Assembly: GCF_014201465.1 (NCBI RefSeq)
Contig: NZ_JACHEP010000013.1
Span: 1 to 64,000, forward strand
DNA: 64,000 nucleotides
Source: Anoxybacteroides tepidamans
GTDB taxonomy: Bacteria > Bacillota > Bacilli > Bacillales > Anoxybacillaceae
Direction of reading: 5' to 3'
Both the position numbers and the translations under genes were made by a program. Below the pieces are notes generated by a model that saw only the letters and a program-made list of their open reading frames with translations, ran no database searches and was not told the origin of the DNA. Within the stretch, counting starts at the first letter, position 1; each line of letters opens with the position of its first letter. Shown here piece after piece: positions 1 through 64,000 of this stretch.

Positions 1-1
1 G

Positions 2-64
2 CAATTTTTAAGCGGGCGCTTAAAGGGAGCATTTGACCGCATGCGTGTAGAGTTATACGTATAA
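2..64 (+). CDS. 3' end of an upstream phage gene (partial)
   Basis: An open frame enters from the left edge and ends at TAA 62-64, giving the tail residues QFLSGRLKGAFDRMRVELYV. The other two forward frames are not both open over the same stretch. With only 20 residues visible I cannot assign a family; its place before the late genes would fit a late-transcription regulator, but that is inference from position alone. The stop is embedded in a 12-bp palindrome (TTATACGTATAA). Confidence 0.35.
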   Translation, partial: QFLSGRLKGAFDRMRVELYV

Positions 65-118
65 TCTTCTTCTCCTCCTGTCTTTTCTAAAAAAACAAAA
101 CTGAAAGGGGAAATCAAA

Positions 119-841
119 ATGTTGATGTTTAAAGAAGAGTATGGAAGCAGAAGCGACGCGTTTAACGAAGCAATCGAGAAGGTATTTGAGATGGTTGAAG
201 GAGCATACGAGTGGGATTTAGATGCAGCGGATAATATATATCCACTCGAACGCAGAGAGATAAGTTTAACTAATGAGAAAAGCGAGAATGTCGGTAGAGT
301 GACGATCGACATATATCCATCCGAAGAAGACGGTTATTACATTGTTGAAGCGTATTTGATTAGCGGTAATATATCACCGATCACGGCTGTTTACACGGCT
401 CGTGAAGCGGAAAAAATATGGGGATTAGGACAGAACACCGTCGTTAAATGGATTGAGCGAGGGAAGTTTAAATTAAGCGAAGCACGGAAAAGTGGTGGCA
501 CGTGGTTAGTCACTCATAAAGGAATGGAGCGTGTTGCTGGGCGTTTAGATGATTCTTGGATGAACGAGATTGTTGAAAATTACGTCGATGGATTGAAAAC
601 ATTTATTGATGAAGCGGACATGTTCTACGCGTGCGATTATATTGATGAGATTGAAGACATACTCGACGAAAAAGAGATTGAGTACACGGACATGGAAAAA
701 GAAAAAATAAAACGACTAATCATAAGAGAATTAGTTGAAGAATACGGAGAAGATAACGTGTTTTACGGTTCTTATGAACATAAAATTGTTGTCAATGATA
801 AAGTCGAAACTATTTACGCTCAACTAGTAATTAGAAAATAG
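119..841 (+). CDS. Phage helix-turn-helix protein
   Basis: A 240-residue acidic protein of unknown specific role. Around residues 100-140 it has a helix-turn-helix of the MerR/excisionase style: a helix AREAEKIWGL, a recognition-like helix NTVVKWIERG, then a wing ending in GGTWLVTHKGMER. The N-terminal 95 residues and the C-terminal 90 residues are acidic and predicted helical, without a motif I recognise. The start ATG follows AAAGGGGA with good spacing; a second ATG two codons later is an alternative. Its position just before the packaging genes suggests a regulator of the late region, which is inference. It is separated from that region by three direct repeats and a terminator-like hairpin. 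Confidence 0.6.
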   Translation: MLMFKEEYGSRSDAFNEAIEKVFEMVEGAYEWDLDAADNIYPLERREISLTNEKSENVGRVTIDIYPSEEDGYYIVEAYLISGNISPITAVYTAREAEKIWGLGQNTVVKWIERGKFKLSEARKSGGTWLVTHKGMERVAGRLDDSWMNEIVENYVDGLKTFIDEADMFYACDYIDEIEDILDEKEIEYTDMEKEKIKRLIIRELVEEYGEDNVFYGSYEHKIVVNDKVETIYAQLVIRK

Positions 842-857
842 TGATGAAACGTTTTGT

Positions 858-888
858 GATACAAAACTGATACAAAAATGATACAAAA
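858..888 (+). repeat. Three 11-bp-spaced GATACAAAA repeats
   Basis: GATACAAAA occurs at 858, 869 and 880, exactly one helical turn apart. The first copy is also the right arm of TTTTGT-GAT-ACAAAA. Such phased iterons normally bind a protein on one face of the helix. Given the place between the HTH gene and the late genes, this is a candidate operator or activator site. Confidence 0.6.
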
Positions 889-931
889 TTCCTTTCTGAG
901 TCTGCTATGATTGTAGCATAGAGAAATATGA

Positions 932-975
932 CGTCACTCTCTCGCACGTTGTGTGCGACAGGGTGGCGTTTTTAT
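932..975 (+). terminator. Terminator-like hairpin before packaging genes
   Basis: CGTCAC pairs with GTGGCG and, inside it, TCGCAC pairs with GTGCGA around a 5-nt loop, followed directly by a T run. It would separate the HTH gene from the late region unless read through or antiterminated. Confidence 0.6.
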
Positions 976-1047
976 TTTAAATTTGAAAGGACGAGAGTAT
1001 AACGGAATAGAGATGATCGGATGAATTAGGAAAGCGAGGTGACAGGC

Positions 1048-1203
1048 ATGGAACGATACGATGAGGAAGAAGAAAAAGCGAAAGAAGCATATGAGAAGCA
1101 TAAGTGCAAAGGGTGCGTATGGGCAAAATGGCAAGCCCCTTATATTGTTTCGTGCCTGTTTCCTCGGTGCGTCATAGAAGTCGGGTGGTGCGCCGATGCC
1201 TAA
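1048..1203 (+). CDS. Small Cys-rich phage protein
   Basis: A 51-residue ORF starting at ATG 1048 after GAGGTGACAGGC. The N-terminal third is very acidic and Glu/Lys-rich; the C-terminal part has CKGC, then Cys at about residues 36, 41 and 48, the spacing of a small zinc-binding knuckle. The stop TAA (1201-1203) overlaps the ATG of the HNH gene at 1196, so the two are probably translationally coupled. Small zinc proteins just upstream of the terminase-side HNH nuclease are common in Gram-positive siphophages; function unknown. Confidence 0.55.
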   Translation: MERYDEEEEKAKEAYEKHKCKGCVWAKWQAPYIVSCLFPRCVIEVGWCADA

Positions 1204-1588
1204 CAGACCACTAAAACCATGCAACAAGATCGGTTGCACTAACTTAACAAGGGATAGATATTGCGAACAACATAAACACCTAGCCGAGCAGAGACAACGG
1301 ACAAGACGGAATGATAAGGAATACGACAAGCATAAACGGAACCAACAAGCAAGAGCCTTCTACCATAGCCGAGAGTGGGAACGGACAAGGCTGGCTGTCT
1401 TAGCAAGAGACAATTACTTATGCCAACATTGTTTGAAAGAGAAGAAGATTACAAGGGCAGTCATTGTTGACCACGTTGTTCCTTTGCTTGTGGATTGGAG
1501 CAAGCGATTGGATATGGATAACCTGCAATCGTTATGCCAGTCCTGCCACAACCGGAAAACGGCGGAAGACAAACGACGGTATGGGTAG
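1196..1588 (+). CDS. HNH endonuclease (packaging-associated)
   Basis: A 130-residue HNH nuclease. The N-terminus carries a CNKIGC...YCEQH zinc knuckle, a basic linker follows, and the nuclease core includes CQHC, the VDHVVPL strand with the catalytic His, and a closing CQSCHNRKT, giving two CxxC pairs that structure the fold. In HK97-like phages of Firmicutes an HNH protein encoded just before the terminase stimulates the large subunit at the cos site; the same position here supports that role. It overlaps the preceding small gene by eight bases and is followed by 105 bp that may hold cos. Confidence 0.85.
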   Translation: MPNRPLKPCNKIGCTNLTRDRYCEQHKHLAEQRQRTRRNDKEYDKHKRNQQARAFYHSREWERTRLAVLARDNYLCQHCLKEKKITRAVIVDHVVPLLVDWSKRLDMDNLQSLCQSCHNRKTAEDKRRYG

Positions 1589-1693
1589 GGGGTATGAAAA
1601 AAGTTTTGCGGTGCCCTATGGGACCGGCGGGGGCCAGGCAAACGCAAATTTTTTTCGCAAAATGAAACTTTTTCAAGAAGGGAGGGAAGAAAG
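1589..1693 (+). other. Candidate cos region
   Basis: The gap between the HNH and small terminase genes holds the imperfect palindrome GGTGCCC-TAT-GGGACC followed by a G-run (CGGCGGGGGCC), unlike the neighbouring base composition. cos sites of HNH-terminase phages usually lie here. The small-terminase ribosome site GAAGGGAGG is at the right end. Confidence 0.35.
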
Positions 1694-2233
1694 ATGCCAG
1701 GCAGACCAAGCAAACCTGTTCAACTTATTAAACTGGAAGGCAATAAAGACCGGAGAACGAAAGCGGAGCTCGAACACCGTGAGAAATTCGAGAAATCCCT
1801 TTACACCGGCACGAGTTTCAAAGAATCGCCAGAGGTGAAAGCTGACCCTGTCGCACATAAAGAGTTTTTGCGGCTCAAAAAGCTATACAAGCACATTCAA
1901 TATGTGGACGGGCTCGATGAACAGATTATCAATCGTTACTGCATCATGATAAGCCAAGAGCGGAGCCTACAGAACACGATTAAAAAACTCAATGAAGACA
2001 TCGAAAATGCAGATGGCTTTGAAACACGTTCGGAGCTTTACAAGTTGCTTGCCAGCTTAACGACTAAACTGAATCAGACGCGCGACATGATTTTGAAGCT
2101 GGAAGATCGCCTTTTCCTAAATCCAACGGCAAGGGTAAAAGCGATCCCGAAAAAACCGCCGGAGGATGATGCTAAGAAATCGCCAATGGCCGAGTTTTTA
2201 AAGCGGAGAGCGGGTGGCAACCATGCCACATGA
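1694..2233 (+). CDS. terS: Terminase small subunit, P27 family
   Basis: A 179-residue protein beginning MPGRPSKPVQLIKLEGN, the typical opening of P27-type small terminases. It should bind phage DNA at the packaging start and hand it to the large subunit. The central region is helical with long charged stretches (about residues 85-150) suited to ring oligomerisation; the C-terminus is basic (FLKRRAGG) and probably contacts the large subunit or DNA. ATG 1694 follows a strong GAAGGGAGG. It overlaps the start of the large-subunit gene by about 20 bases, as is usual in this module. Confidence 0.85.
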   Translation: MPGRPSKPVQLIKLEGNKDRRTKAELEHREKFEKSLYTGTSFKESPEVKADPVAHKEFLRLKKLYKHIQYVDGLDEQIINRYCIMISQERSLQNTIKKLNEDIENADGFETRSELYKLLASLTTKLNQTRDMILKLEDRLFLNPTARVKAIPKKPPEDDAKKSPMAEFLKRRAGGNHAT

Positions 2234-3788
2234 TAAGCAACGGGCATTGGAGCCCATCGAATTTATTCAGATGCTAAAGGCTGTTGATGACTTTTACGGA
2301 CAGCCTTTTATGTTGCTTGACTGGCAGTATGAGGTTCTGTGGGACGTATACGGGACGGTAAATGAAAACCGATTAAGACAGTATCGGTATGCGTATCTTG
2401 AAATCCCGAAGAAGAACGGAAAAACATCTCTAATAGCTGGATTGGCACTGTATCATTTGACTTGTGATCCGCCTGGTGGCCAAATTTATTGTTGTGCTGC
2501 AGATCGAAGCCAAGCGGAATTGGTCTACAAAGCGGCTACCGGAATGATCGAACAAGATGAAGCCTTACAAAGCATTTTGATTGTCCGGGATAGCCGAAAA
2601 GAGATTCGGAATAAGGAAACGGGAACGATTTTAAAAGTCTTATCGGCCGAAGCATACACTAAACACGGAATCAACCCGACTGTTGTCATTTTTGACGAGC
2701 TTCACGCCCAGCCGAACCGTGATTTGTGGGATGTCATGACATTCGGTGCTGGCGCGGCACGTAAAGAACCTTTGTGGTGGGTAATCACTACCGCAGGAGA
2801 TGATCCAGACCGCAAATCTATCGGTTGGGAAGTACACGAATATGCAAGAAAAGTCAGGGATGGAGAAATCCATGATCCTACTTGGTACGTGAAAATATAT
2901 GCAGCTGATGAAGACGACGATATTTTTGATGAACGAACTTGGTACAAAGCTAATCCAAGTCTAGGTCATACCATTTCTATCGAAGCGGTTAGACAAGAGG
3001 CGTTAGCTGCTCGAAACAGTGAAGCGGCGGAACGCCTTTTTCGTTGGCTACGGTTAAATCAATGGGTTTCCTTAAAACGAACGGGATGGCTGCCACTTTC
3101 GTTATGGGATCGAACAGAAGGAGAATGGGACTTATCAGAGCTTGTAGGCAAACGATGTTATCCTGGACTTGATTTATCGAGCACGACCGACATTACAGCC
3201 GTCTGTTACTTGTTTCCGCCGCAAGAAGGTTTTTCGGATTGGCGCTGTATTTTTGAGGCGTGGATACCGGAAGATAACATGAAAGTACGTGTACAGCGGG
3301 ATAAAGTGCCGTACGATCGTTGGGTGAATCAAAAGTACTTATACGCCACGCCGGGCGATGTCGTGGACTATGATTTTGTGGAAGCGAGACTAAAAGCCGC
3401 CAGCAAACAATATGATGTTCGGGCGCTGGGCACAGACCCTTGGAATAGCCGGATGCTGACGCAACGGCTGATGAAAGACGGGATTAATGTGATTGAAATT
3501 CAACAAAACATGAAAAATATGAGCCCGGCTATGAAGATGATCGAACAGCTGATGAAGCGCGGAATGATGACGCACGAAAAGAACCCGGTGGCGCGATGGT
3601 GCTGGGGAAACATGGTGATTGCTGTAGACGGGAACGAGAACATTAAACCGATGAAAAACAAGTCAAGAGATCGCATTGACCTCATCGTCGCGCTCATTAA
3701 CGCGATGGCAACAGCAATGCTGTTTGAAGAAGTGAAATTCGATGTTAACGAGACTACTGAGCAATTTCTCAAAATGATGGGATGGTAA
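2214..3788 (+). CDS. terL: Terminase large subunit
   Basis: The DNA-packaging motor and nuclease, 524 residues. The ATPase domain shows a Walker A-like EIPKKNGKTS at residues 63-72 and a Walker B VVIFDE at 157-162, followed by WVITTAGDDPDRKS, the coupling-motif region of the Terminase_1 family. The C-terminal RNase H-like nuclease has the acidic motif YPGLDLSSTTD near 318 and further Asp residues such as GTDPWNSRM and RDRIDLIVAL. GTG 2214 or ATG 2223 can serve as start; both lie inside the terS 3' end. The portal gene begins 12 bp downstream. Length and motif order look intact. Confidence 0.93.
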   Translation: MATMPHDKQRALEPIEFIQMLKAVDDFYGQPFMLLDWQYEVLWDVYGTVNENRLRQYRYAYLEIPKKNGKTSLIAGLALYHLTCDPPGGQIYCCAADRSQAELVYKAATGMIEQDEALQSILIVRDSRKEIRNKETGTILKVLSAEAYTKHGINPTVVIFDELHAQPNRDLWDVMTFGAGAARKEPLWWVITTAGDDPDRKSIGWEVHEYARKVRDGEIHDPTWYVKIYAADEDDDIFDERTWYKANPSLGHTISIEAVRQEALAARNSEAAERLFRWLRLNQWVSLKRTGWLPLSLWDRTEGEWDLSELVGKRCYPGLDLSSTTDITAVCYLFPPQEGFSDWRCIFEAWIPEDNMKVRVQRDKVPYDRWVNQKYLYATPGDVVDYDFVEARLKAASKQYDVRALGTDPWNSRMLTQRLMKDGINVIEIQQNMKNMSPAMKMIEQLMKRGMMTHEKNPVARWCWGNMVIAVDGNENIKPMKNKSRDRIDLIVALINAMATAMLFEEVKFDVNETTEQFLKMMGW

Positions 3789-3800
3789 GGAGGTGAGGGC

Positions 3801-5039
3801 ATGGGATGGTGGAACCGCCTGACAAGAATTTTCCGACCGCGAAATGAAACGGTAGACATAAACAACCCGTTACTTTTGCAGTGGTTAGGCATTGACCCCG
3901 ATACCCCGAAAGATCAACTTTCAGAAGCAACTTATTTTGCTTGTTTAAAAATCCTATCGGAGAGCCTTGGCAAATTGCCATTAAAGATGTACCAGCGGAC
4001 AGAATGCGGCATTGTAAAAAGCGACAGGGAAGAAATTTACAACCTGTTAAAACTACGCCCAAACCCGTATATGACAAGTAGCGTTTTTTGGTCAACGGTG
4101 GAAATGAACCGAAATCATTATGGTAATGCGTATGTATGGTGTCGATACAACGGACCACAGCTACAAGACATGTGGATACTCCCAAGCCAGTATGTCACTA
4201 TCGTGGTGGACGACGGGGGTATTTTGGGCGAGAAAAATGCGATATGGTACCGATACAATGACCCGTATGATGGCAAGATGTATGTTTTTAGAAACGATGA
4301 AGTCTTGCACTTTAAAACATCGGCAACATTTGACGGCATTACCGGCATGTCGGTTCGGGACATCTTGAAAAACACAGTGAACGGTGCGCTTGAAAGTCAA
4401 AAATTCATGAACAACCTCTATAAAACGGGGCTAACAGGAAAGGCCGTCCTTGAATACACCGGCGACCTTAACCAAGAAGCGCGAGACCGCCTTGTGAAAG
4501 GCTTTGAGCAGTTTGCAAGCGGTTCTCAGAATGCAGGGAAGATTATCCCCGTACCATTGGGAATGAAGTTGGTTCCATTAGACATTAAGCTGACCGACAG
4601 CCAGTTTTTCGAACTGAAAAAATACACCGCCCTGCAAATCGCGGCGGCGTTTGGAATCAAACCGAATCAAATCAATGACTATGAGAAGTCAAGTTATGCG
4701 TCGGCTGAAGCGCAGAACTTGGCTTTTTATGTTGATACGTTACTTTACATTCTCAAGCAATACGAAGAAGAAATCACATACAAGATTTTGAGTAGCCAAC
4801 TGATTAATCAAGGCTACTTTTTTAAGTTTAATGTCAACGTTATTCTGCGCGCCGACATTAAAACGCAGATGGATAGTTTATCGACGGCGGTTCAAAACGG
4901 AATCATGAAGCCGAATGAGGCGCGTGACTATCTCGATATGCCTGCTGATGATTATGGTGATGTGTTAATGGCCAATGGAAACTACATTCCGTTAAGTATG
5001 CTTGGTGCTAACTACGGGATGAAAGGAGGTGAGGGCTAA
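3801..5039 (+). CDS. HK97-family portal protein
   Basis: A 412-residue portal, the dodecameric ring at the capsid vertex through which DNA enters and leaves. Family hallmarks are the SEATYFACLKILSESLGKLPLKMY opening region, the LKLRPNPYMTSSVFW segment, and a C-terminal KPNEARDYLDMPADD helix. It uses ATG 3801 after AAGGAGGTGAGGGC. The stop TAA overlaps the protease ATG (TAATG at 5037-5041), so head genes are translationally coupled. Nothing unusual in length or composition. Confidence 0.92.
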   Translation: MGWWNRLTRIFRPRNETVDINNPLLLQWLGIDPDTPKDQLSEATYFACLKILSESLGKLPLKMYQRTECGIVKSDREEIYNLLKLRPNPYMTSSVFWSTVEMNRNHYGNAYVWCRYNGPQLQDMWILPSQYVTIVVDDGGILGEKNAIWYRYNDPYDGKMYVFRNDEVLHFKTSATFDGITGMSVRDILKNTVNGALESQKFMNNLYKTGLTGKAVLEYTGDLNQEARDRLVKGFEQFASGSQNAGKIIPVPLGMKLVPLDIKLTDSQFFELKKYTALQIAAAFGIKPNQINDYEKSSYASAEAQNLAFYVDTLLYILKQYEEEITYKILSSQLINQGYFFKFNVNVILRADIKTQMDSLSTAVQNGIMKPNEARDYLDMPADDYGDVLMANGNYIPLSMLGANYGMKGGEG

Positions 5040-6088
5040 TGCCATTTTGGAAGTTCATCGTCAACCAAGCGACAGAAACCGAGCCTGAGAGCGTGGAATT
5101 GCGTATTGAAGGAGATATTGTAGACGATGACGAGGTATGGATTTATGAATGGTTTGGTCAGCCAGCGACGGCACCTAATGCGTTTAAAGAGGAGTTAAGT
5201 CAGTTCAAAGGTAAGGACATCACCGTATGGATTGATAGCTACGGTGGCAGTGTATTCGCGGCGGCTGGTATTTACAACGCGCTGAAGGAGCATAATGGCA
5301 AGATCACTGTCAAGATTGACGGCAAGGCGATGAGCGCGGCGTCTGTCATTGCGATGGCTGGCGATGAAGTGTTAATGTCTCCAATGGCGGTGATGATGAT
5401 TCATAATCCATTGACGGCCGCTTACGGCAACATGCACGATTTACGCAAGGTTGCGGACATTTTAGACACGATTAAGGAGTCGATCGTCAACGCGTACGCA
5501 TTAAAAACAGGGCGTTCTCGCAGCAAAATCTCGCAGATGATGGACGATGAGACGTGGATGTCGGCAAACGTCGCGGTGAAAGAAGGATTCGCTGACGGCA
5601 TCTTATATCAAGATCAGCCGTTAGACGTCGCTAACATGAGTCAGTTTGCGTTTAGCCGTTTAGCAGTGGTGAATAGCGCAAAAGAGTCTATCAAAAGTTT
5701 ATTGCGATTCAACGGAATCAAAATGAGTAACAACAATCAATCACAGAACTATGCATCTTCTCCTCGTTTTATAGTAGGAGATAGAGTTGAAGTATTATCT
5801 CCGCATACGGAAGGTCACGCTACAGGTGAAGTCAGAGAGGCAGTTCTAACATGGACATATGGAATTGTTTTCGATGGGATGGAAGATATGGGAATCCATC
5901 ATTGGTATGTTGAATCGGAGTTACAGCCTGTTGAACAAAGCGGAAATGATGGGAACAATGATATGAATGGAAACGACGGAATGACTGATAAAAAGAAGAA
6001 AAAGAAAAAGCAACATGACATGCCAGGCATGGAATCAGACAACAAAGTTGAAAAAGAAAAATTGCTGTTAGAACTAGATTTACTCTAG
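5039..6088 (+). CDS. ClpP-like prohead protease with extra C-terminal domain
   Basis: Serine protease that processes the capsid precursor, 349 residues. Residues 20-200 are a ClpP/S14 fold: the DSYGGSVFAA turn at 66-75, nucleophile Ser102 in AMSAAS, and His122 in MMIHNP. After about residue 228 the protein has a separate domain (about 244-296: VGDRVEV...GHATGEV...YGIVFDGMEDMGIHHWY) and then a low-complexity tail with a run of eight lysines and a Leu/Glu-rich end. The extension is not part of ordinary prohead proteases; it might be a scaffold-like or capsid-binding module. The last codons form the left arm of a terminator hairpin. Confidence 0.88.
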   Translation: MPFWKFIVNQATETEPESVELRIEGDIVDDDEVWIYEWFGQPATAPNAFKEELSQFKGKDITVWIDSYGGSVFAAAGIYNALKEHNGKITVKIDGKAMSAASVIAMAGDEVLMSPMAVMMIHNPLTAAYGNMHDLRKVADILDTIKESIVNAYALKTGRSRSKISQMMDDETWMSANVAVKEGFADGILYQDQPLDVANMSQFAFSRLAVVNSAKESIKSLLRFNGIKMSNNNQSQNYASSPRFIVGDRVEVLSPHTEGHATGEVREAVLTWTYGIVFDGMEDMGIHHWYVESELQPVEQSGNDGNNDMNGNDGMTDKKKKKKKQHDMPGMESDNKVEKEKLLLELDLL

Positions 6089-6098
6089 TTCTTTTTTT
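6071..6098 (+). terminator. Terminator overlapping the protease stop
   Basis: GAACTAGA-TTTAC-TCTAGTTC is a perfect 8-bp hairpin followed by seven T. The stop codon lies in its right arm. It sits between protease and capsid genes, where it would attenuate rather than end the late transcript because no promoter is visible in the following 37 bp. Confidence 0.8.
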
Positions 6099-6127
6099 AT
6101 TTCAAAAAAATAAAGGAGGAATATCAT

Positions 6128-7243
6128 ATGCCTAAAGAACTTCGCGAACTTTTGGAACAAATCAATAACAAGAAGGAAGAAGCTCGTAAACTTCTTGCGG
6201 AAAACAAAATCGAGGAAGCGAAAAAACTGAAAGAAGAAATCGTAGCGCTGCAAGAAAAGTTTGATATTGCAAAAGAGCTTTACGAGGAACAAAAACAAAC
6301 TATTGAGGATAAAGAGCCGTTAAAACCGACTGTACAAGTGAAGGAAAATGAAGTCGAAGCATTTGTCAATCACATTCGCACCCGTTTTCGTAACGCAATG
6401 AGTGAAGGTAGCAATCAAGACGGCGGGTACACGGTACCGCAAGACATTCAAACACGCATTAACGAACTTCGCGAAAGCAAAGACGCTTTGCAAAACCTTA
6501 TTACAGTTGAGCCTGTAACGACTTTGAGCGGTTCGCGTGTATTTAAGAAGCGCTCGCAACAAACCGGCTTTGTCGAAGTGGCAGAAGGTGCAGCGATCGG
6601 CGAAAAAGCAACGCCGCAATTCACGCTCTTGCAATACCAAGTGAAAAAATACGCTGGCTTCTTCCGCGTCACAAACGAACTGTTAAACGACAGCACGGAA
6701 GCGATCGTAAACACGTTGGTTCGCTGGATCGGCGACGAATCCCGTGTAACGCGCAATAATTTAATTGCTTCGCTATTAGGTACGAAAGCGAAAACAGCTA
6801 TCGCTGACCTTGACGCATTGAAACAAGTCGTCAACGTTCAATTAGACCCTGTTTTCCGTTCGACTTCTAGCGTTATCGTCAACCAAGATGCCTATAACTG
6901 GCTCGATACGCTGAAAGACCAAAACGGCCAATACTTGTTACAACCGTCCATTTCTTCGCCGACTGGCCGCCAGCTTCTCGGTTTACCGGTTGTGATCGTG
7001 TCGAACAAAGTCTTAGCTAACCGGGTTGACGGCGGCACAGGTGCGCAATTTGCGCCAATCATTGTAGGTGACTTGAAAGAAGCGGTTGTCATGTTCGACC
7101 GTCAACGTACAGAAATCATGTCTTCTAACGTCGCTATGGATGCGTTCGAAACTGACGCTACGTTATGGCGTGCTATCGAGCGCATGGATGTTAAATTGCG
7201 CGACGATGAAGCGTTTGTATTCGGTGAAGTACAACTTGCTTAA
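6128..7243 (+). CDS. HK97-type major capsid protein
   Basis: A 371-residue capsid subunit. Residues 1-90 are a charged coiled-coil delta domain (repeated EELLEQINNKKEE-like heptads) that acts as built-in scaffold and would be removed by the upstream protease. From about 100 (GGYTVPQDIQTRI) the HK97 fold begins: N-arm, E-loop region with SRVFKKRSQQTGFVEVAEG, and the A-domain with GLPVVIVSNK and IIVGDLKEAVVMFDRQ. The start ATG follows AAAGGAGGAATATCAT, a strong ribosome site fitting a highly expressed protein. The gene is bracketed by two terminator hairpins. Confidence 0.93.
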   Translation: MPKELRELLEQINNKKEEARKLLAENKIEEAKKLKEEIVALQEKFDIAKELYEEQKQTIEDKEPLKPTVQVKENEVEAFVNHIRTRFRNAMSEGSNQDGGYTVPQDIQTRINELRESKDALQNLITVEPVTTLSGSRVFKKRSQQTGFVEVAEGAAIGEKATPQFTLLQYQVKKYAGFFRVTNELLNDSTEAIVNTLVRWIGDESRVTRNNLIASLLGTKAKTAIADLDALKQVVNVQLDPVFRSTSSVIVNQDAYNWLDTLKDQNGQYLLQPSISSPTGRQLLGLPVVIVSNKVLANRVDGGTGAQFAPIIVGDLKEAVVMFDRQRTEIMSSNVAMDAFETDATLWRAIERMDVKLRDDEAFVFGEVQLA

Positions 7244-7244
7244 T

Positions 7245-7267
7245 GAGGGGAGCAATCCCCTCTTTTT
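7245..7267 (+). terminator. Terminator after capsid gene
   Basis: GAGGGG-AGCAAT-CCCCTC followed by TTTTT. It begins two bases after the capsid stop codon and would lower expression of the connector and tail genes relative to capsid. Confidence 0.8.
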
Positions 7268-7288
7268 CTTTGAAGGAGGGATAGCAGC

Positions 7289-7435
7289 ATGAAAGTTCGC
7301 GCCCTAATGGATTGTGAGGGCGTCGGTTATCGTCTGAAAAAAGGCGAGGAAGCCGACTTGCCAGAGAAAACGGCGAAACTGTTAATCAAATTTGCATATG
7401 TCGAGGAAGTGAAGCGGAAGAAGGGTGATAAATGA
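7289..7435 (+). CDS. Small phage protein, head-tail region
   Basis: A 48-residue basic ORF (MKVRALMDCEGVGYRLKKGE...) with ATG 7289 after TGAAGGAGGG. It overlaps the next gene by four bases (ATGA at 7432). Short proteins of this look, with an LKKGEEADLPEKTAKLLIKFAYVE core, often sit between capsid and the gp6-like connector in Bacillus-group phages. No function can be assigned. Confidence 0.6.
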   Translation: MKVRALMDCEGVGYRLKKGEEADLPEKTAKLLIKFAYVEEVKRKKGDK

Positions 7436-7734
7436 TGATCGTCACCTTTGAAGAAGCGAAAAACTGGTTGCGCGTTGATTTTAGCGATGATGATGCGTTG
7501 ATTACTACACTCATTAATGCGGCGGAGGAATATCTCAAAAACGCAACAGGCACAACATTCGACGCTACAAACTACCTTGCCAAAATTTTTTGTATGACAC
7601 TAATTGCCGACTGGTACGAAAACCGAGAAATGATTGGAAAGGCAACCGACCAAACAAGGCCGATCATCCAAAGCATCTTAACTCAACTCACATACAGTTA
7701 CGGTGGTGACAGCGATGAATCCGGGACTGTTTAG
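7432..7734 (+). CDS. Head-tail connector, gp6-like
   Basis: A 100-residue all-helical protein of the HK97 gp6 family: VTFEEAKNWLRVDFSDDDALITTLINAAEEYLKNATG is the classic N-terminal signature. It forms the ring bound beneath the portal. Its start overlaps the preceding stop and its end overlaps the head-closure gene, so the connector genes are tightly coupled. Confidence 0.88.
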   Translation: MMIVTFEEAKNWLRVDFSDDDALITTLINAAEEYLKNATGTTFDATNYLAKIFCMTLIADWYENREMIGKATDQTRPIIQSILTQLTYSYGGDSDESGTV

Positions 7735-8044
7735 ACACCGCATTACGCTGTTGAAGATGGTTGTCACAGAGGATGAGATCGGCCAACAAATTGAGGATTG
7801 GCAGCCAGTACGGACATGTTGGGCGGCAATTAAGACGGTAAGTGGCAGGGAATACTTTGCCGCCGCATCCGTCCAAGCGGAGCGAACCTATCGTTTTATC
7901 ATTCGGTACACTCCTGGAATCGATGAAACAATGAGGATCGACTATCAAGGACGGCAGTTTGATATACAGAGCGTTCTGAACGATGACGAACGAAAGAAAA
8001 CGCTGACCATTATCGCGACGGAAAGGGTGGCGGCGGATGGCTAA
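7715..8044 (+). CDS. Head-closure (head-tail adaptor) protein
   Basis: A 109-residue beta-rich protein starting MNPGLFRHRITLLK, the signature of SPP1 gp16-like head-completion proteins that plug the connector after packaging. The strands WQPVRTCWAAIKTVSGREYFAA and RTYRFIIRYTPGIDETMRIDY are typical of the family. ATG 7715 was preferred to an earlier in-frame ATG at 7703 because of the family N-terminus. It overlaps the previous gene by 20 bases and the next by eight. Confidence 0.85.
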   Translation: MNPGLFRHRITLLKMVVTEDEIGQQIEDWQPVRTCWAAIKTVSGREYFAAASVQAERTYRFIIRYTPGIDETMRIDYQGRQFDIQSVLNDDERKKTLTIIATERVAADG

Positions 8045-8420
8045 CATTCCGATTGATCGTCTAGCTGATGAATTAGTGCAGGCGATCAAAGAATATACGG
8101 AAGATGTTGAAAATGTTGTGCGCAAAAAAACAGATGAAGTGGCGCGGAAGGTATTGAAAGAGGCGCAGGTGCTCGCTCCGAAGCGGACGGGGGAATACGC
8201 CAAGACATTCACCATCACGAAGGAAGATGGGTATGGGATTGCTAGGCGCATCATTTGGAACAAGAAACATTATCGGCGGGTGCATCTTTTAGAATTCGGA
8301 CACGCTAAAGCGAATGGTGAAGGCCGAGTCAAAGAATACCCGCATTTACGTCCGGCATATGACAAGCACGGGGCAAGATTGCCGGATGAACTAAAACGAG
8401 TGATTGAAAACGGTGGTTAA
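8037..8420 (+). CDS. HK97 gp10-like tail component
   Basis: A 127-residue protein of the HK97 gp10 family, with the marker APKRTGEYAKTFTI followed by HLLEFGHA and HLRPAYDKH. These proteins join the connector to the tail tube. The start ATG 8037 overlaps the previous gene's end, and one base separates the stop from the next ATG. Confidence 0.88.
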   Translation: MANIPIDRLADELVQAIKEYTEDVENVVRKKTDEVARKVLKEAQVLAPKRTGEYAKTFTITKEDGYGIARRIIWNKKHYRRVHLLEFGHAKANGEGRVKEYPHLRPAYDKHGARLPDELKRVIENGG

Positions 8421-8421
8421 G

Positions 8422-8742
8422 ATGACACAAGCGGAGTTATATCAAGCACTTAAAAGTATCGGCTACCCTGTCGCATACGGCTCGTTTTCCAGCTCGGTTA
8501 CACCGCCATTCATCACGTATCAGTTTGCTTACTCGAACGACATGATGGCGGATAACGTCAACTATGTCGCGATTGAGGATTTTCAGATTGAGCTTTACAC
8601 AGCGAAAAAAGACCTTGTAGCTGAGAAAAAAGTGCAGGACAAGCTCAAAGAGCTAGGCCTACCATATCGGAAATTTGAGACATATCTCGATGAAGAAAAA
8701 GTGTATCAAATACTCTATGAAGTTCAAATAATAGGAGGTTAG
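8422..8742 (+). CDS. Tail terminator/completion protein
   Basis: A 106-residue protein of the tail-completion type, beginning MTQAELYQALKSIGYPVAYGSF and containing PPFITYQF and a conserved FQIELYTAKKD strand. It should cap the finished tail tube. An in-frame ATG at 8404 would lie within the previous gene; ATG 8422 directly after the preceding stop is preferred. Confidence 0.78.
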   Translation: MTQAELYQALKSIGYPVAYGSFSSSVTPPFITYQFAYSNDMMADNVNYVAIEDFQIELYTAKKDLVAEKKVQDKLKELGLPYRKFETYLDEEKVYQILYEVQIIGG

Positions 8743-8748
8743 AAATCT

Positions 8749-9333
8749 ATGAGTCGAAACAAAGTTACATTCGGTTTGGAGAAAGTTCATATTGCTTTTT
8801 TGGATGAAAATGCAGTAACACAACCAGCATGGGAAACCCCTATCGCGATTCCAGGCGCAGTACGATTCAGCCCTGAACCGCAAGGGGAGGAAAGCACATT
8901 TTATGCCGATAATGGTCCGTATTTCAGTTATACCTCTAACAACGGCTACACGGCTGAATTAGAAATGGCTAACTTGCCAGACGACATCTTGGCTGAAATG
9001 CTTGGATGGGAAATTGACGCGAATGGTATGTTGGTTGAAACGACGGATGGGACACCAAAGGAATTCGCACTCTTGGGCCAAATCCTCGGAGACAAGAAAA
9101 ACCGTCGTTTTGTTTATTATCGCTGCAAAGCAAGCCGCCCATCAAAAGAGCACAGCACACGTGCGGAATCTGTTGAACCAGCGACAGAAACATTGAATAT
9201 TCGTATCCTTCCAATCGAAGTCAATGGAAAAAACCTTGTTCGTGGCGTGATGGAGTTGAACGATACGAATGCGACAGCATATAACTCCTTCTTCACTTCT
9301 ATTTATTTACCAACATTCGGAGGAGGCGCGTAA
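8749..9333 (+). CDS. Major tail tube protein, phi13 type
   Basis: A 194-residue tail tube subunit: MSRNKVTFGLEKVHIAFLDE opening, an ELEMANLPDDILAEMLGW segment, and a C-terminal half rich in strands (NIRILPIEVNGKN). This layout is that of phi13-type major tail proteins of Firmicute siphophages. ATG 8749 follows ATAGGAGGTTAGAAATCT. No C-terminal Ig-like domain is present. Confidence 0.88.
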   Translation: MSRNKVTFGLEKVHIAFLDENAVTQPAWETPIAIPGAVRFSPEPQGEESTFYADNGPYFSYTSNNGYTAELEMANLPDDILAEMLGWEIDANGMLVETTDGTPKEFALLGQILGDKKNRRFVYYRCKASRPSKEHSTRAESVEPATETLNIRILPIEVNGKNLVRGVMELNDTNATAYNSFFTSIYLPTFGGGA

Positions 9334-9336
9334 TAA

Positions 9337-9675
9337 ATGAGAACAATTCAAATTGGAGAAAAGCAAATCGGGCTAAAGGCTACGCCTTTGGCTCTTCTTT
9401 ATTATAAGCAGGAATTCAAATCTGACTTGATTGGCGACTTGCTAAAAATGCAGGCGATTGCTGATGACCCATCGGCATTGGATTCGGTTGCTCTCTTGCA
9501 GATTGCGTGGGCAATGAACAAAGCGGCGGAAGGGAAAGGCAAAACATTCCCACATTTCGAATCATGGCTCGATCAATTTGAGTATGTGGATTTTTCAGAT
9601 GCTGATACTTTGACTGCGATTATGAACGAAGCAGCGGACGGGTTTTTTCGTCGAGGAAACCGAACAGCAAAATGA
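9337..9675 (+). CDS. Tail assembly chaperone, short form (gpG-like)
   Basis: A 112-residue helical chaperone encoded between tail tube and tape measure, the place of gpG in lambda-like tails. It would coat the tape measure during tail assembly. Near its 3' end frame 0 reads GGG TTT TTT CGT at 9640-9651, then ends at TGA 9673-9675. An open frame shifted by +1 continues from this point (separate entry), so most product should be this short form with a minority elongated by frameshifting. The function is inferred from position and architecture. Confidence 0.8.
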   Translation: MRTIQIGEKQIGLKATPLALLYYKQEFKSDLIGDLLKMQAIADDPSALDSVALLQIAWAMNKAAEGKGKTFPHFESWLDQFEYVDFSDADTLTAIMNEAADGFFRRGNRTAK

Positions 9676-9883
9676 TGACGAGGTATACGAACCGCCGGAG
9701 CGTCATGATTTAGAGTTGCTTGTATTCGGAAAACGCGCCGGCCTTTCTTTTGATGAAATCAACGAGTTGACGGTCAATGACTTGCTGAAATACGTGAATA
9801 TTTACGTGGACATGGAGACCGGAAAACGAAAACCAAGGCGTAGAATGGCGACACAGGCGGATATAGACGCCTTTTTTGCGTAA
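9650..9883 (+). CDS. Frameshift extension of tail chaperone (gpT-like)
   Basis: The +1 frame is open from the slippery region to TAA 9881-9883 and encodes about 77 residues (VEETEQQNDDEVYEPPERHD... ending IDAFFA) with no start codon of its own near the front. If the P-site tRNA-Phe on TTT 646-648 slips one base onto TTC, the product joins 9337-9648 to 9650-9883. The standard -1 frame is closed soon afterwards by TAG, so this phage would use +1 rather than the common -1 shift. A -2 shift gives the same frame but would need poor re-pairing on GGT. Confidence 0.7.
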   Translation, partial: VEETEQQNDDEVYEPPERHDLELLVFGKRAGLSFDEINELTVNDLLKYVNIYVDMETGKRKPRRRMATQADIDAFFA

Positions 9884-9896
9884 AGGTGGTGAGAAT

Positions 9897-12800
9897 ATGG
9901 CAGAGACAGTAAGGGGTATTTCAGTAGTTATATCAGGCGACACCACGAAACTGGGAAAGGCGCTTGAAGACGTCAATAAAAAGGGCAAAGAGATTCAAGG
10001 GGAGCTGCGTCAAATCGACCGTTTGCTCCGGTTCGACCCATCCAACACGACCCTTTTGGCTCAAAAGCAACAGCTCCTTGCTCAACAAATAGAGAACACA
10101 AGCGAGAAGCTGAACCGACTGAAAAGCGTTCAGCAGCAAGTCGCCGATCAATTCGCGCGCGGAGAAATCAGCGAGGGGCAGTATAGAGCGTTTCAACGCG
10201 AGATTGAGAAAACACAAGGACAATTGAACAACTTGCGAAGCAAGCTCGACGAAACAAATGCATCTATCAACAAGCACACGACTGCATGGGGGAAGATGCA
10301 AGAGCGTCTATCCTCCGTCGGAAATAACCTGCGCGATGTTGGTCAACGGATGCAGTCTGTCGGGCAATCCATGGCCACGTCAATGGGTGCGGCAGCAACG
10401 GCGATCGGCGGAGCGCTAGGATTTGCCGTCAAAAAATCAATGGATTTCGAGGCGCAGATCGACCGCGTTGGTGCAATTGCGGGTGCTACCCCAACGGAGA
10501 TTAAGAAGCTGGAACAAGCCGCCCTTGACCTCGGTTCGTCAACTTCCAAATCAGCCACAGAGGTGGCACAAGGAATGGAGATCATGGGCGCGATGGGGTA
10601 CAACACCAATAAAATCCTCGCGGCTATGCCGGGTATCATCGCGGCGGCAGAAGCATCCGGCGAAGACATGGCACTAGTGGCTGATACTGTATCAGCGGCA
10701 TTGAACGCTTTCGGTCTCGAAGCGTCGGAAGCATCAAGGGTTGCTGACGTCCTTGCACAGGCGGCCAACGATTCGGCGGCTGGCATTCAGGATATGCAAT
10801 ACACGTTTAAATATGCGGCGCCGATTGCCCGAACGTTGGGCATCTCGTTAGAACAGCTGGGTGCGGCAACAGAAATCATGGCAAATGCAGGGATTCGCGG
10901 CGAGACGGCCGGCACTACCCTGCGTGCAGCTCTTATTCGTTTGTCCGACCCACCAAAAGAAGCAGCGGCTATGTTGCGAGAATTGGGCGTCCGTATTACG
11001 GATTCGAGCGGAAAGATGCTTCCGTTCAATCAGATCATTGCACAGTTATCGAAAAGCACCGAGAAAATGAGCAATGCTCAAAAGCTCGCTGCATTGTCTA
11101 CCATCTTCGGCACGGAAGCCGCGAGCGGGATGCTGACGGTTATTGAAGCGGGACCGGAGAAATTCGATGAACTCACAAAATCGCTGCAAAATTCGGCCGG
11201 GGCGTCACAGGAAGCAGCGCAGAAAATGAAAGACAACCTCAAGGGTTCTCTCGAAGAATTGCAGGGAGCGTTTGAAACAGCGCAAATCACGATTGGAAAT
11301 GCATTAGCTCCGGCGATTGAAAAGGTTGCTGGGTATATTCAAAAGCTGGTCGATTGGTTCAACAATCTTTCTCCATCTGCTCAAAAAACAATTGCGACTA
11401 TCGCGGCAGTGGCAGCGGTACTCGCGGGTATAGGTACAGCAATTGGTGTGGTGCTTGCAATTGTCGGTGCGGCGGCAAGTGGAATCGGTGCTCTTACAGC
11501 TGCGTTCGGTGCTGTTAGTGGAGCTATCGCGGCGGCAGGTGGGGCTCTAGCTGTATTGACGGGGCCGATTGGTATTGCGGTTGCAGCGATCGCGGCACTC
11601 ATCGCGATTGGTGTAGCGGTCTACAAGAATTGGGACACAATCAAGGCGAAAGCAATTGAAATATGGGGTAGTATCAGAGAGTGGTTCAGCTCAACGCTTG
11701 ATGGTATTAAACAGTTTTTTGAAACGACATGGATACAAATAGGAGAGTTTATTATCTCTACGTGGGAAAGTATTAAACAAGTTACAACAACCGTATGGAA
11801 CGCGATAAAGGATGCTGTGATTACTATTCTCAATCCTTTTATTACTGTTGTGACTAACCTGTTCAATGGCATGAAAAATGGTTTACAAATGATTTTTGAG
11901 GGGCTAAAGCAGTATTTCAGTGGCGTATGGGAGTTCATTAAAAACATCTTTCTCGGCGCCGTCCTTCTCATCGTTGACTTTGTGACAGGTGACTTCGAGG
12001 GGCTAAAAAATGATGCAAAAGCAATTTTCGAAAACTTGAAAAACGCACTTAATAGCATATGGGAAGGTATAAAATTGATATTCAACGGCGCGGTGTCAGC
12101 GATAAAGGGCTATGTCAGCGTGGCATGGGAAACAATCAAGTCGGTAACATCAACTGTGTTCACGTCTGTAAGTAACACGATAACTGCGATATGGAATGGT
12201 ATCACATCGTTTTTTTCAACAGCTGTAGAGGTTGCTAAGACGACTGTGGTCGATGGATTCAAAAATATGTGGAATTCTGTATCCGAATGGATGAACTCAA
12301 TAAAAAATACAATTGTTGAGCTGTGGAATGCGGCGCAACAATTTCTTGCTAACATCGATTTACGCGAAATAGGACGTAACATCATACAAGGACTTATAAA
12401 CGGTATTTCATCAATGGCTAGCGCACTTTGGGAAAAGGTGAAGTCTATTGCTGATTCTGTGAAAAATGCGTTGCGTGATGCACTTGATATCAACTCTCCA
12501 TCCCGCGTCATGCGTGACGAAATAGGGAAATGGATTCCACTAGGGCTTGCAGAAGGGATTGAACGAAATATCAGCGCTGTTATGTCTGCAACCAACCGAA
12601 TGGCGCAGGCGACTGTTCCAAATATCACGGGGTATTCAGGCGTTGCCAGCCCTGCTACAGCAACAATCAACGTTCCAAAAATGTCTGGTGCAAAAATAGA
12701 ACAACATTTCCATTTCCACTCAACAGCACCAACGCCGTCAGAAACTGCACGAAAACATCTACAAGTTTCACGCCAGCTCGCAATGGAATGGGGGCTATGA
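9897..12800 (+). CDS. Tail tape measure protein
   Basis: A 967-residue tape measure, setting tail length and ejected with DNA. Residues 20-130 are coiled coil (KALEDVNKKGKEIQGELRQ...), followed by the TP901-type core with repeated Gly/Ala-rich helices, a hydrophobic membrane-like stretch around 500-570, and Trp-containing repeats (IWGSIREWF, VWNAIKDAV, IWEGIKLIF, IWNGITSFF, MWNSVSEWM, LWNAAQQFL). The end has SPSRVMRDEIGKWIPLGLAEGI. ATG 9897 follows AAAGGTGGTGAGAAT. Its stop is one base before the Dit gene. A 967-residue measure predicts a tail of roughly 145 nm by the usual 1.5 angstrom per residue rule. Confidence 0.93.
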   Translation: MAETVRGISVVISGDTTKLGKALEDVNKKGKEIQGELRQIDRLLRFDPSNTTLLAQKQQLLAQQIENTSEKLNRLKSVQQQVADQFARGEISEGQYRAFQREIEKTQGQLNNLRSKLDETNASINKHTTAWGKMQERLSSVGNNLRDVGQRMQSVGQSMATSMGAAATAIGGALGFAVKKSMDFEAQIDRVGAIAGATPTEIKKLEQAALDLGSSTSKSATEVAQGMEIMGAMGYNTNKILAAMPGIIAAAEASGEDMALVADTVSAALNAFGLEASEASRVADVLAQAANDSAAGIQDMQYTFKYAAPIARTLGISLEQLGAATEIMANAGIRGETAGTTLRAALIRLSDPPKEAAAMLRELGVRITDSSGKMLPFNQIIAQLSKSTEKMSNAQKLAALSTIFGTEAASGMLTVIEAGPEKFDELTKSLQNSAGASQEAAQKMKDNLKGSLEELQGAFETAQITIGNALAPAIEKVAGYIQKLVDWFNNLSPSAQKTIATIAAVAAVLAGIGTAIGVVLAIVGAAASGIGALTAAFGAVSGAIAAAGGALAVLTGPIGIAVAAIAALIAIGVAVYKNWDTIKAKAIEIWGSIREWFSSTLDGIKQFFETTWIQIGEFIISTWESIKQVTTTVWNAIKDAVITILNPFITVVTNLFNGMKNGLQMIFEGLKQYFSGVWEFIKNIFLGAVLLIVDFVTGDFEGLKNDAKAIFENLKNALNSIWEGIKLIFNGAVSAIKGYVSVAWETIKSVTSTVFTSVSNTITAIWNGITSFFSTAVEVAKTTVVDGFKNMWNSVSEWMNSIKNTIVELWNAAQQFLANIDLREIGRNIIQGLINGISSMASALWEKVKSIADSVKNALRDALDINSPSRVMRDEIGKWIPLGLAEGIERNISAVMSATNRMAQATVPNITGYSGVASPATATINVPKMSGAKIEQHFHFHSTAPTPSETARKHLQVSRQLAMEWGL

Positions 12801-12801
12801 T

Positions 12802-13659
12802 ATGCAGCGAATTATCTTCACAAACGCAAGAGGTCAATCCGTGGAGCTGAAATCATCAGCTCCTTTTCTTTTACAAAGCGTCGATGGGCTCGGTGACGTA
12901 GATGCTGACACTCAAACACAGAAATCCCCATTTCAAGATGGCTCGACATACATTGATTCTGTTCTGCAAGAACGCGCTATCTCACTGGAAATTGTAATTA
13001 TAGCATCGGACAAACCAACACTATTACAGCAACGTCAATATCTTGCTTCTGTTTTTAATCCGAAGTTAGGACAAGGGATACTTCGCTATGAAAACGGGGA
13101 AGTCGTTCGTGAAATCGAAGCTGTTCCGGATGGGGTTCCGGTTTTTCCAAGTGGAAGAGAAAATCGCGGACCATTCTTTCAAAAGGCGCTTGCGAACTTG
13201 CTCTGTCCAAATCCTTATTGGAAATCAACAGAGATAACAGAAGAGCCCACCTTTGAACCACTTTTCCAATTCCCGTTTGAGGGTGTGTTTGAAATCGGGG
13301 TGCAACGGGATAATCGAATTATCGTGAATGATGGGGATGCCCCAACTCCTGTATTTATTGAATTCTATGGTCCAGCGGTCAATCCGAAGATTACAAACAA
13401 AACAACCGGAGAATTTATTAAGGTAAATCAAACGTTACAAGAAGGCGAAGTGATGAAAATTGACACTACTCCGGGTAAAAAATCTGTTTATTTTGTTCAA
13501 CCAGATGGAACTGAGCGCAACGTTTTTAACTGGATTGACTTAGAAAGTACTTTCTTCCAACTTGTCGTGGGAGAAAACGAAATTGAGTATTCTGCAGACA
13601 GCGATATTCAAGGTGCGATTGTGAACATTCGATATAACAAACTTTACAACGCAGTATAA
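12802..13659 (+). CDS. Distal tail protein (Dit)
   Basis: A 285-residue protein of the SPP1 gp19.1/Dit family (phage tail family protein). The N-terminal half has the hub signature LLQSVDGLGDVDADTQTQKS, QDGSTYIDS and RAISLEIVI; the middle has CPNPYWKS, where the galectin-like C-terminal domain begins. It forms the hexameric hub at the end of the tube to which fibres attach. It starts one base after the tape-measure stop, so translation is probably coupled. Confidence 0.85.
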   Translation: MQRIIFTNARGQSVELKSSAPFLLQSVDGLGDVDADTQTQKSPFQDGSTYIDSVLQERAISLEIVIIASDKPTLLQQRQYLASVFNPKLGQGILRYENGEVVREIEAVPDGVPVFPSGRENRGPFFQKALANLLCPNPYWKSTEITEEPTFEPLFQFPFEGVFEIGVQRDNRIIVNDGDAPTPVFIEFYGPAVNPKITNKTTGEFIKVNQTLQEGEVMKIDTTPGKKSVYFVQPDGTERNVFNWIDLESTFFQLVVGENEIEYSADSDIQGAIVNIRYNKLYNAV

Positions 13660-13672
13660 GGAAGGTGAGATT

Positions 13673-14380
13673 ATGGCAGAAATCAGTAAGTTTTTTAACT
13701 CTGCTCCAGGTGATCCACGAACCTATCAAGCGAGTGACTTTGCGGATTATTTCGGAAGTGTGCTAAGTACAGGATTGCTTCACACAGACAATATCCCCGC
13801 GCTAGAGGTAAAATGCGATGGTAACGACTTACGGACGTATGTAACACCGGGGAAAGCGATTATGCAGGGCTATCTCTATGAAAATACAAGCAATCTGTAT
13901 CTGGAACATGCGCTGCCGGAGGCGACATATGACCGGATCGACCGGATCGTGCTCCGATTGGACAAACGAAATCAGTCTCGTTTTATTAGAGCGTTTGTTA
14001 AACAAGGCACTCCCTCAGAGAACCCGGTTCCTCCAGAACTGCAACGTGACGATTTTATTTATGAATTATCGCTTGCCCAGATTCGTGTAAGAGCGAACAC
14101 GTCAACGTTAAATCCTGCTGATTTGATTGACGAACGTCTGGATGAAAATCTTTGTGGATTAGTCCATTCGCTCATTAGCATTCCAACGAGTCAATTTCAA
14201 GCAGAATGGGATGCTTTTATGGCAAGTGTGCAGGATGAAGGCTTTACACCAAGAACGGATTTTGATGCGCATTTGGCGGATACTACGAAACACATTACAG
14301 CAACAGAACGCACAGATTGGAACACAGCGAAATCAAAATCTGACGACCTTGAAATTCTCTATTGGATGGGGGCGATGTAA
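13673..14380 (+). CDS. Tail/baseplate structural protein
   Basis: A 235-residue protein with the opening EISKFFNSAPGDPRTYQASDFADYF, and a middle YDRIDRIVLRLD segment seen in many Firmicute phage tail proteins; the end includes HLADTTKHITATERTDWNTAKS, a motif common at the junction to fibre tips. It is probably an adaptor or fibre shaft carrying the two small proteins encoded next. Start ATG 13673 follows AAGGAAGGTGAGATT. The exact role is inferred. Confidence 0.7.
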   Translation: MAEISKFFNSAPGDPRTYQASDFADYFGSVLSTGLLHTDNIPALEVKCDGNDLRTYVTPGKAIMQGYLYENTSNLYLEHALPEATYDRIDRIVLRLDKRNQSRFIRAFVKQGTPSENPVPPELQRDDFIYELSLAQIRVRANTSTLNPADLIDERLDENLCGLVHSLISIPTSQFQAEWDAFMASVQDEGFTPRTDFDAHLADTTKHITATERTDWNTAKSKSDDLEILYWMGAM

Positions 14381-14686
14381 TTGGCGGCGACTGCTAAACG
14401 TTTATATTTAGGAAATCCGTCTACTACTTTAACAACTGTTTACACTGTACCGGTGAATACAACGACAATTGTAAAAAGTATAGTTATTTGTAATACAAGT
14501 GCCACTGATACAACAGCGTCTATTGTTATTTCTACTGCTGGTATAGTTTATAACATGCCAATTAAAGGAAAAGATACGGTTATTATAGATATGAGTTTGG
14601 TTATGTATGCAAACGACACAATTCAAGTACAACAAGGAATTGCTAACAATTTAAACATAACTATTTCCGGTGTAGAGGTGGCTTAA
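14381..14686 (+). CDS. Small fibre-associated beta protein
   Basis: A 101-residue Thr/Val/Ile-rich protein starting at TTG 14381 immediately after the previous stop TAA. The pattern of alternating hydrophobic strands (TTIVKSIVICNTSATDTTASIVIS) suggests an all-beta sandwich like tail-fibre or head-decoration modules. The AT-rich coding sequence differs from the head genes, which is usual for exchangeable host-recognition cassettes. I do not recognise the family. Confidence 0.55.
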   Translation: MAATAKRLYLGNPSTTLTTVYTVPVNTTTIVKSIVICNTSATDTTASIVISTAGIVYNMPIKGKDTVIIDMSLVMYANDTIQVQQGIANNLNITISGVEVA

Positions 14687-14688
14687 TC

Positions 14689-15063
14689 ATGGGAATGTAT
14701 CAATTATCAACTTTAAACCATTGGAATGTTTATGCGAAAAAACAACAAGAAGCATGGATTGCTCCTACGTTGTTGAATGGGTGGGTGAATTTCGCTAACG
14801 GGTATGAAACATCAGGATACTTTAAAGATGAATTAGGTATTGTCCATTTAAAAGGAACAGTTAAAGGTGGTACAAATAACATAATTTTCTATCTTCCTAT
14901 TGGATATAGACCGTTGGCGAGATTATTTTTTCCTGTTCGATATTGGACAGGCACTCAAGAAAACATAGGAATTGTACAAATAAATCCAGACGGTGGTGTA
15001 GTTAGAACATTAGGAACTGACGAGGTTGCTTTTGATTCAATATCTTTCCGAGCCGGACAATAG
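14689..15063 (+). CDS. Putative tail fibre tip protein
   Basis: A 124-residue protein whose core (LLNGWVNFANGYETSGYFKDELGIVHLKGTV and LPIGYRPLARLFFPV) matches the knob domain frequently found at the C-terminus of Bacillus and Streptococcus phage fibres. Here it is a separate gene. It probably contacts the cell surface. It begins three bases after the preceding gene and shares that gene's low GC content. Confidence 0.65.
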   Translation: MGMYQLSTLNHWNVYAKKQQEAWIAPTLLNGWVNFANGYETSGYFKDELGIVHLKGTVKGGTNNIIFYLPIGYRPLARLFFPVRYWTGTQENIGIVQINPDGGVVRTLGTDEVAFDSISFRAGQ

Positions 15064-15075
15064 GAGGTGTAAAAG

Positions 15076-15645
15076 ATGAAAAAAGTTCTAATCTTTGATA
15101 TAAACGGAAACTACGTTGAAGATAAGATTGTAGATGATGAGTACATTCCACAAAAAAATGAGTTTGCTTGTTCAATCAATACGGTGATTGCGTTTTATAA
15201 ACCTAAATTAGTGAACGGTCAAGTGGTAGAAGGATTGACGCAAGCAGAGATTGATAAATTAAAAGGAAATACATTAGAGGATGCGAAAGCTCGAAAATTA
15301 AAGGAATTGAATGATGCTTGTAATAAAGCGATAATCGATGGATTCGATTATACCATTAACGGTGTATTGTATCGCTTCTCATGTAGTTTAGAAGCCCAAG
15401 CAAATTTTCAAGGGACAGATACTCTATTCAAAGATGGATTAATCACGTCTATTTCTTGGACGGTTACGAACAAAGTAACAGGTAAGATTGAACGTATTGC
15501 GATAGACAAAACAACGTTTACCAATTTGCGACTTGCTGTGTTTAATCATATAAACACTCAAATCAGTAAATTACGTGATACGTTACAACCTAAAGTGGAA
15601 CAGGCGACTACAATAGCCGAAGTCGAGGCAGTGGTGTGGTCATGA
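15076..15645 (+). CDS. Tail-associated protein with DUF4376-like C-terminus
   Basis: A 189-residue protein. Residues 1-75 give MKKVLIFDINGNYVEDKIVDDEYIPQ and a linker; from about 75 on the pattern KARKLKELNDACNKAIIDGFDYTINGVLYRFS resembles the DUF4376 domain of phage tail accessory proteins. AGGAGGTGTAAAAG precedes the ATG. Role in the tail tip is inferred from place and similarity only. Confidence 0.6.
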   Translation: MKKVLIFDINGNYVEDKIVDDEYIPQKNEFACSINTVIAFYKPKLVNGQVVEGLTQAEIDKLKGNTLEDAKARKLKELNDACNKAIIDGFDYTINGVLYRFSCSLEAQANFQGTDTLFKDGLITSISWTVTNKVTGKIERIAIDKTTFTNLRLAVFNHINTQISKLRDTLQPKVEQATTIAEVEAVVWS

Positions 15646-15854
15646 AGCGATATATTTGGAATATCTTCATATCTATTGACCAGTTTTTTAATACGGTTTT
15701 AGGCGGTGACCCGGATGAAACCATTTCTTCGAGAATGGGAAAACGAGCGAGAAAAGGTGACAAACTTGGTCAATTCATCTGCGCCATACTGAACATTTTT
15801 GATAAAGGGCATTGCGAAAAATCCATCGAGAAAGACGAAGGACAACCGATGTAA
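15642..15854 (+). CDS. Small conserved phage protein
   Basis: A 70-residue ORF using ATG 15642, overlapping the previous stop. MKRYIWNIFISIDQFFNTVLGGDPDETISSR has a hydrophobic amphipathic N-terminus and a GDPDETISSR segment that recurs in small proteins near lysis or tail genes of many phages, with a later CAILNIFDKGHCEKSIE cysteine pair. No function is known to me. Confidence 0.6.
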   Translation: MKRYIWNIFISIDQFFNTVLGGDPDETISSRMGKRARKGDKLGQFICAILNIFDKGHCEKSIEKDEGQPM

Positions 15855-15879
15855 ACACAGTAGGACGATACTGCGACAC

Positions 15880-15906
15880 AACACCGATTTAATAACGGTG
15901 TTTTTT
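15880..15906 (+). terminator. Terminator inside the tail region
   Basis: AACACCG-ATTTAATAA-CGGTGTT followed by TTTTT. It separates the fibre cassette from the Gp37-like tail gene. Confidence 0.75.
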
Positions 15907-15921
15907 ATTAGGTGGTGAACT

Positions 15922-17067
15922 ATGAAACCGATTCGTTTATTGACACCTCAACTCGATTTACTCGCTGAAATTGATGACTATGAATCGTTGCTATTCACAA
16001 GGCGATGGCATGAAATCGGCGAGTTTGAACTGCGAATCAATCGACATAAAAGGCATACAGAGCTCCTGCAACGTGGTAATCTCATCATGCTTGGTGCAAG
16101 CAGGAATAAGGTTGGTATCATTCGACATCGTGAAATTGTGCTAGATGAAGGCGGAAAAGCGTCAGAAACATGGCTAGTGAAAGGAATTGTGTTGAAAGGG
16201 GTCATGGCACAACGAATCGTTGTTCCTCCTGCCAACGACAGTCACGATCGAGCAAGTGGAAATGCAGAAACGGTCATGAAGCATTATGTGAACAATCATG
16301 TTGTAAACCCAGTTGATACTAAACGAAAAATTGATATGGTTGTGCTTGCTTCGGACCAGCAACGCGGTTCCAATATTTCGTGGGAATCGCGCTTCAAAAA
16401 TCTTGCTGAGGAGTTTGTTGAAATCTCGAAAGCTAGCGGGCTTGGCTGGGATGTTGTTCTCGATTTACAACAGAGAAAATGGATATTTGATGTATTCGAA
16501 GGGCAGAATCTCACAGTCAATCAGACAGAGAATCCGCCTGTTATTTTTAGTCCGCAGTTTGAGTCGTTGAAGCAACTATCGTTTGTAGAAAGTGATTATA
16601 ACTATCGCAATTTCGGTTACATCGCTGGCCAAGGTGAGGGAGCTGATCGTCGCGTTGTTGAAGTCGGAGACGCAGAAGGGATATCACGAATAGAAACATT
16701 CATTGACTCAAGGGATATATCAGAGCAAGACGAAAGCGGGCAAGCTCTTACGGAAGAACAGATCATTGCGAAGCTCCAAGAGCGAGGACAACAAAAGCTT
16801 TCGGAGTTTACCGAGGAGTTTTTCCTCGAGGGGCAAGTTCTCACGAATTCGCCTTTCAGGTATGAGATCGATTATGACCTTGGCGACATCGTTACGATAC
16901 AAAACCGAGAATGGGGCATAACACGGGATGCTCGTATAACTGAAATAAAAGAAATATACGAACCAGGCGGTTTTCAAATCGAGGCGACATTTGGTCAGAG
17001 CCGACCAACATTGATAAAGAAATTGAAACAGGAATTGGCTCAAATTAGCGGAGAAGTACGGAAATAA
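15922..17067 (+). CDS. Gp37-like tail protein (Tal type)
   Basis: A 381-residue protein of the siphovirus ReqiPepy6 Gp37-like family: MKPIRLLTPQLDLLAEIDDYESLLFTRRW at the start, WLVKGIVLKGVMAQRIVVPP in the middle and FGQSRPTLIKKLKQELAQI near the end. Such proteins form the N-terminal hub of tail-associated lysin/baseplate proteins beneath Dit. No peptidase domain is attached, so it is the short form. Its position after the fibre cassette and its own terminator is unusual, since Tal normally follows Dit directly. Confidence 0.82.
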   Translation: MKPIRLLTPQLDLLAEIDDYESLLFTRRWHEIGEFELRINRHKRHTELLQRGNLIMLGASRNKVGIIRHREIVLDEGGKASETWLVKGIVLKGVMAQRIVVPPANDSHDRASGNAETVMKHYVNNHVVNPVDTKRKIDMVVLASDQQRGSNISWESRFKNLAEEFVEISKASGLGWDVVLDLQQRKWIFDVFEGQNLTVNQTENPPVIFSPQFESLKQLSFVESDYNYRNFGYIAGQGEGADRRVVEVGDAEGISRIETFIDSRDISEQDESGQALTEEQIIAKLQERGQQKLSEFTEEFFLEGQVLTNSPFRYEIDYDLGDIVTIQNREWGITRDARITEIKEIYEPGGFQIEATFGQSRPTLIKKLKQELAQISGEVRK

Positions 17068-17102
17068 GGCTTTTTTGATGTTTGTTAGAAAGGCGTGATT
17101 TG

Positions 17103-17516
17103 ATGGAACGATTAGATGTTGCATTCAAGACCGGCGCGGCCATTCTTGGTGGCATTACCGGTTTGATATTTGGTGAATCAACTGGATTGCTTGTTGCACT
17201 ATTTTGGATGGCGGTCATTGATTACGGAACTGGAATGGCCGCAGGATACACAGAAGGCACTTTATCTAGCAAGGTTGGATTTAAAGGGATAGCCAAAAAA
17301 GTGATGATCTTTGTGATGGTTGCTCTTGCCCATCTAGTCGATAGTGCACTCGGAACAAAAAATATGTTCCGAGATGCGACTATCGTTTTTTATATGGCCA
17401 ACGAGCTGTTAAGCATTTTTGAAAATGCGGGAAGGATGGGTGTACCGGTGCCAGAACGACTTACACAGGCAGTCGAATTGTTGAAAGGAAAAAGTAAGGA
17501 GGGCGATAAGAAATGA
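17103..17516 (+). CDS. Phage holin, toxin-secretion/lysis family
   Basis: A 137-residue holin (Phage_holin_4 type). Membrane helices are visible at about residues 10-30 (AAILGGITGLIFG...), 32-50 and 65-90, followed by a charged C-terminus GKSKEGDKK. ATG 17103 is used after AGAAAGGCGTGATTTG; an earlier frame start at 17082 is less likely. It makes membrane holes that release the lysin. Its stop overlaps the ATG of the original lysin start (ATGA at 17513). Confidence 0.85.
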   Translation: MERLDVAFKTGAAILGGITGLIFGESTGLLVALFWMAVIDYGTGMAAGYTEGTLSSKVGFKGIAKKVMIFVMVALAHLVDSALGTKNMFRDATIVFYMANELLSIFENAGRMGVPVPERLTQAVELLKGKSKEGDKK

Positions 17517-17551
17517 AAATCGTGCTTGACGCCGGACATGGTGGAAGGTGA
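17513..17551 (+). pseudogene. Severed 5' end of the lysin gene
   Basis: The ATG at 17513 opens MKIVLDAGHGGR, the exact N-terminal strand and GHGG zinc-ligand motif of an Amidase_3 lysin, then hits TGA. The sequence then runs into the ribosome site and ATG of the inserted HNH gene. It is the left exon-like stub of the lysin, in the normal coupled position after the holin. Confidence 0.85.
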
Positions 17552-17555
17552 TAAA

Positions 17556-18053
17556 ATGCCGATTCAGAGAACATGTCTTGAATGTGGAGCATCGTTCAGT
17601 GTGCCGCCTTCACAAGTTAGGAGGGGCGGTGGTAAGTTTTGCAGTATTGGTTGCGGAACTAGATACAGAAATAAGACAGACAATCCAGCTTGGAGACCGG
17701 AGGTAAGGGAAAAAATTAGCAAAAATCACGCTGATGTATCAGGGAAAAACAATCCTATGTATGGAATGCGTGGTTTTCTTGCTCCTAGTTTTGTTGATGG
17801 TCGTAGTTCTTTCAAAGGCGACACATATAGAAGGATTGCACTAGCGAATTTACCGCACAAATGTGCTTTGTGTGGACAAACGGATTTAAGCAGACTAGAT
17901 GTTCATCACAAAGATGGAAATCGTAAAAATAACTCTATTGCTAACCTCGTCTTTCTGTGTAAAAAGTGCCATATCACAAAAGCGCACAAGTATCACAGAA
18001 ATGAACGAGGTATTTTTATTGGTGCTGAACTAAACAAGGAGGTGGTTTTATGA
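17556..18053 (+). CDS. HNH homing-type endonuclease inserted in lysin
   Basis: A 165-residue nuclease. It starts at ATG 17556 (after GGAAGGTGATAAA) as MPIQRTCLECGASFSV. It has an N-terminal zinc ribbon (CLEC...FCSIGCGTRY), a NUMOD3-like DNA-binding segment (REKISKNHADVSGKNNPMYGMRG), and a C-terminal HNH core: CALCGQTDLSRLDVHHKDGNRKNNSIANLVFLCKKCHITKAH in pieces, with the HH pair and two CxxC motifs. Its TGA overlaps the second lysin ATG (ATGA at 18050). There is no space for a group I intron core, so this looks like a free-standing homing nuclease gene. Confidence 0.85.
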   Translation: MPIQRTCLECGASFSVPPSQVRRGGGKFCSIGCGTRYRNKTDNPAWRPEVREKISKNHADVSGKNNPMYGMRGFLAPSFVDGRSSFKGDTYRRIALANLPHKCALCGQTDLSRLDVHHKDGNRKNNSIANLVFLCKKCHITKAHKYHRNERGIFIGAELNKEVVL

Positions 18054-18748
18054 CACAGCGTCTACTTAAAATCGTATTAGACGCTGGTCATTAGCACGGC
18101 GGCACAGACAGCGGAGCCGTCGGCAATGGCTTGCAAGAAAAAAATCTGACTTTAAACATTGTCAAAAAGATCGGGAATTTACTATCTGAATACGAAGGTA
18201 TAGAAGTGCATTATACACGTACTGATGACCGTTTTCTTGAGTTATCAGAACGTGCAGCAATCGCCAACAAATTGAAGGCAGACTATTTTATTTCCGTCCA
18301 TATCAATGCCGGCGGCGGTACAGGTTTCGAATCATACATCTACAACGGCAACGTCAGCAACGCAACAGTTGCCTATCAAAATGTCATTCATGCAGAAATT
18401 ATGAAAGCAATCGGCGGTGTTAAAGATAGAGGAAAGGAACGTGCAAACTACGCTGTATTGCGCGAAACCAAGATGCCGGCGCTTCTGACAGAAAATCTAT
18501 TCATCGACAACGCAAGTGATGCGGCAAAATTGAAATCGGAGCAATTCCTTTTGCAAGTGGCGCATGGCCATGTGCAAGGCATTGTCAAAGCGTTCGGTTT
18601 GAAGAAAAAAGCCAAACAGCAACCAAAAGAAAAAGCGTCTGACAAAAAACTCTATCGCGTTCAAGTCGGAGTATTTAACGATCCTAAAAATGCGGAACGA
18701 CTTGCAGAAGAATTGAAGAAGAAAGGATATCCGGCTATCATCGTGTGA
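18050..18748 (+). pseudogene. N-acetylmuramoyl-L-alanine amidase with in-frame TAG
   Basis: Amidase_3 peptidoglycan hydrolase used for lysis, about 232 codons. From ATG 18050 the frame reads MTQRLLKIVLDAGH, then TAG at 18092-18094, then HGGTDSGAVGNGLQEKN. Zinc ligands and catalytic residues are otherwise present: His14 just before the stop, Glu in LQEK, His in ISVHINA, Glu in LLTENLF. The C-terminal 35 residues (YRVQVGVFNDPKNAERLAEELKKKG) are a SPOR-type wall-binding domain. A restart at TTG 18131 would lack the first zinc ligand. The gene is probably inactive unless the amber codon is read through. Confidence 0.8.
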
Positions 18749-18775
18749 CCCCTGCCACTCGGCAGGGGATTTTTT
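18749..18775 (+). terminator. Terminator after lysin
   Basis: CCCCTGCC-ACTC-GGCAGGGG followed by ATTTTTTG. It ends the late transcript, its left arm starting just after the lysin stop. Confidence 0.85.
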
Positions 18776-18811
18776 GTTTATGTAGTATAAAAATATCGAG
18801 GAGGTGATACC

Positions 18812-19006
18812 GTGTTCGAAATCGTCGGTCGTCTGCGTTGTCCCATTTGTTTTGTAGCGGTTCGACAAGATGAAAAAGTATTCCTTGACATTATGAACAC
18901 TGTTATACACCAAGAATGTTATCACCGTTCGAACAGTCATAAACTCCCGATTAAAGACGAAGGTACGTTTCAAAAAATGCTCCTCAAATACCCGTTTTTC
19001 AAATGA
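18812..19006 (+). CDS. Small Cys/His protein
   Basis: A 64-residue ORF using GTG 18812 after GAGGAGGTGATACC. CPIC near residue 10 and HQECYH near 33 give a CxxC...HxxC pattern of a small zinc domain. It is set off by terminators on both sides, so it has its own short transcript. Similar proteins are frequent at the right end of Bacillus prophages; function unknown. Confidence 0.6.
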   Translation: MFEIVGRLRCPICFVAVRQDEKVFLDIMNTVIHQECYHRSNSHKLPIKDEGTFQKMLLKYPFFK

Positions 19007-19033
19007 GCCCTTCTCATTCGAGAGGGGCTTTAT
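19005..19033. terminator. Bidirectional terminator
   Basis: AGCCCTTCTC pairs imperfectly with GAGAGGGGCT around a short loop, with TTT on the right and AAA on the left. It lies between two convergent genes and can serve both. Confidence 0.7.
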
Positions 19034-19662
19034 CTCCATAATCCTTTCTTAGATTGTCGCGCTGCACGTTCAGCCTTAATAAATTTTTCTTGATATTTCA
19101 CGTTAGGTTGAATGGTCATGACACGTGCATATCCTTCTTTTACGAGTGTTTCGTTATACAGTTCTTTTCCAACCCACACATACGCAAGTAACCGTCCATA
19201 TTTATCTTTAATTCCTACGTCGAATTCGAGTGTAACTGTTTTATTAGTCAATCGTTTTTTCGTATAGTTCGATGCCTCTTTCCCGTATTTTTCAACAGGT
19301 CGATTCGGTGCAACCGTTTCAGGTGTATTGACACCAATTAGTCGTACTTTTGCAGTTGCCCCAGTGCTAAACTTTACTTCTATTGTATCTCCATCGACGA
19401 CACGAATAACTTTTACAGTATGTTTCGAATTAATTTTTATTTCCGGTGCGGTTGGCTTTTTATTGTTGTTTGATTGGCCTTTCTTGATAATATTCCCGTT
19501 TTTGTCGTGATAGTGATACTCGCCATCTTTTAGTCCCCATTTAGCACAATTTGTGTAGCAAGTATGCCCTCCATTCTTGTCTAGTTTCCCAGGATGAGCA
19601 AAAGCGGGAGATACAAAAAGAATTGTTGTTAGAAATAACACGAAAGAGAATAGCCTTTTCAT
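19030..19662 (-). CDS. Secreted thermonuclease (SNase) with YHYH domain
   Basis: A 210-residue exported nuclease. Residues 1-22 are a signal peptide (MKRLFSFVLFLTTILFVSPAFA). Then comes a short YHYH segment (HPGKLDKNGGHTCYTNCAKWGLKDGEYHYH split over 25-55). From about 82 the SNase/TNase fold follows: VIRVVDGDTIEV, KVRLIGVNTPE with the first catalytic Arg, VEKYGKEAS with the general base region, and KYGRLLAYVW. It degrades DNA or RNA outside the cell with Ca2+. It is transcribed against the phage late genes from its own promoter, as expected of a lysogenic-conversion gene. Confidence 0.88.
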   Translation of the reverse strand: MKRLFSFVLFLTTILFVSPAFAHPGKLDKNGGHTCYTNCAKWGLKDGEYHYHDKNGNIIKKGQSNNNKKPTAPEIKINSKHTVKVIRVVDGDTIEVKFSTGATAKVRLIGVNTPETVAPNRPVEKYGKEASNYTKKRLTNKTVTLEFDVGIKDKYGRLLAYVWVGKELYNETLVKEGYARVMTIQPNVKYQEKFIKAERAARQSKKGLWR

Positions 19663-19697
19663 AAACCAATTACCCCCAAAATTTATAATCCTTAATC

Positions 19698-19727
19698 ATT
19701 ATAAAACGTTTTTTTCGCAAATGTCAT
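19698..19727 (-). promoter_or_regulatory. Sigma-A promoter of the nuclease gene
   Basis: On the minus strand ATGACA (19727-19722), 18 bp, then TATAAT (19703-19698). A GGGGGT ribosome site stands before the nuclease ATG. The -35 overlaps the 3' end of the XRE gene. Confidence 0.6.
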
Positions 19728-19921
19728 TGTTTTATCCATATTTCATTGATCGGCAATCCCAGCTCCTCACAGATGGCATATGCCACAGGGAATGAAGGTA
19801 GTGAGCGATTGTTCATGATAGCGCTTAAAGCCGCCTGACTAATACCAATCCTCTTGGCGAAATCCCCTTGTTTAATATCCCGTTCCGCAAATATGATTTT
19901 TAACCGGCATTTAAACTGCAT
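19724..19921 (-). CDS. Small XRE-family regulator
   Basis: A 65-residue Cro/CI-type protein, practically one HTH domain: LKIIFAERDIKQGDFAKRIGISQAALSAIMNNRSLPS spans helices 1-4, ending ICEELGLPINEIWIKQ. It is divergent from the operon at 20148, with 226 bp between them that hold the direct repeat GGACAA (19972 region) and AT-rich stretches. It may regulate that operon or itself. It is not the main lysogeny repressor necessarily, since the early region is outside the window. Confidence 0.82.
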   Translation of the reverse strand: MQFKCRLKIIFAERDIKQGDFAKRIGISQAALSAIMNNRSLPSFPVAYAICEELGLPINEIWIKQ

Positions 19922-20147
19922 TTTTTATCCCCTCGTATAAAAAATAATCTCCACAAAAAAATTTAAAGTGGACAAGATATAAAGGACAACCCCTATATCA
20001 TACCTTTTACCATACTCGAAAATATTCCACGCAGCATACCTGTTTTCCTGCTATTTCAGACGACACAATAAATTCACAGCAATGCGAGAAGGAAGGAGGG
20101 AACATTTCTTTTGTTCAACTAAGAAAACTCAACAAGGAGGAATTTAG

Positions 20148-20318
20148 ATGCTCGAAGTACTTGGAGGCGGTCTTTTGCTTGTCGGACTTGTGTACGCGGA
20201 GAAACAAGGGTGGGTGGACGTGGAAAAGGCGGATTTCATCGTGATGATGGGTATGGCGACGGGAGTGGGTGTGAGCTTGTATTTCTTTTTGAAACAACTT
20301 CCGATTTTGTTTTTATGA
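20148..20318 (+). CDS. Small two-helix membrane protein
   Basis: A 56-residue ORF starting at ATG 20148 after AAGGAGGAATTTAG. Residues 1-16 are hydrophobic (LEVLGGGLLLVGLVY) and 31-56 hydrophobic again (FIVMMGMATGVGVSLYFFLK), separated by a charged loop EKQGWVDVEKAD, the pattern of a hairpin membrane protein. It is first in the operon with the FtsK-like and RlxA-like genes, so it may anchor the ATPase, which is inference. Confidence 0.65.
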   Translation: MLEVLGGGLLLVGLVYAEKQGWVDVEKADFIVMMGMATGVGVSLYFFLKQLPILFL

Positions 20319-20450
20319 ACCGTTCCCGCACACACTCCCTCACGGAACACGGGTGGGCAGACTCGTGTTCCATTAATATCATGTATGTTCAATCTATCGG
20401 GAATATGCTCGATGAATGGGATAGTATCTCTTTTTCTTGGAGGTGTTTTT

Positions 20451-21623
20451 ATGTTCGATATCCTTCTTATCCCTGCTATATCCGGCGCGGTCGCGCTGGC
20501 AATTGGAATAAAAAGTCGCAATAAAGAGGAGATGGCAATACGGAAAGTTTTTAGAAACATGAAAGTGGGTGCGATGGAAGGAAAAGGCTTTGTTTTCCCA
20601 AAACTAGTCGCAACGGAAAAGAAAGCCGACCGCACACGCTATGTATATCGCGTGCCGTTAGGGCTGACGAAAAAGACGCTTGAACCGGTCGAGGAAGTGC
20701 TAGAGGCGACGCTCGACCGGCCAGTCGAGGTGACGTTCAAGAAGTGGTTATATATTGAGGTTTTTCATAATGAGATACCTAAAAAGGTGTCATATAGCAG
20801 CGCGCCAACTAAAAATGGTTGGGTTGTTCCACTCGGACTTAACGAACGTGGCTGGCACTTTCACGACTTTGACAAGACACCACATTGTACAATAAGCGGC
20901 ACAACGCGATTCGGGAAAACGGTCATGCTCAAAAACATCATGACGTATCTCATTGAACATCATCCTGACGACATTGAGTTTATCGTGCTTGACATGAAAG
21001 GTGGGCTAGAGTTTGGGAAATATAAAAATCTGAAACAGGTCGTAGACGTCGCTAGTAGCCCCGTAGAAGCGTTTCATGCACTCGGAAGGGTAAAGGTATT
21101 CATGGAGCAACGAGAAGCCTTATTTAAGCAAAACGGGTGGTCTAACGTGGTGAATACATCGATTCAGAAGCGTCTGTTTGTCATCGTTGACGAAGGAGCG
21201 CAGCTCGCTCCCGACCGTTTCATGACGAAAGAACAGAAGGATATGCTTGCAGCGTGCCAGCACACGCTCGGAGAAATAGCGAGAATCGGCGGCGCACTCG
21301 GCATACGGCTCATTTTTTGTACGCAGTATCCGACTTCTGATACGTTACCAAGACAGGTGAAGCAAAACGCTGACTTAAAAATCACTTTCCGCTTGCCGAC
21401 TGGCTATGCGTCACAGGTAGCAATTGACGACTATGGTGCAGAAGAACTTCCGTCAGATATTCCAGGACGCGCAATTGTGAAAACGCATGAAAAAATACTC
21501 GTGCAAGCACCGTTCATTTCTGACGACGAGATGATGAAACGATTGGAGGTGCACCGCATTGAAAAAGTCGAGCGTCGAGAAGCTGACAGAAAGACAGCTG
21601 AAGATACTATACACTTTGAATAG
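20451..21623 (+). CDS. FtsK/SpoIIIE-type DNA translocase
   Basis: A 390-residue membrane-anchored ATPase. Start ATG 20451 follows TTGGAGGTGTTTTT. The first 20 residues form one membrane segment (FDILLIPAISGAVALAIGI). The ATPase has Walker A GTTRFGKT at 150-157, the strand FIVLDMKGG near 170, Walker B LFVIVDE at 232-238 and FCTQYPTSDTLPRQVKQN, the sensor/arginine-finger region of the family. There is no gamma DNA-reading domain. FtsK-like proteins paired with a replication-relaxation gene occur on mobilisable plasmids and in Bacillus phages. Here the pair occupies the phage's right end. A cut of about 65 bp is shared with the next gene. Confidence 0.88.
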   Translation: MFDILLIPAISGAVALAIGIKSRNKEEMAIRKVFRNMKVGAMEGKGFVFPKLVATEKKADRTRYVYRVPLGLTKKTLEPVEEVLEATLDRPVEVTFKKWLYIEVFHNEIPKKVSYSSAPTKNGWVVPLGLNERGWHFHDFDKTPHCTISGTTRFGKTVMLKNIMTYLIEHHPDDIEFIVLDMKGGLEFGKYKNLKQVVDVASSPVEAFHALGRVKVFMEQREALFKQNGWSNVVNTSIQKRLFVIVDEGAQLAPDRFMTKEQKDMLAACQHTLGEIARIGGALGIRLIFCTQYPTSDTLPRQVKQNADLKITFRLPTGYASQVAIDDYGAEELPSDIPGRAIVKTHEKILVQAPFISDDEMMKRLEVHRIEKVERREADRKTAEDTIHFE

Positions 21624-22173
21624 CCTGCAAGCCCTCTCGCGATCGCAAATACAGCACATGTTTGAGCTGGGAAGCAAACGCAACGCCAATCGCATCCTGC
21701 ACGGCATCCGGGAATACACACACACGAAACGCATTGGCGAGGACGTGTATTACCTAAACAAGCACGGTGCGGAGCTGGTAGGCGGAGAGGCAACGATTCG
21801 CCGGAACAGCCCGCTTGAACACATCGTCATGCGGAACGACATCTATATCTTTTATCACTATCCTCAAGATTGGAAAGTGGAAGCTAGGACGCGATGGAAG
21901 GAAGGCGGCAAGGAATACAGCATTGTGTCGGACGCGCGGTTTACGTATCATGGGCAGATGTACTTCCTTGAAGTGGATAATACACAAAAGATGATTGAAA
22001 ATAAGCGGAAAATCGAACGATATGCCTTTCTGTTCCGATTTATTCAGCGACAGCAAATCGGCGAGCCGGTACTGCTTTTCTACACGTTGTCAGACGTGAG
22101 AAAAAAACAGCTGGAGGCATGGTGCAATGAGTATGGCATTCCGTGCGAGGTTTTGCGTAAACAAGATGTTTAA
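21559..22173 (+). CDS. Replication-relaxation (RlxA-like) protein
   Basis: A 204-residue protein of the Replic_Relax family. It starts at TTG 21559 after TTGGAGGTGCACCGCA, inside the FtsK-like gene. Residues 10-60 are a winged HTH (LTERQLKILYTLNSLQALSRSQIQHMFELGS), followed by YYLNKHGAELVGG and a C-terminal nuclease-like half (IVSDARFTYHGQMYFLEVDN, with D and ExD spacing). In plasmids such proteins assist relaxation or replication initiation. Its TAA (22171-22173) overlaps the ATG from which the comGA remainder is open, marking the prophage end. Confidence 0.82.
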   Translation: MKKSSVEKLTERQLKILYTLNSLQALSRSQIQHMFELGSKRNANRILHGIREYTHTKRIGEDVYYLNKHGAELVGGEATIRRNSPLEHIVMRNDIYIFYHYPQDWKVEARTRWKEGGKEYSIVSDARFTYHGQMYFLEVDNTQKMIENKRKIERYAFLFRFIQRQQIGEPVLLFYTLSDVRKKQLEAWCNEYGIPCEVLRKQDV

Positions 22174-22205
22174 TGTATAGTCCTATTATTATTACAAGAC
22201 ATTTA
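22173..22205 (+). other. Right prophage attachment junction (attR)
   Basis: Up to 22173 the sequence is phage rlxA; from about 22194 it is comGA coding sequence in frame (residues T-R-HLVLTTMHT, where ComGA proteins have TGHLVLTTMHT). The crossover should lie around ACAAGACAT (22194-22202). Exact core needs the left end. Confidence 0.7.
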
Positions 22206-22568
22206 GTGTTAACGACTATGCATACGAAAAATGCGGTCGGCGCGATTTATCGGCTGCTGGAATTTGGCGTTTCATTGCAAGAAATCGAGCAAACATTGTT
22301 TGCGGTGACGGCACAACGCCTTGTGGAATTGATGTGCCCGTTTTGTGAAGGAGCGTGTTCCCCGTTTTGCCGCAGACAAAGAGCGGTACGGCGAGCGGCT
22401 ATTTATGAATGGCTGTATGGGGAAGCGTTAACAAAAGCAATTGAAGAAGCGCGAGGCGAAAACGTGACGTATCATTATCCAACATTGCAGCAGATGATCA
22501 AAAAAGGAGTCGCTCTCGGCTTTTTGCCACCTTCCGCTTTCAAAGGTTGGATGATGAATGAAACGTAA
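22173..22568 (+). pseudogene. comGA: comGA 3' fragment
   Basis: The C-terminal third of the competence pseudopilus assembly ATPase. The open frame begins with ATG overlapping the phage stop; eight phage-derived codons lead into HLVLTTMHTKNAVGAIYRLLEFGVS, the His box of GspE/PilB-type ATPases, then VTAQRLVELMCPFCEGAC and the C-terminal domain to GWMMNET. Walker A and Walker B, which lie upstream in this family, are absent. The missing part presumably lies left of the prophage, outside the window. The stop overlaps the comGB ATG (ATGA), the normal arrangement. DNA uptake should fail unless the prophage is excised. Confidence 0.88.
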
Positions 22569-23592
22569 CAAAACATGGTCGTTGGAAGAACAAGGACAAT
22601 TTCTATTGCAGCTAGGAAAACTTCTCGATAAAGGATATTCTTTATCACAAGCGATTGAATTTTTAGAAATTCAACATCCTCTTTCCCGCCGTCACAATTT
22701 ACAACGTTGTTTATCTTTTCTTCGTTCCGGTCTTTCTTTCCACGAAGCGTTACAGCCGCTTTTGTTTCATTCGGAAGCGGTAGGTTATTTGTTTTTCGCA
22801 GAGCAGCATGGACGTCTCGCTCAAGGATTAATTGAGGCAGGAAGCATGCTCTTAAATAAAGCGAAATATTGGCAGCGACTTCGCAAAGCAGCAAGCTATC
22901 CGCTTTTTCTTCTTTGTTTTATGATGGTAATGCTTCTATTTGTTCAATGGATGCTCCTTCCTCAATTTATTCATCTTTCTTCTTCGTTTCATACGAACCG
23001 CTTTTCTACCTCTCGTGTGTTGATTCAAGTCGTTTCGCTTTTTCCTTCTCTTTTTCTGATAGTTTGTCTCATCGGCGGTGTAGTGGCGATCGGATATGTC
23101 TTTTGGTTGAAAAAGCTTCCACCGATTGCGCAAATGAGTGTGTGGATGAAAATTCCTTTCGTTCGCACGGTAATCATGTTATACCACACGCATTTATTTG
23201 CGCTGCAGTTTAGCCATTTACTAAACGGCGGGTTGTCTGTGTACGAATCGCTCCAAGTGTTTGAAAAACAACAAAATATCCCGTTTTTACGCGCAGAAGG
23301 GAGCGCAATGAAAGAGCAGCTGGCAAACGGAGAGAAGTTAGAAACGATCATCGCGATGCGCCCTTATTATGAACCAGCGCTTGTGCTCGTCATTCGCCAC
23401 GGTCAATCGAACGGAGAACTGGCGAAAGAGTTGTTTCATTATAGCCAATTTGTTTTACAGAAAATTGAAGAAAAAATGGAAAGATGGACGCGCATTGTTC
23501 AGCCGTTGTTGTTTTCTGTTATCGGCCTGCTTGTCGTTTGCATGTATTTAGCGATTTTATTGCCGATGTTCGAAACAATGAATCAATTATAA
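22558..23592 (+). CDS. comGB: Competence pseudopilus platform protein ComGB
   Basis: A 344-residue inner-membrane platform protein of the GspF/PilC family. It has two cytoplasmic helical domains (about 20-110 and 200-310) and membrane helices at about 120-142 (LFLLCFMMVMLLFVQWMLL), 160-185 and 318-340 (LFSVIGLLVVCMYLAILLPMF), the family pattern. It couples the ComGA motor to the growing pseudopilus. The start overlaps the comGA stop. With comGA cut, its transcription depends on read-through from the phage rlxA operon or on an unseen promoter. Confidence 0.92.
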   Translation: MKRNKTWSLEEQGQFLLQLGKLLDKGYSLSQAIEFLEIQHPLSRRHNLQRCLSFLRSGLSFHEALQPLLFHSEAVGYLFFAEQHGRLAQGLIEAGSMLLNKAKYWQRLRKAASYPLFLLCFMMVMLLFVQWMLLPQFIHLSSSFHTNRFSTSRVLIQVVSLFPSLFLIVCLIGGVVAIGYVFWLKKLPPIAQMSVWMKIPFVRTVIMLYHTHLFALQFSHLLNGGLSVYESLQVFEKQQNIPFLRAEGSAMKEQLANGEKLETIIAMRPYYEPALVLVIRHGQSNGELAKELFHYSQFVLQKIEEKMERWTRIVQPLLFSVIGLLVVCMYLAILLPMFETMNQL

Positions 23593-23606
23593 GGAGGAAA
23601 TCATGC

Positions 23607-23903
23607 ATGAAAGAAAAAGGATTTACATTAATTGAAATGCTTATTGTTTTAATGGTCATTTCTGTGCTTTTATTGATTACAATTCCAAACATTACAAAAC
23701 ATAACGGAATGATTAACGCCAAAGGGTGCGAAGCGTTTTTGCAAACCGTCCAAGCCCAAGTGAAGGCGTACCAAATGGAAAAAAATACAATCCCGACTGT
23801 GCAGCAGCTGATGGATGAAAACTACATTAAATCGAATAAATGTCCAAACGGCCACACGATTCAAATCGGTAGCGATGGCGAAGTGAGTGAAAGTGGCACA
23901 TAA
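23607..23903 (+). CDS. comGC: Major competence pseudopilin ComGC
   Basis: A 98-residue class 3 pilin-like protein. MKEKGFTLIEMLIVLMVISVLLLITIPNI gives the short leader, the G-F cleavage site for ComC peptidase and the hydrophobic helix; the C-terminal half is small and globular with two cysteines (KGCEAF, NKCPNG) that can form the intramolecular disulfide made by BdbDC. It is the main subunit of the DNA-uptake pilus. ATG 23607 is chosen over an out-of-frame ATG four bases earlier. The gene end overlaps comGD. Confidence 0.92.
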   Translation: MKEKGFTLIEMLIVLMVISVLLLITIPNITKHNGMINAKGCEAFLQTVQAQVKAYQMEKNTIPTVQQLMDENYIKSNKCPNGHTIQIGSDGEVSESGT

Positions 23904-24333
23904 AAACGGGTTTACGCTTATAGAAATGTTGATCGTATTAATGATCGTCAGCACGTTGACGATTCTCGTAATTCCGCGCATCGATCAGCTTGAAAAAGTA
24001 AAAGAGGAAACGTATATGATCGAGCAGTTGACCGATGATTTATTGTATGCGCAACAATATGCGATGACACATAAAACCGCGGTGGTGGTCGTTTTTTATA
24101 ATGCACAAGGGAGATATCGAATGACGGAGAGCTATACATTAGGCCGCACTCTTATTGATCGAACACTTCCTAGCCAATGGTTGTTCGAACTAGCAACACT
24201 GCAAAATCCATTAACCTTTTTGGCCAATGGCAATGTCAATAAATCAGGGACAATCTTGATCAAAAACGGCAAAACGACTTACAAAGTAGTGTTTTTGCTT
24301 GGGAAAGGAAGGTTTTATGTCCAAAAACTGTGA
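23887..24333 (+). CDS. comGD: Minor pseudopilin ComGD
   Basis: A 148-residue minor pilin starting at GTG 23887. KNGFTLIEMLIVLMIVSTLTILVI is the leader-cleavage and helix region; the remainder is a GspH-like globular domain with LLYAQQYAMTHKTAVVVVF, the typical strand-helix of this subfamily. It should sit in the initiation tip complex of the pseudopilus. It overlaps comGC by 17 bases and comGE by 17, so translation is chained. Confidence 0.88.
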   Translation: MKVAHKNGFTLIEMLIVLMIVSTLTILVIPRIDQLEKVKEETYMIEQLTDDLLYAQQYAMTHKTAVVVVFYNAQGRYRMTESYTLGRTLIDRTLPSQWLFELATLQNPLTFLANGNVNKSGTILIKNGKTTYKVVFLLGKGRFYVQKL

Positions 24334-24640
24334 TGGATTCACGTTCGTGGAAACGATTGTGTCGCTGGTGCTTTTACTATTTATCACGACCGCTTTATTG
24401 CCGCTTGTCACTCATATCATGGTCGAGCGGCAAAATGCGGCATTAAAAAGCGAAGCCCAACAGTTATTAAACGATGAAATGAGTAATCATGATCAGTCTA
24501 CCGAAAAAACGGTCACGATTAGAGGAGTAGTATACACCGTTTCATGGACGAATGAAGGAAATAAAATCAAAAAAGCATGTGTTCGGTGGAACGACTATGT
24601 TGACCGAATAGTGGAAAGGTGTGGATATGTCAAACAATGA
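24317..24640 (+). CDS. comGE: Minor pseudopilin ComGE
   Basis: A 107-residue minor pilin. ATG 24317 after GGAAGGTTTT gives MSKNCDGFTFVETIVSLVLLLFI, with the prepilin G-F site and Glu at +5, followed by a small C-terminal domain (TIRGVVYTVSWTNEGN). It is the least conserved subunit of the operon; identification rests on the N-terminus and position. It overlaps comGF by four bases. Confidence 0.82.
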   Translation: MSKNCDGFTFVETIVSLVLLLFITTALLPLVTHIMVERQNAALKSEAQQLLNDEMSNHDQSTEKTVTIRGVVYTVSWTNEGNKIKKACVRWNDYVDRIVERCGYVKQ

Positions 24641-25080
24641 ACATGGGGAGCCGTGGATTTACGCTCATTGAAATGCTGATAGTGTTATTGGTTGTGTTGC
24701 TTATCGTTTCTTTTCTTCCTTTCCTGTTGGATATTCGTTGGCTGCACGACAAGCCTTTGAACCGCTTTAATCACCTCGAATGGCAAGTATTTCTCCAGCA
24801 ATTGAAAAGCGAAATTCGCGAATCGAAGCAACTTGAAAGCGATCAGGCGGTGATGTATGCCTATAAGCCGACGGGAGAGAAGGTAAGTTTTGAAAAATAT
24901 GGATCGCTTATTCGCCGGCGCGTGAACGACCAAGGTAATGAAGTCGTCTTGCAATCGGTTTCCGACGTGCGATATGAATTAGCTCAAAATGGTGTGCGAA
25001 TCATCGTCGTGACGACTGAAGGAAAGCGATATGAGGCATTTGTGTCTACCTTTTTCCCGATCAAGGTGAAGCAGCCATGA
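24637..25080 (+). CDS. comGF: Minor pseudopilin ComGF
   Basis: A 147-residue minor pilin. MNMGSRGFTLIEMLIVLLVVLLIVSFLPFL carries the prepilin site and helix; the C-terminal domain has LEWQVFLQQLKSEIRESKQL and the strand pairs characteristic of ComGF. It would join ComGD, GE and GG in priming assembly. The start ATG 24637 overlaps the comGE stop; the stop overlaps the comGG ATG (ATGA). Confidence 0.88.
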   Translation: MNMGSRGFTLIEMLIVLLVVLLIVSFLPFLLDIRWLHDKPLNRFNHLEWQVFLQQLKSEIRESKQLESDQAVMYAYKPTGEKVSFEKYGSLIRRRVNDQGNEVVLQSVSDVRYELAQNGVRIIVVTTEGKRYEAFVSTFFPIKVKQP

Positions 25081-25463
25081 AAAATGAAAAAGGAGTGATT
25101 TTTCCGATTACCGTTTTGTTTTCGTTTCTATTTCTGTCGCTGTTTTTTCACGTACTGAAATTGTATGAAACAGAAGTTGAGTTAACGAAATATGAGCAGC
25201 AATCGTATGACGTGGATTCATTAATGCAAATGGCTGTCACCGATGTGAAAGCACAAATGGCGGCCAATGTTCCGGCGAATTCAGCAGGAAAAGGAACGTT
25301 CGCGTATCCGAATGGCAACGCTCAGTACGAATGGAAACAGTTCACTAGCAATGAAATAAAGGTAACCGTAACTGTCGTTTCGTACGAAGGCATTCGTTAC
25401 AGCGCAGAATTTACTATTTCATTTCCCGCAATGGAATTGATCGAATGGAAAGAGAAATATTAG
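25077..25463 (+). CDS. comGG: Minor pseudopilin ComGG
   Basis: A 128-residue protein, GspK-like in role: MKNEKGVIFPITVLFSFLFLSLFFHVLKLYETE has an atypical prepilin site (G-V, no Glu at +5), as usual for the tip subunit. The C-terminal portion is short (VTVVSYEGIRYSAEFTISF). It closes the comG operon. What follows is the remains of a shikimate kinase gene, 40 bp downstream. Confidence 0.85.
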   Translation: MKNEKGVIFPITVLFSFLFLSLFFHVLKLYETEVELTKYEQQSYDVDSLMQMAVTDVKAQMAANVPANSAGKGTFAYPNGNAQYEWKQFTSNEIKVTVTVVSYEGIRYSAEFTISFPAMELIEWKEKY

Positions 25464-25503
25464 TGGTTCATCAGCGGCTGACAATGTGGTGTGAGGTTGG
25501 CAG

Positions 25504-25714
25504 ATGAAACGAATCTATTTGTCAAACGGCTTGCGGATGACGATACGCGTCCCTTACTTTCACAGCATCACCGCGATGGTCTTGAGATGTTATGGAAACA
25601 ACGGTTGCCGTATGATTAAAAGGAGGGTGGCATTGATACAACTGGAAAAGAGTAGGGTAAATCGTCGAAGAAATCATTCTTTTGATTAAAGAAGAGGATA
25701 TCTGGAAAGACTAG
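25504..25714 (+). pseudogene. aroK: Decayed shikimate kinase
   Basis: Three pieces of one protein remain in three frames. ATG 25504 gives MKRIYLSNG, like the AroK start (family MxxIYLxGFMG), then the P-loop and most of the core are missing. From about 25524 another frame reads RLADDDTRPLLSQHHRDGLEMLWKQRLPYD, the C-terminal RPLL...RLPxY segment of shikimate kinase, ending at TAA. From 25661 the third frame reads IVEEIILLIKEEDIWKD and ends at TAG 25712, the usual last helix. An internal deletion and two frameshifts are needed to explain this. The gene cannot make an enzyme. Confidence 0.75.
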
Positions 25715-25738
25715 TGGTAAAAAAGGCGGTAAACGTTC

Positions 25739-25918
25739 ATGTCAACGAATGATTATGTCAAATTTGTCACTCAACAGTTTGTTCGCTATATGGACCAGCC
25801 GAAAGAGGAACGGAAGAAACAGCGGGAAAAGCGGAAACGAGAAAAGCCGCCGTTGTTGTATTACTGGTTCGGCATGATCCCCTTGTCGCTGCAGCTTCTT
25901 TTTCGGAAAAAGTCATGA
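25739..25918 (+). CDS. yqzE: YqzE family protein
   Basis: A 59-residue basic protein: MSTNDYVKFVTQQFVRYMDQPKEERKKQR... with a Lys/Arg/Glu-rich middle and a hydrophobic C-terminus (YYWFGMIPLSLQLLF). YqzE follows comGG in Bacillus and is linked with competence by position; its action is unknown. A GGCGG stretch precedes the ATG. A terminator follows directly. Confidence 0.85.
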   Translation: MSTNDYVKFVTQQFVRYMDQPKEERKKQREKRKREKPPLLYYWFGMIPLSLQLLFRKKS

Positions 25919-25920
25919 TA

Positions 25921-25947
25921 CTCCCTGCATAGCAGGGAGATATTTTT
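25921..25947. terminator. Terminator between convergent yqzE and yqhG
   Basis: CTCCCTGC-ATA-GCAGGGAG followed by ATATTTTT. It ends the comG-yqzE transcript and can also act on yqhG from the other side. Confidence 0.85.
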
Positions 25948-26737
25948 ATGAACGCGGTTGCAAGTAAAATAGCCCGCCGTTAATGACCGAAACGGTAATC
26001 TTTGGCTTATATTGTTCTTCGAGCGCCTCTTTTTCAATATAGTAACATTCCGGCTTTTCATCGATTTCTTCATAAAAGTGATCAAGAAGTGCAATATCTT
26101 CTTTCCAGCGTGCTATTGCCTCTTCTGCCCATGTATGATTATCTCGTTCAATCAGTTGTTTTATATATTGTTGCAATCGGCTTATGCCGCTGACCGGTTT
26201 AATGATTGGCGAAATTGTAAAACAGTAGTCAGGAATTTTAGGTATCAAAGAAAGGTACTGTAGTTTTTCGTGAAACTGTTTGACGATCGTCCCGGTAATT
26301 AAATGCAATCCGAGCGATAAAAGCTGATCTTTCTTTCGATCGCATTGATACGAGATTTTTACGTTTAACCCGAGCCATGGATGAAGTGGAATGGACGATT
26401 GAACGGAAGCGTCTGTTTGTTCATACAGGCGGATATAGCTGCCGTGGCGCTGCGCCGACTGAAAAATTTGGTGTAACCTTGGCGAACCAAAATGGAGCCG
26501 TTCCCCGTTCAGAGCACTTGTTTTTTCATTTTGTTTTGTAATGAGTACAAGTTTCATCGGTGCCGGAACTCCGCCGGTGCGCTCGATATAATGCCAATAA
26601 AATGGCCGGTTCATCAATTCTTTATCTAGCTCAATAGATAACTGAACCGTCATATATCCGTCATCGTCTTCGACAATGTCACATTCGTTCGTTTGAAAAT
26701 ACCGCTTGAGAAAATGTTGAATGTCATCTTGCTGCAT
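25946..26737 (-). CDS. yqhG: YqhG family protein
   Basis: A 263-residue cytoplasmic protein. The start is taken at MQQDDIQHFLKRYFQTNECDIVEDDDGYMTVQL (ATG at 26737 after AGGAGCGATCAAT), which matches the conserved family N-terminus; an upstream in-frame start at 26773 is inside yqhH. YqhG always pairs with the SNF2 helicase YqhH in Bacillaceae and the genes overlap by 14 bases here. The central NRPFYWHYIERTGG and LHFGSPRLHQIF segments are the most family-like. Biochemical role unknown. Confidence 0.85.
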   Translation of the reverse strand: MQQDDIQHFLKRYFQTNECDIVEDDDGYMTVQLSIELDKELMNRPFYWHYIERTGGVPAPMKLVLITKQNEKTSALNGERLHFGSPRLHQIFQSAQRHGSYIRLYEQTDASVQSSIPLHPWLGLNVKISYQCDRKKDQLLSLGLHLITGTIVKQFHEKLQYLSLIPKIPDYCFTISPIIKPVSGISRLQQYIKQLIERDNHTWAEEAIARWKEDIALLDHFYEEIDEKPECYYIEKEALEEQYKPKITVSVINGGLFYLQPRS

Positions 26738-28388
26738 ATTGATCGCTCCTTGCCAATTGATCAGCAAACTCAATCATCGTTGTTAAATTTTCCATTTTGA
26801 TTTTCATCTCCCTCTCATTGCGCGAACGGAAGAAAATATCTTGTAAATAGTCTTCGAAGTTGTTTACATTCATTTTCGTTAAAATATCATCTAACTCGCC
26901 GACGACCCGCTCAAACAAGCGGATTTTTTCGTACAGAAGTTTTAAAATGTGTTCTTCGACCGTATCTTTGACAGCAAAATTGTAAATATAAACGTCGTTC
27001 GTTTGCCCTAATCGGTGCACGCGTCCGATTCGCTGTTCTAGGCGCATCGGATTCCATGGTAGGTCGTAATTAATGACGTGATGACAAAACTGCAAGTTGA
27101 TTCCTTCGCCGCCCGCTTCGGTGGCGATGAGCACTTGAGCGCGATGTTTAAACAGTTCTTTCATCCAATCTTTTTTTCCGCGTTTAAAGCCGCCGCGAAA
27201 CGGAACGGAAGAAATGCCGTTTTGTTGCAAAAACCATTGCAAGTACAATTGCGTCGCTCGGTATTCGGTAAAAATAATGACTTTATCGTTAATGCGTCGG
27301 ATCAGCTCGAGCGCTTTTTCCGCTTTCGAATTGGTTGTGACTGCATTGATTTTTTCGATCAGCTCTTGAAAATACACTGGAATTTCTTCGCCATATTTGT
27401 CCATCATGTTTTTAGTGGTGAGAAATAGTGCTTCGCGGCTGCTGCAAGCCTCGCGAAGCATTGTAATAAGGGAAAATGGACTGTTCAGAATGGCTTCTTC
27501 TGATTTTAATGATTGGACGGTGTCATACAGTTCTCGTTCTTCTCTTGAAAATTCAATGATGATCGTTTCCACGTGCCGTTTCGACCACTCAATCCCTGTA
27601 TCCACGCGACGGTTGCGGATCATGACTTTATTGACGAGCGCTTTTAAATGCTCATCTGTTTGGAGCGAACGACCTTTTCCATACGTTTCTGAAAAGTACG
27701 TCGCGTTTCCTAAATGACCAGGTTTCAATAGGGAAACGAGATGAAAAATTTCTTCCATTCGGTTTTGAATCGGCGTCGCAGTCAACAATAAACAAAATTT
27801 CTTTTTTAAATTTTGCACGAACTCATAATTTTTCGTTTTATTGTTTTTTAATTTATGCGCCTCATCAATAATGACCATATCGTACTGTTGCTCATAAATG
27901 ATGTCGCGGTGCGGGCTTCTTTTCGCCGTATCAATCGATGACACTACAACGTCGCATTGTTCCCATACGTAGCTCTTTTTTTGCGGAACGGCCGGAATGA
28001 AAAATTTTTCGTTCAACTCCATCGCCCATTGGGAGACAAGGGAGGCTGGGACGAGAATGAGCACTTTTTTGACAAGCCCGCGAATCATATATTCTTTTAA
28101 GATCAGCCCGGCTTCAATCGTTTTCCCAAGTCCTACTTCATCGGCCAAAATCGCTTTTCCGTTCATTTTTTCGACGACTTGCTTGGCGACTTCTAACTGA
28201 TGCGGCAACGGTGTTAAATGCGGTAAATGTTTCGGGGCTTGCAAGCCGTTAAAATCGGGAACTGCCAGATGTGCGGCGGCTTCTAATGCTAGTTGGTACA
28301 TTTCCCAGCTCGCCCACGGCCCGTCTTTTTCAATCCGTTCTAAAAATTCGTTTGTCCAAGATGAATCAAATTCGATTTCAACCATCAT
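26724..28388 (-). CDS. yqhH: SNF2-family helicase YqhH
   Basis: A 554-residue RapA-like SNF2 ATPase. Motif I is ADEVGLGKTIEAG at about 81-93, the DEAH box is VIIDEAHKLKN near 174, motif III is LLTATPIQNR near 203, and the C-terminal helicase domain has KVIIFTEYRATQLYLQW, ATEAGGEGINLQFCHHVINYD and QRIGRVHRLGQ (motifs IV-VI). It should remodel protein-nucleic acid complexes. It is the first gene of the yqhH-yqhG unit, divergent from the gcv operon. No unusual changes are seen. Confidence 0.92.
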   Translation of the reverse strand: MMVEIEFDSSWTNEFLERIEKDGPWASWEMYQLALEAAAHLAVPDFNGLQAPKHLPHLTPLPHQLEVAKQVVEKMNGKAILADEVGLGKTIEAGLILKEYMIRGLVKKVLILVPASLVSQWAMELNEKFFIPAVPQKKSYVWEQCDVVVSSIDTAKRSPHRDIIYEQQYDMVIIDEAHKLKNNKTKNYEFVQNLKKKFCLLLTATPIQNRMEEIFHLVSLLKPGHLGNATYFSETYGKGRSLQTDEHLKALVNKVMIRNRRVDTGIEWSKRHVETIIIEFSREERELYDTVQSLKSEEAILNSPFSLITMLREACSSREALFLTTKNMMDKYGEEIPVYFQELIEKINAVTTNSKAEKALELIRRINDKVIIFTEYRATQLYLQWFLQQNGISSVPFRGGFKRGKKDWMKELFKHRAQVLIATEAGGEGINLQFCHHVINYDLPWNPMRLEQRIGRVHRLGQTNDVYIYNFAVKDTVEEHILKLLYEKIRLFERVVGELDDILTKMNVNNFEDYLQDIFFRSRNEREMKIKMENLTTMIEFADQLARSDQYAAR

Positions 28389-28526
28389 CTTCCTGTCTCC
28401 TTTAATAATAAACGAACGTTTTTTATTCGTTTTTATATAACGTGCGACAAAATGTTAATTATTTACTGATTTAATTAACAAAAAGTTCGGTTATTTTTTA
28501 AGTTCGTAATTGAATTTTTATTGCTC

Positions 28527-28624
28527 TTGTGCGCATGTTAATGGTAGTATAATAATAAATTAGAAAGTTTAAAAAACTATTGTGTCATCTTTTAGCTCTT
28601 CACCAAAAGTGGTGCTTGATTTTT
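28527..28624 (+). promoter_or_regulatory. Promoter-like site followed by a hairpin with T run
   Basis: TTGTGC, 15 bp, TATAAT (28548-28553) stand in the 640-bp gap between yqhH and gcvT. About 50 bp downstream CACCA-AAAG-TGGTG (28601-28614) is followed by CTTGATTTTT. This could make a transcript of about 65 nt with no ORF. The rest of 28,389-28,730 is AT-rich with no gene that I can see. Confidence 0.35.
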
Positions 28625-28732
28625 AAATAAAAGCGAATTTGATACTTGTTTATACATAATTGTAAATAAAAGCTGAATAAACGATAAACGGTATCCCTCG
28701 CTTCACAACATTACTTGCTTGTCAAGTACATT

Positions 28733-28761
28733 TTGTGGTGATGAACCTATCTTTTTATAGT
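28733..28761 (+). promoter_or_regulatory. gcv operon promoter
   Basis: TTGTGG at 28733, 17 bp, TATAGT at 28756. Transcription would begin near 28768, some 25 nt before the glycine riboswitch. Confidence 0.6.
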
Positions 28762-28792
28762 TTAACCATTTTTTTAAATTATATATCGGCGA

Positions 28793-28965
28793 ATGAGAAC
28801 AAGGGGAGAGACTACGGATTGTAGCGCCGAAGGAGCAAGTGGCAACACGAATCTCTCAGGCAAAAGAACTCTTGTTTGACGCAGCTCTGGAGAGCGTTCA
28901 CGAACGTGAACCACCCAAGAGGAAACCTATGTGTTCATAGGGAAACTTTCAGGTGAAAGGACAGA
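28793..28965 (+). ncRNA. Tandem glycine riboswitch (gcvT element)
   Basis: Two aptamers in tandem. The first contains GGGGAGAGAC, GCGCCGAAGGAGCAA and ATCTCTCAGGCAAAAG; the second contains CTCTGGAGAG, ACCACCCAAGAGG and AAACTTTCAGGTGAAAGGACAGAG, all matching the conserved blocks of the Bacillus gcvT element in order. Cooperative glycine binding frees the downstream terminator sequence and lets the gcv genes be expressed. Confidence 0.95.
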
Positions 28966-29005
28966 GACTTCCATTAATCTTATATGGGAGTCGTCTGTCC
29001 TTTTT
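28959..29005 (+). terminator. Riboswitch expression-platform terminator
   Basis: GGACAGA (28959) pairs with TCTGTCC (28994-29000), extended inside by GACTTCC/GGGAGTC, followed by TTTTT. The left arm overlaps the 3' strand of aptamer two, so ligand binding and termination exclude one another. Confidence 0.9.
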
Positions 29006-29031
29006 ATATGAAAAAAACTAGGAGGAATTGT

Positions 29032-30126
29032 ATGTTGAAACGCACACCGTTATTTTCTTTGTACGCGGAATACGGCGCAAAAACGATTGATTTTGGCGGT
29101 TGGGAACTTCCAGTTCAGTTTTCGAGCATTAAAGAAGAACACGAAGCGGTGCGGACGCGCGCAGGATTGTTTGACGTGTCGCATATGGGTGAGTTTGAAG
29201 TGAAAGGGAAAGACAGCCTTGCCTTTTTACAAAAAATGATGACAAATGATGTGACGAAGTTAATCGACGGCCGTGCGCAGTACACGTTGATGTGCTATGA
29301 AGACGGTGGAACGATAGATGATTTGTTGATTTATAAAAAAGCGGATGGCCATTATCTTCTTGTTGTCAATGCTGCGAATATTGACAAAGATTTTGCATGG
29401 CTCAGTGAGCATCGGTTTGGCGATGTCGAGCTTGTTAATATTTCGAATGAAGTCGCACAGCTAGCGTTACAAGGGCCACTTGCCGAGCAGGTGTTGCAAA
29501 AGTTGACGGATAGCGATTTGTCAGCAATGAAATTTTTCTCTTTCGCAGATGATGTCAACGTGGCGGGCGTTAAAGTGCTCGTCTCTCGGACAGGATATAC
29601 AGGAGAAGACGGCTTTGAACTATATTGTCGGGCAAAAGATGCGCAAACGCTTTGGCGGGCGATTTTAGAAGCAGGAAAAGAAGAGGGAGTGCTTCCGTGC
29701 GGGCTTGGTGCGCGCGATACACTCCGGTTTGAAGCGTGCTTGCCGCTTTATGGGCAAGAATTGGCGAAAGACATTACGCCGATCGAAGCAGGGCTTGGAT
29801 TTGCGGTCAAAACGAATAAAGACGTCGACTTTTTCGGAAAAGAAATATTGAAGAAACAAAAAGAAGAAGGAACGGCACGGAAACTTGTCGGAATTGAAAT
29901 GATTGATAAAGGGATTCCGCGCCACGGATATGCAGTATATGCAAACGGCGAGCCGATCGGAGTCGTAACGACAGGAACGCAATCGCCGACGCTCAAAAAA
30001 AATATCGGCTTAGCGCTTATTCAAATAAAATTTACTGTTCTTGATACAGAAGTGGAAGTCGACATTCGCGGCAAGCGCTTAAAAGCGAAAGTTGTGGCAA
30101 CACCGTTTTATAAACGGACAAAATAA
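29032..30126 (+). CDS. gcvT: Glycine cleavage T protein (aminomethyltransferase)
   Basis: A 364-residue aminomethyltransferase that moves the methylene group from lipoyl-GcvH to tetrahydrofolate, releasing ammonia. Typical blocks: [68 protein letters not shown] and [21 protein letters not shown] with the catalytic Asp region. Start ATG 29032 after AACTAGGAGGAATTGT; an upstream ATG at 28984 lies inside the terminator arm. It leads the riboswitch-controlled operon; gcvH is not here, as in other bacilli. Confidence 0.96.
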
Positions 30127-30145
30127 GATGTGAGGAGAGTGGATT

Positions 30146-31492
30146 ATGCTTCATCGTTATTTGCCGATGACGGAAGAAGATAAGCAACAAATGTTACAAA
30201 CGATTGGGGTACAATCAATTGATGAGCTGTTTTCCGACATTCCAGAAAGTGTTCGTTTTCAAGGCGAGTATAATATTAAACCGGCAAAATCAGAGCCGGA
30301 GTTAATGAAAGAATTAATGGCATTAGCGGCGAAAAATGCGGATTTAAAGCGCTATACGTCGTTCCTTGGCGCGGGCGTGTACGACCATTACATTCCGGTC
30401 ATCGTCGATCACGTCATTTCCCGTTCGGAATTTTACACGGCGTATACGCCATATCAGCCAGAAATTTCCCAAGGCGAATTGCAAGCGATTTTTGAATTTC
30501 AAACGATGATTTGCGAATTGACGGGAATGGATGTCGCCAACTCATCAATGTACGATGGCGGTACGGCGCTTGCCGAAGCAGCGTTGTTAAGCGCGGGGCA
30601 TACGAAAAAGAAAAAAGTGCTGTTATCAAAAGCGGTTCATCCAGAATATCGTGATGTTGTTAAAACATATGCAAAAGGTCCGGGACTTGAAGTCGTGGAA
30701 ATTCCGTTTAAAAATGGTGTGACGGATTTAGACGCGCTTCAGGCAGAAATGAATGAAGATGTCGCATGTGTAATCGTACAATATCCAAACTTTTTCGGAC
30801 AAATCGAACCGTTAAAAGACATTGAGCCAATCGCTCATGCGCAAAAAGGGATGTTCGTTGTCGCAAGCAACCCGCTCGCTTTAGGAGTGTTAACGCCACC
30901 GGGAGCGTTCGGCGCTGACATCGTGGTTGGGGATGCCCAACCGTTTGGTATTCCGACGCAATTTGGCGGTCCGCATTGCGGTTATTTTGCGGTCAAATCG
31001 GCGCTCATGCGCAAAATTCCAGGACGTCTCGTCGGACAAACGACAGATGAAGAAGGACGCCGCGGCTTTGTGTTGACGCTGCAAGCGCGCGAACAGCACA
31101 TTCGCCGCGATAAAGCGACATCGAATATTTGTTCTAACCAAGCGTTAAATGCGTTAGCCGCTGCGGTAGCGATGACTGCCTTGGGCAAAAACGGTGTAAA
31201 AGAAATGGCGACGATGAACATTCAAAAAGCGCACTATGCGAAAGAAGCGTTCGTGAACCATGGATTTGAAGTCGTATTTACGGGACCGTTTTTCAACGAG
31301 TTTGTCGTTCGTATGAATAAGCCGGTAGTGGAAGTAAATCAAAAGCTATTGGAAAAAGGAATGATCGGCGGCTACGATCTCGGGCGTGATTATCCAGAGC
31401 TGCAAAACTGCATGTTAGTTGCCGTAACGGAATTGCGCACGAAAGAAGAAATCGATACGCTTGTAAAAGAATTGGGGGATTGTCATGCATAA
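30146..31492 (+). CDS. gcvPA: Glycine dehydrogenase (decarboxylating) subunit 1
   Basis: A 448-residue subunit of the two-part P protein. It decarboxylates glycine together with GcvPB and passes the aminomethyl group to lipoyl-GcvH. The fold is that of PLP type I enzymes without the PLP lysine: [44 protein letters not shown] and [22 protein letters not shown] are strongly conserved. ATG 30146 follows GTGAGGAGAGTGGATT. It overlaps gcvPB by eight bases. Confidence 0.96.
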
Positions 31493-32939
31493 AGATCAAC
31501 CGCTTATTTTTGAATTGAGCAAACCGGGGCGCATCGGTTACAGTTTGCCGGAATTGGATGTTCCGGAAGTGAATGTTAACGAAGTCGTTCCTGCTGAATA
31601 TATCCGAAAAGAAGCACCGGAACTTCCAGAAGTATCGGAACTTGATATTATGCGTCATTATACGGCGTTATCAAAGCGCAATCACGGCGTTGATTCCGGC
31701 TTCTATCCGCTTGGGTCTTGTACGATGAAATACAATCCGAAAATTAACGAGAACGTTGCCCGCTTTGCTGGGTTTGCCCACCTCCATCCGCTTCAGCCGG
31801 AAGAGACGGTGCAAGGGGCGCTTGAGTTGATGTACGATTTGCAAGAGCATTTAAAAGAAATTACCGGCATGGATGCGGTGACGTTGCAGCCAGCTGCTGG
31901 CGCGCACGGCGAATGGACAGGATTGATGATGATTCGCGCCTACCATGAAGCAAACGGCGATTACAACCGGACGAAAGTGATCGTTCCGGACACGGCGCAC
32001 GGAACAAACCCTGCGTCGGCAACGGTTGCCGGCTTTGAAACGGTGACGGTGAAATCGACAGAAGAAGGGCTTGTCGATTTAGACGACTTACGTCGCGTCG
32101 TTGGACCGGATACAGCAGCGTTAATGCTGACAAACCCGAATACGCTCGGCCTTTTTGAAGAAAACATTTTAGAAATGGCAGAAATCGTTCATGCCGCAGG
32201 CGGAAAGCTGTATTACGACGGGGCGAACTTAAACGCGGTGTTAAGTAAAGCACGGCCTGGCGATATGGGCTTTGACGTCGTGCATTTAAACCTTCATAAA
32301 ACATTTACCGGTCCACACGGCGGCGGTGGTCCGGGCTCTGGTCCAGTTGGCGTGAAGGCGGATCTCATTCCGTTTTTACCGAAACCAACGGTCGAAAAAG
32401 GTGAAAATGGCTACTATTTTGACTACGACAGGCCACAAGCGATCGGCCGCGTGAAGCCGTTTTATGGCAACTTCGGGATTAACGTTCGCGCGTATACGTA
32501 CATTCGTTCAATGGGACCAGACGGCTTAAAAGCAGTGACAGAATATGCGGTATTAAACGCCAACTACATGATGCGCCGTTTGGCGGAATATTACGATTTG
32601 CCATACAATCGCCATTGCAAACACGAGTTTGTTTTGTCCGGAAAGCGACAAAAGAAACTGGGTGTGCGTACGCTTGATATTGCGAAGCGTTTGCTTGATT
32701 TTGGCTACCATCCGCCAACGATTTACTTCCCGCTCATCGTCGAAGAGTGCATGATGATCGAACCGACGGAAACCGAGTCAAAAGAAACGCTTGATGCGTT
32801 TATCGATGCGATGATTCAAATCGCAAAAGAGGCGGAAGAACATCCAGAAATCGTCCAAGAAGCGCCGCATACAACGGTCGTCAAGCGCTTGGATGAAACG
32901 ACTGCCGCTCGCAAACCAATTTTGCGTTATCAGAAGTAA
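31485..32939 (+). CDS. gcvPB: Glycine dehydrogenase (decarboxylating) subunit 2
   Basis: A 484-residue PLP-bearing subunit of the P protein. The PLP lysine is Lys272 in [18 protein letters not shown]; upstream are [16 protein letters not shown] and [12 protein letters not shown] and a [19 protein letters not shown] segment near the end. It forms the heterotetramer with GcvPA. The ATG overlaps the gcvPA end. A terminator follows after ten bases. Confidence 0.96.
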
Positions 32940-32948
32940 AACAAGAAA

Positions 32949-32980
32949 GGTGCCAAACGCGTGTTGGCACCTTATTTTTT
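32949..32980. terminator. Terminator between gcvPB and yqhL
   Basis: GGTGCCAA-ACGCGTG-TTGGCACC followed by TTATTTTTT. It is shared between the gcv operon and the convergent yqhL gene. Confidence 0.85.
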
Positions 32981-33349
32981 CTTCACTTTCCCTGTCCATG
33001 TTTTAAAGCCGCCTTTTAAATGGTACAAGTCGCGGTAGCCTTTTCGGTATAGCATTTGGGCGGCGCGGCCGCTGCGAAGTCCGCTTTGGCAATATAAATA
33101 AATCGGTTGGTCTTTGCGCAACTCTTTCATGCGCATGCGCAATTGCGTGAGCGGAATATTGCGTGCGCCTAAAATATGGCCAGCAGCGTATTCATCCGGC
33201 TCGCGGACATCGATAAGCTGCGCTTTGCGGTACCCAGCGCGGAACTCTTCTTCCGTGAGCGTTTTCACCATTTTGCGCTGCATGAAATACATGACAACAG
33301 AATAGGTGATCAAGGCGCCGATGATAATCCATATCCATTGCACGAGCAA
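32972..33349 (-). CDS. yqhL: Membrane-anchored rhodanese YqhL
   Basis: A 125-residue single-domain rhodanese on an N-terminal membrane helix (WIWIIIGALITYSVVMYFM, residues 4-22). The domain has QLIDVREPDEYAAGHILGARNIPL and the active-site loop YCQSGLRSGRAAQ with Cys about 90, giving a sulfurtransferase loop. YqhL occupies this place in all bacilli with similar order; its sulfur acceptor is unknown. It faces lipM divergently. Confidence 0.9.
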   Translation of the reverse strand: MLVQWIWIIIGALITYSVVMYFMQRKMVKTLTEEEFRAGYRKAQLIDVREPDEYAAGHILGARNIPLTQLRMRMKELRKDQPIYLYCQSGLRSGRAAQMLYRKGYRDLYHLKGGFKTWTGKVKKK

Positions 33350-33491
33350 AAAGCCCCCCTTTTTCTTTCAACATTCGACAAATTCTATTATATCGATGTT
33401 ATCCATTAGACGCAAAGTATTTTCGCTTTCCTTCGTCCACTTTGTTTGTTAAACTAGTAGACGCAAAAGAAGGGGAAAGAAGGTGAAGTAG

Positions 33492-34328
33492 ATGGAAAAA
33501 GAAAGATGGCGATTTATTGACTCGGGCGATTGTTCCCCAGCATTTAATATGGCGCTAGACGAAGCGTTGTTAGAGTGGCATAGCGAAGGAAAAATTCCGC
33601 CGACGATTCGGTTTTACGGCTGGAATCCGCCGACGCTTTCGATTGGCTATTTTCAAAAAGTCGAAAAAGAAATTGATATGGAGGCAGTGAAAAAGCACGG
33701 CCTCGGTTTTGTCAGACGGCCAACGGGCGGACGCGGCGTTCTCCACGACAAAGAATTAACATATAGCGTCATCGTATCGGAAGCGCATCCAGCTATGCCG
33801 CAAACGGTGACAGAAGCGTATCGCGTCATTTCGCAAGGGATTTTAGAAGGATTTCGTTTATTAGGGCTAGACGCCTATTTTGCCGTTCCAAAAACAGAGG
33901 AGGAGAAAGCGGATTTAAAAAGCCCGCGCTCTGCCGTTTGTTTTGATGCGCCGTCTTGGTATGAGTTGGTCGTTGAAGGAAGAAAAGTGGCGGGGAGTGC
34001 GCAAACGCGGCAGAAAGGGGTTATTTTACAGCACGGCTCCATTTTGTTGGATTTAGATGAAGAGTTGCTGTTTAGCTTGTTTAAATATCCGAACGAACGA
34101 GTGAAAGAGCGGTTGCGGCAAAATTTTAAAAACAAGGCGGTGGCGATTAACGAGTTAACCGATCGCCAAGTGACGATTGAAGAAGCAAAAGCAGCATTTT
34201 ATAAAGGATTTGAAAAAGGGCTCGACCTTATTTTAGAGCCGTATACGTTGTCTAAGGCTGAAATCGAATATGTCAATGAAATCGCAAGAAAAAAATATGA
34301 GAGCGATGAATGGAATTTTAAGCGGTAA
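33492..34328 (+). CDS. lipM: Octanoyltransferase LipM
   Basis: A 278-residue protein of the lipoate ligase-like fold. It transfers octanoate from acyl carrier protein to GcvH, which LipL then passes to E2 subunits. The catalytic Cys150 is in [10 protein letters not shown] and the substrate Lys165 is in [26 protein letters not shown] is the cofactor loop. Function fits with the adjacent glycine cleavage operon, whose GcvH carries lipoate. ATG 33492 follows GAAGGTGAAGTAG. Confidence 0.93.
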
Positions 34329-34329
34329 A

Positions 34330-34352
34330 CGCGGGATGGAGCCGCGATTTTC
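34330..34352 (+). terminator. lipM terminator
   Basis: CGCGG-GATGGAG-CCGCG followed by ATTTTCC, directly after the lipM stop codon. T run is short, so strength is uncertain. Confidence 0.5.
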
Positions 34353-34486
34353 CGTTTTCGCATAAAAGCAACCGGCAAAATGTTTCGTTTATCGGGAAAA
34401 TACGTCGATTTCGGACGGTTTTCTTTTATTTTCTCTCGTTTCTCTCGTTTTTGTTATTTGACAAAACCATGAGTAGTTGACCTGAT

Positions 34487-34535
34487 ACACAATATATAGT
34501 ATGTATCGATAAAAAAATCATACTATATATTGTTT
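34487..34535 (+). promoter_or_regulatory. Two NrdR boxes upstream of nrdJ
   Basis: ACACAATATATAGTAT (34487-34502) matches the NrdR consensus ACACWATATATWGTGT in 15 of 16 bases, and ATACTATATATTGTTT (34520-34535) in 14 of 16. They start 33 bp apart, three helical turns, the spacing at which NrdR binds cooperatively. They overlap the presumable promoter (TTGACA 34458, TTGACC 34477 are -35 candidates), so NrdR would repress nrdJ when dATP is plentiful. Confidence 0.85.
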
Positions 34536-34635
34536 TTTTATTGATTTTTTTCATGCCAGTATGGTAATTTAATCTAGACAGAATTTGCAGGCAAAAAGAT
34601 GATGTACAATTAGAAAGAAGAGGAGAGATTGAAGA

Positions 34636-35421
34636 ATGACGGTTGCGTCTTCGGAAAAAATGAAAATTGATATTGTGAAACTAAACGAGGATATTTGCCT
34701 TTTTCCACAAGTTCATCCGATTACGGAAGATATGAAAATTACGCATAAAGGTGTTTCTCGTTTAGTGATGCTCGATCGCTATTCGTTTAAAGATACGGAA
34801 AAATTAACGCTAAGAGTTGGCGATTTTGTCGTATTAACGGTCAAAGAAGATCCGAAGTTTCCGGCGCGCGGGCTTGGATTTATTGTCGATATTGATTGGG
34901 AAGCGAAAAAAGCAAAAGTGCTTGTCGAGGAAGACTATCGAAGCGTGCTTGAAGGTGAGGAAGCGGAAACAGGCGTTGTCGTCCGTTCACTTGATACGAT
35001 CGACAAGCCGCTTGAAATCTTTTACGAGCAAATCGCGAAACGAAATGCGACGGGTTTGGCTGCTGTGGAAAAAACGGAAGAAAAGCGGAAAGAATGGTTT
35101 GAAAAGTTTTATCAAGAGTTGGTCAGCTTAAATTTTGTTCCGGCAGGACGCGTGTTGTACGGCGCAGGCTCTGGTACGGAAGTGACGTATTTTAACTGCT
35201 ACGTGATGCCGTTTGTCAAAGATTCGCGTGAAGGTATTTCTGAGCATCGCAAGCAAGTGATGGAAATTATGAGCCGTGGCGGCGGCGTCGGAACGAACGG
35301 TTCTACGCTTCGGCCACGCAATACGCTCGCGCGCGGGGTCAACGGAAAATCGTCCGGATCGGTTTCATGGCTTGACGACATTGCAAAACTTACCCATCTT
35401 GTGGAACAAGGTGGCTCCCGT
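34636..35421 (+). CDS. nrdJ: Class II (B12-dependent) ribonucleotide reductase, exon 1
   Basis: First 262 codons of adenosylcobalamin-dependent NrdJ, which reduces ribonucleotides without oxygen. The complete reading frame is 34636-35421 + 35770-36420 + 37617-38747, 855 residues, the usual class II length. Exon 1 contains an N-terminal accessory region (about 1-120) and the beginning of the ten-stranded barrel with FVPAGRVLYGAGSGTE, Cys188 in YFNCYV (redox pair) and MSRGGGVGTNGSTLRPRN. It ends with GGSR; the CUCCCGU of the last codons pairs perfectly with GCGGGAG in the intron, ending in the U-G pair at the splice site. Without splicing, translation stops at TAA 35422. Confidence 0.93.
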
Positions 35422-35769
35422 TAACAAAGCGCCATCGGCGGGAGTAAAATCTCGTGAATTGCTGGGACACCCTAAAGCCAATTGGACCACAACGTAGCTG
35501 GCAACGGCAGGCGTGACGGTGTAAAAACCAATTGGATGGAACAATGGGCGACCAGCAGCCAAGCATCTCTGGAAACGGAGATGAAGGTTCAGAGACTATC
35601 GAAACTTCCTCGTTCATCGTGGAAGGAGTAGACCACCCTCATCGGTAACGAGGGGATGGGGCACGAGACAAAGAGGATTCCTCTTTGATGAGATAGTCCG
35701 ACCTCTAGTGAAAGCTAGAGAGTGTGGCAGAAATGACCACACCCGCTCGTTGGAGTGAGTAACAAATGG
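35422..35769 (+). ncRNA. Group I intron 1 in nrdJ, ORF-less
   Basis: A 348-nt self-splicing intron. P1: exon CTCCCGT with guide GCGGGAG near 35440. P7: GACTAT (35594-35599, in the R motif GGTTCAGAGACTAT) with ATAGTC (35693-35698, in the S motif GATGAGATAGTCC). P8: CAAAGAGG-ATT-CCTCTTTG. P9: CTCTAG-TGAAAG-CTAGAG, followed by GTGTGG/CCACAC. The last base is G. Removal joins GGC TCC CGT to CGC GGC GCA, restoring GGSRRGAQMIML, a universally conserved NrdJ stretch. Confidence 0.92.
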
Positions 35770-36420
35770 CGCGGCGCACAAATGATTATGTTGGCCGATT
35801 GGCATCCCGACATTATTGAATTCATTATTTCGAAAATGCAAAACCCGCGAATTTTGCGTTATTTGCTAGAAAACACAGAAGATGAAGGCATTCAAAAAGC
35901 AGCGAAAGAAAAGCTGAAATTTACGCCACTAACGGAACAAGAACGTGCGATGTATCAGGGCATTGTGAATTATAAAAACATGCCGGGATACGGCGGGTTT
36001 AGCGAAAAAATTATTAAAGACGCGGAAGAAAAGTTACGCATAGGCGGCACGTATAGCGTGCACAATCCGGACTTTTTAACGGGAGCAAACATTTCCGTTT
36101 GCTTAACGAAAGAGTTTATGGAGGCAGTGGAAAAAGACGAAGAATACGAACTGCGCTTCCCGGACGTTGAAACGTATTCGGAAGAAGAAATGCGCATCTA
36201 TAACGAAAAATGGCACGAAGTCGGTGATGTGCGTGAATGGGAGAAAATGGGCTATCGCGTCCGCGTGTACCGTAAAATTCGTGCGCGCGAACTATGGAAG
36301 CTCATTAACATTTGCGCAACGTATTCCGCCGAACCAGGCATTTTCTTTATCGACAACGCCAACGACATGACGAACGCCAGAGCGTACGGACAAAAAGTAG
36401 TCGCAACAAATCCGTGTGGT
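35770..36420 (+). CDS. nrdJ: Class II ribonucleotide reductase, exon 2
   Basis: Codons 263-479. It begins RGAQMIMLADWHPDI and ends VVATNPCG, containing the finger-loop active site: PCG includes the thiyl-radical cysteine neighbourhood (Cys478) and NISVCLTKEF the substrate-binding strand. An apparent start ATG near 35755 is intron sequence and must not be used. The cut after NPCG splits the most conserved motif (NPCGEQPL) of all class I/II reductases. Confidence 0.92.
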
Positions 36421-37616
36421 GAATAGTTTGCCTCACGTAAAAAACTGCGGAATAAAGCAGGAACCCTGAGATGGGAACCTGAACCGAAGGCTGAGCCTAA
36501 AAACTCAGTCAGGGGCAACGCATACGGAGTGAACCTGCCTATATAAAAGGCAGAATATAATCTCCGCAAGAGGCCGCAGCATTACACACGCTTTTTTACA
36601 AGGATGGTGTACTGCCGAATGAATAGAGGGTATGCCGGATTTTATAGAGGTTTTTATTTGAGAAGTTCTTATGAATATGCATATGCTAAATATTTAGATT
36701 ATCATTTGATTCAATGGGGATACGAGGATCAAGTTTTTGATCTAGGTTATAGGTTATACAAGCCAGACTTCTTTATTTATGATGATAATGGGAATGTTTG
36801 TAGAATAGTGGAAGTTAAATCAAGAAACAAGAGGGAGATAGAAAAAGCTTTAAATGATTTAACTGAAATTCATCGTAAATATGGCATTGAATGTGAGTTA
36901 GTTTCTTATGAGAAACTTCGAGTAATCTATAAACAGTTGCCTTTTACGTTGACGAGTACTATCGAAGAATGGATAAATTCAAATGAGACTACTATTAGTA
37001 AAGTCGCCTCTGGTAGTTTAAACGGCCATTACAGTATGAAGCATCGAGAGGATACAAAGAAAAAAATTGGTGAACACACAAGGAAGTTGTGGGAAACTGA
37101 TAGTTATGCAAAGCAAAGAATGTTAGAAGAGCTAAGAAAGTCTGGATTATCACAAAAAGGAAAGATTAAAATCCCTAGGGGAAAAAAGGATTTGCAAGAA
37201 CTGCGGTGGCTGCTTCACTGTAATAAAAACTGCATCAAAAAAATTTTGTAGTCAATCGTGTGCCGGTAAGAATGCAATGAAAAAAGCGACTGAAGTATAT
37301 GTTAGTAAAAGAGAGAGATTACATGTCGAAATAAGAAACTACACTATTCAATGGTCGAAACTAAATAAAGAGGTTGTTCTCAATGCGAAGTTAAATAAAG
37401 TTAGTACAGTTATTGCCCCATTATTAAATGAAATTCAAGATTTGTTTGGAGTAAAGGATCTTAGAGTGATTTCAAAAGCTGTTTTTGGAAAAGATTTAGG
37501 AAGAAAAGAACTTCTTAAGTTTATGAAGAGCGTGTGTAATGAAAACGTATGCTGAGCTAACGGGAAATGAACCGTTAGAACTATCGGATAAAAAGCCGAT
37601 AGGGTAACATAAACTG
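36421..37616 (+). ncRNA. Group I intron 2 in nrdJ, with homing endonuclease
   Basis: A 1,196-nt intron. P1: exon CGTGTGGT with GCCTCACG (36430 region), one U-U mismatch and the closing U-G. P3: CTGCGG (about 36447) with CCGCAG (about 36574). P7: GCATACG (36520-36526) with CGTATGC (37546-37552). P8: CATTACACACGC (36580-36591) with GCGTGTGTAATG (37530-37541), 12 perfect pairs; the endonuclease gene lies in its loop. P9 hairpins CTAACGG/CCGTTAG and CTATCGG/CCGATAG follow. A CTGCC/GGCAG hairpin between P7 and P3 is like P7.1 of group IA. It ends in G before GAA CAA CCA (EQP). Confidence 0.9.
36619..37555 (+). pseudogene. Intron homing endonuclease, frameshifted
   Basis: A PD-(D/E)XK-type homing endonuclease of about 310 residues. 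ATG 36619 follows AGGATGGTG (ATG 36604 also possible). Domains: RSSYEYAYAKYLDYHL, then LYKPDFFIYDD...CRIVEVKSRN with the catalytic D and ExK; a NUMOD3-like segment GHYSMKHREDTKKKIGEHTRKLW near residue 145; and a zinc ribbon RICKNCGGCF...FCSQSCAGK read in another frame. Frame 0 ends at 37251; the shift occurs at the A6 run in GGGGAAAAAAGG (about 37181-37192), one base too many. The C-terminal part (to 37555) is AT-rich and Lys-rich. Recently damaged, or rescued by slippage. Confidence 0.75.
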
Positions 37617-38747
37617 GAACAACCACTTGCACCTTATTCTGTGTGCAATTTAGCCGCGATTAATTTGGCGAACATGGTCGATAAAGAAAAGAAAGTCGTC
37701 GATTACGAAAAATTAAAACGGACGGTCGAAATTGGTGTCCGTATGCAAGATAACGTCATTGATGCAACGCCGTACTTCCTTGAAGAAAATAAAAAACAAG
37801 CGCTTGGGGAGCGCCGCGTCGGTCTTGGCGTGATGGGATTAGCCGATTTGCTCATCTACTGCGAAAGAGAGTACGGTTCCGAAGAAGGCAACCAGCTTGT
37901 TGACGAAGTGTTTCAAACGATCGCCACAACCGCATACCGCGCGTCGATCGAATTGGCGAAAGAAAAAGGAAGCTTTCCGTTTTTAGTCGGTGAAACGGAT
38001 GAAGAAACTGTACGCTTGCGCGAAGCGTTTATTAACACCGGTTATATGAAAAAAATGCCGGACGATATTCGCCAAGATATTTTAAAATACGGCATTCGCA
38101 ACTCGCATTTATTAACGGTTGCTCCGACTGGATCTACTGGGACGATGATCGGCGTGTCAACAGGACTTGAACCATATTTTTCCTTTTCTTATTACCGAAG
38201 CGGTCGTCTTGGCAAGTTTATTGAAGTGAAAGCGGATATCGTCCAAGAATATTTGGACAAGCATCCGGAAGCGGATCCGAACAATTTGCCGCATTGGTTT
38301 GTGACAGCGATGGATTTATCGCCGGAAGCGCATGCCGATGTGCAATGTATCATTCAGCGTTGGGTCGACTCAAGCCTTTCTAAAACCGTTAACGCGCCAA
38401 GAGGCTATACAGTCGAGCAAGTACAAAAAGTATATGAGCGGTTATGGCGCGGCGGGGCAAAAGGCGGTACGGTGTATGTTGACGGTAGCCGTGATTCGCA
38501 AGTATTGACGTTAAAAGCAGAAGAAAATACGCTTGAGGAACAGCTTGAATTGTTGCCAGAAGAAAATAAAGAGAAAAAACGTGCCGTTGCGCTCGTTGAG
38601 ACGATTCCAGATTTACGAGCAACCGATGTGACGATCGGTTCAGAAGTTGGCAACATTTGTCCGGTATGCCGCGAGGGAACGGTTGAAGAAATCGGCGGCT
38701 GCAACACGTGCACAAGCTGCGGCGCACAGTTGAAGTGCGGATTGTAA
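37617..38747 (+). CDS. nrdJ: Class II ribonucleotide reductase, exon 3
   Basis: Codons 480-855 with stop. It begins EQPLAPYSVCNLAAINLANM, directly continuing NPCG, then NVIDATPYFLEENKKQALGERRVGLGVMGLADLL and VAPTGSTGTMIGVSTGLEPYFSF, the nucleotide loop. The C-terminus is the zinc-ribbon tail with CPVC...GGCNTCTSCGAQLKCGL, whose cysteines shuttle reducing equivalents from thioredoxin. Codon use matches the host, unlike the AT-rich intron ORF. A terminator lies three bases after the stop. Confidence 0.93.
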   Translation, partial: EQPLAPYSVCNLAAINLANMVDKEKKVVDYEKLKRTVEIGVRMQDNVIDATPYFLEENKKQALGERRVGLGVMGLADLLIYCEREYGSEEGNQLVDEVFQTIATTAYRASIELAKEKGSFPFLVGETDEETVRLREAFINTGYMKKMPDDIRQDILKYGIRNSHLLTVAPTGSTGTMIGVSTGLEPYFSFSYYRSGRLGKFIEVKADIVQEYLDKHPEADPNNLPHWFVTAMDLSPEAHADVQCIIQRWVDSSLSKTVNAPRGYTVEQVQKVYERLWRGGAKGGTVYVDGSRDSQVLTLKAEENTLEEQLELLPEENKEKKRAVALVETIPDLRATDVTIGSEVGNICPVCREGTVEEIGGCNTCTSCGAQLKCGL

Positions 38748-38750
38748 AAA

Positions 38751-38778
38751 GGAATGGGTTCCCCATTCCTTTTTATTT
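38751..38778 (+). terminator. nrdJ terminator
   Basis: GGAATGGG-TTC-CCCATTCC followed by TTTTTATTTT. Confidence 0.88.
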
Positions 38779-38796
38779 TGGATACAATTGTATTTC

Positions 38797-38836
38797 ATCA
38801 CCTCATGACAATCAACCATACTAACAATGAGGTGAT
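38797..38836 (+). promoter_or_regulatory. Inverted repeat covering splB ribosome site
   Basis: ATCACCTCAT (38797-38806) and ATGAGGTGAT (38827-38836) are perfect 10-bp arms around a 20-nt loop; the right arm is the splB Shine-Dalgarno (GAGGTGAT). CATACTA at 38817-38823 inside the loop equals the sigma-G -10 consensus, but a clear -35 is not visible. It may be a translational lock or an operator. Confidence 0.5.
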
Positions 38837-38839
38837 TGC

Positions 38840-39865
38840 ATGAAGCCATTTATTCCTCAGCTTGTTTATTTTGAGCCAGAAGCGCTCCATTATCCGCTCG
38901 GCCAAGAATTGAAACAGAAATTCGAAAAGATGAACATTGAAATTCGTGAAACGACGTCGCACAACCAAGTACGCAGCATTCCGGGTGACACGGAATTGCA
39001 GCAATACCGAAACGCGAAATCGACGCTCGTTGTCGGAGTCCGGAGAACGCTTAAATTCGATACGTCTAAGCCGTCAGCGGAGTATGCGATTCCTCTCGCA
39101 ACCGGCTGCATGGGCCATTGCCATTATTGCTATTTGCAAACGACGCTCGGAAGCAAGTCCTACATTCGTGTATACGTCAACCTTGATGAAATTTTTTCTC
39201 AAGCGAAAAAGTACATTGATGAGCGCGCTCCGGAAATTACGCGCTTTGAGGCCGCTTGTACATCGGACATTGTCGGCATCGACCACTTGACTCATTCTTT
39301 AAAAAAAGCGATCGAATTTATTGGAGTGACCGAATACGGGCGGCTTCGTTTTGTCACAAAATATGAACACGTCGATCATTTGCTTGATGCAAAACATAAC
39401 GGGAAAACACGCTTTCGTTTTAGCGTCAATTCACGGTATGTCATTCAAAACTTTGAGCCAGGAACATCCTCATTTGAAGCGCGTCTTGAAGCAGCTAGAA
39501 AGGTCGCACGCGCTGGTTACCCGCTCGGTTTTATCGTCGCGCCGATTTACATGCACGACGGATGGGAAGAAGGATATTTGGAGTTATTCGAGCGATTATA
39601 TGAACAGCTTACAGGGGTGAATACGTCCGATTTAACATTCGAATTAATCCAGCACCGATTCACAAAACCGGCAAAGGCTGTCATTCAAAAACGTTATCCG
39701 AAAACGAAGCTTGATTTGGATGAGAGCAAACGGAAATATAAATGGGGACGATACGGAATCGGCAAATACGTATATCAAGATGAGGATGCGAAGCGGCTTG
39801 AGGAGACGATGAAACATTATATTGCGCAATTTTTCCCAGAGGCAAAGGTACAATATTTCACATAA
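38840..39865 (+). CDS. splB: Spore photoproduct lyase
   Basis: A 341-residue radical-SAM enzyme that repairs 5-thyminyl-5,6-dihydrothymine in germinating spores. The 4Fe-4S cluster ligands are Cys90, Cys94 and Cys97 in CMGHCHYC; Cys140 (FEAACTSDI) is the H-atom donor equivalent to Cys141 in B. subtilis. IPLATGC, RFVTKYEHVD and FRFSVNSRYV are family blocks. splA is not adjacent. The ATG follows GAGGTGATTGC, which is part of an inverted repeat. It confirms a spore former. Confidence 0.95.
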   Translation: MKPFIPQLVYFEPEALHYPLGQELKQKFEKMNIEIRETTSHNQVRSIPGDTELQQYRNAKSTLVVGVRRTLKFDTSKPSAEYAIPLATGCMGHCHYCYLQTTLGSKSYIRVYVNLDEIFSQAKKYIDERAPEITRFEAACTSDIVGIDHLTHSLKKAIEFIGVTEYGRLRFVTKYEHVDHLLDAKHNGKTRFRFSVNSRYVIQNFEPGTSSFEARLEAARKVARAGYPLGFIVAPIYMHDGWEEGYLELFERLYEQLTGVNTSDLTFELIQHRFTKPAKAVIQKRYPKTKLDLDESKRKYKWGRYGIGKYVYQDEDAKRLEETMKHYIAQFFPEAKVQYFT

Positions 39866-39878
39866 TTAACTCTTGTCC

Positions 39879-39906
39879 TTGTCAATTTACCATCCCATGA
39901 TATAAT
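39879..39906 (+). promoter_or_regulatory. mntR promoter
   Basis: TTGTCA at 39879, 16 bp, TATAAT at 39901 with TGA before it (extended -10). mntR starts 51 bp further on. Confidence 0.7.
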
Positions 39907-39957
39907 AATACTGATTGCTATTTTTGGATCAGTATTGGTTTACGGGAGGGGACTATT

Positions 39958-40386
39958 ATGCCGACACCAAGCATGGAGGACTATATCGAGCAGATCTATA
40001 TTCTAATTGAAGAAAAAGGATATGCGAGAGTATCGGATATTGCTGAGGCTTTGTCCGTTCATCCCTCCTCTGTTACAAAAATGGTGCAAAAACTGGATAA
40101 AGATGAATATTTAGTATATGAAAAATATCGTGGTCTTGTGTTGACAGCGAAAGGAAAAAAAATCGGCAAACGGCTTGTGTACCGACATGAATTGCTGGAA
40201 CAATTTATGCGCATTATCGGCGTTGATGAAGAAAACATTTATCGCGATGTTGAGGGAATTGAACATCACTTAAGCTGGAATGCGATTGACCGCATCGGTG
40301 ATTTAGTACAATATTTTCAAGAGGATCCAGAGCGTATTCAAGAGCTTCGCAACGTTCAAAAACAAAACGAGCAAAATATAGAGTAA
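39958..40386 (+). CDS. mntR: Manganese transport regulator MntR
   Basis: A 142-residue DtxR-family repressor; with Mn2+ it shuts off Mn uptake. The winged HTH is [34 protein letters not shown] (about 20-55); metal ligands Asp8 and Glu11 (MEDYIEQIY) and the dimerisation-domain ligands in RHELLEQF and EGIEHHLS are all kept. No SH3 domain, as in Bacillus. ATG 39958 follows GGGAGGGGACTATT. The stop is within its terminator. Confidence 0.94.
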
Positions 40387-40405
40387 GGTTCCTTACTCTT
40401 TTTTT
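40381..40405 (+). terminator. mntR terminator
   Basis: GAGTAAGG-TT-CCTTACTC followed by TTTTTTT. The stop TAA forms part of the left arm. Confidence 0.88.
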
Positions 40406-40473
40406 GTTTTTAATACTAAATCCCTCTCCCCTTTCTTATACATATATAAAACCGCCAGGAGGGGGCTTTCATC

Positions 40474-41358
40474 GTGGACGTTGACATCGTGTTTTCAGGG
40501 GGTGGCGTGAAAGGATTTGCACTTATTGGCGCTTATGAAGCGATTGAAGCCAAAGGGCTTCGGCTGAAGCGGATTGCCGGAACGAGTGCAGGCTCGCTTA
40601 TTGCTGCATTGATTGCGTCTGGTTATACGAGCCAACAAATCATCGAGTTGCTCGATGAATTAGACTTGCAGCAGCTGCTTGATGAGCGCAGGGCGATCGT
40701 TCCATTGCCATTGATGAAATGGATATTTTTATATTGGAAAATGGGATTGTATAAAGGGGAAGTTCTAGAACGATGGCTAGAAAACGTTTTAGCCGCAAAG
40801 GGAGTCCGAACGTTTGCCGACTTGCCGAAAGAGTGCTTGTATGTCGTTGCATCGGATGTGACAAACGGCCGCATTCTTGTGTTGCCTACTGATTTGCCGC
40901 AATATGGTATCGATCCCGATACATTTTCGGTCGCGAAAGCGGTAAGAATGAGCGTCAGCATTCCGTATTTTTTCGAACCGGTCAAATTGCAAACTAATAC
41001 AGGAAAATTCGTCATTGTCGATGGAGGCGTTCTCAGTAACTTTCCTCTCTTTTTATTTGATGAAGAAAAAGAAGTGAAAAAGCGCCCTGTGCTCGGAATT
41101 CAGCTCAGCGCTAAACTTACTGAAAGACCGAAAAAGAACATTCGCAATGCGGTTGAACTGTACGAAGCGTTATTCAGCGCAATGAAAGAAGCGCATGACG
41201 CCCGCTACATTTCACGGCGGCATGAAAAAAATATCGTTTTTATTCCCGTTCATCATGTGCTTCCTACGGAATTTGCGATGACAAGCGAGGAGAGAGAGCG
41301 ATTGATCGAATACGGCAAAATGAAAACCGAGCAATTTTTTAAAAAGTGGGCATATTAA
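40474..41358 (+). CDS. yqhO: Patatin-like phospholipase YqhO
   Basis: A 294-residue patatin-family hydrolase with a Ser-Asp dyad. The oxyanion loop is FSGGGVKGFALIGAYEA, the nucleophile is in IAGTSAGSLIAA (GxSxG, about residue 37) and the Asp is in VIVDGGVLSNFP. It probably cleaves acyl esters at the membrane; the B. subtilis homologue has no defined substrate. GTG start at 40474 after AGGAGGGGGCTTTCATC. It converges with yqhP over a shared terminator. Confidence 0.9.
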   Translation: MDVDIVFSGGGVKGFALIGAYEAIEAKGLRLKRIAGTSAGSLIAALIASGYTSQQIIELLDELDLQQLLDERRAIVPLPLMKWIFLYWKMGLYKGEVLERWLENVLAAKGVRTFADLPKECLYVVASDVTNGRILVLPTDLPQYGIDPDTFSVAKAVRMSVSIPYFFEPVKLQTNTGKFVIVDGGVLSNFPLFLFDEEKEVKKRPVLGIQLSAKLTERPKKNIRNAVELYEALFSAMKEAHDARYISRRHEKNIVFIPVHHVLPTEFAMTSEERERLIEYGKMKTEQFFKKWAY

Positions 41359-41365
41359 AAAGAGA

Positions 41366-41396
41366 AATCGGGCTAAAATAACGCCCGATTCTTCTT
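41366..41396. terminator. Bidirectional terminator yqhO/yqhP
   Basis: AATCGGGC-TAAAATAAC-GCCCGATT followed by CTTCTTTTT. yqhP ends inside it from the other strand. Confidence 0.82.
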
Positions 41397-41744
41397 TTTC
41401 CCTTTTTTCCCTTCAATGACTGTTAAATGAGAGGTGCTTCGTTTTTTCTGTAAGCGGTGGTGCGTTCCTTTTTTTGAATGGGACAATGTTTTGACTGGCA
41501 GTTTTCGCTCCCGTTCGGCATACAGTTTTTTCGATTGGTGGACCGCTTTTAAGTAAGCGGATCGTTCCTTATTCTGCCGTTTATAAGCCAAATGGTAAAT
41601 GGCATAAAGGATAGCGACAATTAGCCCGATGAAAATGATGCGCCGGAAGAGCAGCGCTGGTTGTTCAAATAACATATAAACGAACCCGAGTGCTCCTAAA
41701 AAAAGGACAATCCCAATCAATGGATGAATGGTACGACGAAACAT
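41373..41744 (-). CDS. yqhP: YqhP family membrane protein
   Basis: A 123-residue protein with two N-terminal membrane helices (about 8-25 LIGIVLFLGALGFVYML and 34-52 IIFIGLIVAILYAIYHLAY) and a strongly basic C-terminal tail (KKGTHHRLQKKRSTSHLTVIEGKKGKKKNR). The same gene stands here in Bacillus and belongs to the SA1362/YqhP group. Function unknown. It lies 24 bp after yqhQ and is likely cotranscribed. Confidence 0.85.
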   Translation of the reverse strand: MFRRTIHPLIGIVLFLGALGFVYMLFEQPALLFRRIIFIGLIVAILYAIYHLAYKRQNKERSAYLKAVHQSKKLYAERERKLPVKTLSHSKKGTHHRLQKKRSTSHLTVIEGKKGKKKNRALF

Positions 41745-41768
41745 TGCGCACCCACCTCCTTCATAAAA

Positions 41769-42707
41769 TTACCGACTGGCTTTTGTTGTTTCCTGTTCTT
41801 CCAAACGAAGCAATTGCTGAAATGAAGCGATCGCGACTTCGACTTGATCATCACTTGGTTCTTTTGTCGTCAAAAGCTGTAGCCATAAGCCCGGGTAACC
41901 GAGCCAGCGCAATATTGGAACATCTCTCAGCCGGTTCGTAAACTGCAACACTTCAAACGAAATGCCGAGAACGACAGGAATTAAGGCAAGCCGGTTAACA
42001 ATTCTTACCCAGAGCGGATTGATCGGGACGAACATATAGACGAATACGCTGACGATGACCGTAAATAAAATAAAGCTGCTGCCGCACCGGTAATGAAGCC
42101 GCGATTGTTGCTGAACGTGTTCAACTGTGAGCGGCACCCCGTTTTCAAAGGCGTTAATGACTTTATGCTCTGCACCGTGATATTGGAACACGCGCTTCAC
42201 AAGCGGTGTAAGCGAAATAAAATAAATATATAAAAGCAACAGCAATAACTTAAAAGTCCCTTCTACGAAAATTTGCGCCATTTTTGACGGGAAAATCGGT
42301 TTTGTAAAGTTGGCCAAAAAGGCTGGGATCATCGTAAAGAGAAATTTTCCAAACAAGAATGATAATACTCCGAGTACGGCGACGCCAAGAACGAGCGATA
42401 ACTTTGACTCCTCTTTTTTCGTTTCATTCAGCGCATTGTGATCGTTCGGATCCAAATCGTAACGTTCGCTCGCAAATTGAAAATGTTTCGCCCCGTTTGC
42501 GCTCGCTTCTAAAATGGCTACGATTCCGCGGATAAACGGAATTTTTTTCAGAAACGACAACGTTCGATTCGTTTGACGTCGTACATGAAAATACTCGATC
42601 GATTTGTCTTTGCGGCGAATCGCGGTCACGGAATGCTTCTTTCCGGCAAACATCACACCTTCCACAACCGCCTGACCGCCATATATCGGTTTCATTGCTT
42701 TCTCCAT
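41769..42707 (-). CDS. yqhQ: YqhQ (DUF1385) membrane protein
   Basis: A 312-residue DUF1385 protein: KPIYGGQAVVEGVMFAGKKHSVTAIRRKD at the start, PFIRGIVAILEA, and the very conserved YHGAEHKVINAFENG and HYRCGSSFILF blocks in the middle. Four to five membrane helices lie between about 105 and 275. The HGAEHK motif suggests a metal site. The family is widely kept in Firmicutes but its role is not established. ATG 42707 or 42695 can be the start. Confidence 0.9.
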   Translation of the reverse strand: MEKAMKPIYGGQAVVEGVMFAGKKHSVTAIRRKDKSIEYFHVRRQTNRTLSFLKKIPFIRGIVAILEASANGAKHFQFASERYDLDPNDHNALNETKKEESKLSLVLGVAVLGVLSFLFGKFLFTMIPAFLANFTKPIFPSKMAQIFVEGTFKLLLLLLYIYFISLTPLVKRVFQYHGAEHKVINAFENGVPLTVEHVQQQSRLHYRCGSSFILFTVIVSVFVYMFVPINPLWVRIVNRLALIPVVLGISFEVLQFTNRLRDVPILRWLGYPGLWLQLLTTKEPSDDQVEVAIASFQQLLRLEEQETTKASR

Positions 42708-42886
42708 TGTTTACACCAACCTATTTCTATATTTATTATTCTATTCTACAAGAAATGGCCGGAAACCTCTAGGTTGATGATACGATTATCATTGCCAAAA
42801 ATAAAAATGGATAGACATGGTTTTGTAAATTCATTCATGAGTTTGTTCATGGAAGGCCATACTAAAAACGGAGGTGTCAAACGGCA

Positions 42887-43393
42887 ATGAAAGACAATGA
42901 ACAGCTTGAACAAAATAAACGGGAACAACCGATGTCGTTATGGATGAAAGCGATTATTACGGGATTTTTCGGCGGAGTATTTTGGAGTTTGGTAGGATAT
43001 TTAGCGCATTTTTTTCATTTTACAGAACTGAGCCCGAACATGATTTTGTTTCCATGGAATATCGGCGATTGGAAGTACGGAAAGGCCGGAAATTATTTGG
43101 CCATTTTTCTTATTGGCTTACTATCTATAATAGTTGCGCTTCTTTATTATGTGCTATTTAGAAAAATGCAAAGCATGTGGATAGGCATTGTTTATGGCGT
43201 TGCGTTATGGGTGATTGTTTTTTACGTGCTCAATCCATTCTTACCTAGTTTGCGCTCCGTTTCCCAATTAGAGCGAAACACGGTTATTACCACAATTTGT
43301 TTGTACATATTGTACGGCTTATTTATTGGCTATTCGATTTCGTTTGAAACGCAAGAAAGTGAGCATCAACAAACAAAAGCAACAAATGAGTAG
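42887..43393 (+). CDS. yqhR: YqhR membrane protein
   Basis: A 168-residue protein with four predicted membrane helices (about 21-43, 66-88, 98-120, 135-152) after a polar N-terminus; TGFFGGVFWSLVGYLAHFF and LGxLxP-like PNMILFPWNIGDWKYGKAGN are typical of YqhR. It is cotranscribed towards aroQ in bacilli. Function is unknown. The ATG follows ACGGAGGTGTCAAACGGC. Confidence 0.87.
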   Translation: MKDNEQLEQNKREQPMSLWMKAIITGFFGGVFWSLVGYLAHFFHFTELSPNMILFPWNIGDWKYGKAGNYLAIFLIGLLSIIVALLYYVLFRKMQSMWIGIVYGVALWVIVFYVLNPFLPSLRSVSQLERNTVITTICLYILYGLFIGYSISFETQESEHQQTKATNE

Positions 43394-43464
43394 TGACAGC
43401 AGACATTTTATGATAGAATGTGGTTGTTTAAACATTCTTTTCTTTTGTTAAAGGGGTTACGAAA

Positions 43465-43923
43465 ATGGTGCGTCTTCTTCTTATTAATGGTCCGAATTTA
43501 AATCGTCTCGGCAAGCGAGAGCCGCATATTTACGGGAGTGATACGCTGCAAGACCTCGAGCAGCAACTAACATCTTTTGCGACCGAATATGAAGCGGAGT
43601 TAACTTGTTTTCAAAGCAACCACGAAGGGGAAATTATCGACCAAATTCATGCCGCTGAAGGCATGTATGACGGCATTGTTTTGAATGCCGGTGCGTTTAC
43701 TCATTATAGTTATGCGATTCGTGATGCGATTGCTAGTGTTAATGTCCCTGTCGTTGAAGTACATATTTCCAACATTCATGCCCGTGAGCCTTTTCGTCAT
43801 GTATCCGTGATAGCGCCCGTTACGGTCGGACAAATTGTCGGACTTGGTTTTACTGGATATCGGCTGGCGATTTTGGCGCTGTTAGAGAAGGTGAAAGGGA
43901 GAGAGAAAACGTGGAAAAAATAG
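43465..43923 (+). CDS. aroQ: 3-dehydroquinate dehydratase, type II
   Basis: A 152-residue dodecameric dehydroquinase, third step of the shikimate pathway. Signature LLLINGPNLNRLGKREPHIYG with the catalytic Arg and Tyr, SNHEGEIIDQIHAA, VLNAGAFTHYSYAIRDA and VEVHISNIHAREPFR with the catalytic His. The pathway's kinase gene (aroK) is decayed elsewhere in this window. Its end overlaps yqhT by 13 bases. Confidence 0.95.
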   Translation: MVRLLLINGPNLNRLGKREPHIYGSDTLQDLEQQLTSFATEYEAELTCFQSNHEGEIIDQIHAAEGMYDGIVLNAGAFTHYSYAIRDAIASVNVPVVEVHISNIHAREPFRHVSVIAPVTVGQIVGLGFTGYRLAILALLEKVKGREKTWKK

Positions 43924-44972
43924 AAAAACTGCGCGCGCGCTTTGATGAATATGAAATTGACGGAATGTTGATCACCAACAGTTACAACCGCCGCTATATG
44001 ACTGGTTTTACCGGCACTGCCGGCGTTGCGGTCGTCGGAAAAACAAATGCGGTTTTTATCACTGATTTCCGCTATGTCGAGCAAGCTTCTAAACAGGTGG
44101 AAGGATATGAAGTTGTTCAGCACACCAGTTCGATCGTTGAGGAAGTTGCCAAACAAGTGTCCCGGCTCGGCATCCAAAAGCTCGGCTTTGAACAAGATGA
44201 TTTATCGTATGCGGCATTTCAAGCATATGAAAAAAAAATCGAAGCAACGCTCGTACCTGTTTCCGGTATGGTCGAAAAGTTACGCTTGATTAAGTCCGAT
44301 TCAGAGATTAAGATATTAAAGGAAGCAGCAGAGATTGCCGATGCAGCGTTTGACCACATTCTTCATTTTATTCGCCCTAGTGTAAAAGAAATCGACGTTG
44401 CCAACGAATTGGAGTTTTTTATGCGAAAGCAAGGCGCAGCTTCGTCTTCGTTTGATATTATCGTTGCATCTGGCTATCGTTCAGCGTTACCGCACGGAGT
44501 GGCAACAGATAAGGTAATTGAAAAAGGAGAATTCGTCACGCTTGATTTCGGCGCTTATTACAAAGGTTATTGTTCGGATATTACAAGAACGATCGCTGTC
44601 GGTGAAGTGAGCGACGAATTAAAAAAGATTTACGATGTTGTGTTGCAAGCTCAGCTGCGCGGCATGGCGGGCATTAAGCCGGGAATGACCGGACGCGAAG
44701 CCGATGCGCTTACCCGCGACTATATTGCTGAAAAAGGATACGGCGAGTATTTTGGCCATTCCACCGGTCATGGAATCGGTCTTGAAGTGCATGAAGGTCC
44801 GGCGTTATCGGCCCGTTCCGATGTCGTGTTAGAGCCGGGGATGGTCGTGACGGTAGAACCAGGCATTTACATAGCAGGTCTTGGCGGCGTACGCATTGAA
44901 GATGATACCGTTGTCACTGCGGACGGTAACGAGTCGCTGACTCGCTCACCAAAAGAGTTAATTATTTTATAA
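43911..44972 (+). CDS. yqhT: Xaa-Pro peptidase YqhT
   Basis: A 353-residue M24B metallopeptidase (PepQ/PepP-like). The N-terminal creatinase domain (1-125) is followed by the pita-bread fold with metal ligands in DFGAYYKGYCSDITRT (two Asp), HSTGHGIGLEVHE (His), VTVEPGIY (Glu) and GVRIEDD (Glu). It should split dipeptides or short peptides with proline in second place. It forms an operon with efp in bacilli; EF-P in turn helps translate Pro runs. Confidence 0.93.
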   Translation: MEKIEKLRARFDEYEIDGMLITNSYNRRYMTGFTGTAGVAVVGKTNAVFITDFRYVEQASKQVEGYEVVQHTSSIVEEVAKQVSRLGIQKLGFEQDDLSYAAFQAYEKKIEATLVPVSGMVEKLRLIKSDSEIKILKEAAEIADAAFDHILHFIRPSVKEIDVANELEFFMRKQGAASSSFDIIVASGYRSALPHGVATDKVIEKGEFVTLDFGAYYKGYCSDITRTIAVGEVSDELKKIYDVVLQAQLRGMAGIKPGMTGREADALTRDYIAEKGYGEYFGHSTGHGIGLEVHEGPALSARSDVVLEPGMVVTVEPGIYIAGLGGVRIEDDTVVTADGNESLTRSPKELIIL

Positions 44973-44999
44973 TTATTGGAAGTGGGAGGACATTTGTCA

Positions 45000-45557
45000 A
45001 TGATTTCAGTGAACGACTTTCGTACAGGACTAACGATCGAAGTAGATGGCGATATTTGGCGCGTCATCGAGTTCCAACACGTGAAACCAGGGAAAGGAGC
45101 GGCGTTCGTTCGCTCTAAATTACGCAACCTTCGTACTGGATCGATTCAAGAAAAAACGTTCCGTGCAGGTGAAAAAGTGAACCGTGCCCAAATTGACAAC
45201 CGGAAAATGCAATATTTATATGCGAACGGTGATCAACACGTCTTTATGGACACGGAAACGTACGAGCAAATTGAGCTTTCTTCGCAACAAATCGAGCACG
45301 AATTAAAATTCTTAAAAGAAAATATGGAAGTATTCATTATGATGTATCAAGGCGAAACGATTGGCGTTGAGCTTCCGAACACAGTAGAACTAAAAGTGGT
45401 CGAAACAGAGCCAGGCATTAAAGGCGATACGGCTTCTGGCGGCTCGAAACCAGCAACGCTAGAAACGGGTCTTGTCGTACAAGTGCCGTTCTTCGTAAAC
45501 GAAGGCGATGTACTTATCATCAATACGACAGACGGAACATACGTATCCCGCGCGTAA
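45000..45557 (+). CDS. efp: Translation elongation factor P
   Basis: A 185-residue EF-P: three OB-like domains. [43 protein letters not shown] contains the loop lysine (PGKGAA) that Bacillus modifies with 5-aminopentanol. It relieves ribosomes stalled on polyproline. ATG 45000 follows AGTGGGAGGACATTTGTCA and gives the standard length; an upstream start at 44976 is less likely. Confidence 0.96.
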
Positions 45558-45568
45558 CTATTAGCAAA

Positions 45569-45598
45569 CTCCTTGCTGTATAAGCAAGGGGTTTTTTT
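45569..45598 (+). terminator. efp terminator
   Basis: CTCCTTGCT-GTATA-AGCAAGGGG with one G-T pair, followed by TTTTTTT. Confidence 0.85.
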
Positions 45599-45705
45599 AT
45601 TGCTTAACTTCGTTCCCCGTTTTTCTTGATTTTGCCTAAAAACCGCTTCTGAAACGAATCGTTTTTGCATACGTTTGTACTAATCATTTCATTCACTAGG
45701 AGGAT

Positions 45706-45990
45706 TTGATGAAACGGTGGTTATCGATGATCGATTCAACAGTTCTCTCGATGGCGGGATTGCGCCTATTATCAGCCACGATTGAATTGACAGCAGCTAT
45801 TATGATGCTTTCTTTTAACGATGTGAAAAAAGCGGTTGTAGTCAATGCGTTGCTGGCGATCGTAGGTCCAATCATTTTTATTGTAACGATGACAATCGGC
45901 CTTCTTTCCATGACGGACGAGCTTTCATTTTCCAAACTATTTTGGATTGGACTTGGTGTAGCGTTGATTTTATTTGGTGTCTATAAGTAA
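45706..45990 (+). CDS. yqhV: YqhV membrane protein
   Basis: A 94-residue protein of the YqhV family with three membrane helices (about 10-33, 40-63, 72-92) and short polar loops (NDVKKA; TDELSF). It stands between efp and spoIIIAA in most Bacillus genomes. ATG 45706 follows CTAGGAGGATTTG. Function unknown; sporulation-phase expression is suggested only by its neighbours. Confidence 0.87.
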   Translation: MMKRWLSMIDSTVLSMAGLRLLSATIELTAAIMMLSFNDVKKAVVVNALLAIVGPIIFIVTMTIGLLSMTDELSFSKLFWIGLGVALILFGVYK

Positions 45991-45999
45991 GTGATACAT

Positions 46000-46038
46000 C
46001 ATATTTCGCAACCTTTGCCTAAATATGAGGTGTTTTTT
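46000..46038 (+). terminator. yqhV terminator
   Basis: ACATCATATTT pairs with AAATATGAGGTGT around an 18-nt loop, with a short bulge, followed by TTTTTTT. The rest of the 215-bp gap before spoIIIAA is AT-rich; a sigma-E promoter is expected but I cannot place one with confidence. Confidence 0.65.
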
Positions 46039-46204
46039 TGAATATCACTGAATAGTGATTTATTTTCAAAAAAAGTAATAATTTAACTTGTTTAATGTGT
46101 TTTATTGTTAATTAAAGGATGAATATTCATTCGTTATAAATTGTTTTTGAATTTTTATTCAGGGTGCGAAATGTAAGTGATACATAGAAAAGGAGGAGGA
46201 GCGC

Positions 46205-47128
46205 ATGCAAGCAATCATCGACATGTTACCAAAAACAATCGTTGCAGCTCTCCAGCAATTGCCACCTTCATGGAGGGACGACATGGAAGAAATTCGCATA
46301 AGAGTTCAGCGACCGTTAGAAGTGATCGCTAAAGGAATCCCCTATTTTCTTGCATATGAAGTAACAGCAGAAGATGGCGTACACCTTCTCAATAAAATCA
46401 GCCATTATTCCATTTATGCGATCGAAGAAGAATTAAAACGGGGATTTATTACGATTCAAGGCGGACATCGTGTCGGACTAGCAGGGAAAGTTATCACGGA
46501 TGGCGGAAGCGTCAAAGCGATTCGCCATGTCACCTCTTTTAATATTCGCGTTGCCAAGCAAAAAATCGGCATCGCCCAACCGCTTATTCCATATGTGTAT
46601 AACGGGCGGTGGTGTAACACGATGATTATCGGTTCACCACAAACAGGAAAAACAACTCTTCTTCGCGACATCGCTCGCATGATCAGCAGCGGTGTCCCAA
46701 CCAAAAATATTCCGTCACAAAAAGTCGGGATTGTCGATGAACGTTCAGAAATTGCTGGGTGTGTCAAAGGCATTCCGCAATTTGAGCTAGGGCATCGCGT
46801 CGATGTGCTTGACGCTTGCCCGAAAGCAGAAGGAATGATGATGATGATTCGATCGATGAGCCCAGACGTGCTCATTGTTGATGAAATTGGGCGCTGGGAA
46901 GATAGCGAGGCAATGTTGGAAGCCGTTCATGCCGGTGTATGCGTATGGACGACCGTTCACGGAAAAAATTGGGGTGACATCGCCCAACGACCGACGTTGC
47001 GTCCGCTCATCGAACAACGTGTATTTGAACGGTTTATTGAACTGACGAATGAGCGCGGTCCCGGAACGATTCGGCGCATTATTGACAGGTCAGGGACGGT
47101 ATTATTCGGGGCGGAGGTGAGAAAATGA
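46205..47128 (+). CDS. spoIIIAA: Stage III sporulation ATPase SpoIIIAA
   Basis: A 307-residue secretion-type ATPase (T2SS/T4P motor relative) that powers the SpoIIIA-SpoIIQ channel between mother cell and forespore. P-loop IGSPQTGKTTLLRDIARM at about 146-163, Asp-box VGIVDERSEIAG, Walker B DVLIVDEIGRWEDSEA and TVHG. ATG 46205 follows AAAGGAGGAGGAGCGC. It begins the eight-gene spoIIIA operon, normally under sigma-E, and overlaps spoIIIAB by four bases. Confidence 0.95.
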   Translation: MQAIIDMLPKTIVAALQQLPPSWRDDMEEIRIRVQRPLEVIAKGIPYFLAYEVTAEDGVHLLNKISHYSIYAIEEELKRGFITIQGGHRVGLAGKVITDGGSVKAIRHVTSFNIRVAKQKIGIAQPLIPYVYNGRWCNTMIIGSPQTGKTTLLRDIARMISSGVPTKNIPSQKVGIVDERSEIAGCVKGIPQFELGHRVDVLDACPKAEGMMMMIRSMSPDVLIVDEIGRWEDSEAMLEAVHAGVCVWTTVHGKNWGDIAQRPTLRPLIEQRVFERFIELTNERGPGTIRRIIDRSGTVLFGAEVRK

Positions 47129-47637
47129 AGTGGTTTGGAGCGTTGCTTATTTTGCTTGCGACGACATGGAGCGGATTTGAGGCATCGCGTCAGTTAAGCG
47201 AACGTCCTAGACAACTGCGGCAGTTAAAAACAGCGTTGCAGTCACTAGAGGCAGAAATTATGTATGGCCACACTCCGCTGGCGGAAGCGGCGCTGCATTT
47301 AGCGCGACAGCTCACTTTTCCGTTTTCGCGCTTCTTTGAGCAGTTTGCTGAAAAACTACAAACGGGGGAAACGAGTGTCCACGAAGCGTGGGAAGATAGC
47401 TTGCGTGATATTTGGCGGGTGACAGCGCTAAAACAAGGAGAATTTGAAGTGATGAAACAATTTGGCGAAACGTTAGGCCAATATGACCGAGTTGCTCAAC
47501 AAAAGCAAATTGCTTTGGCGCTTGTCCATCTTGACCGCGAAGAACAAGATGCGCTTGAAAAAAAAGCCCGCTATGAAAAGATGGCGAAAAGTTTAGGGTT
47601 TCTTGTAGGGCTGCTTCTCATTATTTTATTGATTTAA
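47125..47637 (+). CDS. spoIIIAB: Stage III sporulation protein AB
   Basis: A 170-residue membrane protein like the GspF/PilC cytoplasmic domain: signal-anchor helix 1-17, helical domain with RPRQLRQLKTALQSLEAEIMYGHTPLAEA, and a C-terminal membrane helix (SLGFLVGLLLIILLI). It is the platform for the SpoIIIAA motor. ATG overlaps the spoIIIAA stop (ATGA). Confidence 0.94.
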   Translation: MKWFGALLILLATTWSGFEASRQLSERPRQLRQLKTALQSLEAEIMYGHTPLAEAALHLARQLTFPFSRFFEQFAEKLQTGETSVHEAWEDSLRDIWRVTALKQGEFEVMKQFGETLGQYDRVAQQKQIALALVHLDREEQDALEKKARYEKMAKSLGFLVGLLLIILLI

Positions 47638-47653
47638 CTCTAGGAGGAAAACG

Positions 47654-47863
47654 ATGATGGGGATGGATGTCGATGTCATTTTTAAAATCGCTGGAGTAGG
47701 CATCGCGATCGCTTTACTGCATACAGTACTCGATCAAATGGGGAAAAAGGAGTTTGCACAATGGGTCACTCTGCTCGGCTTTATTTACATTTTGTTTATG
47801 GTCGCTTCTGTCATTAGCGACTTGTTCCAAAAGATAAAAGACGTGTTTTTGTTCCGAAGTTAG
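47654..47863 (+). CDS. spoIIIAC: Stage III sporulation protein AC
   Basis: A 68-69-residue two-helix membrane protein: DVDVIFKIAGVGIAIALLHTVLDQMGKKEFAQWVTLLGFIYILFMV. It shares the fold of the N-terminal half of SpoIIIAD. ATG 47654 or the adjacent 47657 follows TCTAGGAGGAAAACG. Channel basal-plate component in the mother-cell membrane of the forespore. Confidence 0.94.
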   Translation: MMGMDVDVIFKIAGVGIAIALLHTVLDQMGKKEFAQWVTLLGFIYILFMVASVISDLFQKIKDVFLFRS

Positions 47864-47872
47864 GGGGAGGAG

Positions 47873-48277
47873 ATGGCGATTGAAATGTTGCAAATTGTTG
47901 GCATAGGATTGATCGCCACGTTTTTAGTCGTGCTGCTAAAGGAGCATAAATCGAGCGTGGCGTTTTTACTAACGGTGTTTGTCGGATGTGTCATTTTTCT
48001 TTTTTTAATTGACCAAATTAGCGCGATTTTGCGAATGTTGCAAAAAATTGCTTCCGACACGAATATCAATATGGTGTATTTTGAAACGATTTTAAAAATT
48101 ATCGGTATTGCTTATATCGCAGAATTTGCGTCGCAAATTTCTAAAGATGCTGGACAAGGAGCAATCGCTTCCAAGATCGAACTTGGCGGCAAAATTTTAA
48201 TTTTAGCGATGGCGATCCCGATTTTAACGGCCATTATTGAAACAGTGATTGGCTTGATTCCTTCATCAAGGGGGTGA
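47873..48277 (+). CDS. spoIIIAD: Stage III sporulation protein AD
   Basis: A 134-residue protein with four membrane helices (about 3-22, 28-48, 65-85, 100-125). The stretch FETILKIIGIAYIAEFASQISKDAGQGAIASKIELGGKILILAMAIPIL is the conserved core. It works with SpoIIIAC and AE in the channel. The stop is four bases before spoIIIAE. Confidence 0.94.
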   Translation: MAIEMLQIVGIGLIATFLVVLLKEHKSSVAFLLTVFVGCVIFLFLIDQISAILRMLQKIASDTNINMVYFETILKIIGIAYIAEFASQISKDAGQGAIASKIELGGKILILAMAIPILTAIIETVIGLIPSSRG

Positions 48278-48281
48278 TTCA

Positions 48282-49457
48282 TTGAAAAAATTGAAAAAAG
48301 TGATGATTTCGTTGCTATTCGCCTCTTCCCTTTTTTTATCACCATATGTGGTACAAGCTGCACTTGGTCAAGAGCAAATCGTCCAAAAACAGATGGAAGC
48401 AATCAATATGGATGATATTCAAAAATATTGGAGCGATATCGTTGTGAAATACGGAGGTTTTTTGCCGGAAAGCCAGAAAGGGTCACTCGTACAGTTTTTA
48501 CAAGGCCAGAAAGAATGGTCGCTCAAAGATTGGCTGATAGCGTTTCTGAAATTTCTTGTTTACGAATTGCAGGCAAATGGAAAGCTGCTTGGAACGCTTA
48601 TTTTGCTGACGGTGTTTAGTTTGTTTTTACAGTCGCTGCAAACGGCGTTTGAACAGCAAGCGGTCAGCAAAGTAGCATACGCAGTCGTGTATATGGTGTT
48701 GATGATCCTTGCACTAAACAGCTTTCGGCTGGGGATGGAATACGCCCAAGAGACCATTCAAACAATGACCCATTTTATGATTGCGATGATCCCCCTTTTG
48801 CTAGCGCTGTTAGCCTCTTCAGGCGGACTCGTTTCGGCCGCGTTTTTTCACCCTATTATTCTTTTTTTAATGAATACGACGGGGATCGTTGTTGAATATG
48901 TGACGCTGCCTCTTTTGTTTTTAGCGGCGCTATTAAGCATCGTCAGCACGATGTCCGAGCATTATAAAGTGACGCAATTGGCAGATTTATTCACGAAGGT
49001 GGCAATGGGGACGCTTGGTATCATTTTAACGGTTTTCCTTGGCGTTATGTCCGTCAAAGGGACGACATCCGCCATTGCAGACGGCATTGCATTACGGACG
49101 GCGAAGTTTGTGACAGGAAATTTCGTTCCGGTCGTCGGCAAAATGTTTACGGATGTAGCCGATACGGTTGTGACAGCTTCGATGTTGCTGAAAAATGCGG
49201 TTGGAGTCGCTGGAGTGGCATTATTGCTCATCATCGCTGCATTTCCGGCCTTAAAAATTTTCGCGATTGCTTTTGTTTACAAACTATCTGCTGCCGTTTT
49301 GCAACCGCTCGGCGGCGGTCCTGTCATTTCTTGCTTAAACATCATTAGCAAAAGTATTCTCTATATTTTGGCTGCGTTAGCGATCGTCTCGCTCATGTTT
49401 TTTCTTAGTTTAGCGGTCATCATTACCGCTGGAAATATTGCGATGATGGTTCGTTAA
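48282..49457 (+). CDS. spoIIIAE: Stage III sporulation protein AE
   Basis: A 391-residue polytopic protein: signal peptide 1-26, an outside domain to about 90, and eight or so membrane helices afterwards. FFHPIILFLMNTTGIVVEYVTLPLLFLAALLSIVS and PLGGGPVISCLNIISKSILYI are the best conserved. It looks like a permease component of the feeding tube. TTG start at 48282 after AAGGGGGTGATTCA. Confidence 0.94.
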   Translation: MKKLKKVMISLLFASSLFLSPYVVQAALGQEQIVQKQMEAINMDDIQKYWSDIVVKYGGFLPESQKGSLVQFLQGQKEWSLKDWLIAFLKFLVYELQANGKLLGTLILLTVFSLFLQSLQTAFEQQAVSKVAYAVVYMVLMILALNSFRLGMEYAQETIQTMTHFMIAMIPLLLALLASSGGLVSAAFFHPIILFLMNTTGIVVEYVTLPLLFLAALLSIVSTMSEHYKVTQLADLFTKVAMGTLGIILTVFLGVMSVKGTTSAIADGIALRTAKFVTGNFVPVVGKMFTDVADTVVTASMLLKNAVGVAGVALLLIIAAFPALKIFAIAFVYKLSAAVLQPLGGGPVISCLNIISKSILYILAALAIVSLMFFLSLAVIITAGNIAMMVR

Positions 49458-49470
49458 GGAGGGGGAATTC

Positions 49471-50097
49471 GTGCATTTTATCATTGAATGGGTCACAAAT
49501 ATCATTATGTTTATATTGTTTGCCATCATCATCGAGTTATTGCTCCCTTCTTCAAGTTTTCAAAAATACGTAAAAATGGTCGTCGGGCTTATTCTCCTTC
49601 TCATTATGCTATCACCGCTGTTAAACATTTTTTCTATCAATGTCGATCGTCTTTTAGCAACAGTGACAGCGGAAGGAAGCCGGCAACAAGAAACGATGAA
49701 AAATGAACTAGAACAGAAGAAAAAAGAAATACAAGCCTCACAACGTGCATATATTTTAGAACAAATGGCTGTCCAGATGAAAAAACAAGTAGCTGGGGAG
49801 TTGATGAAACAATATGGGTTGACCGTACAACATGTCACTTTGCAAACAAAAGAAAACGAATCGTTACAAATTCCTGACGATATTCAAGCGATTGAAGTGA
49901 TTGTCAGTAAACAGCGAGACCAAGAAGCAATTCAGCCTGTTGTCATCGATGCGTCTAAACCGCTTAGCGAAGCAGCAGAGGATGAAGCGCAAAAAAAAGA
50001 ACTCGTTTCGTTTTTTGCAGCAAAATGGGGCATACATGAAGAAAAAATCGTTGTCCAAATCGAGGGGAGGGACTGGGGGGATGTTTCCGTTCATTAA
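49471..50097 (+). CDS. spoIIIAF: Stage III sporulation protein AF
   Basis: A 208-residue protein with two N-terminal membrane helices (8-24; 35-54) and a soluble ring-building-motif domain (about 85-206) like those of SpoIIIAG and SpoIIQ. GTG start at 49471 after AAGGAGGGGGAATTC. The 3' end overlaps spoIIIAG by 17 bases. Confidence 0.93.
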   Translation: MHFIIEWVTNIIMFILFAIIIELLLPSSSFQKYVKMVVGLILLLIMLSPLLNIFSINVDRLLATVTAEGSRQQETMKNELEQKKKEIQASQRAYILEQMAVQMKKQVAGELMKQYGLTVQHVTLQTKENESLQIPDDIQAIEVIVSKQRDQEAIQPVVIDASKPLSEAAEDEAQKKELVSFFAAKWGIHEEKIVVQIEGRDWGDVSVH

Positions 50098-50716
50098 GCG
50101 TTGGCTTGCGCCGCCTGAAAAAGAGAATAAGGGAAAGAAGACTACACCCGTTTCTTACGTGTTGCTTTTGTTACTGCTAGGCGTTTTGTTTATGATCATG
50201 AGCTACAAGTGGAAAAATGAGACGTCAACTACAAATGCTGTAGCCGTACTTGGGCAAACGGCCGATCAGCAAACAGTGGAAGCATTCGGACAAAAACAAG
50301 AAACAAAATCGAAAATCATTGCCGAGTATGAACAGCGCTACGAAGAACAGCTAAAAGCTGCATTAGAAGCGATTGAAGGAGTGGACGACGTAACGGTCGT
50401 CGTCAACGTCGATGCCACCGAAATAAAAGTGCTGGAGAAAAACCGAGTCACACAGCAGCAAACAACCGATGAAACTGACCGCGAAGGCGGAAAGCGGAAA
50501 ATCGAAAATCACTCGTTTAATGAACAAGTTGTCATCATTCGCGATGGGGAAAACGAAAAGCCGATCGTCGTCACAACAAAAAAACCAGACATTCGGGGAG
50601 TGCTCGTTGTGGCTAAGGGCGCTGATAATTTGCAAGTGAAAAAATGGATTGTCGAAGCGGTTACGCGCGTGTTAAACGTGCCTAGTTATCGCGTTGCTGT
50701 ATTGCCAAAAAAATAG
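50081..50716 (+). CDS. spoIIIAG: Stage III sporulation protein AG
   Basis: A 211-residue ring-forming channel protein (30-fold ring in B. subtilis). A membrane helix at about 25-44 (VSYVLLLLLLGVLFMIMSY) is followed by a ring-building domain: YEEQLKAALEAIEGVDDVTVVVNVDATE and KKPDIRGVLVVAKGADNLQVKKWIVEAV. ATG 50081, inside the end of spoIIIAF after GAGGGACTGGGGGG, is chosen; the longer open frame upstream is shadow of spoIIIAF. Confidence 0.94.
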   Translation: MFPFIKRWLAPPEKENKGKKTTPVSYVLLLLLLGVLFMIMSYKWKNETSTTNAVAVLGQTADQQTVEAFGQKQETKSKIIAEYEQRYEEQLKAALEAIEGVDDVTVVVNVDATEIKVLEKNRVTQQQTTDETDREGGKRKIENHSFNEQVVIIRDGENEKPIVVTTKKPDIRGVLVVAKGADNLQVKKWIVEAVTRVLNVPSYRVAVLPKK

Positions 50717-50732
50717 GGGAGGATTGATCAAA

Positions 50733-51317
50733 ATGTTAAAAAAGCAAACCGTTTGGTTATTAACGATGTTAAGTTTAGTAGTAGTATTATCGGTGTATTA
50801 TGTAACCGCTCCAAAAGACATGAACGACAGCGTTGCCTTTATGAATGAACAAAACAAAAAAGCAAGCGACGCTGAAAAACAAACCGCGACAAAAGAAGGA
50901 GCCGACGTAACGTTAGAACAAACGGAAGCGCAAGATGGAAAAGCGACATCAAGCATCGCCAGCGATGACGTATTTACCGCTTTACGCCTGCAAATTGACG
51001 ATGAGCGAAGCCGCTTGCGTGATCAATTAAATGCGATTGTTGCTTCAACAAGCGCAACCGCCGAGCAGAAGAGCGAAGCGATTGATAAAATTCAAAAGCT
51101 TGAAGCGCTCGCTGAAAAGGAAGCGACGTTAGAAACGCTCATTAAATCGAAAGGGGGATACGAAGACGTACTCGTTCGTGCAGACGGCGATACGGTAAGA
51201 GTGACCGTCAGAGCGAAAGAACGTTCCGCCAAAGCAGCAAACGAAATCATTCAACTTGTAAAAAGCGAAATCAGCGACATGCAAGATATTGCAGTTGAAT
51301 TCCAGCCGGCAAAATAA
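50733..51317 (+). CDS. spoIIIAH: Stage III sporulation protein AH
   Basis: A 194-residue protein with an N-terminal membrane helix (7-26, VWLLTMLSLVVVLSVYYV), a helical linker, and a C-terminal ring-building domain (LETLIKSKGGYEDVLVRADGDTVRVTVRAKE...). It binds SpoIIQ across the intermembrane space, zipping engulfing membranes. ATG 50733 follows AGGGGAGGATTGATCAAA. Last gene of the operon. Confidence 0.95.
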   Translation: MLKKQTVWLLTMLSLVVVLSVYYVTAPKDMNDSVAFMNEQNKKASDAEKQTATKEGADVTLEQTEAQDGKATSSIASDDVFTALRLQIDDERSRLRDQLNAIVASTSATAEQKSEAIDKIQKLEALAEKEATLETLIKSKGGYEDVLVRADGDTVRVTVRAKERSAKAANEIIQLVKSEISDMQDIAVEFQPAK

Positions 51318-51327
51318 ATAGGCGAAA

Positions 51328-51359
51328 AGCTGACTCCTATGGGGATCAGCTTTTTTTTG
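51328..51359 (+). terminator. spoIIIA operon terminator
   Basis: AAGCTGA...TCAGCTT, with inner TCC/GGGA pairing around TATG, followed by TTTTTT. Confidence 0.88.
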
Positions 51360-51536
51360 GAAATAAGGGCATTCTATTTTTACAGTGGAAAAATTATTTT
51401 AATGCTATATAATAATAATTGTTTATATGACTAGATAGTAAGTATAATTATCGCTACATTCTGTTGTTGAATATGAGGGAAGGTCTGTCGTATGATGGTA
51501 GTATATGACACAATTATGGGGCGAGAGGTGTGAATA

Positions 51537-52049
51537 ATGTTGAAAATTCAAGAAATTCGTGAGCTTATTCGATTAATTGACCAAGCAAACATTGAGGAAT
51601 TTTTATACGAACACGAAGGAACAAAAGTACATATGAAAAAACCGAACGGGAATGTTCCGGTTGAGGCGGTTGTCAAAACGGTTGTGGAACCAGCTCCAAA
51701 AGCAATTGTACAGGAAGTTACAGCACCGCAAGCGACAACTGAGCCGGTGGCTGTTGTCCAAGAAACTAAACAAGAACAATCGAAACAAGAAGCGGTGAAA
51801 GCGGACAATTTGCATAAAATTACATCGCCGATGGTTGGAACCTTTTATGCGGCGCCGTCTCCAGATTCACCGCCATATGTTAAAGTGGGAGATAAAGTCA
51901 AAACGGATACGATTGTTTGCATCATCGAAGCAATGAAGCTATTCAATGAAATCGAAGCGGAAGTCAACGGTGAAATTGTAGAAATTCTTGTGCAAAACGG
52001 CCAGCTCGTTGAATATGGACAACCTTTATTCCTTGTGAAACCAGAATAA
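51537..52049 (+). CDS. accB: Biotin carboxyl carrier protein
   Basis: A 170-residue BCCP of acetyl-CoA carboxylase. An N-terminal helical region (1-35), an Ala/Pro/Gln-rich flexible linker (about 40-88), then the biotinyl domain (93-168) with [19 protein letters not shown]; Lys134 is biotinylated. The thumb [13 protein letters not shown] is kept. ATG 51537 follows GGGCGAGAGGTGTGAATA. It is 15 bp ahead of accC. Confidence 0.95.
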
Positions 52050-52064
52050 AGGGGAGGACGAGCG

Positions 52065-53417
52065 ATGATTAAAAAGTTGTTAGTAGCAAATCGAGGAGAA
52101 ATCGCCGTTCGCGTCATTCGCGCTTGCAAGGAACTTGGTATTGAGACGGTGGCGGTGTTTTCTGAAGCGGACCGGGAGGCACTTCACGTTCAATTAGCGG
52201 ATGAAGCATATTGCATCGGACCGACCGCTTCAAAAGACAGCTATTTAAACTTTACGAACATTATGAGTGTCGCCACATTAACCGGATGTGACGCTATCCA
52301 TCCAGGGTACGGATTTTTAGCGGAAAATGCTGCGTTTGCTGAGCTTTGCCGCGAATGCAATGTGACGTTTGTCGGTCCAAGTCCGGAAGCGATTGCAAAA
52401 ATGGGGATTAAAGATATCGCCCGCGAAACGATGCGCGAAGCAGGCGTTCCAATTGTTCCTGGTTCGAGAGGAATTGTTGAAAGCATGGATGAAGCGGTTG
52501 CGCTCGCGAACGAAATCGGCTATCCTGTCATTATTAAGGCAACGGCTGGCGGCGGCGGAAAAGGAATTCGTGTCGCGAGAAACGAGCAAGAGCTGATCAA
52601 AGGCATTAACATTACCCAGCAAGAAGCGGCGACAGCGTTCGGAAATCCGGGCGTATATATTGAGAAATATATCGAAGATTTCCGTCACGTTGAAATTCAA
52701 GTGCTCGCGGACTCCTATGGCAATGCCATCCATTTAGGGGAGCGCGACTGCTCGATCCAGCGCCGCTTACAAAAGCTTGTCGAAGAAGCACCGTCTCCGG
52801 CTTTGGATGAAGAAATGCGGAAGCAAATGGGAGAAGCGGCGGTTAAAGCGGCAAAAGCCGTGAATTATACCGGTGCCGGAACCGTGGAGTTCATTTTTGA
52901 CCATAAGGCGAAAAAATTTTACTTTATGGAAATGAATACGCGCATTCAAGTGGAGCATCCGGTCACAGAGTTGATTACGGGTGTGGACTTAATTAAAGAA
53001 CAAATTCGCGTTGCTTCTGGAGAGAAGCTGTCGCTCATGCAAGAAGATATCACGTTTAACGGCTGGGCAATTGAATGCCGCATTAACGCGGAAAATCCGG
53101 AAAAAAATTTTATGCCGTCACCGGGAAGGATTCAAATGTATCTCCCGCCTGGAGGATTAGGGGTGCGCATCGATTCGGCGGCTTATCCGGGGTATATGAT
53201 TCCCCCTTATTACGATTCGATGATTGCGAAACTCATCGTCCATGCCCCGACGAGGGAAGAAGCGATTGCGAGAATGAAACGGGCGCTCAGTGAATTTATT
53301 ATCGAAGGGATTCATACAACGATTCCTTTTCACTTAAAATTATTAGAGCACGAAAAATTCGTGCAAGGGGACTTCAACACGAAGTTTCTCGAGTTGTATG
53401 ATGTGATGAAATCATAG
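52065..53417 (+). CDS. accC: Acetyl-CoA carboxylase, biotin carboxylase
   Basis: A 450-residue ATP-grasp enzyme that carboxylates biotin on AccB using bicarbonate. [34 protein letters not shown] is the N domain; [16 protein letters not shown] the Gly-rich ATP loop; [14 protein letters not shown] the catalytic Arg/Glu region. ATG 52065 after GGGGAGGACGAGCG. Full length; no oddities. Confidence 0.97.
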
Positions 53418-53429
53418 GAGGTGCTGTAG

Positions 53430-53825
53430 ATGTCTGAGCACGTATTTGAAGTGGAGCAAGAGTCAACTAGCTTAGGAAAAGTCGAAATTGCTCCGGAAGT
53501 GATTGAAGTTATTGCTGGAATTGCGGCAAGCGAAGTCGAAGGTGTTGCGCAAATGCGCGGAAATTTTGCTGCAGGCGTCGTCGAACGGTTCGGCAAGAAA
53601 AACCATGGAAAAGGCGTAAAAGTCGATTTAAGAGAAGAAGGAGTAGCGATCGATATTTACTGCCTCATCCAATTTGGCGTTTCGATCCCGAGCGTTGCGA
53701 AAAAAATCCAAGAAAACGTCCGCCAAGCATTGTTTAATATGACAGGCTTAGAAACGAGTGAAATTAACGTTCACGTTGTCGGCATTCAATTCGATACGCC
53801 TAAACAAGAACAAGAAATCGAATAA
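53430..53825 (+). CDS. yqhY: Asp23-family protein YqhY
   Basis: A 131-residue Asp23/Gls24 (DUF322) protein: LGKVEIAPEVIEVIAGIAASEVEGVAQMRGNF, VDLREEGVAIDIYCLIQFGVSIPSVAKKIQENVRQALFNMTGLE. YqhY is linked to fatty-acid synthesis through its constant place after accBC; loss in B. subtilis selects acc mutations. ATG 53430 after AGGAGGTGCTGTAG. A terminator follows. Confidence 0.94.
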   Translation: MSEHVFEVEQESTSLGKVEIAPEVIEVIAGIAASEVEGVAQMRGNFAAGVVERFGKKNHGKGVKVDLREEGVAIDIYCLIQFGVSIPSVAKKIQENVRQALFNMTGLETSEINVHVVGIQFDTPKQEQEIE

Positions 53826-53832
53826 AAGAGAA

Positions 53833-53866
53833 GGGGGCTCATGAACAAAATAAAGAGCCCCCTTTG
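53833..53866 (+). terminator. acc-yqhY operon terminator
   Basis: GGGGGCTC-(14 nt)-GAGCCCCC followed by TTTG. Perfect 8-bp stem. Confidence 0.85.
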
Positions 53867-54087
53867 TATTTAAAAAAATTTAGTATCACGAATGTTGATT
53901 ATCCATTATTTTGCTAAAAAAACAGAGAATCGTACGGCAGAAAAGCTAGGAATAGAACTATCTCAACTGGTTTTTATTGGGGAATCAACACGCCTGATTT
54001 AGATCTTAGTTGACGGACGTATTTTTTATGCCATTAGCAAAAGCCGACAATTTTATATACCACATGAATGATTTGTACGGGTTGCAG
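53867..54087. other. AT-rich gap before nusB promoter
   Basis: Mostly AT-rich. A 36-codon ORF at 53892-54002 (MLIIHYFAKKTENRTAEKLGIELSQL...) has no clear ribosome site and I do not recognise it; it could be a gene remnant. Nothing else is visible. Confidence 0.3.
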
Positions 54088-54116
54088 TATCACTGATCAT
54101 GAAAATATGGTATGAT
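54088..54116 (+). promoter_or_regulatory. Extended -10 promoter before nusB
   Basis: TATCAC (54088), 17 bp, TATGAT (54111) preceded by TGG, an extended -10. The transcript would start near 54123 and carry a leader of about 230 nt before nusB. Confidence 0.55.
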
Positions 54117-54123
54117 TATCGCA

Positions 54124-54345
54124 TAAACGTTCGTTTATATATAAGAAAAGCGGAGGCGACTTAATTTCGTCTAAAGGCAGTGCGCGTCCTGCGGAGAGCG
54201 GCGAAATGTCGTCTTGGCACCATCTCAAAGCCAAACGTCCTTTCGAAGAGAAGTGCTTGCCACTTCGACTGAGGAAAGTTATTTGGCATAAGAGACCTAG
54301 ACAGCAACGAAACATTTTATCCGTTTCGAATTATGTCAAATTGAG
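54124..54345 (+). ncRNA. Structured leader RNA upstream of nusB (unassigned)
   Basis: Two long nested hairpins can be drawn. Hairpin A: GGCGAC (54155) with GTCGTC (54208), then TTTCGTC (54165) with GGCGAAA (54200), then GCAG (54177) with CTGC (54189). Hairpin B: TCTC (54223) with GAGA (54292), GCCAAA (54230) with TTTGGC (54282), CCTTTC (54239) with GGAAAG (54273), and GAAGTG (54250) with CACTTC (54261) around loop CTTGC. ATAAACG/CGTTTAT precedes them and CGAAAC/GTTTCG follows. Local GC is higher than its surroundings. I do not recognise the class; it could be a cis-regulator of nusB-folD or an independent RNA. Confidence 0.6.
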
Positions 54346-54355
54346 GAGGAAAACG

Positions 54356-54751
54356 ATGAAGCGGCATACAGCGAGGGAAAAAGCGCTCCAAGCGCTGTTT
54401 CAAATTGACGTCGGTCGGATCGAACCGGAAGAAGCAATTCACAACGTGGTAAATGAAGATGAAATCGATCCGTTCCTTCGCGAACTCGTTTTTGGTGTGG
54501 TAGAGCATCGAGACGAGATCGATGAACTATTGCGCAACAACTTAGAAAAATGGACGCTGGAGCGGGTAGCGAACGTCGACCGTTCCATTTTGCGCATGGC
54601 GACATATGAAATGAAATATGTAGAGGATGTCCCGTTTAAAGTCAGCTTTGACGAAGCGATCGAATTAGCGAAAAAATTTGGCGATGATAAATCAAGCCGG
54701 TTTATTAACGCGGTTCTTTCAAAAGTGAAAGACGCATTGCAAATGTCATGA
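54356..54751 (+). CDS. nusB: Transcription antitermination factor NusB
   Basis: A 131-residue all-helical NusB that binds boxA RNA with S10 (NusE). [20 protein letters not shown] start, [38 protein letters not shown] centre, [29 protein letters not shown] end are all diagnostic. ATG 54356 follows TTGAGGAGGAAAACG. The frame stays open upstream for 50 codons but there it is part of the structured leader. Confidence 0.95.
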
Positions 54752-54815
54752 TTGCTGATACAATACGAAACATAAACGACACAAAATGAACGATCAGAAA
54801 AGGGGAGTAGGAACG

Positions 54816-55679
54816 ATGGCAGCACAAATCATTAATGGAACAGAATTAGCAAGCGTAAAACGCGCCCAATTGGCAAAAGAAGTGGAGGAGCTAAAGAGCA
54901 AAGGAATCGAGCCAGGTCTTACGGTCATTCTTGTCGGCGACAACCCGGCGTCCCACTCGTACGTGAAAGGCAAACAAAAAGCATGTGCCGAAGTCGGCAT
55001 TCGTTCGACATTGTTGACGTTTCCTGAAACGATTACAGAATCGTTTTTATTGCAACAAATCAAACAGCTCAATGATGATCCGGCGGTTCATGGCATTTTA
55101 GTACAACTCCCGCTTCCAAGCCATATTAACGAACTGAAAGTGATCGAAGCGATCGCACCGGAAAAAGATGTTGATGGTTTTCACCCGATTAACGTCGGCC
55201 GCATGATGGTCGGACAAAAGGCGTTTCTTCCGTGTACTCCGTACGGCATTTTATTTATGGTGCAGTCGCTCGGTGTGGATATTGCCGGCAAACATGTCGT
55301 CGTCGTCGGCCGCAGCAACATCGTCGGCAAACCGGTCGGGCAATTATTTTTACGCGAACATGCGACGGTCACGTACTGCCATTCTAAAACAAAAGATTTA
55401 GCAGCGATCACTCGTCAAGCCGACATTTTAATTGTGGCGGTCGGCAAAGCCAATTTGATCGGCGCGCAACATGTGAAAGAAGGAGCGATTGTGATCGATG
55501 TCGGCGTCAATCGGCTAGAAAATGGGAAATTATGCGGTGACGTCCGATTTGATGAAGTGAAGGAAGTGGCCAGCTATTTAACGCCTGTGCCAAAAGGGGT
55601 CGGCCCGATGACGATTACAATGCTTCTTCATAATACGGTCGAAGCAGCGCGCGAATATGCGCAGCAAGTTCAGCGATAA
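54816..55679 (+). CDS. folD: Methylenetetrahydrofolate dehydrogenase/cyclohydrolase
   Basis: A 287-residue bifunctional FolD making 10-formyl-THF. Catalytic Lys is in [39 protein letters not shown], and the Rossmann [18 protein letters not shown] are intact; the end has [26 protein letters not shown] 54816 after AAGGGGAGTAGGAACG is preferred to 54786. It links one-carbon flow with the gcv system. Confidence 0.96.
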
Positions 55680-55693
55680 GCGAGGACGGTCTT

Positions 55694-57046
55694 GTGGCAG
55701 AAATTAAATATGTTACGGTGACGGCGCTTACGAAATACATTAAGCGCAAATTTGAGGTCGATCCGCATTTGCAAGATTTATGGATTAAAGGGGAAATTTC
55801 CAACTTTACGTATCATTCGCGTGGCCATATGTATTTTACGCTCAAAGACGAAAATGCGCGCATTCAAGCCGTCATGTTTGCCGGCTATAACCGTTATTTG
55901 GCGTTTCGGCCGGAGAACGGCATGAAAGTGCTTGTGCGCGGTGAAATTTCTGTCTACGAACCGAGCGGCAACTATCAAATTTATGTGAAAGAAATGCAGC
56001 CGGAAGGGATCGGGAACTTGTATTTGGCTTATGAACAGCTGAAACAGCGGCTCGAAGCAGAAGGATTGTTTTCCCAAGAGCATAAACAGCCGATCCCGTC
56101 TTTTCCGCGCTATATTGGGGTCGTCACATCGCCGACTGGGGCGGCGATCCGCGATATTGTCACAACAATTCGCCGCCGCTATCCGCTTGGGACGGTCATT
56201 TTGTTTCCATCGCTCGTTCAAGGAGAGCATGCGGCCGATTCGATCGTTCGCTCGATTGAAAAAGCGAATGAACTCGGATATATCGATGTGCTGATCGTTG
56301 GCCGCGGCGGCGGGTCGATTGAAGAACTTTGGGCGTTCAATGAAGAGAAGGTGGCGCGGGCGATTTTCGCTTCCCGCGTTCCGGTCATTTCGGCAGTCGG
56401 TCATGAAACGGACTTTACGATCGCTGATTTCGTTGCCGATTTGCGCGCGCCGACGCCAACCGGAGCGGCGGAATTAGCCGTGCCTCACGTCGCCGAATTG
56501 ATCGAGCGGCTGACACAGCGAAAAGTGCGATTGATTCGGGCGATGAAAGAAAAAATGGCAGCCGAATCCGAGCGGTTAAGCCGCCTGCAAAAATCGTATG
56601 CGTTTCGCTATCCGAAAAAACTATACGAGCAAAAAGAGCAGCAGTTAGACACACTTTTAGAACGGCTGAAGCGACAAACCGAGCGGCTTTTCGAGCGAAA
56701 ACGGGAGCGCTTTGAACAGCTTCACCTAAAGTTAGAGGCCCATCATCCAGCGGAACAGCTAGCAAAAATGGTGGAAAAACAACAAGCGCTGACAAAATCA
56801 TTAGAAAAAGAAATGCAGTCGCTTTTGAAACAAAAGCAATGGCAGTTTACCTCGCTTTTATCGCAACTGCATGCGTTAAGCCCGCTAAAAATTATGGAGC
56901 GCGGCTACAGCTTAGTCTATAATGAAAAAGAGGAATTAGTAAAAAGCGTTCGGCAAGTGCAGCCGGGAGATACAATTCAAGTGCGCTTGCAAGATGGGCG
57001 TCTTGATTGTCACGTATGGGGAATGGAGGAAGCGTTCGATGAGTGA
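55694..57046 (+). CDS. xseA: Exonuclease VII large subunit
   Basis: A 450-residue XseA. OB-fold N-domain ([33 protein letters not shown]), nuclease core with [51 protein letters not shown] and [23 protein letters not shown], then a long coiled coil (about 275-400) that holds XseB, and a C-terminal [19 protein letters not shown] 55694 start. It overlaps xseB by eight bases. Confidence 0.95.
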
Positions 57047-57269
57047 AGAAAAAGAATTAACGTTTGAAGAAGCGATGAAACAGCTTGAAGAAATCGTGGG
57101 AAAATTAGAAGAAGGCAACGTTCCGCTTGAACAGGCGATTTCGTTTTTTCAAGAAGGAATGCGTCTTTCCAAATGGTGCCATGATAAACTGCAGCATGCC
57201 GAAAAACAAATGGAGTACATTTTGCGCGAAGACGGACAATTAGCGCCTTTCTCCATTGAGGAGGAATAA
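57039..57269 (+). CDS. xseB: Exonuclease VII small subunit
   Basis: A 76-residue helical hairpin: [45 protein letters not shown]. Several copies wrap the XseA coiled coil. ATG 57039 lies in the xseA end after GGAGGAAGCGTTCG. Confidence 0.94.
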
Positions 57270-57271
57270 CG

Positions 57272-58153
57272 TTGGTGGAGCAATTTTTACGGGAACAGAA
57301 GCAGCTCGTTGAGGCACAACTTCCCCGCTATATCGCTCGCTTGAACGCTCCGGGCACATTGAAACAGGCGATGTTATACTCGCTTGAAGCAGGCGGAAAG
57401 CGCATCCGTCCGCTCCTTTTATTGGCGACGTTGCATGCGTTTCATAAAGAAATAGAAATCGGTCTGCCGGTTGCCTGCGCCATTGAAATGATTCATACAT
57501 ATTCATTAATTCACGACGATTTGCCGAGCATGGATAACGACGATTTGCGGCGCGGAAAGCCGACAAACCATAAAGTATTCGGCGAAGCAATGGCAATTTT
57601 GGCGGGGGACGGATTGCTTACGTATGCGTTTCAAGTCATTGCCGAGATGCCGGATGCGCAAGTGGCGCCGGAAACAAAGCTGGCGTTAATCGCTGAACTC
57701 GCTAAAGCCGCAGGGCCCGAAGGAATGGTGGCTGGACAAGTGGCGGATATGGAAGGGGAAGGACAGCGGCTTTTGCTAGAAGAGTTGGAGTATATTCATC
57801 GTCATAAAACGGGAAAAATGCTCCAATATAGCGTGCTGGCCGGGGCGCTGTTAGCCGGGGCGGACGAAGCGCAAAGAGCATATCTTGATGCGTTTGCTTC
57901 GCATTTAGGGCTAGCGTTTCAAATCCGCGACGATATTCTTGATATTGAAGGATCGGAAGAAAAAATTGGCAAAAAAGTCGGTAGTGATATTGAAAACGAA
58001 AAAGTGACGTATCCGTTACTATTGACGATGGAAGGGGCTAAAGAAAAGCTAAACTTTCATATTGCAGAAGCAAAGCGCTATTTGCAAGCTGCAGACGTAC
58101 AAGATGATGCATTGCGCTATATTTGCGATTTAGTCGCTACGCGCGATCATTAA
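57272..58153 (+). CDS. ispA: Farnesyl diphosphate synthase
   Basis: A 293-residue short-chain prenyl synthase. First Asp-rich motif in SLIHDDLPSMDNDDLRRG, GGKRIRPLL for IPP binding, GQVADMEGE, and second motif FQIRDDILDIEG. The residues before the first motif (CAIEMIHTYS) fit a C15 product. TTG 57272 stands 7 nt after GAGGAGGAA; GTG 57275 is the alternative. It follows xseB directly. Confidence 0.94.
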   Translation: MVEQFLREQKQLVEAQLPRYIARLNAPGTLKQAMLYSLEAGGKRIRPLLLLATLHAFHKEIEIGLPVACAIEMIHTYSLIHDDLPSMDNDDLRRGKPTNHKVFGEAMAILAGDGLLTYAFQVIAEMPDAQVAPETKLALIAELAKAAGPEGMVAGQVADMEGEGQRLLLEELEYIHRHKTGKMLQYSVLAGALLAGADEAQRAYLDAFASHLGLAFQIRDDILDIEGSEEKIGKKVGSDIENEKVTYPLLLTMEGAKEKLNFHIAEAKRYLQAADVQDDALRYICDLVATRDH

Positions 58154-58213
58154 AAACGGAAGGTCGTTGTTGTTTCCCTGTTTCTTATGTTATAGTGAAA
58201 AAATGGAGGTATT

Positions 58214-58246
58214 GCCGTTATCACATTTGTGTTAGCGGCTCTTTTT
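58214..58246 (+). terminator. Terminator between ispA and dxs
   Basis: GCCGTTATCACA pairs with TGTGTTAGCGGC (one T-T mismatch, one G-T) around a two-base loop, followed by TCTTTTT. Confidence 0.85.
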
Positions 58247-58298
58247 ACGCTTGTGAGGAAAATAGCGGCAGAACATTTTTCTTTATTCATTTATCATG

Positions 58299-58304
58299 TA
58301 TAAT
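58299..58304 (+). promoter_or_regulatory. Possible dxs -10 element
   Basis: A consensus TATAAT lies 69 bp before dxs, downstream of the terminator. No good -35 is visible at 17 bp. It suggests that dxs has its own transcription start. Confidence 0.4.
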
Positions 58305-58372
58305 AATAAATAATATCTGTATTATATCAGCGCACTTGAAGTGAATGATAAAACGAAAGCGAGTGGTCTCGT

Positions 58373-60265
58373 TTGAATTTAACCGAAATTAAAGATCCGC
58401 GCTTTTTAAAATCGATGTCTACAGAACAGCTCATTCAGTTAAGCGCGGACATCCGGCAATTTTTGATTGAGAAGCTATCGAAAACAGGCGGACATATCGG
58501 ACCTAATCTCGGAGTGGTTGAACTGACGATTGCGCTTCATAAAGTATTTGACAGTCCGAAAGATAAATTACTTTGGGATGTCGGTCATCAGTCGTATGTC
58601 CATAAAATTTTAACCGGGCGTGCGGGAGAATTTAATACGTTAAGACAATATAAAGGGCTTTGCGGTTTTCCGAAACGGAGCGAAAGCGAGCATGATGTGT
58701 GGGAAACAGGACATAGCTCGACATCGTTATCAGCAGCGATGGGGATGGCGATTGCCCGCGATTTAAAAGGAACGAATGAGTACATCGTTCCAATTATCGG
58801 CGACGGAGCATTAACGGGCGGAATGGCGCTCGAAGCGCTTAACCATATCGGCCATGAGAAAAAAGATATGATCGTTGTGTTGAACGACAATGAAATGTCG
58901 ATTGCGCCGAATGTCGGTGCGCTTCATAACGTGCTCGGCCGTTTACGGACCGCTGGAAAATATCAATGGGTGAAAGATGAACTGGAAATGCTGCTAAAAA
59001 AAATTCCGGCCGTCGGTGGGAAATTAGCAGCAACCGCCGAGCGAATTAAAGATAGCTTAAAATATTTGCTCGTATCCGGCGTCTTTTTTGAAGAGCTCGG
59101 GTTCACGTATCTCGGACCGGTAAACGGACATGATTTTGATGATTTATTTGAGAATTTACATTATGCAAAAAAAATTAAAGGACCTGTGTTGCTTCATGTT
59201 ATTACAAAAAAAGGAAAAGGATATCATCCGGCGGAAAACGATAAAGTCGGGACATGGCACGGCACTGGTCCATATAAAATTGAAACGGGCGACTTTTTAA
59301 AACCGGTTGATCAAGCGCCTTCGTGGAGTGAACTTGTCAGTGAAACGGTGCGAAAGCTGGCGCGCACAGACTCGCGCATTGTGGCAATTACTCCAGCGAT
59401 GCCGGTCGGCTCGAAGCTAGAAGGATTTGCGAGCGAATTTCCAGACCGAATGTACGACGTCGGCATTGCAGAACAGCATGCGACGACGCTCGCGGCAGGG
59501 CTCGCTACACAAGGCATGAAGCCGTTTTTAGCGATTTACTCGACCTTTTTGCAGCGCGCGTATGACCAAGTTGTTCACGACGTCTGTCGGCAAAATTTAA
59601 ACGTCTTTTTTGCGATTGACCGGGCTGGACTCGTTGGCGCAGACGGAGAAACGCACCAAGGGGTATTTGATATTGCCTTTTTGCGCCACGTTCCAAATCT
59701 TGTTCTCATGATGCCGAAAGATGAAAATGAAGGGCAGCACATGGTCTATACCGCCATTCAATATGACGATGGTCCGATTGCGCTTCGCTTTCCGCGCGGC
59801 AACGGCCTTGGTGTAAAAATGGACGCTGAGCTTCGCACCATCCCGATCGGCACATGGGAAGTGTTGCGTGAAGGGCGAGATATCGCGATTTTAACGTTCG
59901 GAACGACGATTCCGATGGCGCTTGAGGCAGCGGAAAAGCTGGCGAAAGAAAATGTGTCCGTCAAAGTGGTGAACGCCCGTTTCATTAAGCCGATGGATGA
60001 AGCAATGCTTCATGAGTTGTTCGAAAGCAATATGCCGCTATTAACGATTGAAGAAGCGGCGTTACAAGGCGGCTTTGGCAGCGCAGTGCTTGAATTTGCG
60101 CACGATCATGGCTATCATCAAACAGTCATTCAGCGCATGGGCATTCCGGATCGTTTCATTGAACACGGAAGTGTAAAAGAATTGCTGCAAGAAATCGGCT
60201 TAACAACAGTACATGTTGTCGATCGCGTGAAAACAATGATACCAAGAAAACAAAAAAGGGCATGA
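58373..60265 (+). CDS. dxs: 1-Deoxy-D-xylulose-5-phosphate synthase
   Basis: A 630-residue thiamine-diphosphate enzyme, first step of the MEP isoprenoid pathway. [44 protein letters not shown] region, TPP/Mg motif [15 protein letters not shown]...NDNEMSI, and pyrimidine-domain [17 protein letters not shown] are intact. TTG 58373 start after AAAGCGAGTGGTCTCG, a weak site. Its end is three bases ahead of the TlyA gene. Confidence 0.95.
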
Positions 60266-60268
60266 GAG

Positions 60269-61108
60269 ATGAAAGGAAAAAAAGAACGGCTTGATATACT
60301 ATTAGTTGAACGAGGATTGGCCGAAACGCGCGAAAAAGCGAAGCGGGCGATTATGGCCGGGCTTGTTTACTCGAACGAAATGCGCTTAGACAAGCCCGGA
60401 GAGAAAGTGTCAGCGGACATCCCGCTTACAGTTAAAGGAAACGCAATGCCATATGTTAGCCGCGGTGGGTTAAAGTTGGAAAAAGCGTTGCGCACGTTCG
60501 ACGTAACGGTAAAAGATAAGATTTTGTTGGACATCGGCGCGTCTACAGGCGGCTTTACTGATTGCGCCTTGCAGCATGGGGCGAAAATGTCATATGCGCT
60601 CGATGTCGGGTACAACCAGTTGGCTTGGAAACTTCGCCAAGATGAGCGAGTTGTTGTCATGGAGCGAACGAATTTCCGTTACGTAACGCCGGCCCATTTT
60701 ACGAAAGGCCTTCCGGAATTTGCGACGATCGATGTATCGTTTATTTCGCTCAAGCTCATTTTACCTGTTTTAAAAACGGTTCTCGTTCCGGGAAGTGACG
60801 TGATTGCACTTGTGAAGCCGCAGTTCGAAGCGGGAAGAGAACACGTTGGAAAAAAAGGAATCGTTCGGGAAGCAAACATTCATGAATTCGTCCTTGTGTC
60901 GATGATTGAATTTGCGCTTCACGAAGGCTATGACGTCCTTGACTTGTCTCATTCACCGATTACCGGAGGAGACGGCAATATCGAATTTTTGCTTCATCTC
61001 CGCTGGGAAGGAGAAAAAGAAATCGGCGATAACAAGCTGTCTAAACGGCCGAGTGAAGTCGTCAAACAAGCACACGAAAAGCTAGTGAATGGAGAGCCGA
61101 GGGAATAA
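60269..61108 (+). CDS. tlyA: TlyA-type rRNA methyltransferase (YqxC)
   Basis: A 279-residue protein with an N-terminal S4 RNA-binding domain (RLDILLVERGLAETREKAKRAIMAGLVY) and an FtsJ-like SAM methyltransferase domain from about 80 (LDIGASTGGFTDCALQHGA, DVSFISLKLILP, LVKPQFEAGRE). TlyA 2'-O-methylates rRNA in other bacteria and has also been called a haemolysin. ATG 60269 after GAGAG. Confidence 0.93.
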   Translation: MKGKKERLDILLVERGLAETREKAKRAIMAGLVYSNEMRLDKPGEKVSADIPLTVKGNAMPYVSRGGLKLEKALRTFDVTVKDKILLDIGASTGGFTDCALQHGAKMSYALDVGYNQLAWKLRQDERVVVMERTNFRYVTPAHFTKGLPEFATIDVSFISLKLILPVLKTVLVPGSDVIALVKPQFEAGREHVGKKGIVREANIHEFVLVSMIEFALHEGYDVLDLSHSPITGGDGNIEFLLHLRWEGEKEIGDNKLSKRPSEVVKQAHEKLVNGEPRE

Positions 61109-61158
61109 CAAATGCGTTATTCCCGTTTTTATGATAAATACTGTGCGAGGTGTTAACG

Positions 61159-61608
61159 TTGAATAAAGGGCAACGCCATATTAAAATTCGTGAAATTATT
61201 ACGAATTATGAAATTGAAACGCAAGATGAACTAGTTGATATGCTGAGGCAGGCGGGATTTAATGTGACGCAGGCGACCGTTTCAAGAGATATTAAAGAAT
61301 TGCAGCTCGTGAAAGTGCCGATGATGAATGGGCGTTATAAATATAGCCTTCCGGCGGATCAGCGGTTTAACCCGCTGCAAAAATTGAAGCGTGCCTTGAT
61401 GGATGCATTTGTCAAAATTGACGGCGCCGGTCATTTGCTCGTCATGAAAACGCTGCCGGGAAACGCCCACGCGATCGGCGCATTGCTCGATAATCTCGAT
61501 TGGAATGAAATCGTTGGAACGATTTGCGGCGATGATACGTGCCTCATTATTTGCCGTACTCCGGAAGATACGGAAAAAATTTCGCAGCGTTTGCTGGATA
61601 TGCTATAA
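61159..61608 (+). CDS. argR: Arginine repressor ArgR/AhrC
   Basis: A 149-residue hexameric arginine sensor. Winged [45 protein letters not shown] (1-50), C-terminal ligand domain with [36 protein letters not shown] 61159 seven bases after GAGGTG is preferred because it gives the family N-terminus [13 protein letters not shown] 61150 is upstream alternative. Confidence 0.94.
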
Positions 61609-61626
61609 ACATGGGGTGATTCCAAC

Positions 61627-63348
61627 ATGCTAGCGGAATTGTCCATTAAAAATTTTGCGATTATCGAATCGTTGTCCATTTCGTTTGATAAAGGGCTGAC
61701 GGTATTAACAGGGGAAACGGGCGCCGGGAAGTCAATCATTATTGATGCGATTCATTTGTTAATTGGCGGGCGCGGTTCGGCTGAGTTTGTCCGTTATGGA
61801 GAAGAACGGGCAGAAATTGAAGGGCTATTTTTATTGGATGACGAAATGCATCCGTGTTATGAAAAATGCGCCGAAGTCGGCATTGACATCAGCGAAGGAA
61901 TGGTCGTGTTGCGCCGCGAAATTTCCGTCAGTGGAAAAAGCGTTTGCCGCGTCAACGGAAAATTGGTGACAATGGCGGTATTGCGCGAAATCGGCTCGAC
62001 GCTTGTCGACATTCATGGGCAGCATGAGCATCAAGAATTGATGGACCCAAGCAGGCATCTTCCGTTGCTTGATGAATATGGCGGCAAAGAAATTAGCGCC
62101 GCGCTTGAAGAATATCGCGCCGTATATGAAAAATATGAACACCTGAAAAAGCAACTTCAAAAGTTAAATGAAAATGAGCAACAAATGGCGCATCGCCTTG
62201 ATTTATTAACATTTCAGCTTGATGAAATTCAAAAAGCGAACTTGCAGCCGAACGAAGATGAACAGTTGATGGAAGAAAAAGTGAAAATCATGAACTTCCA
62301 AAAAATTTACGAAGCGCTGAAACATAGCTATGAAGCGCTATATGGCGAACAGCGCGGGCTTGATTGGGTCGGGCTGGCGATGAGCCATCTAGATGATGTC
62401 ACCCATATTGATTCCACACTGAAAGAGGCGTACGAAACGATTGCCAACAGCTATTATTTGCTCGAGGAAATCACTTATAAATTGCGCGATGAGTTAGAAC
62501 AATTAGAATACGATCCAAGCCGTCTCGATTTCATTGAAGGGCGCCTAAACGAAATCAACCATTTGAAACGAAAATACGGGCAAACGGTAGCCGACATTTT
62601 GCAGTATGCAGAAAAAATTGTCGACGAAATCGATACGATTCAAAACCGGGATACGCATATTCATCAGCTCCAAAAAGAGTTGCAGTCGGTCGTTGAAGAT
62701 TTGCTGATTGAGGCGAAAAATGTCACAAGTGTTCGCATGAAACACGCTCAAACGCTTATTCAGCATATTCACCAAGAACTGAAAGATTTATACATGGATA
62801 AAACGCAATTCGATATCGTTTTTGCGAAGCGACAAGGGGCGCTAGATGCCCCGCTTATCGATGGGGTGCCGATAAAATTTCACGAAGACGGCGTCGATGT
62901 TATCGAGTTTTATCTTTCGACGAACGTCGGCGAACCGCTCAAACCGCTTGCGAAAGTCGCCTCTGGCGGGGAATTATCGCGCATCATGCTGGCATTAAAA
63001 AGCATTTTCTCGAAGCATCAAGGAGTCACATCGATCATTTTTGACGAGGTCGATACAGGGGTCAGCGGCCGCGTGGCACAAGCTATTGCTGAAAAAATTT
63101 ACCGCGTGTCCGTCGGTTCGCAAGTGCTTTGCATTTCCCATTTGCCGCAAGTCGCGGCGATGGCTGATACGCATTTGTTGATCTCAAAAGAAACGGACGG
63201 AAGCCGTACGAAAACATCGGTTAAAGCGTTGACTGATGAAGAAAAAATTAAAGAAATCGGCCGAATGATTTCCGGTGTTGAAATTACGGAATTAACAAAA
63301 GAGCATGCAAAAGAATTGCTCGAATTAGCCGCGAAAATAAAAGGATGA
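61627..63348 (+). CDS. recN: DNA repair ATPase RecN
   Basis: A 573-residue SMC-like protein recruited early to double-strand breaks. Walker A TVLTGETGAGKSIIIDAIHLLIGGR, coiled coils about 155-210 and 300-370, signature KVASGGELSRIMLALK, Walker B SIIFDEVDTGVSGRVAQAIAEK. ATG 61627 after GGGGTGATTCCAAC. Full length. Confidence 0.96.
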   Translation: MLAELSIKNFAIIESLSISFDKGLTVLTGETGAGKSIIIDAIHLLIGGRGSAEFVRYGEERAEIEGLFLLDDEMHPCYEKCAEVGIDISEGMVVLRREISVSGKSVCRVNGKLVTMAVLREIGSTLVDIHGQHEHQELMDPSRHLPLLDEYGGKEISAALEEYRAVYEKYEHLKKQLQKLNENEQQMAHRLDLLTFQLDEIQKANLQPNEDEQLMEEKVKIMNFQKIYEALKHSYEALYGEQRGLDWVGLAMSHLDDVTHIDSTLKEAYETIANSYYLLEEITYKLRDELEQLEYDPSRLDFIEGRLNEINHLKRKYGQTVADILQYAEKIVDEIDTIQNRDTHIHQLQKELQSVVEDLLIEAKNVTSVRMKHAQTLIQHIHQELKDLYMDKTQFDIVFAKRQGALDAPLIDGVPIKFHEDGVDVIEFYLSTNVGEPLKPLAKVASGGELSRIMLALKSIFSKHQGVTSIIFDEVDTGVSGRVAQAIAEKIYRVSVGSQVLCISHLPQVAAMADTHLLISKETDGSRTKTSVKALTDEEKIKEIGRMISGVEITELTKEHAKELLELAAKIKG

Positions 63349-63351
63349 AAG

Positions 63352-63377
63352 GCTATCCATTATGGGTAGCTTTTTTT
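63352..63377 (+). terminator. recN terminator
   Basis: GCTATCC-ATTAT-GGGTAGC with one G-T pair, followed by seven T. Confidence 0.82.
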
Positions 63378-63473
63378 ATGGGCGAAACGATTATATTTAT
63401 GGCGATTAAGGCAAAATTAAAACTGTAGCCACATTTTTAAAGGTGTAGGTGGGAGCGAGGAGAGTGAAAAGGC

Positions 63474-64000
63474 TTGAGCGCAGAAATAATAAGAAAAATG
63501 ATGGGGATCTTTCTCCTTGTTTCATTTGTTGTGATTAGTATGTCAAAACCGATGAAAGAGTATTTGCACATTCCGAAGCAAATTGTGATGTTTGAAGAAG
63601 AAAAGGTAAGTTTCGCTTCTGCCTTTCCCGTTCATGCCGAAATGAAAGGAACTTCTCATTCAGTTGATGTTATAAAAACAGAGGATTCGCTTTCGATCGC
63701 AGCGAAGCAGCGCAATGATGGGCAAATGATTTTAAATATGGGAGGAATGCCAATTAAACAAGTCAATGTCAAAATACTCCCGAGCTTAAAAGTCATTCCT
63801 GGTGGACAGTCGATCGGAGTAAAATTAAATACATTAGGCGTTCTTGTTGTTGGCTATCACCTTGTCGAAACGGAAGATGGGAAAAAATCGCCAGGAGAAT
63901 TGGCAGGGATTCAAGTAGGAGATATTATTACGAATGTAAATGGAAAAGAAATTGAAAAAATGAGCGACCTTTCGCCATTTATTGAAGAGGCGGGAAAAAC
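63474..64000 (+). CDS. spoIVB: SpoIVB peptidase, N-terminal part
   Basis: The first 175 or so codons of the forespore serine peptidase that triggers pro-sigma-K processing. TTG 63474 after GCGAGGAGAGTGAAAAGGC gives [24 protein letters not shown], a signal-anchor, then [38 protein letters not shown] and the PDZ domain ([22 protein letters not shown]). The protease domain is beyond the window. This is the expected gene after recN. Confidence 0.93.

What the first reader, a model, noticed from the sequence alone, without database searches (positions are those of the whole stretch)
22173..22568. Prophage integrated inside comGA, the competence pilus motor gene
Phage rlxA runs directly into the His-box and C-terminal third of ComGA, with comGB-GG following normally. 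The ATPase P-loop portion is missing, so DNA uptake should be off while the prophage is resident. This resembles the comK prophage of Listeria (active lysogeny) and comYC/cglC insertions in Streptococcus, but targets a different competence gene as far as I know.
Basis: partly seen in the sequence, partly recalled or inferred. Interest (0 to 1): 0.8.

Follow-up and report, generated by a model that had tools for sequence, protein, structure and literature searches.

The report
Prophages splitting the DNA-uptake motor gene
A bacterial virus has slotted itself precisely into the gene for the motor that powers DNA uptake, very probably switching uptake off until the virus leaves; in other bacteria the same gene is hit at the same position by other viruses, and at two more spots by other mobile elements.

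Summary
Window 22200-22565 is the 3' third of comGA; the 5' two thirds is on another contig of the same genome, ending beside a large serine integrase (LSR). The ~40 kb between is a tailed-phage prophage. Joining the bacterial flanks gives an in-frame 354-aa ComGA, so excision would restore the gene. The crossover falls on the CA of the His-box histidine codon (TG-H-LVLTTMHT).

What I did not find in print is the wider pattern. Seven genomes in four families of the order carry prophages at the identical CA, with LSRs 54-93% identical. Two more distant serine-recombinase groups hit the Walker-A codons, and TniABQ (Tn7/Tn5053-like) transposons hit a third codon. Of 299 genomes of the order, 10 have comGA interrupted, 1 frameshifted, 282 look whole and 6 are unresolved.

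Loss of DNA uptake while the prophage is resident is inferred, not tested. Regulated "active lysogeny" has no evidence for or against. The two contigs are not joined in this assembly.

The parts
22200..22565 (+). 3' piece of comGA (codons 233-354; the first two bases CA are the crossover; holds the His box from its histidine on, and the CPFC motif); stop codon 22566-22568
22180..22221 (+). attR: phage arm GTCCTATTATTATTACAAGA, crossover CA at 22200-22201, then the bacterial arm
22173..22199 (+). phage-derived start (ATG overlapping the preceding TAA) from which a 131-aa C-terminal ComGA fragment could be translated (inference)
1..22199 (+). right part of the prophage on contig C13; the left part is G000:C8:1-17811, minus strand (L006), with LSR 16318-17772(+), S24/HTH repressor 15556-16251(+) and antirepressor 14465-15112(-)
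2214..3788 (+). terminase large subunit
   Evidence: phrog_9, 1.5e-158
3801..5039 (+). portal protein
   Evidence: phrog_12
5039..6088 (+). head maturation protease
   Evidence: phrog_94
6128..7243 (+). major head protein
   Evidence: phrog_10
9876..12800 (+). tail tape measure protein
17082..17516 (+). holin (PF05105)
20385..21623 (+). FtsK/SpoIIIE-like protein near the right end
21559..22173 (+).
22558..23592 (+). comGB, whole; separated by the prophage from the 5' end of the operon
23604..25463 (+). comGC, comGD, comGE, comGF, comGG (start of comGC at 23604 is my choice within the listed ORF)

Best explanation
A temperate tailed phage has integrated site-specifically into comGA with its own large serine integrase. 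The integrase joins the CA of His codon 233 (TGH, His box) in attB to the CA at the centre of its inverted-repeat attP. ComGA is split into a 232-codon N piece (Walker A, Asp box, Walker B) and a C piece (His box, CPFC), and comGB-GG is separated from the start of the operon. With no whole motor the competence pseudopilus should not be built, so DNA uptake by transformation is off while the prophage is resident. Precise excision would restore comGA letter for letter. Shown from sequence: the split, the LSR, the att sites, the in-frame empty site, the homologous insertions. Inferred: loss of uptake, loss of the operon's promoter, reversibility in living cells, and any benefit to the phage.
For: Two comGA pieces on the two prophage-bearing contigs. 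LSR with Resolvase, Recombinase and Zn_ribbon domains, its gene ending about 40 bp from the crossover. Joined flanks read as a 354-aa ComGA, 88% identical to the closest same-genus ComGA. Genes flanking the two halves lie around one whole comGA in three relatives. In seven of seven His-box insertions the bases shared by attL and attR include the CA, and in two (G243, G285) the shared run is CA alone. Parageobacillus thermantarcticus has the same arrangement. A metagenome contig (L067) shows a matching attP unsplit next to a 68% identical LSR. Both comGA pieces are open with low dN/dS (5' piece 0.064-0.090, 3' piece 0.084-0.118 against four relatives). ComEC and two ComK genes are open.
Against: The contigs are not joined and there may be a gap. 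No excised circle or empty site of this very prophage was seen. No competence phenotype is known to me for this unnamed host, and comEA, comFA and dprA were not checked. The 3' piece dN/dS is somewhat above the one intact pair used as control (0.056), and dN/dS mostly reflects time before insertion.
Confidence: 0.88

Rival explanations
1. Active lysogeny: the prophage excises on cue (for example in competent cells), restores comGA and re-integrates, as reported for the comK prophage of Listeria 10403S.
For: Excision would be precise, both comGA pieces are open with low dN/dS, and comEC and comK are open.
Against: Any intact LSR prophage in a gene has a precise empty site. Low dN/dS can equally mean recent insertion. 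No excision or regulation data.
Confidence: 0.15
2. Plain prophage whose choice of comGA is neutral: the gene is conserved and dispensable, so attB there is a safe haven; loss of transformation is a by-product.
For: Related LSRs (41-44% identical) in five family genomes are followed by one and the same non-competence gene, which reads as an ABC-transporter binding protein (my reading of the translations). My survey looked only at comGA, so it cannot show that comGA is hit more than other genes.
Against: comGA is hit at three sites by three serine-recombinase groups (20-39% identical between groups) and by TniABQ transposons. The paralogue that I read as PilB had a full frame in 126 of 127 listed rows (hand count), though broken copies would often fall under the E cut-off. 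A published analysis found LSR targets enriched in competence genes (PMC10083194, passages). The attB DNA is not unusually conserved (51st percentile of 40-bp windows).
Confidence: 0.35
3. Degenerate remnant: an old, immobile prophage in a comGA that is now a pseudogene.
For: The endolysin gene is disturbed by an HNH insert.
Against: Integrase, repressor, terminase, portal, capsid and tape measure are open; both comGA pieces are open with low dN/dS.
Confidence: 0.07
4. Assembly artefact or contaminant that joins comGA pieces to phage DNA.
For: The two junctions lie on two separate contigs.
Against: Contamination is given as 0.21. The same junction occurs in six other genomes, five of them with both comGA pieces on one contig, one of these a single-contig genome.
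Confidence: 0.02

Closest known systems
SpST71A prophage in comGA of Staphylococcus pseudintermedius (PMC7029219, passages read)
   Same: Prophage of about 44.3 kb splitting comGA; in all 90 ST71 isolates and 12 others of 371, comGA intact in the rest.
   Different: Split at 509 of 988 bp (52%) against 696 of 1065 bp (65%) here, so probably another site. I had no sequence to align; the words recombinase and serine do not occur in its main text.
phiMC1 in the comG locus, Macrococcus (PMC6008420, passages read)
   Same: Prophage said to disrupt the comG locus.
   Different: Exact gene and site are not given in the passages read.
Listeria phi10403S prophage in comK
   Same: Prophage in a competence gene, precise excision restores it; LSR type (recalled).
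   Different: The target is the regulator, and excision is regulated in the phagosome (as retold in PMC7029219; the original paper not seen). No such data here.
comYC and comFA prophages, comM elements (PMC4774983, passages read)
   Same: Mobile elements that inactivate transformation genes at orthologous sites.
   Different: Other genes; the one ComGA in that text is a reference title.
Geobacillus virus E2 and vB_GthS phages such as PK5.1
   Same: 82-86% identical over 33-38% of the right part of this prophage, in 7 of the 9 phage records that matched.
   Different: The E2 integrase is only 43.5% identical over 82% of ours.

Membership tests
Large serine recombinase (LSR) prophage | Resolvase, Recombinase and zinc-ribbon domains in the integrase | tested here: met
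   PF00239, PF07508, PF13408 all over cut-off
Large serine recombinase (LSR) prophage | attP with inverted arms; short non-palindromic core shared by attL and attR | tested here: met
   Predicted 42-bp attP has 16 of 21 palindromic pairs (P. thermantarcticus 15, the unsplit L067 site 11; 15 or more occurs at 67 of 479,312 positions of other sequence); the core narrows to CA across seven lysogens
Large serine recombinase (LSR) prophage | Integrase recombines attP and attB in vivo or in vitro | not testable with these tools
   needs a bench assay
Tailed temperate phage | terminase, portal, capsid, tape measure, lysis and repressor genes | tested here: met
Active lysogeny (comK type) | insertion in a host gene with a precise empty site | tested here: met
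   in-frame 354-aa ComGA on joining the bacterial flanks
Active lysogeny (comK type) | regulated excision without lysis, and re-integration | not testable with these tools
   no expression or excision data
Prophage-disrupted comG (SpST71A type) | prophage in comGA | tested here: met
Prophage-disrupted comG (SpST71A type) | same insertion site and integrase as SpST71A | tested here: inconclusive
   published split 52% against 65% here; no SpST71A sequence at hand

The most novel reading that the evidence does not exclude
comGA is a convergent docking gene across the order. One LSR group, carried by different tailed phages, is dedicated to the histidine codon of the His box. Two further serine-recombinase groups use the Walker-A codons (one of them on 11-18 kb islands, two of three with restriction-modification-type genes). 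Tn7/Tn5053-like transposons use a third codon. Mobile elements of different kinds repeatedly disarm the uptake motor because a host that cannot take up DNA cannot be cured of them by transformation.
Probability: 0.5. Interest if true: 0.75.

Novelty: new variant of a known kind. Interest (0 to 1): 0.62.

Why it matters
It gives a concrete, countable test of the idea that mobile elements switch off transformation to avoid being cured. One gene is hit at three sites by serine recombinases and by a transposase-type element, with whole copies in many sister species. The conserved CA and seven matched attP/attB pairs also define a set of serine integrases, one of them from Parageobacillus thermantarcticus, that could be useful tools.

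Tried and rejected
1. 'The phage uses the most conserved DNA of the gene': rejected. The 40-bp attB window is at the 51st percentile of conservation over 29 relatives' comGA sequences (20, 30 and 50 bp windows: 53rd, 45th, 65th; one of the 29, L012, was only a 277-aa partial).

2. Overlap of the two contig ends: none at words of 14 or more in the last and first 600 bases.

3. C-half scan of IMG/VR for comGA pieces: none of 34 candidate stretches was a relative. L095, one of three from the N-half scan, reads as an ordinary GspE/PilB, not an insertion.

4. Boundaries of the L066 prophage record: the integrase stop is the record's end and no att site could be read.

5. G175: two overlapping comGA stretches in different frames, a frameshift and not an insertion.

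6. PilB as a control: 126 of 127 rows counted by hand have frames of 541-622 aa, one (G036) is short; biased by the E cut-off. The Fisher P of 0.036 used 10 of 289 against 0 of 126; the right counts are 10 of 292 whole-or-interrupted and 1 short of 127, so it is not relied on.

7. L118 4894-6246: no Pfam match.

8. G034's integrase homologue (60% over residues 92-417, one TGA and one TAA inside) is on another contig than its comGA; not followed.

9. The His-box LSRs as one clade: not shown; the tree leaves 6 of 11 inner branches open (one origin in 12% of bootstrap trees, not ruled out). The target of the 51% identical LSR of phage A403 was not determined.

10. An early note speaks of three unrelated chemistries; two is right (serine recombinases; a TniA-type transposase).

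Full report
WHAT IS IN THE WINDOW. The ORF at 22173-22568 is the C-terminal part of a T2SSE ATPase (PF00437 235-354). The window lies on contig C13 of an unnamed 3.39 Mb, 54-contig genome. The N-terminal part (PF00437 7-240) is on contig C8, minus strand, 17814-18509. The genome's other strong T2SSE hits (C7, frames of 560 and 374 aa) are a pair that I read as PilB and PilT; a fifth hit is below the cut-off. Beyond the N piece lies an LSR of 484 aa (Resolvase, Recombinase, Zn_ribbon), convergent with comGA, then an HTH/S24 repressor and an antirepressor. From the window start to 22199 the contig carries terminase, portal, head protease, capsid, tape measure, holin and amidase genes. Seven of nine matching phage records, all Geobacillus phages such as E2 and vB_GthS_PK5.1, are 82-86% identical over 33-38% of this part.

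LIMIT OF THE ASSEMBLY. C8 and C13 ends do not overlap. Anchoring both on the homologous 41,942-bp IMG/VR record L066/G044 suggests about 2.4 kb missing if gene content is alike (my arithmetic). The prophage is about 40 kb plus that possible gap.

THE JUNCTIONS. attL reads ...AACCGGT-CATTTAGTG-ATTATAATAGGAC; attR reads GTCCTATTATTATTACAAGA-CATTTAGTG-TTAACG. Joining the bacterial flanks gives an open 354-codon comGA whose junction reads LTGH-LVLTTMHT. Putting the phage halves together gives a 42-bp site with 16 of 21 palindromic pairs, centred on CA. The metagenome contig L067 carries an LSR 68% identical to ours and, just past it, such a site unsplit, 30 of 42 positions equal to the predicted attP (11 of 21 palindromic pairs), followed by a gene that looks by eye like the right-end gene of the P. 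thermantarcticus prophage. The best match of the predicted site in 479 kb of other fetched sequence was 26 of 42.

THE SAME SITE IN OTHER GENOMES. All 41 genomes of the family held (own genome included) have ComGA; 39 are whole and two are split: this one and G030. G030 is Parageobacillus thermantarcticus M1 (named through), with an LSR 71-72% identical next to its comGA N piece. In the order I examined 299 genomes of at least 95% completeness, 12 of them from the family (which listed rows for 150; 145 of the rest were examined, four; bookkeeping). Result: 10 interrupted, 1 frameshifted (G175), 282 whole-looking, 6 unresolved (G062, G153, G188, G209, G297, G317: no ComGA match at the cut-off used, not looked into). 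'Whole-looking' means a full or near-full match or frame; a few have a stop read inside (for example G056, G148). Six of the ten have the His-box insertion: this genome, G206, G253, G243, G285, G075. P. thermantarcticus is a seventh, outside this sample. The seven fall in four families as labelled by the tool.

ONE DINUCLEOTIDE. In all seven, an LSR abuts the comGA N piece. With attL and attR set in register by the histidine codon, the run of shared bases there shrinks to CA alone in G243 and G285 and includes that CA in all seven. In the five new ones the pieces lie on one contig, about 38.8 to 47.5 kb apart, and the joined comGA is in frame in five of five. The seven LSRs are 54-93% identical to each other. 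The tree does not resolve them as a clade (one origin in 12% of bootstrap trees, not ruled out). Of the 30 large ORFs listed from the middle of these five inserts I scanned 10: all 10 are phage head, packaging or tail proteins, with different terminase and portal families in G206, in G253, and in G285 and G243 (G075, portal only, goes with the last two). So different phages share the integrase type and site.

TWO MORE SITES IN THE SAME GENE. Walker A: in G158, G222 and G278 comGA breaks within the GPTGSGKTT codons around inserts of about 11-18 kb, with a 503-aa serine recombinase next to the N piece. Two of the three were scanned and have Resolvase and Recombinase domains; the third is 55-58% identical to them, and all three are 22-28% identical to the His-box LSRs. 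Cargo includes a type III-like methylase and ResIII pair in G158 and a C5 methylase, Vsr and an NgoFVII-like protein in G278. Two IMG/VR records (L096, L097) also break comGA in the Walker-A codons, with LSRs 61% identical to each other and 35-39% to the His-box LSRs; only one junction of each is visible. Third site: G052 and G278 (the latter doubly interrupted) carry about 32 kb elements in the codon after GA(I/V)YRLL, one base apart, with TGT...ACA ends and 5-bp duplications TAGAA and TTGGA, and TniA-like, TniB and TniQ proteins; the Tn7/Tn5053 label is mine.

HOW IT MOST LIKELY WORKS. Shown by sequence: the split, the site, the recombinase, the restorable gene. Inferred from general knowledge of PilB/GspE/ComG ATPases (recalled): a motor without His box and C-terminal domain cannot assemble the pseudopilus; and comGB-GG are parted from the start of their operon (its promoter was not mapped). 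A C-terminal fragment could be made from the ATG at 22173. Against four relatives the comGA pieces show dN/dS 0.064-0.090 (5') and 0.084-0.118 (3'); one intact pair gave 0.071 and 0.056. In P. thermantarcticus the pieces gave 0.073 and 0.198 against G031 (0.062 and 0.166 against G032), an intact Parageobacillus pair 0.043 and 0.152. So no strong decay: insertion is recent or the gene still serves cells without the phage, and the data cannot tell which. ComEC (776-aa frame) and two ComK genes are open; other competence genes were not checked.

WHAT IS KNOWN. Prophage in comGA: PMC7029219 (passages read). comG locus disrupted by a Macrococcus phage: PMC6008420 (passages). comYC, comFA, comK and comM hit by mobile elements, with the conflict argument: PMC4774983 (passages). 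LSR targets enriched in competence genes: PMC10083194 (passages; its supplement was not seen and may list comGA). An Anoxybacillus survey mentions ComGA-GG only as present: PMC3948429 (passages). The listings of searches (several capped) showed no paper that I could see describing the His-codon CA site, the Walker-A islands or a Tn7-like element in comGA; the terms 'Tn7-like' and 'comGA' together had no paper. That covers only the open-licence library.

VERDICT. The novelty lies not in the gene, which is published, but in the single-dinucleotide site shared across families and the convergence of several element types on one motor gene. Whether selection against being cured drives this, and whether excision is regulated, remain open.

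Noticed in passing
window 17513-18130: The phage endolysin (Amidase_3) start is separated from its body by an HNH endonuclease ORF; a second copy of the start follows, with an in-frame TAG. Looks like a homing-endonuclease insertion.
   Followed up: partly
window 35388-35720 +: Group I intron, RF00028, 70 bits, outside the prophage; host gene not determined.
   Followed up: no
window 28793-28881 +: Glycine riboswitch, RF00504.
   Followed up: no
L043-L047 (G016, G010, G003, G015, G035): In five genomes of four genera LSR relatives (41-44% identical) are followed by the same gene, which reads as an ABC-transporter substrate-binding protein: another shared LSR docking gene.
   Followed up: no
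L115 and L121-L122 (G278): comGA of one genome is interrupted twice: by an 11 kb island with restriction-type genes in Walker A and by a 32 kb TniABQ transposon further down.
   Followed up: partly
L096 and L097: Two related LSRs (61%) sit at the Walker-A codons in opposite orientations relative to comGA (integrase beside the N piece in one, the C piece in the other); the core may be near-palindromic.
   Followed up: no
window 19030-19662 -: Gene with a YHYH-like stretch and nuclease-like sequence (recalled resemblance, no family search) near the right prophage end: possible accessory gene.
   Followed up: no
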